A DNA stretch of 30,602 nucleotides from assembly GCA_015501055.1 (NCBI GenBank), contig JADNYV010000416.1, positions 1-30,602 of the forward strand, given 5' to 3'. The position numbers and the translations under genes were made by a program. Every line of letters begins with the position of its first letter. Positions within the stretch are counted from its first letter, which is position 1. Positions 1 to 30,602 of the stretch are shown in pieces. The notes under the pieces are model-generated. The model worked only from the letters and a program-made list of their open reading frames with translations, was not told the DNA's origin and made no database searches. This stretch comes from Mucidula mucida. Its lineage: Eukaryota; Basidiomycota; Agaricomycetes; Agaricales; Physalacriaceae.

Positions 1-105
1 CATATTGGGAAGAGTCGTCGGCCTTGCCTAATCTGGCCGTACGGAAATTCGAAAAATCCCCAATCGCGTCACGTAAGCAAAGCTGCCGTTCCCCCATCCT
101 GCACA

Positions 106-686
106 ATGGCGACCTTTTTCACTTGGCTCAAGTCCCCTGCTGCCCGGGAATACTTCTTTAGTGCGTATTCGCGCTCTGTGCTCATCCAACCTCTCACCTT
201 TGCTCCAGGCACTCACTTCTGGGGACCTGTATGTTTACCCCAACGCTATCGTTACTCTCTGCTCAACTGCTCTTCAGGTCGCCAACTGGGGTCTACCTCT
301 AGCTGCCCTCTCCGACTTGGCCAAGGATGAAGAATTCATTTCGGGCTCGATGACAACGACTTGATGTGTTACTCGTATGTTTGCTGGCATGTTATCTGTA
401 AATACATTTGACATCGTACCCAGGATGGTCTTCATGCGCTTTGGTACGCTCTTCGCAGACTAACGGACGCTCTCATTCATTTCCACCGACAGCATGGCGC
501 GTACAGCCGCGAAACTACCTTCTCTTCGCCTGTCACACTACCAACGCCGTCGCCCAGGGTGTACAGGACGCGCGCTTCTTAAATTACTGGTACAATGGTG
601 GACGCGAGAAAAAGCTTGGTTTGACACCAGAGGTGAAGGGCAAAGTCACCGAGGCTATTGAGGCAGCCAAGGATGCTAAAAAGTAA
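106..686 (+). CDS. MPC1: Mitochondrial pyruvate carrier subunit 1 (one-base frameshift)
   Basis: Inner-membrane subunit that, with Mpc2/Mpc3, imports pyruvate into the mitochondrial matrix. Five exons can be read: 106-160, 209-228, 278-374, 424-443 and 493-686, with 48-49 bp GT..AG introns. The spliced protein (about 128 aa, normal for the family) shows the conserved blocks THFWGPVANWGLPLAAL, DEEFISG and VQPRNYLLFACHTTN. Exon 3 is out of frame as written: after SMTTT the frame hits TGA at 362-364, whereas one extra T in the T run at 360-361 gives LMCYS and joins exon 4 exactly. The exon sum is 386 nt, one short of a multiple of three, which fits a single missing base. Start chosen because the upstream stretch is short and the N-terminus MATFFTWLKSPAAREYFFS fits the family. 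It converges on the ligase gene with only about 13 bp between stops. Confidence 0.9.
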
Positions 687-699
687 TCTAGACAAACTT

Positions 700-3600
700 T
701 TATCCCCCGTGCTCTCGTATCTTCTCTTTATAGAAACATCTTATAAGCCACCTACAGATAACCGAATCATAAATCACAGAACCCATCGTCGTCTCCACCC
801 TTCTTCTTCTTACCACTGCTCTGTGCAAGAGCCTGCTTTCGTACATCTCGGCAACCTGCCAATCAGTCAGCCTATCCCAGAAGAGCTTCTTGATAACATA
901 CCTGTTCAGAAGTTGTCGCATCGTCGGCATCTTTGTCATCTCGTATTCGGATAAACCGGGGGAAACGCAGGGAAATGCCTCGCTCATCAGCCTTTGAAAC
1001 GGATCCAGGTTCAAAACAAGTTAACGCGTTAATGTGGAACAAACGCACCAGTCCATGAGCGGCAGTATACACGGGCTCAAACTCAAGTCGGCAGTCAGCA
1101 CCTCCCACACAATTTTTGGTTCGAACCAAATGTCGGGTTTAGCCCCGCCGACTTTCACGTCGCCCCGAACCTTGGTGAGCTCCAAAGGCTGCAGAAGATC
1201 GTAGAACTTCTGTAGAACCTCTTCGGAGAAGCCTGTGCCGATCTTGCAGATCGTTTGATACTCCTCAGAGTCGGCGTCATAGCAAGCGAGTAAGAACGCC
1301 CCGTACACGTTCGTCCGCTTTCCTTTGCCGTAATAACCTCCAACAACAACTAGATCCAGAGAATCGCCGACACCTGCCAGGTAGTCCTTCTTGAGCTAGA
1401 AAAGTTGAGATCGAGATGATGATGAAAGTCTGAGGAACACTAGGCCTACCTTCAACCAATTCACACTACGTCTGCTAGGCTCGTAGAAACTGGCATCAGT
1501 TTCAAGCATCTTGACCATGAGCCCTTCACATCCGTCCTTCACACTCTCTTCAAGGAACGCCTGGATCTCGTCGGTCGATTCGGCATCCGACGACTTGGCA
1601 AAATCAAACTCTCCGTGTACTGGGCTGAAGTGATCTCGTAGAAGAGCGCGACGTTCGTGCAGAGATTTGTGCAGTAATGGCTATGTTTTACAAGTCAGCG
1701 AACATGTTAATGCGTAATGAGAAACACGCGTACTTCGTCGTTCAGATACAGCAGATCAAACGCAAACAAGCATACGCGGACAGTAATATCCTCAACTTTG
1801 ACATCCTTGCGCTTGCGTCGACTGAGTTCCTGGAAGGGCATAATTTTACCAGTCGTGTGATCAAAGGCCACAGCCTCAGTATCCAACACAAATGACTTGG
1901 TAGTGTCTTTGATGCACTAAAGGACAGATAAGAAATGGGTAACAAGCTCGGTCGATCTGCGCACAAACCTTAGGCAATTGTTCCACAAGATCAGGGTATT
2001 TCTTGCTCATATCTTCAGAATTTCGACTGAACACAGCAACAGTGCCATCAGCCAGTTTATGCACCTGTAGTTGTAGTTGGGAATCAATGGTCTCAATATA
2101 AAAAAAGGACGTACTTGAGCACGTTCGCCGTCATATTTATATTCACAGGTAAACCGTTTGTTTTCGAAACGATCAAGCACTTCACCAATGGCCTTTGTCG
2201 GCTTCGCAAGCATAGGTTTGAGTGGAACACCGGGTGTGAGCTTACAGTGCTCGCGCAGGCCGTCCAAACCGTGTTCCAATAATGCAGGGATGACTTGGTC
2301 ATACGAGGGCAACTCGCTAAGAATGTGTCAATCCCGAAGTGTTGGCAAGGTGTCTCGTATACCTATAAACACCTTTCATGACGTTGGAACCTTCCTCCAA
2401 TCGCGCTGCCAGTTTCTCGTTGCTCCATTTCTGTCCAATCCTCTCTTTCTCTGCTAACACGGCTGCGTGTGCAAGGGACACCAGGACAGACCGCTCTGCA
2501 TTACCGATTCGTAGTTTGCCCTCCAAGCTGCGAACAATGTACTTGGCCTCAAAGTCTTGACATGCGGCCAAGAGTTTCGTGATAATGGCTACCTTCTTAC
2601 TTTGTGACTGAAAGGCAGGCATGAGACACCACTGAGTGTGTTGAGAGTAGAATAACGTTACCGAATTACCAGCGGTCAGAGCAATCTCTTTAAGATTCGA
2701 GAAGACAAATGGGATGGTCAGTGCCTTTGGTTTCGCCAGCGTTTTCTGCCGGTTTTTGGAGTTCTGAAGAGACATAAGAATGGCAGAAATGGACCAAGAA
2801 CCTCTACTCGCCATTGCAACAAGACCCAAATCGCCCTCTTTCTTCAGCTCGGCCTTGATCGTAGCAAGGCTTCGTCCTGTAGACTCACCAATTGCCTTGA
2901 TCAACAGACTTTCACCTATACCCAATTCTATGCCTATATAGTCAGGGCTTAGCCGATTGATACAGAGGTATATCGCCTGTAATAGTGATTGGGGATTCCC
3001 ATTGCTTCGTTGAATCACCAGGAGAAGGAAGGATGTGAGCAGGGCAGTCTTCTCTAACCGCTTGGTAGTTGCTTCGATCATGGAGAACACTTTGCTCAAG
3101 GCGGCGTACGGAACGCTAACACATAGATCTGAGTGAAATGAGCAATGCACATGCTGCAAAGAACTCACGGATCTCCGTTCTTCCAACCCCCCTTGATGTC
3201 GACGTCCTCAACCTTGGAAAGGGCAGTTAATGCACTAGAGGCTGGTCAAACAGATACTCTTGAGGTGCTGCCGATAGACCTACCTCTTCGACGCGGCATT
3301 TCCCTCCTTTGTGATACTAGTTTCATCGTCCTCCATGTCCACGTCTTCTGCATCATCCTCACCTTCGTCGTCGCTAGGAGCAGGCGAACCAGATTGTACA
3401 GGAAGATCGTCTTTCTTTGACTTGGTAGTCGGTGCTTTGGAAGATTTCTTAGAAGACGGTTTTGAGGAAGGCGAAGTTTGGGTAGAGGGTGTTGCTATTG
3501 CTTTATTGAAACGCTATCCGTATCCAACGATGGAAAGACGTACCCGACTTGGCACTTGACGGATCGTCGGGCGCTTCATCGTCAGAGTCAACGACTCTTC

Positions 3601-4021
3601 TTCGTTTTGTAGTGCGCGCCTCAGCTAGGATGCGTGTCAAATCAGAAATACAAAATGACGAGGGTCTCACCTGTTGGTGCAGCTGTCTCCTTGCGTTTGG
3701 AGCTTTCTGCTGAAAGAGAGGCTTGAGTGGGAGGTAGAAACGCGGTGTCGACGTGTACCTTTGGACTCTGAGCGCGAATCAACGACCATGGCGTCGCTCT
3801 GCTTGGTCGACGCGTCGACCGCGACTGGCGTTGTCTTCTTTTTGCCCCAGAGCTCCTTCAAATTCGACTGCTGTGGGGGTGCTGGTTTGACCGATGGCGG
3901 CATCTCAAAGAATTTTCCTAAGTGCGAAGTCGGCGCGAATGTTAGACGTGCTGATCAAGAACGAACCTAGAGTTTGCTGACGGCCCATGCGGGTGAGGCG
4001 ACTAAGAAGAACGCGTGACAT
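700..4021 (-). CDS. LIG1: ATP-dependent DNA ligase I (Cdc9/LIG1), two frameshifts near the 3' end
   Basis: Joins Okazaki fragments and seals nicks in repair. About a dozen exons. Exon 1 (3967-4021) joins exon 2 at 3917 to give QQTLGKFF, a PCNA-interacting (PIP) box. An acidic, Lys/Ser-rich linker with KRRRVV follows, then the DNA-binding domain (3180-2320), the nucleotidyltransferase domain with motif I KYDGE (catalytic Lys codon 2136-2138), motif [18 protein letters not shown], motif IIIa [11 protein letters not shown], motif [10 protein letters not shown] and motif V LKKDYL, and the OB fold with [13 protein letters not shown]. Two one-base deletions break the frame: at 1072/1073 (between LSLSP and VYTAAHGL) and at 840/841 (between VAEMY and RKQALAQ). 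If both are assembly errors the protein ends at TGA 767-769; read as written after the second, it runs to 700. Start: the Met at 4021 precedes a basic, mitochondrial-type leader; a second Met at 3988 directly precedes the PIP box. Confidence 0.92.
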
Positions 4022-4037
4022 GATCACACTCACGCGT
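3967..4037 (-). promoter_or_regulatory. LIG1 leader: two in-frame starts and an upstream ACGCGT box
   Basis: Exon 1 reads [19 protein letters not shown], with Met codons at 4021 and 3988. The first 11 residues are basic and hydrophobic without acids, as in a mitochondrial presequence; the second Met would give a form starting just before the PIP box. Yeast Cdc9 is known to use two starts for mitochondrial and nuclear forms. An ACGCGT hexamer lies at 4032-4037, 11 bp upstream of the first ATG. ACGCGT is the yeast MCB element used by S-phase genes including CDC9. The hexamer also occurs elsewhere in this window, so its role here is inferred from position only. Confidence 0.45.
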
Positions 4038-4320
4038 CGGTGACAGAGTTTCTCTCAAGATAGGGGCGTATTCTGCTTGTCTGACGTGCTTAGTCTTCCT
4101 ACTTCCCTCTCAGTCATGTACACTCAGCTCGTCTCAGGACGAATGTTATATACTGGAGCACTAGTAAGACGACTTTCGGTTCCTCCTCGTTATTATTAGT
4201 GAGTTATTGTGTAGGGATACGTCATGCACGAAGTAACAGGCACAGTAGATCATGAGTTGAGGGGACGTTCAATGGCAGCTGTCATTTAACATCATCTCCC
4301 TTCAAGTTCTGAGAACATCC

Positions 4321-4937
4321 AACCCGTAGCACAGTCGCATATATATGCGCATACCGTATGCGCCGGCATATGTGCATATGGCGAGAAAGTCGACTTCGGA
4401 GTTCCAAAGTGAGATCCCGAGACTTGCCCGAGACGAACCTTGACCCTGGTCGGGATCGATGCGCTACGGCAAGCTGCTCAACGTCGGACAAGGCGTTATT
4501 CTCGTAGATTCAGTGAGTTATGTTCTTATGATCATCTACTATGTGATGTTACTTGTGTTCATTGAAGCGGGAAAGTTAAAAGAACATTTTGAAGTAGTAT
4601 ACAGCTCCATACATTAATTCTACTTGCTACAATGGGCAAAGAGTTGGTGCTACAAGATTGCTTGCCATTCAAGACTGACAAAATTGAGCAGATACTAACA
4701 AGAAACATCAGAGAGACACCAAGGACACTACGCCGCCACTCAACGCCACGCTTGGAGGCCGCCCCGAGGGCGCGATCAGAGGCGGCAACGTGTTCGCGGA
4801 GATTCTAATCGAAATTTGATGGCAAAATTGCTGGTATATGCAGGCGCATACGGTGCATATCGGATGAACGCCGTATATGCAGTTCCTGACCCTATATGTG
4901 CGCATATCTGCATACGTATGCGACTGTTCTACGGGTT
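4321..4937. mobile_element. Candidate MITE-like element with terminal inverted repeats
   Basis: The ends 4321-4341 and 4917-4937 are inverted copies matching at 20 of 21 positions (AACCCGTAG, then C or A, then ACAGTCGCATA). A second inverted pair lies inside: 4354-4371 against 4836-4853, 17 of 18 matching (CCGTATGCGCC, then G or T, then GCATAT). Both ends are full of short palindromes of the type TATATGCGCATA, GCATACGTATGC and GCATATGTGCATATG. No convincing ORF lies inside. No clear target-site duplication was seen. It fits a non-autonomous foldback or MITE element, but I do not recognise the family. It sits between the ligase promoter and the 3' end of the RNA-binding gene. Confidence 0.5.
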
Positions 4938-5444
4938 CGACATTGACGAAACCAGTTTCGATTGTGATTCCAGATGTGATCTTGATGATGATCAATTATT
5001 CAAGCAAGGCTCACCACTCTTGCCACCCGGGCTATCAATGCAGGATTCGAGGAAAACATCTAGTCCAGGATTTCAAGTACATGCTCTATATCCCGGTCAC
5101 TCATCTGGGCGTCAATTCAATAAAGTAATACCTGACTGCTATTCCTTCTGCCGTCCGAATTCCTATATGCATCACGGAAAATATTCATTTTGAGGTCAAT
5201 ACCTAACACACACACCAGATCAAGTAAGGCAGGCAGGCCAAATTCAACAACAACATAAATAGAACCTGCCTGAAGAAACGCCACAGGCCGTTCAATGAGA
5301 ATCTGCGTAAAAGAATGGCTGACATGGATCAAATCCCAGGGAACTGGACAGTCAAACGAATTGCATAGCATATCTGTTCTTGCAAAAGAAGTTTTAGTAT
5401 AACTCGAGAGCGATCGACTCCAAAGGGTATCGTCCGTCGACAGT
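4938..5444. other. Intergenic stretch, no gene seen
   Basis: About 500 bp between the inverted-repeat element and the stop codon of the RNA-binding protein gene. It would include that gene's 3' UTR. Open frames here have no recognisable similarity and look like chance. No tRNA or repeat was seen. Confidence 0.5.
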
Positions 5445-7677
5445 TCATTGGTGAGCCTGCATAATGGCATCCGAGATGAAGATAGCCGACACTTGGTTGC
5501 CGCCAAACCAACGACCATTGAGACCCTGTACGGCTTCTTTAGCAGACTCCACAGTGTCGAACTTGACATAAATTTCGCCCTAGCGCACGTCATTTGAATT
5601 TCCATGAACCAGAGATATATACACGAACCTGCGACTCTTTCTCGACCTTGATGGCGAGGACTTTACCGTACTTGGTGGAACATTCGTTCCTAACTTCTTC
5701 AGCAAGTTCCTTGTCCCAATTTGGCTCTGTTTCTCTGAAAAAATCTCAATGAGGAACGACTGGAGCAAGCTGATAAGTTGACGAACTCTTCAGGGTTGAA
5801 CATATCTTTGAGAAGAACTGAGCGTGATTGCATAGATTGAGGTATGTTCGGGCGCGCGCTGTCGGAATATCAGTAGACGTTTGATGCGGAGGGGGGGGAG
5901 ACATACACTGGTTCGGGGAGAGTGAATGCAGGTTCAGTTCTAGCAAGTTTCTGCATTAGCGCTTGACGGGAAGCTGCGTTCAAGTTACCGCCTAGTGAAA
6001 TTGAATCAGTTGGTTGACAGCGACGAGGAAGGAAAGGATCCGCGTACCACCCGAATCTTCGAGGGAATCTTGCGTCGTGTATCTGACAGTGCCCTTTTCA
6101 TGGACAGTATTGACACGTAGCTGTTGATGTATTAGAATTGCGATATGGAAGACTCGCCAGCAACTTGCCTGTCTGCCTGCAAGTTCGAAGCCTTCCATCT
6201 GCTCAAGAGCCATTCTCGCGTCTTCCGCGCGTTTGTACCTAGGAGCAGTATAGGACAGGTGATACAGACAGGACATCAACATACTGTACAAATGCATATC
6301 CCTTGCTGCGACCAGTCATTGGATCGCGGTGAAGATCTACAAACTCAAGTTCGCCAAAGGGCTCAAACACCTGTTTGATGTCTGATTCCGTGAGATTAAA
6401 GTGCAACGATCCGACATAAAGCCTGAAGATCATGAATTAGTATACCACTTTAGGTGAAGGGAAAAACATACTGCATAGCGCCGTGAGGTGCGCTAACACC
6501 CGGCGGCAAGTTCAAATTACTGATGAGGAAAATCAGAAACTAAGCTAGGGATAACCCGAATGTCTTACCCATCACCGGGATGAAGTCGGTTTCGTTCAGA
6601 TTCGGTTAATTGGACAAGAATGGGGAGACCCATGACGACAGTTCCAGAGAGATTCAACGCCTTTTCTACCAGGTCAACAGTCCGGAACTCGACATAACCA
6701 ATACTGAAGAAAATAAATCTTAATTTGCTTAAGGCAGGTATGTGCGCACCCTTTAGAACGGCGCGAAAGTCTGTCCGTGACAATTCTAGAGTCCATGACT
6801 GTGTTATCGCCGAGTTTATCTTCGAAAAAGTAACCTAAATCTCTGGCGGTCAGCCTGGCAGCCAGCTGCGATACGAATACCGATCGGGCTTCGGAGTCGT
6901 CTTCTTTTGGTTCGTCGGGATTGTAAGGCTCCGGCTCCTCTACAGGTTCCTCGAACGCAGGAGAGTTGCGTCTTCAAAATGCTCTGTTAACAAAAGACTG
7001 ATTAGAAAAGCTGAAAATACGCACTTGGGCGGCGGCGGTGGCGGTGGCAATGGTGGACTGCGACGACGAGGAGAGTCCTCGTAAGGGCGGCGACTGTCCC
7101 TCCGACGACGGTCATCATCGCGAGGAGGGCGGGAGCTTCGGTCTCCGTTCTTTTGCTCTGACGAACGGTCACGGCCAGAGGTCTTGCTAACGGGGCTGTC
7201 TCGGGGATTGGGGGGCGGAGAGGTCGTTCTCATTCTTTTAGGTCGCTCTTCTCCCTCTGGAGCATCAGCCTCGTCGCGCTTCCTGCGACGATCACGATCC
7301 TCGCGGTCTCTGTCTCGGCGACGCTCTCGGCTGTCGCCTCTATCCCTTTTTCTCTCGCTACGGTGGCTGTCGCGTCTGTGATCCCTGTCCCGGTATTTAT
7401 CGCGGGAGCGGTCTCTGTCCTTGTCTCTGTAGCGGTCTCTATCACCTCTGTCCCGACTACGGCGACGAGGCTCGTCATCACGCCGCCTTTCGCGTCGGTC
7501 CCTATCCCTTGAGTTTGACCTGTGGGATCGTTTTGTGCGCAAAGTATCGGTGGAATGATCACGAGCCCTTGAAATTGCTCAATGAGAAAGGCAGTAAATT
7601 CTTAAATGGCAGAGCACATACGACTTTGGAGGCGCAGACTCTCTGTCAACCTCCATTTTGCTGTTTGGGGATGACAT
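5445..7677 (-). CDS. RBM39: SR-rich RNA-binding splicing factor, RBM39/Rsd1 (CC1-like) family
   Basis: Nuclear splicing factor, expected to act in 3' splice-site recognition with U2AF-type proteins. The short exon 1 (7622-7677) encodes MSSPNSKMEVDRESAPPKS; a 102-bp intron joins it in frame to an exon rich in RD, RS and ER dipeptides, followed by a Pro run. RRM1 has RSVFVSQLAARLTARDLGYF and KGIGYVEFRTVD. RRM2 has LYVGSLHFNLTESDIKQVF (RNP2) and KGYAFVQY (RNP1). A linker ending VLLKDMFNPEE leads to the third, U2AF-homology-motif RRM: NWDKELAEEV, GKVLAIKVEKESQ, GEIYVKF and GLNGRWFGGNQVSAIFISD. The stop is at 5445-5447. This domain order is that of RBM39/CAPER and S. pombe Rsd1. All splices checked keep frame, including the GTATGT donor after PEPV. 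The start at 7677 was chosen over the non-ATG frames near 7542. Confidence 0.9.
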
Positions 7678-7938
7678 GGCGGTTCGAAGAGAAGCTGTAC
7701 CAAACACGTGTAAATAACCGCCACGCCAACTGTCACTTGCCTTTTCAAGATGACTTTCATTGCAACATGATTACTTATTTGTATGCTCGTTTCTGCACGT
7801 CTAATGGACTTGGACTGACTCTGAGAACTGTAATCCGGCTATTCTCGCACTCCAAAATCCGGATCGGCAGAGGCGGTCCGGACGCATGACCGTTTGTCCA
7901 TCTGGTTGCTCAGACTCTGTTGGCTCTTCTTCTCCATC
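7678..7938. promoter_or_regulatory. Divergent promoter region, RBM39-like / SDR
   Basis: The 261 bp between two divergent start codons must hold both promoters and 5' UTRs. I see no clear TATA box or repeat in it. Confidence 0.4.
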
Positions 7939-8967
7939 ATGGCTTTCCCCCTAGCATTGGATAAAGTAGTCGTTATTACTGGCGCTTCTCGAGGAATCGG
8001 TCGCGGCTGGTGAGCTTGATCGGAACGATAACTCCAAACTTGATTTGACGCGTGCCCTCCAAGCGCTTTGGAGTTTGCCAAACATGGCGCTTCGGGATTA
8101 GTCCTTCATTACTACGGAGACGCAGAGACTACCAAAGAGATCGAGTCATTGAAAGCTGAGTTAGAGAACGACACGACCAAGGTCGTTTCGGTAGCAGGCG
8201 ACATTGCTGATCCAGAAACATCTACCAAGGTTAGAGGTCTGTTCGTGCTATAATGCTGTACCAAGTTGTTCCCAGATCGTAAAGGCTGGTGTTGATGCCT
8301 TTGGGCGCATTGACGTCTTAGTGTCAAATGCTGGAATCTGTCCGTTCGCCGAATTTCTTACTATGCCGCTCGGGACATGGGAGCGCACTCGCCAAGTAAA
8401 TTTGGACGGAACGTTCTACATCACTCAAGGTGTGTAGTATGTACATGATATCTTTGCAGTACTTAGCGCGAACCAGCCGTGGCCAACCAAATGAAGGACC
8501 AGACACCTCAAGGAGGCGCTATCATCGGTGTATCTTCCATCTCAGCTTTCTTCGGCGGTGCACAACAATGGTTAGTGTTCTCACTAAGCTTTCCGTGACT
8601 ACCGCCGACTTCGACTCAGTCACTATACACCTACGAAGGCCGGCATACTTTCTTTAATGCAAAGTTGTGCAGTGGCTCTGGGAAAGTATAACATCAGAGC
8701 CAATGCCGTCTTGCCTGGAACAATCGCGACAGATATCAACAAGGAAGACTTGTCTGATGAGGAGAAACGCGACTATATGACAAAACGCACCTGCCTCGGT
8801 CGTCTAGGAGGTATGCGATGAGCGCGCTCTCTTCTCATCGTCTGACATGTTCTGCAGCTCCCGATGATCTTGCCGGGCCGGTGGTGTTTTTGGCAAGTCA
8901 CCTGGCCAAGTATATCACGGGGACGTCTTTACTTGTTGACGGTGGCCTTGCTGTTAACCTCCAATGA
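7939..8967 (+). CDS. LRA1: Short-chain dehydrogenase, probably L-rhamnose 1-dehydrogenase
   Basis: NAD(P)-dependent oxidoreductase of the classical SDR fold. Six exons (7939-8009, 8064-8229, 8276-8429, 8477-8570, 8620-8810, 8858-8967) sum to 786 nt, an intact 261-aa frame. Cofactor motif TGASRGIG is at residues 14-21; VSNAG takes the place of NNAG; the active site has GVSSIS and YTPTKAG (Tyr and Lys of the YxxxK motif); LPGTIATDI and a C-terminal LLVDGGLAVNLQ follow. The segments HYTPTKAGILSLMQS and VDGGL..NLQ closely recall fungal L-rhamnose 1-dehydrogenase, the first step of the non-phosphorylating L-rhamnose pathway, but the substrate is inferred and no other pathway gene is in the window. 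The part from 8516 on is duplicated at 18988-19439. Confidence 0.82.
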
Positions 8968-9045
8968 AGTGTATATAACAACTTTAGAAGAGATTCTTGA
9001 CTGAAGTTCGTAAAAACAGTGTACATTTTGCCCGAAGTGGCATCA

Positions 9046-9709
9046 TCATACGGACATAACCGACAATGGTTGTCCATCCACCTCAACAGGTTCCGCGGAA
9101 ACCAAGACAGTAACCCAGTGTGCCCAGTTCGTAGTCGACGGATTCTTCCAAGCATGCAAACCGCCTTTCATTACGACAACGTCCCCTGGCGTTTTGATAT
9201 GCGTCTCTGACCCATCCTCCATCATAAGAATCAGCTCCCCTTCAACTAGACGATGTTAGTCCAGTGGCAATATCGATAACGTTGCCTACCGAGGATGTTG
9301 TAATCCTGGGATGAGGAGCGATGCTTCACGTTAATCAGATAATGGTGCTGACATGGCTCGCCACGACTGACCATGGGGGTGACTCCTCCGGGACACAGAA
9401 GAGTCGCTCCGGTATTTGCTCCTGGTCCCTTTGGAAGCAGATTCAGATTGTTCGGATCTAGCTCTCTTTCAGCCCCATCTATACTTCAATCGAGATCAAT
9501 ATGGTCAATAGAGGAGAAAGAGCTACAAGTACCCACGAGGAGTTATTGTCTTTGGTCGGTAGACCGTCTTCAATAATGTAGATGGTCGCTACTTTCGCTC
9601 CCAATGACGGGATATCGTGCCACTGCTGTTTGCTATCGATTTGTATGCATGCTTGCCCATCTTCGTTGTGAGAAGTAACGATACGACGAGTGTTGGGTGG
9701 GGTAGACAT
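9046..9709 (-). CDS. Small cupin-fold protein, copy 1
   Basis: Single-domain cupin of 166 aa. Four exons (9709-9537, 9465-9372, 9323-9290, 9245-9046) sum to 501 nt in frame. The N-terminus MSTPPNTRRIVTSHNEDG is followed by IPSLGAKVATIYIIEDG. The core reads GVTPMHRSSSQDYNILVEGE (cupin motif 1: one His, a Glu after the Gly-x-x-x-x-x-Gly turn), then ELILMMEDGS, TPGDVVVMKGGLHAWKNPS (motif 2, with the second His) and ending in LSVMSV. This layout is common in fungal small cupins of unknown substrate. A TATATAA box (9785-9791 read on the minus strand) lies about 75 bp upstream of the ATG. A second, apparently identical gene is at 19518-20181. The substrate is unknown. Confidence 0.8.
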
Positions 9710-9864
9710 GATGGTTTGTTCACAAGTGGAAATCAGAGTCTCGGGCCGTTGCCCGTGGAGGTGTATGAGCTGGCAGTGGATCTTATATAAAGCAGATAAA
9801 GTACAACAAGCCCTCGACGCGAAGTCTACCGTACACGTACTCATGGTGCAGTATCTTTAACTTA

Positions 9865-10110
9865 TTAGACAAGGCCACATGAATTCAAAGACGCGGACGT
9901 ACAATAATAATACTCGTCGATGAGCGGTATCCAGTCCTTCAACAACGCACCGAAGAGACCAATCAGCGGAGTGTGCATAGTACGGTCTGCGACAGCGTCC
10001 AATTTGGGTCTAAAAGAGATATGAGGCAAATTTGCGAAACAAACGTTTGACATACCTTGTATATGTTTTCCAAATGGAATCGCGAAGTAGATACCAAAGC
10101 ATATCTCTAT
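9865..10110 (-). pseudogene. PEX16: 3' fragment of PEX16, left copy
   Basis: Encodes only the last two coding segments of PEX16: ..DRDMLWYLLRDSIWKTYTR, an intron, then PKLDAVADRT through GALLKDWIPLIDEYYYC to the stop at 9865-9867. It is identical to the intact gene at 20337-20582 and is cut off at 10110, where the retroelement 5' end begins. With no start or N-terminus it cannot make Pex16. Confidence 0.93.
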
Positions 10111-10112
10111 TC

Positions 10113-10257
10113 CGCGATAAGTCATCGCGAGGTACGAGCGGTAAACTTATCTTAGGATAAGATAGTGCCGGGCCATCTAGGGCCGTAGTCATCTACTTCA
10201 TACATGTACATACAACACGACAGCTTTACAATCCTTGGGGATACTACCTGTCGTGTT
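10113..10257 (+). other. Retroelement 5' leader with two short hairpins
   Basis: At the very 5' end CGCGAT (10113-10118) and ATCGCG (10124-10129) form a 6-bp stem with a 5-nt loop. Further in, AACACGACAG (10214-10223) and CTGTCGTGTT (10248-10257) form a perfect 10-bp stem with a 24-nt loop. Both are kept in the right arm. Their role is unknown; they could mark the element terminus or leader RNA structure. Confidence 0.45.
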
Positions 10258-10452
10258 CTCCATCGTCGCGGTTACGCCTTCTGATCCTCGTTCTTTCCTG
10301 AAATTTCTTTTCTGTCCTTTCCTTCCTTGTTCAGCTGTGCTTTTCGTAAGGCAGTTGATTCAGGCTTCTATTCGTTAGGGCTTGCTATCGGTTGCCCTTC
10401 GTGGGGACTGATCCTTTTTTTTTCTGGACGACAAAATTTTCGCCTCGTCCCG

Positions 10453-11808
10453 ATGTCCGTAACTCAAGGCTCCCAGCAGCAAAATCCCGCCCCGCCGCCA
10501 GCACCGCCGCTATCGCCGCGCGTTCGTCGGACTCACACGATGCAGGCAATATGCGATATGTTCAAGAAACTCGATGTCACGCTCCGCTTGTCGAAGAACG
10601 CGGATATCGAGGTGGAAAATTTGGCGCGGGAGCAGAAGACGATGGATTTCACCATGGGTGTGGCTGGTGCGACGAGTGCTGGGTCACCTGCAGCTTCGTA
10701 CATTTCATTCACGAAGGTGGAGGAGGCCGCGTTCTGTGAAACTGACTTCCTCTCCCACGTCAAGAAGGTCCCTACTTACGTCTGGAATGCGGTATCACTG
10801 TGGAAAGCGAAGGAGAAGAAGAAGAAGGAGGACGCGAAGGCGGTCGCCGATGCACCTAAGGATAACAAGTGCATGGACACGACGATGGAGGTGGCCAGGT
10901 TGCCCGGAGCTAAGATCGACGTCAAATTTCATCAGGTTTTATATGATACTGAAGAAATCACTCCTCTCCCACAGTCTGTCTTCTCTAACGCCGCGCTGCG
11001 CTACATCTGGGAGCACGCTGCTACGCTTCCCACCATCAAGGCCAATCCTCAGCCCGGCTCTGTGGCCCGCCGTTATATTCTCAATGTCGATGAGCTTGTG
11101 AAGCAATTCGGCGACGACGTTCGCCCGTCGTACGGTCAGTACACTGAGTGCGCCCAAAATCGCCTCAGATTCTGCCGTTCAAGAGACAAGGCGGGCCCAA
11201 AGGGTCCTTGGGCGCTTCGCTGGGCTCAGCATTATTCATTCTTTGATGGGCTCACAGAAAAGATTGAGGAGTATGACGCTTGGGCTCCGGTGGAAGCAAA
11301 GCTGCGTCGCGAGTATGCAAGCATGCCGACGGCTTACGATGGCGCGTTCTATGAGCGTGAGTATTCGAATGCGTTGATTGCATTCAATGCTAGGAAGCAG
11401 GCAGAGCAGTTGGTTGCAGAGGCGTTGAAGAGAGAACGGGCTGACGTTGCGTCACGGTCGGGCAAGAATTCCTCCGCGCGAGGCTCCACTGATGGAGCCT
11501 CGCGCGGTTCCTTTTGGGGTACACGCCGTGGTGAAGGCGAGGGAATCGCCCCCGTCTGTCTCATCTGCGGGGAGAAGGGACACGTATCCACTAATCACGC
11601 ACAGAAGTCGAACGCAAGGCCAATCTGGGGCATCCTACGTGACAAGAACATCGTCCATCCGACCTCGAGAGTCACCATCTGCTCATACTTCAATATCTAT
11701 GGCTCCGGCAAGTGCAACCACAGCAATGCTGACCGCCTCGACGTCTGCGCATGGTGCGGCTCTCGGGACCATCATGCCTTCGCCTACTCCTGTCGCCCCC
11801 GCACCTGA
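10453..11808 (+). CDS. Retroelement Gag-like protein, left copy (intact)
   Basis: 451 aa from the ATG at 10453, the first good start in a longer open frame. N-terminus is Gln/Pro-rich (GSQQQNPAPPPAPPLSP). A Lys-rich stretch EKKKKEDAKA lies in the first third. At about residue 369 there is a zinc knuckle CLICGEKGHVSTNH (CX2CX4HX4H, CCHH not the usual CCHC), followed by a second Cys/His block with CSYFNIYGSGKCNH and CAWCGSRDHHAF. Such Gag proteins package the element RNA. The stop overlaps the RT ORF start by 35 nt in another frame. The right copy is frameshifted. Confidence 0.82.
   Translation: MSVTQGSQQQNPAPPPAPPLSPRVRRTHTMQAICDMFKKLDVTLRLSKNADIEVENLAREQKTMDFTMGVAGATSAGSPAASYISFTKVEEAAFCETDFLSHVKKVPTYVWNAVSLWKAKEKKKKEDAKAVADAPKDNKCMDTTMEVARLPGAKIDVKFHQVLYDTEEITPLPQSVFSNAALRYIWEHAATLPTIKANPQPGSVARRYILNVDELVKQFGDDVRPSYGQYTECAQNRLRFCRSRDKAGPKGPWALRWAQHYSFFDGLTEKIEEYDAWAPVEAKLRREYASMPTAYDGAFYEREYSNALIAFNARKQAEQLVAEALKRERADVASRSGKNSSARGSTDGASRGSFWGTRRGEGEGIAPVCLICGEKGHVSTNHAQKSNARPIWGILRDKNIVHPTSRVTICSYFNIYGSGKCNHSNADRLDVCAWCGSRDHHAFAYSCRPRT
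11474..11507 (+). other. Perfect 15-bp hairpin inside the Gag ORF
   Basis: The 15 nt at 11474-11488 are the exact reverse complement of 11493-11507, with a CTGA loop at 11489-11492. The stem is GC-rich. It lies in codons for ARGSTDGASRG, just before the zinc knuckle. The same hairpin is unchanged in the right arm (17397-17430). Confidence 0.8.
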
Positions 11809-13906
11809 GAGCGGACTCTCCTCCACTCGTCCATTCCTTGCTTACACGAACTTTGCTGATACCATTCACCGACGATTGCCCCTCGCTCATTCTTCTGACT
11901 CTGATAATGAAATCTTCTCAAGAATTATAACGCCCTACGACGCAGATGCTTTCGAACGCTTACTTGATCAACATAATTTAACATCCAGATATCCTCTTCT
12001 CTGCTCTAATCTTCGCAATGGATTTCCCCTTGGCCGCATGCCAATCCTCACTTCCACGATTATTATTCCGAACCATCCATCCTGCATCACCTACAAGCAC
12101 GCGGTCAACAAGTATATCACAGACGAACTCGCGGCAAATCGCATCTCTGGTCCTTTCTCGCGTTCGGACGTGGAGCGGATCCTGCGTGGTCCGTTTCACT
12201 GTTCTCCTCTGATTGTCGCGCCGGCGTCGCAAGGCCCGGGTTTGCCTGACAAGTTGCGCGTGTGCCGCCACTTGTCGAAAAGTTGTCATGAAGCTCTGGC
12301 AGTGAACGATTTCATCGACAAGGAGGACTTCCCGACGCACTTTGACATGGCCCCTCGTGTTGAACAAATTGTGAGTAGTCTCTTTCGTGTTTAAGGGTAT
12401 ATAGCCTTTATTTCTTTATTTCCTTCTTCTTTTCGGGGGTGTGCTTCAGTGAAGTAGCTTGTTTTTTCCTCCTCGCAGGCGTGCTCGGTTGAGTCGTCAT
12501 TGCTCCTACTCGCGGGCGTCCTCGGTTGAGGCGTCATGCTGCTCCCCGTGTGGGATGCAACCGAGCACTCCTGCGTGAGGCGTCTCATTCCTTCCTTCGA
12601 GCTGCGTCTCGCTTCCTCCTGTCGTGCCAGTTGGCTGACATTTCCTCTTCAGGTGGCGAATGCGCCTCCCGGTACTCAAGCATGTACCAAGGATATTGCG
12701 AAATTCCATCGCACCTGCCCGGTCCTTCCTGACCATAAACCCTTCTTGGTGTTCCAGGGTGATTATTTGCGTAGTGGTGCATTCTCCTCTTCTAACAACC
12801 TTTTGATAAGGCGACCCGGAGGACTTTTACATAGAGCACACTTTCCCGTTTGGTGCTGCATCTGCTAGCAGCAATGCCGGCATGATTGCGAACGCTCTGA
12901 TGCATGTATGGGAGGCACAGGGTGTTGACGTCGGACTCAAGTATGAGGACGACATCAAGAATGTCCGTTACCCACCCGTCTTGGCCCGGTCATAGCTGGC
13001 GTGTTTTGCTACGACTTCGATTATGAGGATATGATGGCCATGGTCGCGCCGCTCCTCACGCCATGGAACGATAAGGGTGATACAGACTTTGTCTTCCTGA
13101 CTACTTTCATTGGCTACCTCTGGCACTTCGCGGAGCGTTGGGTGGGGTTTACCGAGGAGAAACGCATGAAATTCCTGCAGCGCGCTGAGGTTTTCGCTGC
13201 CAGTTTTGCGGGTACTTCTTGCGCACTCGAGGAAGTCAACAAGATCCACGGCTCTCTTTGCCACGTCGCCTTTGTTCACACAATCGGCACTGCATATCTC
13301 TCCTCATTCTCCAACTTCGCCGCCTCTTTTAAGGGCAACGAGTTCGTTCGTCGACACCCTCCGCCATCAGTTATATCCGATGTCAAGTGGTGGGTGCAGA
13401 AGCTTTCTGTACCTAACTTCACACGTCCGCTGAAGGTACTGGGTCTGCCTAAGAACTTGCGTCTCTTTGCGGATGCCTCGACGTTGTGGGGAATTGGGAT
13501 CCTCATTGGCGGCAAATGGGCCGCATTTCGTCTTGTTCCAAACTGGAAGGAGTTGGCACCAGGTCGGGACATTGGTTGGCTCGAGACGATAGCCATCGAG
13601 ATTCTACTCCTCTTCCTTCAGGCCATGAAGGTCACCGACGCTCATCTCCTAATTCACTCCGATAACCAAGGGTCTATTGGATCTTTTCGAAAGGGCCGTT
13701 GCCCCAATCCGTTCATTAACCTCTCTATTCGTCGCTCCTTCACAACTCTCGTCGCAACCGGCATCTCTCCTGCCTACGAATATATTGAAACTTCTCTCAA
13801 TCCGGCTGACCCCATCTCGCGCGGGGAATTTGGTCCGCCGGAGTTGAAACTACGCACTCGCATTGTGCTCCCAGAGGAGCTTCATGGACTCCTTGTCCAT
13901 GTCTAG
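11774..13906 (+). CDS. Retroelement RT-RNase H, left copy (spliced; frameshifted)
   Basis: Starts at ATG 11774 inside the Gag 3' end. Exons: 11774-12370, 12653-12758, 12811-13906. RT fingers include VNKYITDELAANRISGPFS and LRVCRHLSKS. Splicing out 12371-12652 joins VEQIV to ANAPPGTQACTKDIAKFHRT, which holds the catalytic Asp of motif A. Splicing out 12759-12810 gives FQGDPEDFYIEHTFPFGAAS. Motif C is KYEDDIKNVR. RNase H follows: LFADASTLWGIGI (Asp), ETIAIEILL (Glu), LIHSDNQGSIGSF (Asp) and SLNPADPISRG (Asp), so all four acidic residues are present. The left copy lacks one G at 12971/12972 that the right copy has, so it is broken right after the YEDD motif. Confidence 0.82.
12371..12652 (+). 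other. Spliceosomal-type intron inside the retroelement pol gene
   Basis: GTGAGT donor at 12371 and CTTCAG acceptor ending 12652; removal restores a continuous RT domain. At 282 bp it is far longer than the host introns here. It holds two imperfect tandem copies of about 37 bp (about 12478-12550, each with CTCGGTTGAG) and a perfect 11-bp inverted repeat, GTGCTCGGTTG at 12481-12491 and CAACCGAGCAC at 12558-12568. Confidence 0.65.
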
Positions 13907-14180
13907 TTCTCCGTTTAGTTTTGCGGCGCCGTTCGCCGCGGATGGTAGTGAGGGCGATGACTTTGAAGGGTCGTCGCCTCCGCGACTCACTTCCACCCAA
14001 ATCCTCTCACCTCCTTCAGCCTCTCCACCTTCATTCCCATCTGTATTCAGCTTTGACTTCCGCTCATCGCCACCCGCCGCTGCACCGGCTCCTCCTTGTG
14101 GAGATCCATCTTTTAGATTTAAAACTTCTCCCTTTGATCTCTCATCCGACGACCCACCGCCTACCACCCAGCGGTGGTGA
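13884..14180 (+). pseudogene. Start of tyrosine recombinase ORF, left copy, truncated
   Basis: Begins at ATG 13884 (MDSLSMSSSPFSF), overlapping the end of the RT-RNase H ORF by 23 nt in another frame. It is Ser/Pro-rich low-complexity sequence up to SSDDPPPTT, then stops four codons past the inverted-repeat boundary at 14167. No recombinase domain remains. Confidence 0.75.
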
Positions 14181-14735
14181 CCATACCACGGCGCGCCGTT
14201 CACGTCATGCCACGCCTTGATACCCGACAACCAATTCTTCACCGCGTTACCCCCAACTTGGCCCTTGTACTGACCGATGAAGGCGCACAAAAGTGCGTAG
14301 GATGCCGGCATGCGTTGAGACTCGGAGATATTGTGCAGGTTGCAGAACTGATTGAATCGCAGGATACCCGCTGCGTAAGTCCCCTTCGTACTTGGTGCGT
14401 ATGCATTGCGCAGCGACATGAAAGCGAGCTCGACTAGTTCCGGAGGAAGTTCGTCGTCCAACGCCTTCTTGTGGATCTGGGCGTATTCGGATGTCCATCC
14501 AAATAGGCGATCCGGTGCCAGGATGTGAGGTCGAAGTTCATTGTTGGCGATGCGGTCCGCCTGACGCGGCTCGCGAGCTGTCTTTGTGAGAGGCCGTGGA
14601 ATGAGTGCCGCGCTGCGAGAGGATGTCGGTTGCGCAACTTGAGGAGCTGAAAAGAGAGGGAGAGTGCTGGATGATGGGGCCGATGATGCAGAAGTAGGGA
14701 GAGATGGAAAGAATGATACAGGCGGAGAAGTTGAT
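14168..14735 (-). other. Unique spacer of the large inverted repeat
   Basis: 568 bp present once, between the two arms. It is not foreign DNA: it is the next part of the right retroelement copy (recombinase core-binding domain). The palindrome therefore looks like a fold-back in which the right copy extends 568 bp further into the element than the left. Confidence 0.88.
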
Positions 14736-14996
14736 GTGGTAGGCGGTGGGTCGTCGGATGAGAGATCAAAGGGAGAAGTTTTAAATCTAAAAGATGGATC
14801 TCCACGAGGAGGAGCCGGTGCAGCGGCGGGTGGCGATGAGCGGAAGTCAAAGCTGAATACAGATGGGAATGAAGGTGGAGAGGCTGAAGGAGGTGAGAGG
14901 ATTTGGGTGGAAGTGAGTCGCGGAGGCGACGACCCTTCAAAGTCATCGCCCTCACTACCATCCGCGGCGAACGGCGCCGCAAAACTAAACGGAGAA

Positions 14997-17130
14997 CTAG
15001 ACATGGACAAGGAGTCCATGAAGCTCCTCTGGGAGCACAATGCGAGTGCGTAGTTTCAACTCCGGCGGACCAAATTCCCCGCGCGAGATGGGGTCAGCCG
15101 GATTGAGAGAAGTTTCAATATATTCGTAGGCAGGAGAGATGCCGGTTGCGACGAGAGTTGTGAAGGAGCGACGAATAGAGAGGTTAATGAACGGATTGGG
15201 GCAACGGCCCTTTCGAAAAGATCCAATAGACCCTTGGTTATCGGAGTGAATTAGGAGATGAGCGTCGGTGACCTTCATGGCCTGAAGGAAGAGGAGTAGA
15301 ATCTCGATGGCTATCGTCTCGAGCCAACCAATGTCCCGACCTGGTGCCAACTCCTTCCAGTTTGGAACAAGACGAAATGCGGCCCATTTGCCGCCAATGA
15401 GGATCCCAATTCCCCACAACGTCGAGGCATCCGCAAAGAGACGCAAGTTCTTAGGCAGACCCAGTACCTTCAGCGGACGTGTGAAGTTAGGTACAGAAAG
15501 CTTCTGCACCCACCACTTGACATCGGATATAACTGATGGCGGAGGGTGTCGACGAACGAACTCGTTGCCCTTAAAAGAGGCGGCGAAGTTGGAGAATGAG
15601 GAGAGATATGCAGTGCCGATTGTGTGAACAAAGGCGACGTGGCAAAGAGAGCCGTGGATCTTGTTGACTTCCTCGAGTGCGCAAGAAGTACCCGCAAAAC
15701 TGGCAGCGAAAACCTCAGCGCGCTGCAGGAATTTCATGCGTTTCTCCTCGGTAAACCCCACCCAACGCTCCGCGAAGTGCCAGAGGTAGCCAATGAAAGT
15801 AGTCAGGAAGACAAAGTCTGTATCACCCTTATCGTTCCATGGCGTGAGGAGCGGCGCGACCATGGCCATCATATCCTCATAATCGAAGTCGTAGCAAAAC
15901 ACGCCAGCTATGACCGGGCCAAGACGGGTGGCGTAACGGACATTCTTGATGTCGTCCTCATACTTGAGTCCGACGTCAACACCCTGTGCCTCCCATACAT
16001 GCATCAGAGCGTTCGCAATCATGCCGGCATTGCTGCTAGCAGATGCAGCACCAAACGGGAAAGTGTGCTCTATGTAAAAGTCCTCCGGGTCGCCTTATCA
16101 AAAGGTTGTTAGAAGAGGAGAATGCACCACTACGCAAATAATCACCCTGGAACACCAAGAAGGGTTTATGGTCAGGAAGGACCGGGCAGGTGCGATGGAA
16201 TTTCGCAATATCCTTGGTACATGCTTGAGTACCGGGAGGCGCATTCGCCACCTGAAGAGGAAATGTCAGCCAACTGGCACGACAGGAGGAAGCGAGACGC
16301 AGCTCGAAGGAAGGAATGAGACGCCTCACGCAGGAGTGCTCGGTTGCATCCCACACGGGGAGCAGCATGACGCCTCAACCGAGGACGCCCGCGAGTAGGA
16401 GCAATGACGACTCAACCGAGCACGCCTGCGAGGAGGAAAAAACAAGCTACTTCACTGAAGCACACCCCCGAAAAGAAGAAGGAAATAAAGAAATAAAGGC
16501 TATATACCCTTAAACACGAAAGAGACTACTCACAATTTGTTCAACACGAGGGGCCATGTCAAAGTGCGTCGGGAAGTCCTCCTTGTCGATGAAATCGTTC
16601 ACTGCCAGAGCTTCATGACAACTTTTCGACAAGTGGCGGCACACGCGCAACTTGTCAGGCAAACCCGGGCCTTGCGACGCCGGCGCGACAATCAGAGGAG
16701 AACAGTGAAACGGACCACGCAGGATCCGCTCCACGTCCGAACGCGAGAAAGGACCAGAGATGCGATTTGCCGCGAGTTCGTCTGTGATATACTTGTTGAC
16801 CGCGTGCTTGTAGGTGATGCAGGATGGATGGTTCGGAATAATAATCGTGGAAGTGAGGATTGGCATGCGGCCAAGGGGAAATCCATTGCGAAGATTAGAG
16901 CAGAGAAGAGGATATCTGGATGTTAAATTATGTTGATCAAGTAAGCGTTCGAAAGCATCTGCGTCGTAGGGCGTTATAATTCTTGAGAAGATTTCATTAT
17001 CAGAGTCAGAAGAATGAGCGAGGGGCAATCGTCGGTGAATGGTATCAGCAAAGTTCGTGTAAGCAAGGAATGGACGAGTGGAGGAGAGTCCGCTCTCAGG
17101 TGCGGGGGCGACAGGAGTAGGCGAAGGCAT
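14997..17130 (-). CDS. Retroelement RT-RNase H, right copy (frame intact after splicing)
   Basis: Same protein as the left copy. The last exon is open from the DFYIEHTFPFGAAS block through KYEDDIKNVRYATRLGPV and on to the RNase H end ELHGLLVHV. It carries the G that the left copy lacks, so after removal of introns (16252-16533 and 16093-16145, mapped from the left copy) it should be translatable. The recombinase partner needed for integration is truncated. Confidence 0.78.
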
Positions 17131-18450
17131 GATGGTCCCGAGAGCCGCACCATGCGCAGACGTCGAGGCGGTCAGCATTGCTGTGGTTGCACTTGCCGGA
17201 GCCATAGATATTGAAGTATGAGCAGATGGTGACTCTCGAGGTCGGATGGACGATGTTCTTGTCACGTAGGATGCCCCAGATTGGCCTTGCGTTCGACTTC
17301 TGTGCGTGATTAGTGGATACGTGTCCCTTCTCCCCGCAGATGAGACAGACGGGGGCGATTCCCTCGCCTTCACCACGGCGTGTACCCCAAAAGGAACCGC
17401 GCGAGGCTCCATCAGTGGAGCCTCGCGCGGAGGAATTCTTGCCCGACCGTGACGCAACGTCAGCCCGTTCTCTCTTCAACGCCTCTGCAACCAACTGCTC
17501 TGCCTGCTTCCTAGCATTGAATGCAATCAACGCATTCGAATACTCACGCTCATAGAACGCGCCATCGTAAGCCGTCGGCATGCTTGCATACTCGCGACGC
17601 AGCTTTGCTTCCACCGGAGCCCAAGCGTCATACTCCTCAATCTTTCTGTGAGCCCATCAAAGAATGAATAATGCTGAGCCCAGCGAAGCGCCCAAGGACC
17701 CTTTGGGCCCGCCTTGTCTCTTGAACGGCAGAATCTGAGGCGATTTTGGGCGCACTCAGTGTACTGACCGTACGACGGGCGAACGTCGTCGCCGAATTGC
17801 TTCACAAGCTCATCGACATTGAGAATATAACGGCGGGCCACAGAGCCGGGCTGAGGATTGGCCTTGATGGTGGGAAGCGTAGCAGCGTGCTCCCAGATGT
17901 AGCGCAGCGCGGCGTTAGAGAAGACAGACTGTGGGAGAGGAGTGATTTCTTCAGTATCATATAAAACCTGATGAAATTTGACGTCGATCTTAGCTCCGGG
18001 CAACCTGGCCACCTCCATCGTCGTGTCCATGCACTTGTTATCCTTAGGTGCATCGGCGACCGCCTTTGCGTCCTCCTTCTTCTTCTTCTCCTTCGCTTTC
18101 CACAGTGATACCGCATTCCAGACGTAAGTAGGGACCTTCTTGACGTGGGAGAGGAAGTCAGTTTCACAGAACGCGGCCTCCTCCACCTTCGTGAATGAAA
18201 TGTACGAAGCTGCAGGTGACCCAGCACTCGTCACACCAGCCACACCCATGGTGAAATCCATCGTCTTCTGCTCCCGCGCCAAATTTTCCACCTCGATATC
18301 CGCGTTCTTCGACAAGCGGAGCGTGACATCGAGTTTCTTGAACATATCGCATATTGCCTGCGTCGTGTGAGTCCGACGAACGCGCGGCGATAGCGGCGGT
18401 GCTGGCGGCGGGGCGGGATTTTGCTGCTGGGAGCCTTGAGTTACGGACAT
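17096..18450 (-). pseudogene. Retroelement Gag-like protein, right copy (frameshifted)
   Basis: Identical to the left Gag except for three substitutions and one missing A in the AAAA run (17643-17645 here, AAAA at about 11257-11260 in the left copy). The frame changes after DGLTE and stops at 17527, before the zinc knuckle. One substitution changes Met to Thr in THTMQAI and another Ala to Val in VAGATS; the third is silent. Confidence 0.8.
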
Positions 18451-18792
18451 CGGGACGAGGCGAAAATTTTGTCGTCCAGAAAAAAAAAGGATCAGTCCCC
18501 ACGAAGGGCAACCGATAGCAAGCCCTAACGAATAGAAGCCTGAATCAACTGCCTTACGAAAAGCACAGCTGAACAAGGAAGGAAAGGACAGAAAAGAAAT
18601 TTCAGGAAAGAACGAGGATCAGAAGGCGTAACCGCGACGATGGAGAACACGACAGGTAGTATCCCCAAGGATTGTAAAGCTGTCGTGTTGTATGTACATG
18701 TATGAAGTAGATGACTACGGCCCTAGATGGCCCGGCACTATCTTATCCTAAGATAAGTTTACCGCTCGTACCTCGCGATGACTTATCGCGGA

Positions 18793-18988
18793 ATAGAGAT
18801 ATGCTTTGGTATCTACTTCGCGATTCCATTTGGAAAACATATACAAGGTATGTCAAACGTTTGTTTCGCAAATTTGCCTCATATCTCTTTTAGACCCAAA
18901 TTGGACGCTGTCGCAGACCGTACTATGCACACTCCGCTGATTGGTCTCTTCGGTGCGTTGTTGAAGGACTGGATACCGCTCATCGACG
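18793..18988 (+). pseudogene. PEX16: Inverted PEX16 fragment (third copy of this piece)
   Basis: The 196 bp repeat, inverted, positions 9915-10110: RDMLWYLLRDSIWKTYTR, the intron, then coding sequence to KDWIPLID. At 18988 it switches directly to SDR sequence with about 1 bp of shared sequence. The last codons and stop of PEX16 are missing. Confidence 0.92.
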
Positions 18989-19439
18989 CGCTATCATCGG
19001 TGTATCTTCCATCTCAGCTTTCTTCGGCGGTGCACAACAATGGTTAGTGTTCTCACTAAGCTTTCCGTGACTACCGCCGACTTCGACTCAGTCACTATAC
19101 ACCTACGAAGGCCGGCATACTTTCTTTAATGCAAAGTTGTGCAGTGGCTCTGGGAAAGTATAACATCAGAGCCAATGCCGTCTTGCCTGGAACAATCGCG
19201 ACAGATATCAACAAGGAAGACTTGTCTGATGAGGAGAAACGCGACTATATGACAAAACGCACCTGCCTCGGTCGTCTAGGAGGTATGCGATGAGCGCGCT
19301 CTCTTCTCATCGTCTGACATGTTCTGCAGCTCCCGATGATCTTGCCGGGCCGGTGGTGTTTTTGGCAAGTCACCTGGCCAAGTATATCACGGGGACGTCT
19401 TTACTTGTTGACGGTGGCCTTGCTGTTAACCTCCAATGA
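18988..19439 (+). pseudogene. 3' fragment of the L-rhamnose dehydrogenase-like SDR gene
   Basis: Copy of 8516-8967, from AIIGVSS to the stop, keeping three exons and two introns. It has the YxxxK motif but no cofactor-binding half, start codon or promoter, so it is not a working gene. Confidence 0.92.
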
Positions 19440-19517
19440 AGTGTATATAACAACTTTAGAAGAGATTCTTGACTGAAGTTCGTAAAAACAGTGTACATTT
19501 TGCCCGAAGTGGCATCA

Positions 19518-20181
19518 TCATACGGACATAACCGACAATGGTTGTCCATCCACCTCAACAGGTTCCGCGGAAACCAAGACAGTAACCCAGTGTGCCCAGT
19601 TCGTAGTCGACGGATTCTTCCAAGCATGCAAACCGCCTTTCATTACGACAACGTCCCCTGGCGTTTTGATATGCGTCTCTGACCCATCCTCCATCATAAG
19701 AATCAGCTCCCCTTCAACTAGACGATGTTAGTCCAGTGGCAATATCGATAACGTTGCCTACCGAGGATGTTGTAATCCTGGGATGAGGAGCGATGCTTCA
19801 CGTTAATCAGATAATGGTGCTGACATGGCTCGCCACGACTGACCATGGGGGTGACTCCTCCGGGACACAGAAGAGTCGCTCCGGTATTTGCTCCTGGTCC
19901 CTTTGGAAGCAGATTCAGATTGTTCGGATCTAGCTCTCTTTCAGCCCCATCTATACTTCAATCGAGATCAATATGGTCAATAGAGGAGAAAGAGCTACAA
20001 GTACCCACGAGGAGTTATTGTCTTTGGTCGGTAGACCGTCTTCAATAATGTAGATGGTCGCTACTTTCGCTCCCAATGACGGGATATCGTGCCACTGCTG
20101 TTTGCTATCGATTTGTATGCATGCTTGCCCATCTTCGTTGTGAGAAGTAACGATACGACGAGTGTTGGGTGGGGTAGACAT
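19518..20181 (-). CDS. Small cupin-fold protein, copy 2
   Basis: Apparently identical to the gene at 9046-9709, including the four exons, the two His-bearing cupin motifs and the TATATAA box upstream. Both copies keep the full gap to the PEX16 stop, so both should carry the same promoter. If the duplication is real the cell has two doses of this gene. Confidence 0.8.
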
Positions 20182-20336
20182 GATGGTTTGTTCACAAGTG
20201 GAAATCAGAGTCTCGGGCCGTTGCCCGTGGAGGTGTATGAGCTGGCAGTGGATCTTATATAAAGCAGATAAAGTACAACAAGCCCTCGACGCGAAGTCTA
20301 CCGTACACGTACTCATGGTGCAGTATCTTTAACTTA

Positions 20337-21695
20337 TTAGACAAGGCCACATGAATTCAAAGACGCGGACGTACAATAATAATACTCGTCGATGAGCGGT
20401 ATCCAGTCCTTCAACAACGCACCGAAGAGACCAATCAGCGGAGTGTGCATAGTACGGTCTGCGACAGCGTCCAATTTGGGTCTAAAAGAGATATGAGGCA
20501 AATTTGCGAAACAAACGTTTGACATACCTTGTATATGTTTTCCAAATGGAATCGCGAAGTAGATACCAAAGCATATCTCTATCTCTCCGCGCATATTCTG
20601 CGCGTTCCAATTGGGCAGAGGAGGGAGGGCTGCGACGCAGACTTCGCGAAACCAGCTCCAAGGCAAGCGCAGTAGATAACGCCTTACTCTTATGATTCTT
20701 GGAAAACAATAAACCAGCTGATGCGGATTGATCAGAAGGCTAAGCTTGACAAGAGAAAGAGATTCTTACCATAGACCAAAGGCCGGAGAATGTAAATGAT
20801 TTCTGCAGCCCATTCTTGGGGAGAGGACATAGATCTAACCAGGGTTAGTGATGGTTTTACTGAATCGGTAGTTAAAGCTTTGGGGAGCAAGTAGTCTTCC
20901 ACTGCTGTATTCGAGCGCGTGGGGGGAGGAGATATTAACGGATGTGGTAAGGGTGCATGGTTGTTCTTCAAGTGATCGGGAGTGGCTGAAGGGGAGACGG
21001 ATGGGCTGGAAGGCGCGAGAGTTGGAGAAGATGCATTTGAAGGCGGAACTTGGGGTACTGAAGTAGGATCAAACTCTCGTTCTGGGATTGGAGGCGAAAG
21101 CAGAGGTTTTCGTGTGATCCGTATCATAAGAAGGCGAAGGACAGCTCTACGCTTTTAATCAGGATGTGAACGAGGCAGAGATATGAAGCGAGACGCACTT
21201 GATGACCTCGAGGAGGAGAATGCCTCGCCATCTACTTTGATTCGATACCTTGCGGCGTAGGCCCATTTCCACGACTAACTCGGTGAAACGGATGAGTTCA
21301 AGCGAGCGGGCGGCCCATTTGTAAACGTCGCTCTTAACGGACCACGCCCTGGTGAAACGAGAGTGTAGTGATGGAGGTATGAGAGGTCTGTATCTGGGAT
21401 TCGATTGGACGACCTTGGCCAGCAGTGTATCATGATACATGCTCATCACGTTGAGCAACGTCGAGACTACGTGGCGATTAGGACACGCGGTAGAATACAG
21501 GAATTGAACGCACGAGCCTCGGACGCCAGCTCTGCGTCCTTGAACCGGCCTGGCAGAAACCATGTTACCTTGAAGGCAATAAGTACAAGTCGTGCGGAAG
21601 TGAGAAAACCAAGATACCGAGCGCAATGTCGACTCCAACGACGAGATGGTCGACACGTTTTTGATGAGAAAAGATTCGTACGCAGCGACAGCCAT
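20337..21695 (-). CDS. PEX16: Peroxisomal membrane biogenesis protein Pex16 (intact copy)
   Basis: Peroxin acting in early peroxisome membrane assembly and membrane-protein import. About 370 aa from ATG 21695 (MAVAAYESFLIKNVSTISSL). Exons splice in frame through LRSVTWFLPGRFKDAELASE, ALSTLLNVMSMYHDTLLAKV, SDVYKWAARSLELIRFTELV and RWRGILLLEVIKAVLRLL. Then comes a long Ser/Pro-rich insert (SPTLAPSSPSVSPSATPDH), EWAAEIIYILRPLVYAGLL, ALALELVSRSLRR, and the C-terminal block DRDMLWYLLRDSIWKTYTR - PKLDAVADRT - IGLFGALLKDWIPLIDEYYY. This matches the Pex16 family along its length. It is the only complete copy: two other fragments of its 3' end lie at 9865-10110 and 18793-18988. The retroelement junction in the left copy corresponds to the bond at 20582/20583. 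Confidence 0.9.
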
Positions 21696-22072
21696 GCTGG
21701 CGCGCTGGAGGTGGGCAAGAGAGAAAGACCTGGAGAGCCTGGGGTAGTGACCGAGTAACACATGCTTGCCGGTAATCGGCTGAGCGATCCATTCAATAGA
21801 CGGCGTTCTTTGCAAAGGATCTGCAATGCTAGCATGCTATTTGTATGTCAAGTAACAGACAGTAGTAATCGCAGTCAAAGTGTTCAAATTTGTTGCAAGC
21901 TTTTCAAGGCTTTCTCAAGGCACCTCAGGTTCAAACTCGCTTCGTGCCTCGAGGCAGAAAAGTGACTGATATCGTCAATTCGTTACGGGACAACGTCCAC
22001 CACGAGGAGCTCGCCTGCATATAAATCGAGCGACCCACTGTCCGCCCATCCGTTTCGTATGAGTTCATTCAT
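21696..22072. promoter_or_regulatory. Divergent promoter region, PEX16 / 22073 gene
   Basis: 377 bp between two divergent ATGs. A TATAAA at 22020-22025 sits about 48 bp upstream of the ATG at 22073 and is a plausible core promoter for that gene. Nothing clear was seen for PEX16. Confidence 0.4.
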
Positions 22073-23730
22073 ATGCACCAGTCCCCAGTCCATTTCCCGC
22101 CTGATTACTACCGTGTCAGCCCTGTCCGCGGCCAACTAGAGGCCTATGATCCTTCATCGCCTCGTAACTGGAGATACATCCAGACCACAGACACACCTAA
22201 TGAGCTCCGCGTGAGTCATAGCCCTCGCCAGATTTTACGTCCAGCTTACGCTCGGCGCGCAACAGGTACTTTTACCGCCTGCAGTATCGTCCCAGTACGA
22301 GCAGCTGCTGAAGCTTGAGCTCGCCGAACTTTCTAAACGCCCTTCGGTGCAATGGGAGCGCATTCTCGAAATACGACATCTCAAGGATCGCATGATTAGA
22401 AAATGTCAGCGCCTCTCCCGCATCCTCCCTCCCAAACGCATCGGCCGGGGCGAATCTTTCGTTTTCCAAAGCCTTATTGCGCCAGAGGATTTCCGCCTCA
22501 AGGAAATGGAAAACTGGTTCCAATTGGAGGCCCGCTCTGCAAAGAGCATTCCGGCTCCCGTACCACTGAAGAGCAAGCCTGTTCTCCAGCGGCCGGTAAT
22601 TCCCCTCCAGAAAGTCGTTGCTCGCAATACATGTTGCGCTCGCTGCTCGCGATCAACTGAACCTGCGATTGTTTTGCCTATGCCAGTACCGTCTCCGGGG
22701 CAGCCTGTCTCATCCAAAGGTGCTCACCCTGAGGATCATCCGCCCAGCCTGCATGCTGCAAAGCGTTCACCCTCGCCTGGCCGTTCGCACGCGCCGGAGC
22801 GGAGACCGCACGTATCGGAACACTCTCATGCTGAAGAGGTCGAGGATGACATTGAACTTACGCGTCCTCCAGACGCGCCAGACGGATCGCGCTCCCCAAG
22901 TCCCGACCCACTTCCATATCGGGCACCCTCTCCTGAACTAGCAGCACTCACACCAATACCAGAAGAAGAATCTGAATCACCATTTCCTTCCACGGAAACC
23001 CCTCCTCCCGATTCTCCGACTGTTACGCAAAATCATGACGCGGAGCAGAACGAGAGCGGTTCCTCGTCCGATTCTTCCACTATCGCGCCGACGCCACCAG
23101 CATCTCCTCCTCCCCTCCCACACCTCTTGCGCATATCAGACCCCAACCTTCTCAAAGATCTCATGGAAACTGACATAATTCCCGCACCAAAGCCTATCCC
23201 AGTTCCAATAGAACCTCCACCACCCGTAAAACCTGCTTTGGCTCGCCGCAGAAGCTGCATCAAGCGTTCCAGCGGTGATTCGGTGAAGACTGTTTCTTGG
23301 GCTGACGATAGAGATATATCGGAGCAGATCGCGAAGATAGCTTTCTTCACTACTGAGCCGAGAGTCGATGAGCCAGGTTTGTAACCGCTCTTATGTGGCG
23401 TCTCATTGGTTCTCATGTCACCCTACAGAGGAAGACGACGATGACGCGATGTCTGGTATCGACTCGCTCCACCTTGAGCTCAAGAAGAGCTTGGAAGAAG
23501 CGCAAGCTGATCCATCACATTTCGAACTAGTGGAATCGCTCATCGCAGAACAAAAGGAGAAGATACGCCATGGCATACATGACACTCATCATCTTCGGAC
23601 GTCGACTTTACTGGAGAAAGGTAGAAACTCAGAACTCCACCTTGGAACGTCTCTCATCTATAACTCCTCAGTGTTAGAAGTTGACGACGATGATTCAAAA
23701 TTGTCCGACTCTGAAGACGAGGACATATGA
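22073..23730 (+). CDS. Uncharacterised acidic, Pro/Ser-rich protein with a possible PP1-docking motif
   Basis: Not recognised. Three exons (22073-22210, 22266-23376, 23429-23730) sum to 1551 nt, an intact 516-aa frame. The N-terminal part is folded-looking and charged (WRYIQTTDTPNELR, YEQLLKLELAELSKRPSVQW, RHLKDRMIRKCQRLSRILPP). The middle is disordered, with many SP and PP repeats and the acidic PIPEEESES. Near the end of exon 2, RRRSCIKR is followed by SVKTVSWADDRD; KTVSW fits the RVxF-type docking consensus for protein phosphatase 1. The C-terminus has a short helix-like part (LHLELKKSLEEA) and ends in an acidic tail, SKLSDSEDEDI. Probably a conserved basidiomycete protein; function unknown. 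Confidence 0.75.
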
Positions 23731-23818
23731 CAACTGTACGAAGGAAATGATCAAACTACGCCGGATGGAAGGATATATGTATACTATTTAACAACATGTG
23801 TCAAGTAATCACTAATTC

Positions 23819-24818
23819 TTATTCTTTATTGGAAGCCTCGCCATCTGAATCTTCATCGTCGCTGTCACCGTAGGCCGCAAGACCACCAAGACCCTTGCTT
23901 GCCGCTTCAAGTTCTTCGGCCTGCTTCAAGTCACGACCCGTCGACGCTCGGATTATTCTCCATCGGCGCTTCCATCGCCCTTTGAGAAATGCAAACGCCG
24001 GTTGTTTCTCACCAAAGTCCACTAGAATCTTCATCTCCATCTGGGTGGGGTTTGGTGCCAGCAGAATGAGCTTTGCCGTCTTCTCCATAACTTGTTTGAC
24101 AGAATCATCCGGCTAAGACATACCTGAGCTTTAAGTGAAGGGAGTCTATCTGCAACTCACCTCTTCGTCGCTCCCACCCCAGACGTCTTCTTCTTCTTCT
24201 TCTTCTTCTTCTTCTTCAATGCGTGCACGTAAACGCGCCTCCTGCGCTTGGCTCAATAAACGGCGACGTTTTTCCCGTCGATAATCATCTGTTTCTTCCG
24301 GCGAGAAGAAGAACGTGTCTTCAGAGTCTGATGGAAGATCTGACCAACCGGCGGGTGACTCTGAACGAGCATCCATGCCTTTCGGATTGTTTACGTGAAG
24401 CGAATCCAGGAGTAGACGGACATCATATCTGGAAAAGTCAAGTTAAGTACGAAACAGGACATGAAAAGCAACTATAGGTACAATTATGTCAGTATGCAAG
24501 CCGTGAGAGGTTCGACAAGCTACTACGAGTGTATTCTTATGTCTTTTCAGAACAAACATACCTGTCTACCCAGACTTCCGGAACCATTTCAGACCCAACG
24601 TTGTGGTCTACATAACCAATTCGTATGAGGGCGCACCCTGGCTTTCCGATCGAAGTGGACTCTAGAGACGCGGCAAATGCAGCACCTCGAGAACCACGGA
24701 CAACATCAGCCTCGTGGGCTTGAAAGTACAGTGCACCATGCGCGACGCGCCTGCTATCATCGCCAAGCGCTGCAGATTCCGTCCTGGCGCGGTTCTTGCG
24801 TTTCCGCGATGGTGACAT
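23819..24818 (-). CDS. SWAP/SFSWAP-like splicing regulator (DRY_EERY N-terminus plus SURP-like module)
   Basis: Three exons (24818-24562, 24428-24161, 24112-23819) sum to 819 nt, an intact 272-aa frame. N-terminus is basic (MSPSRKRKNRAR). The block GYVDHNVGSEMVPEVWVDRY-DVRLLLDSL, with the DRYDVR signature, matches the suppressor-of-white-apricot N-terminal (DRY_EERY) domain. Then comes EETDDYRREKRRRLLSQAQE, a run of about ten Glu encoded by a GAA/TTC trinucleotide repeat (24186-24216), and a SURP-like module VMEKTAKLILLAPNPTQMEM - KQPAFAFLKGRWKRRW. It ends in an acidic tail. Family members regulate alternative splicing. It is short and has one SURP-like module, where animal SFSWAP has two and an RS domain; the SURP call is the weaker part. 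Confidence 0.65.
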
Positions 24819-25258
24819 AGTGCAAAGCTCACTTGGTCAAAGCGGGTGTGAAAGTGAGAAAGATCGCTGAAATAGGCAGGTGTACACATCAGATGTGCGT
24901 GATACAGGCACAGACATACCGTCATAGTGCTACTCCTGTGTTGCTCAAAGGACATCTATTCCTCGCTGCGAACGAGCGGGGATGTACTACTTCTGGGTAT
25001 GCACAGCATCAGCTGAATCGCCTCTTTCCAATGAACCTGGGGATGGGAACCTTTGACCTGGTCGATGGCCTGAATTTCGTCTGTTTTTGACATTAGACAA
25101 CGGGCAGTGGGGCCTTCCTTTACCGATGGACACGGTGGCCATGCTATAATAAGGTTGCCAGTTTGCAACATCTCTATCTATCCCCCGTATACGCGCCGGG
25201 TAAGTAATCCCTTGCACAACATGTACTTGTTTTCTGACATGAAGTCTATAGCGCTACC
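24819..25258. promoter_or_regulatory. Divergent promoter region, SWAP-like / F-box-like
   Basis: 440 bp between two divergent start codons. A possible TATA-type motif, TATAATAA, lies at about 25145, some 115 bp upstream of the ATG at 25259. The 85-codon open frame at 24833-25090 has no recognisable similarity and is taken as chance. Confidence 0.35.
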
Positions 25259-26143
25259 ATGGACGTGATCCAACCTTTCCCAGACATGCCCTTGGACATT
25301 CTCCGTGAAATATTCGAGTTCGCGTCGACTTCATCGCGACAAACTGCTGTCAGTCTCACCTTGGTCTCGTCCTTTGCACGACATTGGACCCTCCCTATCA
25401 TCTACCGAAACGTAGTTCTAATCTCAGCTCGCGCAGTCACAAGCTTTCTGGAAGCTATATCAGACTCTACGCGTTCGAATCTCACACCCTACGTTCCACT
25501 CTGTCGCAGGGTAAAAACCCTCGGCATCTTTGCGCTTGGACCGATGCCGTCCATCCAGAAAATCATCTCCTATTGTACCGACATGCAAAGTCTGGCGTGC
25601 GGTTTCTCTCTGCGCAGCTACAGCCATCACGTTGCCTTACAGCCCTCCCCAATCCACCCGTCTCAAGCCAGTGGTCCACTAGAGAAGCATTTTCTTGGGC
25701 TCTCCTGTCGAGATGGTATCCCCTTCTCTTTGATATCGTCGAATACGACACACTTGCACCTCCAGATATCCATGGACGTCTTGCCCTCCGTAACATCGGT
25801 CCTAGGGCATCTGCCAGGGTTAACTCACCTTGCGTTGAGCATCCCCACGAACTCCTCTGCATCATTGGAAATCGTTCAGATGGCGCTGGCGGGTCTGCTG
25901 GACATAAGTTCAGAGCTCCAAGTCTTGTACATGCAAGTCATGGGCTCAAGGAATCTCGAGTTTGTTGAATCCCTCGAAGCATGGAAGTTGAGCAGGATGG
26001 CAGGAGAGAAAGGTCAAAGGAGCGAGCGTCTCGTCATATCTAAAGCACCAATATCAGTGGTCAAGCAGTGGGGCGAGACTGCAGGTGGTGGACTGTGGGA
26101 GGAAGCAGAAAGAGAAATACAGAGCCGATGCGGTGATATCTAA
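25259..26143 (+). CDS. F-box-like protein
   Basis: Single exon, 294 aa. The N-terminus FPDMPLDILREIFEFASTSS with LTLVSSFARHWTLPIIYRNV is an F-box-like motif of the divergent kind abundant in mushroom genomes; these proteins are expected to bind Skp1 and recruit targets to SCF ubiquitin ligases. The rest has leucine-rich stretches (VTSVLGHLPGLTHLALSIPT, LLDISSELQVLYMQVMGSR) that hint at irregular LRR-like repeats. The substrate is unknown. Confidence 0.75.
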   Translation: MDVIQPFPDMPLDILREIFEFASTSSRQTAVSLTLVSSFARHWTLPIIYRNVVLISARAVTSFLEAISDSTRSNLTPYVPLCRRVKTLGIFALGPMPSIQKIISYCTDMQSLACGFSLRSYSHHVALQPSPIHPSQASGPLEKHFLGLSCRDGIPFSLISSNTTHLHLQISMDVLPSVTSVLGHLPGLTHLALSIPTNSSASLEIVQMALAGLLDISSELQVLYMQVMGSRNLEFVESLEAWKLSRMAGEKGQRSERLVISKAPISVVKQWGETAGGGLWEEAEREIQSRCGDI

Positions 26144-26237
26144 TGACCTAGCGTACATCCCACAATTAGTATATAGATAATTATAAGCTACTTTCTGGTA
26201 TGCAATGTCCCGGTATATAAAGCGCGCGCAAGTGAAG

Positions 26238-28644
26238 CTATAAAGCGACATCGCGTCGTCTTTTAGCTCGTCGCCACCAATAACGGGCGAGAAATAGATA
26301 CGCGACTAAGACGAGAAACACAAGGGCGACAATCACGCCAAATGCGTTATGAGGATAGGCTGGTGTTAAACCGTTGGCGGGAACAGTCACGTTGGTAGAC
26401 ACAACACCTACGCCACATTTAGCAACAATGAAGAAAAGCCGAGGCAACATCGCCCACCGTAGATCGGTTGAACACAGAGAACGCCCACAGACACCACGGT
26501 AAGAAAAATAAGAGCCTTATCGATACCAGACTTCGTCATCTGAGCTGTCGTCCGCAGTTGTGCCAAGTAGATAGGATGCGATTGGCTTAACATGCGTTCG
26601 TAATGGGCCAACGAGTGCTGTAATGTGAGAATATGATCTATTGGCTCAACAGTTTACACAACATGACGGGTGAGAACAGAGCTTCTCACCATGCACATCG
26701 CCCATATGAATAGCAATTTCTGCCGCGTCCTCGCGCTTGTCTTCGGGGCTGGCAGCACCACCTAATAAAAGCCGTTTTCTAATTTGTAGAATGATGTCGG
26801 ACTTCACAGCCAGCAAGCGCGTCAGCGATGTGACCAGCCGTCTAGCCTTTGCCATGCGCCTAAGTGTCGAAGAGGTAGGACTTGGGGACTTCGAAGCTTC
26901 CTCGTGTTCGTGAGGCTTTGTGGGACTCCGGCGTCCAAATCGTCGCAGTCTCCGAAGTAGCATCGGAAGTGGTGGTCGAGGAAGTTCAAAACGTGTGGTC
27001 CTTTTAGGAGGACTCCCAGATTTCTTTTCCGATAAGCTACTCGTATCATCTTTTTCGTTGAGAGTTCGGTCTGACTGGACAGGCGAAGACGCAGTGTTAC
27101 TAGCCGAGCTGGAGGTCCCGGAATCAGCCGCAGCAACTGTATTTTCAAAGACCAGATCCTCGATGGCTATGACTTCCTTCTCAATCTCTTCCAGGAATGG
27201 GAAGAAGGAATCAACTACGGAATCCAGTAGACCATGAGCAATCCAGGCTGTAAGACGCGAGCAGAGGGTTAGATGAAAGAGACTTTGAAAGACACGTAAC
27301 TCACATGAAGACAGACTTTGAAGACCCTCCAGCATGAACAAACGATTTCGCACTCGATCAGTGTGTTCTGGACCAAGTTTAGCACTAAGCAGAGGTCTGG
27401 ACGGACGAGGCTAACCCGACATGTCTGTGAAATGAAACTAGAGCAAGGTCAACAGTAACCCAGAAAGCTAGTCATGTTACGCACAGAACAAATGCCTTCG
27501 TTGAAGACCACAACGTAAAGATTAGCCTCGCCGAGTATTCCTTCATCTGGGCGGTTGGCCGTGTGTTCGCCTCCCTTTTCCGCCGCGGTAGCGAGGCGGT
27601 CGTGGATAGCCGTATTCTCCATGGCACGAAAGGATACGAAATAATAGCCCAGTCTGGGAAAGACCTCGACTTTCTCGCGAGGATCCTGTTGCAGTATATC
27701 CTCCAAAGTTAACGGATGGAGATGCAAAAGCTAAAGGGGATGTTATCACACGCGTCAAACACACAAGTCAAGCAAGCGAACCTTCCCAATGGATTGCATA
27801 TCTGCAGATGTGGGGGACGCGACATCCAGGTACCATGTGTTGGGCGTGCTCAAATCCAACGCCGCCTGCACCTCTCGCTTTTTGCCCTTCCTTGACCGGC
27901 TGCCTACTTGCGTGAGATCGGTGAAAGAAGCAGGTCGACTGGGAATTTTCATAGATTCAGGAAGCATAAAGTCTTGATGGAGCGGGGCCGGAGATGGCGA
28001 TGGTGATGGAGATTGAGCTGCACGGCTGCGCGCTTCATTCCGACGAGCCTTGGACGCTCTTCTGAGAGCACTGTCGAGTTGGCCGAGTACGAATGGTAAC
28101 GAGGAGCTGAGTGTCATTCGCTGGGGATCATGTAGGCTTTGTTGTACATCCTCAGCGGCGACAAAAGCGCGGTACGCAGGGGTAGATAGAGACAGAACTG
28201 GCGTGGCACTTGCCTCAATTCCTCTCTAGCTTTAATCAAGCTAATTCGCGCTGCTATATCCCGCTCCGACTGGTCACTGTGAAAATTGCCCATGCTCGGG
28301 CGTCGTCGCCTGCGCCGAGCTATTTGTGAGCGGGAAAGAGTGTTGATTGACGACCGAGAAGATGATGAAGACGAGGACGACGAAGACGAGCTTCCTCTCG
28401 CCCAGTGAGTGATTGCATGTTCAAGAACATTTGCGATTGCACCCAAACGAGCGACACCCAGGAATGAGCCCGACGACGATGAGCTCGACGATGAAGCGGA
28501 TGAAAGAGAGCTAGGCCGTGGCGACGACGGTGGAATGGAGCCTCTGTAGATGTCGTCGTCGTCGTCGTCGTCCATATCATTTTCGTCGTCGCGGTCGTCG
28601 TGGAAATGTACTGGGATTGTAGGGTTAACGTCGGGCAGGGACAT
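26238..28644 (-). CDS. CorA-like Mg2+ transporter with a variant GMN motif
   Basis: Membrane divalent-cation transporter of the CorA superfamily. About eight exons, all joins checked keep frame. N-terminal cytosolic part is disordered: Asp runs (28550-28571), Ser runs (28350-28410) and Pro/Ser. The folded part begins near NTWYLDVASPT and has LHPLTLEDILQQDPREKVEV, FPRLGYYFVSFRAM and NLYVVVFNEGICSFHF, all typical of the CorA funnel. A long helix region with Ser/Lys-rich insert follows, then HDHILTLQHSLAHYERMLSQ and SGIDKALIFLTVVSVGVLCV (TM1). After it the loop reads VVSTNVTVPANG, so the usual Gly-Met-Asn is Ser-Thr-Asn here. TM2 is NAFGVIVALVFLVLVAYLFL, ending in a basic tail RRAKRRRDVAL. Resembles the fungal Alr/Mnr2-like branch; location in the cell is not decided. 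Confidence 0.82.
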
Positions 28645-28757
28645 TATCGGTCAGCTCGATGGCTGCTGTGGCCGCCGACGCCAGCCAGGATGTTTACCGA
28701 ATAGAGAGCATGTAAGTTGAAGAAACACCAAGTTGAGTTATATGAATTGATGATCGA

Positions 28758-30098
28758 CTACTCTATTTTGCGCCGTTTATTGAATCGTCCTTCACCCTGC
28801 CCATTCTCTCGCGGGGCACTACGCTTCTGTCCAAACGGCCTTGATTTCTTTTCTTTTTGGCCAATCTTCTTCTGTCTCTTTTCAATAGCCTTTTTCACTG
28901 CTCGCTCTCCGCCAGAGGCTGCAAGGGCCTCGTAACGAGCCTTGGTTAACATCGTCTTTTTCTCCGCTGTGAGAGTGTGAATATCGGATAGATGATGCAA
29001 AACATAACCACTAACACTCTTTCATATACCACGATTGCTTTCCTTGTTGCCTCTTTTCCTTCTCGTCCTTCTTCACGCGTTGCAAAGCCTCCCGTTCAAT
29101 CTGAGTACGTTTATCTCTGTTGACGTTACTCTCTGCTCGCTTCACAGCAAGTTCGAGTTTCGATACCTCTGCCTCTCGCTCTTCACGCAAATGTTTCGGA
29201 GACGATTGTAGGAGCTTTCGCGCAAGCTTCGCGTTCTCTCGAAGCGTCTGTAGTTCATTCTTATGCGCGTCAAATAAGAACGAATAGTTGGTCGAGAATT
29301 TCTCAGACGAGAATTCTCCAGAAAGAGGCAAAAATCTTGGATCTCTTGCTTGCTATTGCACGATTCAGCTTCAAATGACACTAACCACAGTCTTACTTAC
29401 GACTGTCTTGACGTCAACAACGGTCCTTTTTCTGCTGACCGGGCGTTTGGAGGTCACTTCAACAGGGCTAAGAACGTGACAGTGTGAACAAGCAGCATTT
29501 CGCACGAATTGACGACATACGCATGCTTACTGACGCGAGACTGAATGACCGGCTTGGGATGCGCAGACCATTCGACTACCTCTTTTCCTTTTCCCTTTCA
29601 GAAGCTGGTTGAGGCCGATCCTCGTCTTCATCTTCATCGGAGCTTTCTATAGCCTCGGCCCGAAGCAAAGTTCGTTGTGCGTTGGCGCAATGTACCATGG
29701 ATAAGGTGGATAAATCTGAGCGCCGAGGTCATTGGGTATCGTATACCAAGGTGAAGGTCCAACCTTTTTGTACTGCGCTCTAAACATATGCTGAGTGTTT
29801 GAAGAGACAGCAGCATAAAAACTCACCGATGTCGATGGACCAGCCTCTGGTTCTTCATCAGCTGCTGCCATCATCTTCATCGTCGACCCACTGGACTACT
29901 CTGGGTGATCTGCGTCTTCCGAGTCGTCCGCGCTGATTTCGGCACTTTCATCGTCGTCTGTATCACTTTCTTGCTGACTGGCTGCCTGAGGTTCATCTGA
30001 AGCTGAGGATTCGTTCGAGACTTCACTAGTCTCCTTTGCAGAGATTTTGCTGTGCTTTGTGTGGAGCGGCGCGTTGTGGGCCGTGGACGACGAGCCAT
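28758..30098 (-). CDS. RRP36: rRNA biogenesis protein Rrp36 (frame breaks in the N-terminal half)
   Basis: Nucleolar protein needed for early cleavages of pre-rRNA in the small-subunit processome. The C-terminal half is clear: PVEVTSKRPVSRKRTVVDVK, then RDPRFLPLSGEFSSEKFSTN, YSFLFDAHKNELQTLRENAK, KAESNVNRDKRTQIEREALQ-like coiled coil (AVKRAESNVNRDKRTQIERE), KQSWYMKE joined to SEKKTMLTKARYEALAASGG, and a basic tail ending NKRRKIE. The N-terminus (MARRPRPTTRR from 30098) is followed by an acidic stretch (DTDDDESAEISADDSEDADH) in another frame, VVQWVDDEDD in a third, and DLSTLSMVHCANAQRTLLRA further on. A missing G in the GGG run near 29597 breaks SER..KGKEVVEWSAHPKP. At least two one-base deletions are needed, so the exact model upstream of 29600 is uncertain. 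Confidence 0.8.
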
Positions 30099-30209
30099 GG
30101 ATTGGGGATATGGAAAGAATGGATGTCACATGACAGCCTCGCGATCTCCTTCCCGTTCAGCTTCCGTTCCGGAGTACGCGGATACTCTTCTCTCCTAACC
30201 TCCATCTAG

Positions 30210-30602
30210 ATGACCGCGAGTCCACACAATCTGTGCCCATGTTGGCCGCACGTTCGCCATCGTCGTATTCGTCTCCATGCTCATCGCATTTGTCGTCGAG
30301 AGCGAAATGACACAGGTGATCCACCTTGAATGGGTTTCCTCTTCGATGCTTATCGTCGCCTTCAGTATGTGCAAACTACGCTGGGGTATAGAAAGCCGTT
30401 CTTTCTATTGTAACGTGTCTTTTGGCCAAATGCTGTTTACTGTGCTAACGTGCACACCTAGTTACGTTGTGCATTCCTCGTTTGCCATTATATTTCCCTT
30501 ACATCTGCTTTACCTCAAAGCTACGACGTCTTACTCACGAGATCTCTAATGCGAGGGCTTTCAATGGCCATCTCAGATCATATGCGTCCTTCGACCTCTC
30601 CA
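30210..30602 (+). CDS. SLC35-type (drug/metabolite superfamily) membrane transporter, 5' part
   Basis: Runs off the window. Reads AHVGRTFAIVVFVSMLIAFV (TM1), VESEMTQ, a 50-bp-class intron, YVQTTLGYRKPFFLFYVVHS (spliced across 30412-30461) and SFAIIFPLHLLYLKATTSYS (TM2). TQYxQT..GYRKPFFL.Y..HSSF...FPLHLLYL is typical of the SLC35F5/YML018C-like family. At about 30545 the frame hits TAA; one extra base gives LLMRGLSMAISDHMRPSTS and keeps the family pattern. The N-terminus is unsettled: the ATG at 30210 is in a different frame from TM1, so a first exon or a further error is missing from this reading. Confidence 0.65.

Follow-up and report, generated by a model that had tools for sequence, protein, structure and literature searches.

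Inverted triplications of the DUP-TRP/INV-DUP class harbour a duplication on both sides of an inverted triplicated segment, with a copy-number profile of 1-2-3-2-1 (sections of PMC10766186). The PEX16 locus analysed herein shares with these, and with ODIRA-type inverted triplications, a direct – inverted – direct order, scant or no microhomology at the joints, and single-copy stretches that separate the inverted segments (sections of PMC10766186 and PMC10766183). It differs from both, as they are described in those sections (PMC10766186, PMC10766183), in possessing only one flanking host duplication, in turning round inside a truncated retroelement, and in that the returning copy is element-free. 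The small inverted triplications of yeast rad27 mutants similarly display a duplicated – inverted – duplicated order in which the inverted segment is short (160 bp in the median, against 196 bp of host DNA at PEX16). Their spacers have a median length of 30 bp, against 568 and 1398 bp at PEX16, and their joints one of 6 bp, against 2 and 1 bp; the word 'retrotransposon' is absent from the main text of that paper (parts of PMC13334657). In tumours, L1 insertions are reported to bridge sister chromatids head-to-head. The resulting fold-back inversion would resemble the PEX16 locus in that a retroelement has integrated aberrantly where two chromatids meet head-to-head; the tumour events, however, lose the arm beyond the joint, whereas the contig studied here continues along the same chromosome (parts of PMC7058536). 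Fungal Ngaro retrotransposons possess an A-pol-B-A-B order and a recombinase-like reading frame (parts of PMC3783388). The order is also seen in a full copy of our element (contig C149), which has a candidate for such a frame; the PEX16 copy is limited to A1 and a leftward portion of the coding region. A search of the openly licensed literature for a retrotransposon with an inverted triplication in fungi returned no match, which does not imply absence from print. L1 is a target-primed element, and the element at PEX16 is probably of the tyrosine-recombinase kind; to our knowledge, little is known about how tyrosine-recombinase retrotransposons complete their integration.

The window is the entire contig C401 (30.6 kb) of a 59.9-Mb assembly, the source genome likely being that of a mushroom. 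The other allele, C1, is colinear with C401 and empty at the PEX16 insertion site. As claimed in the initial annotation, a 1595-bp host block occurs on the forward strand at 8516–10110 and again at 18988–20582, with an offset of 10472, and the two direct copies prove to be identical letter for letter. On the filled side, copy 1 comprises, besides the 3′ portion of a short-chain dehydrogenase (SDR) gene, two minus-strand features: a cupin-like gene and an orphan PEX16 3′ end. Copy 3 begins with the SDR gene cut at 18988, followed by the cupin-like gene and a PEX16 3′ end that lacks the element and is continuous into 20583 and onwards. When pieces of the host block were compared with Pfam, adh_short and Pex16 scored above the cut-off, and Cupin_2 and the last PEX16 exon below it. 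The inner 196 bp (host 9915–10110) was likewise found inverted at 18793–18988 (minus strand), where it is the central of the three copies of this segment and closes a larger palindrome arm on its outer side. The arms constitute a 4.25-kb inverted pair (9915–14167 and 14736–18988) of 99.86 % identity with a 568-bp loop between, and differ by four substitutions and two indels. Turn-round joint 1 (14166–14168) has 2 bp in common (AC, 14166–14167), and joint 2 (18987–18989), which connects inverted host 9915 to forward host 8516, shares 1 bp (G, 18988), as previously noted; the turn-round offsets are 568 and 1398 bp. Judged on sequence alone, chance cannot account for repeats this long. No inverted self-matches were returned by blastn (at least 50 bp) in five other stretches comprising 117,968 bases (40 kb of C1, 18 kb of C697, 30 kb of C438, 20 kb of C149 and 10 kb of C448).

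With regard to dosage, host positions 8516–9914 are present in two copies, 9915–10110 in three and the sequence beyond 10110 in one, there being no host duplication to the right of 10110/20582. Because the third host copy is empty and runs straight into single-copy DNA, the profile is 1-2-3-1, and the DUP-TRP/INV-DUP designation of the initial annotation is therefore only partly right: the direct – inverted – direct order, the inverted middle copy and the joints of 1–2 bp all stand, but the flanking duplication lies on one side only.

The recombinase-type retroelement proposed for the middle of the structure was correctly recognised, and by the A1-pol-B1-A2-B2 order of a full copy elsewhere the inserted DNA is of Ngaro type. 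Within the full copy on C149, the split direct repeats pair A1 (1–203) with A2 (5974–6176) and B1 (5652–5973) with B2 (6210–6531). The putative recombinase frame displays a weak match to Pfam Phage_integrase (E-value 0.022; 15 bits against a cut-off of 27.1). A search with the frame preceding this match found 92 proteins, one of which, from Hebeloma, carries a UniRef name that starts 'DNA breaking-rejoining en', and for the normal recombinase frame no near-identical public protein was found, the top listed identity being 67 % over 37 % of the query. The element frames scanned gave no Pfam match to reverse transcriptase or RNase H; a candidate YEDD-like motif was seen by eye. A Dam-type methyltransferase marks DIRS elements, and Ngaro elements are without it; no match to one was obtained in the 6 scanned of 24 listed frames of the C149 stretch, nor in the scanned element frames of the window. 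Integration by a tyrosine recombinase leaves no target-site duplication, and both of the testable sites, C149 and C438, show exact joining with no such duplication, which fits recombinase integration. The former was compared with its empty allele, C367 (99 %), and the latter with the empty relatives C386 and C67 (94 % for the left flank, 84 % for the right).

At PEX16, the forward arm of the element (10111–14167, plus strand; element positions 1 to about 4057) starts exactly at the left end, TCCGCG. A single-copy loop (14168–14735, minus strand; positions about 4058–4626) matches C149, C438 and C697 on the opposite strand, and the inverted arm (14736–18792, minus strand) returns from position about 4057 to 1. 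The locus consequently holds the first ~4057 bp twice in inverted orientation, the next ~569 bp once and the remainder not at all. With 6 columns of disagreement between the arms left out, there are 12 columns in which both arms agree with each other and differ from C149 and C438, 8 of which also differ from C697; the arms share variants of one element copy. The left-end joint is exact, the same left end occurs with other flanks in C438, C149 and C448, and C697 repeats the joint between the element left end and PEX16. The empty target site (20582–20583) lies within a PEX16 coding exon, in codon G|AT, at the equivalent of residue 305 of 362 in Hymenopellis radicata PEX16. Close copies (at least 98 %) of element positions 4627–6531 were absent from the PEX16 locus in a best-candidate genome search, being found only in C149, C438 and C697, and the right part of the last of these belongs to the C438 locus. 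Similarly, no right-end joint (...CTTAT followed by PEX16 CTCTCC / CTCTCCGCGC) was present at the locus among the matches scored, and 20583–22600 was matched, among these, only by C401 and C1, both of which are empty there. As the genome search scores best candidates only, the missing right joint falls short of proof.

Comparison with C1 demonstrates that copy 1, copy 3 and the C697 flank share the same SNPs (5/5), and 20701, the nearest SNP to the right of the empty joint, also differs from C1. Although free of the element, the third host copy bears the allele-specific SNPs of its filled counterpart. That one haplotype appears both filled and empty is directly explained by one chromosome with two blocks. 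Polishing with reads from the filled allele is another route by which the SNPs of copy 3 could have been placed.

Two further contigs were considered as evidence and set aside. C697 is not independent proof of a plain insertion: in columns where the two arms carry a state seen in neither C149 nor C438, it shares the C401 state at 4/4 up to element position 1370 and at 0/10 thereafter. It is a mosaic, departing from the PEX16 copy near 1370 and running on in the manner of the C438 locus. On this pattern, assembly misjoins do occur within the Ngaro-type element. C448 was rejected as a second one-sided insertion: where the contig ends, a high-copy repeat interrupts its copy at 1551. Of 1302 first-look candidates for this repeat, 41 matches are listed, several of which form pairs about 6 kb apart in an LTR-like manner.

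Taken on its sequence, the rearranged structure stands a somewhat better than even chance of being real in the chromosome. For its origin we tentatively propose, at a little under even chance, a half-finished Ngaro-type integration repaired by fold-back synthesis that then switched template to the sister chromatid, which was empty. In such a course of events, the tyrosine recombinase would, on one chromatid, have attached the element to PEX16 by its left end, the right end, we infer, never being joined. A growing strand would then have copied host and element DNA as far as position ~4057 and switched, with 2 bp of homology and ~570 bp ahead, to the opposite strand, copying back through the element and into 196 bp of host. 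A second switch, with 1 bp of homology, would have carried it to the still-empty sister at 8516, where synthesis continued. The outcome would be an intact SDR gene (left copy), an intact and continuous PEX16 (right copy) and a doubled cupin-like gene. The recombinase and sister-chromatid steps are presumptive, having been fitted to the sequence.

A chimeric fold-back molecule running on into reads of the empty allele would also yield a contig such as C401, the true allele then carrying at PEX16 an ordinary Ngaro insertion, whether full or partial, or being mosaic for it. We regard such an assembly or library artefact as the main rival and a serious possibility, if one clearly short of an even chance. 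The misjoin of C697 in the same element speaks for it, as does C401 itself, which is short and noisy at both ends (against C1, 9 small gaps at the left end and 18 from 26670 on at the right) and may for this reason rest on few reads; these features, and the differences between the arms, also weaken the fold-back proposal. Inverted chimeric molecules are, moreover, common after whole-genome amplification, making up 40–50 % of reads in amplified Arabidopsis samples and 0.5 % in an unamplified control (parts of PMC6218980). An artefact would nevertheless have to produce two joints separately and also to pass from filled to empty. Indels are scarce in the middle of the contig (1 gap in 5163 columns at 4948–10110, none at 18988–24196). 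It must also accommodate the lack of a further inverted repeat in the 118 kb fetched, and of an ordinary right joint among the matches scored. Fold-back read artefacts have been flagged by a 200-bp limit (parts of PMC12870357), which both turn-rounds exceed; this counts for a true rearrangement, although amplification chimeras are still compatible with such spacing.

Template switching during replication of an already filled chromosome, with the element a mere passenger, would give a DUP-TRP/INV-DUP event whose order and 1–2 bp joints are like those of human cases (parts of PMC10766186). We consider this unlikely: the second duplication is missing, and the empty third copy means that switching on a single filled chromosome is insufficient: there must also have been a same-haplotype template that was empty, or else the element must later have been lost exactly. 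Integration of a ready-made inverted cDNA dimer is highly improbable. Both arms do begin at the exact element end, as a dimer would predict, but the inverted arm extends 196 bp into host DNA past that end, indicating that the palindrome arose after joining to the host; this inverted host stretch rules out a dimer as the source of the whole structure.

Should the structure prove to be an artefact, it would caution that a contig folded back at a retroelement can pass for a disease-type rearrangement. If the proposed half-finished integration is true, the exact joint at one end, the missing other end and the repair track onto an empty sister would together represent a fossil of an integration intermediate. 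Rather more doubtfully, tyrosine-recombinase retroelements might at times integrate by one end only and be rescued within the same cell cycle by fold-back replication and then a jump onto the sister chromatid, which the insertion had left untouched, a failed insertion in this way becoming an inverted triplication with the target gene still working. The half-finished integration at PEX16, if true, would itself tie a failed retroelement integration in a mushroom to the inverted triplications of human disease, tumours and yeast, and would show a route by which a gene survives being hit by an element.

Contig C401, which is the window in its entirety (30,602 bp; assembly of 59.9 Mb in 1047 contigs), carries a host block made up of the 3′ part of a short-chain dehydrogenase (SDR) gene, a cupin-like gene and the 3′ end of PEX16. 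On re-checking, the direct copies of this block at 8516–10110 and 18988–20582 were letter-perfect and the inverted 196 bp at 18793–18988 exact, as the initial annotation had reported. The inverted stretch forms the outer end of a palindrome whose arms, at 9915–14167 and 14736–18988, surround a 568 bp loop and show 4 mismatches and 2 gap openings in 4254 columns. Arm differences lie at element positions 431, 560, 726, 1148, 2861 and 3987 (counted from the left end); at 431 the forward arm has the state of the copy in contig C697, and the inverted arm that of copies in C438, C149 and C448. Read from left to right, the path leaves the host at element position 1, runs to ~4057, crosses to the other strand at ~4626 and returns to position 1, before passing backwards through host 10110–9915, turning to host 8516 and continuing across the empty site. 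The two turns each skip ahead in the direction of travel, by 568 and 1398 bp, with 2 and 1 shared bases, respectively.

The inserted sequence is related to a full, 6531 bp copy in C149, with split direct repeats ordered A1-B1-A2-B2, as described for Ngaro elements (PMC3783388 and PMC4157794). Comparison of C149 with its empty allele (C367), and of C438 with its empty relatives (C386 and C67), reveals exact insertion with zero target duplication at both. All five copies compared start with TCCGCGATAAG, and since this start is common to four different flanks (C149, C438, C448 and PEX16, the last in both C401 and C697), the joint at 10110/10111 is an end of the element rather than a break at random. 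Support from domains is weak, with Phage_integrase and zinc-knuckle (E 0.27) Pfam matches below cut-off, and no reverse transcriptase match in the element frames scanned. The C438 copy (G000:C438:60744-68396) has an insert of ~1.13 kb in B1, also present in C697, and over its first ~4.6 kb 45 of the 55 columns differing from the inverted arm and C149 are C-to-T or G-to-A, as would be expected of RIP-like decay. In C448, the copy is cut at position 1551 by an LTR-like repeat (C448:1-219) with at least 41 matches, several paired about 6 kb apart.

The other allele, C1 (1815189–1834679), is colinear with window sequence on either side of the insertion, except at 4264–4947, and lacks the element at 1824647/1824648, the counterpart of 10110/10111 and 20582/20583. 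The excepted 684 bp, replaced in C1 by a short different stretch, have relatives in C305, C25 and C693 (80–95 % over most of the length) and are likely a transposon polymorphism. The 11.6 kb of C401 from 18988 onwards hold 25 substitutions relative to C1. Five substitutions distinguish C401 from C1 within the block, and these five recur in both direct copies and in a 1250 bp flank in C697. There are no substitutions between 25906 and 30532, and 18 small gap events from 26670 on, so that the right end (26670–30602, with one substitution) is of low quality and may belong to the other haplotype.

The initial annotation had read the whole as a DUP-TRP/INV-DUP event at PEX16 with a retroelement in its middle. 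The inverted middle copy and the short homology at the joints agree with this, but the host dosage along C401 is 1-2-3-1, and not the 1-2-3-2-1 tabulated for the class in PMC10766186; because of this the structure is not placed there, although it may work like one. The description that suits it best is a left-end-only Ngaro insertion that folds back and, we infer, returns to the empty sister. One exact end, no other end, a fold-back and a return to an element-free copy of that haplotype together fit an integration at one end only, with repair within the same S phase: a recombinase would have joined only the left end to PEX16, repair would have folded back by strand switching, and the sister, still empty at that time, would have served as template for the return. 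In tumours, inverted bridges formed by L1 elements between sister chromatids are reported (PMC7058536).

With regard to the missing end, no junction of the element's right end with PEX16 was found among the best candidates scored in a search of the assembled contigs; one may still lie in unassembled reads. On the same best-candidate basis, close copies of element 4627–6531 occur only in C149, C438 and C697, with weaker relatives (67–75 %) in C93 and C316, whilst the PEX16 right flank (20583–22600) occurs only in C401 and C1, both empty.

Contig C697 begins with the 1250 bp PEX16 flank followed by the element left end, and its variants change over near element position 1370. Where both C401 arms are alike but unlike C149 and C438, the C401 state is seen in C697 at 4/4 columns before ~1370 (one, position 1339, also common to C448) and 0/10 after (two lying in the loop); where C438 is unlike C401 and C149, the C438 state appears at 0/13 and then 19/41, both counts excluding columns at which the C401 arms disagree. 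C697 then enters the C438 right flank at 97 %. Given the variant switch, it was rejected as a genuine continuous insertion and is read as a misjoin within the repeat, which shows that the assembly errs at this element; its start supports the left joint with PEX16.

That misjoin lends weight to the view that C401 is itself an artefact, of assembly or of a chimeric molecule, as do its short length and noisy ends, its not fully identical arms and the ability of polishing to blend alleles. Fold-back read artefacts are flagged within 200 bp and near mid-read (PMC12870357), unlike the C401 turns, although this criterion leaves room for amplification chimeras (PMC6218980). An artefact must, however, yield two unlike joints plus an empty end, whereas a real chromosome accounts for one haplotype appearing both filled and empty. 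The rearrangement is held to be real with a little better than even confidence.

Pfam matches short-chain dehydrogenase pieces in the host DNA, a cupin under its cut-off (E 0.0044), and Pex16 both to the right of the site, on the minus strand, and in the exon containing it, the last exon scoring below cut-off. The closest named PEX16 is from Hymenopellis radicata (96/102 residues identical across the C-terminal part), so that the source is probably a mushroom related to Hymenopellis. Closer still is public protein P0001 (221 aa; sources ncbi and lgn; contig of 31,392 bases), 99 % identical to the stretch at 21159–21836; it shows that this organism, or one almost identical to it, is represented in a further data set, which could contain the joints. 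The hexamer at the element's left end, TCCGCG, also occurs in the host three bases to the right of the empty target (window 20583–20591); neither the C149 nor the C438 site shows it, and its presence here may be due to chance or to target preference. The element joins PEX16 within a codon (G|AT), at the equivalent of residue 305 of 362, so a plain insertion would remove about 57 residues. In C401, PEX16 is continuous in the right copy and SDR in the left, and the cupin-like gene is doubled.
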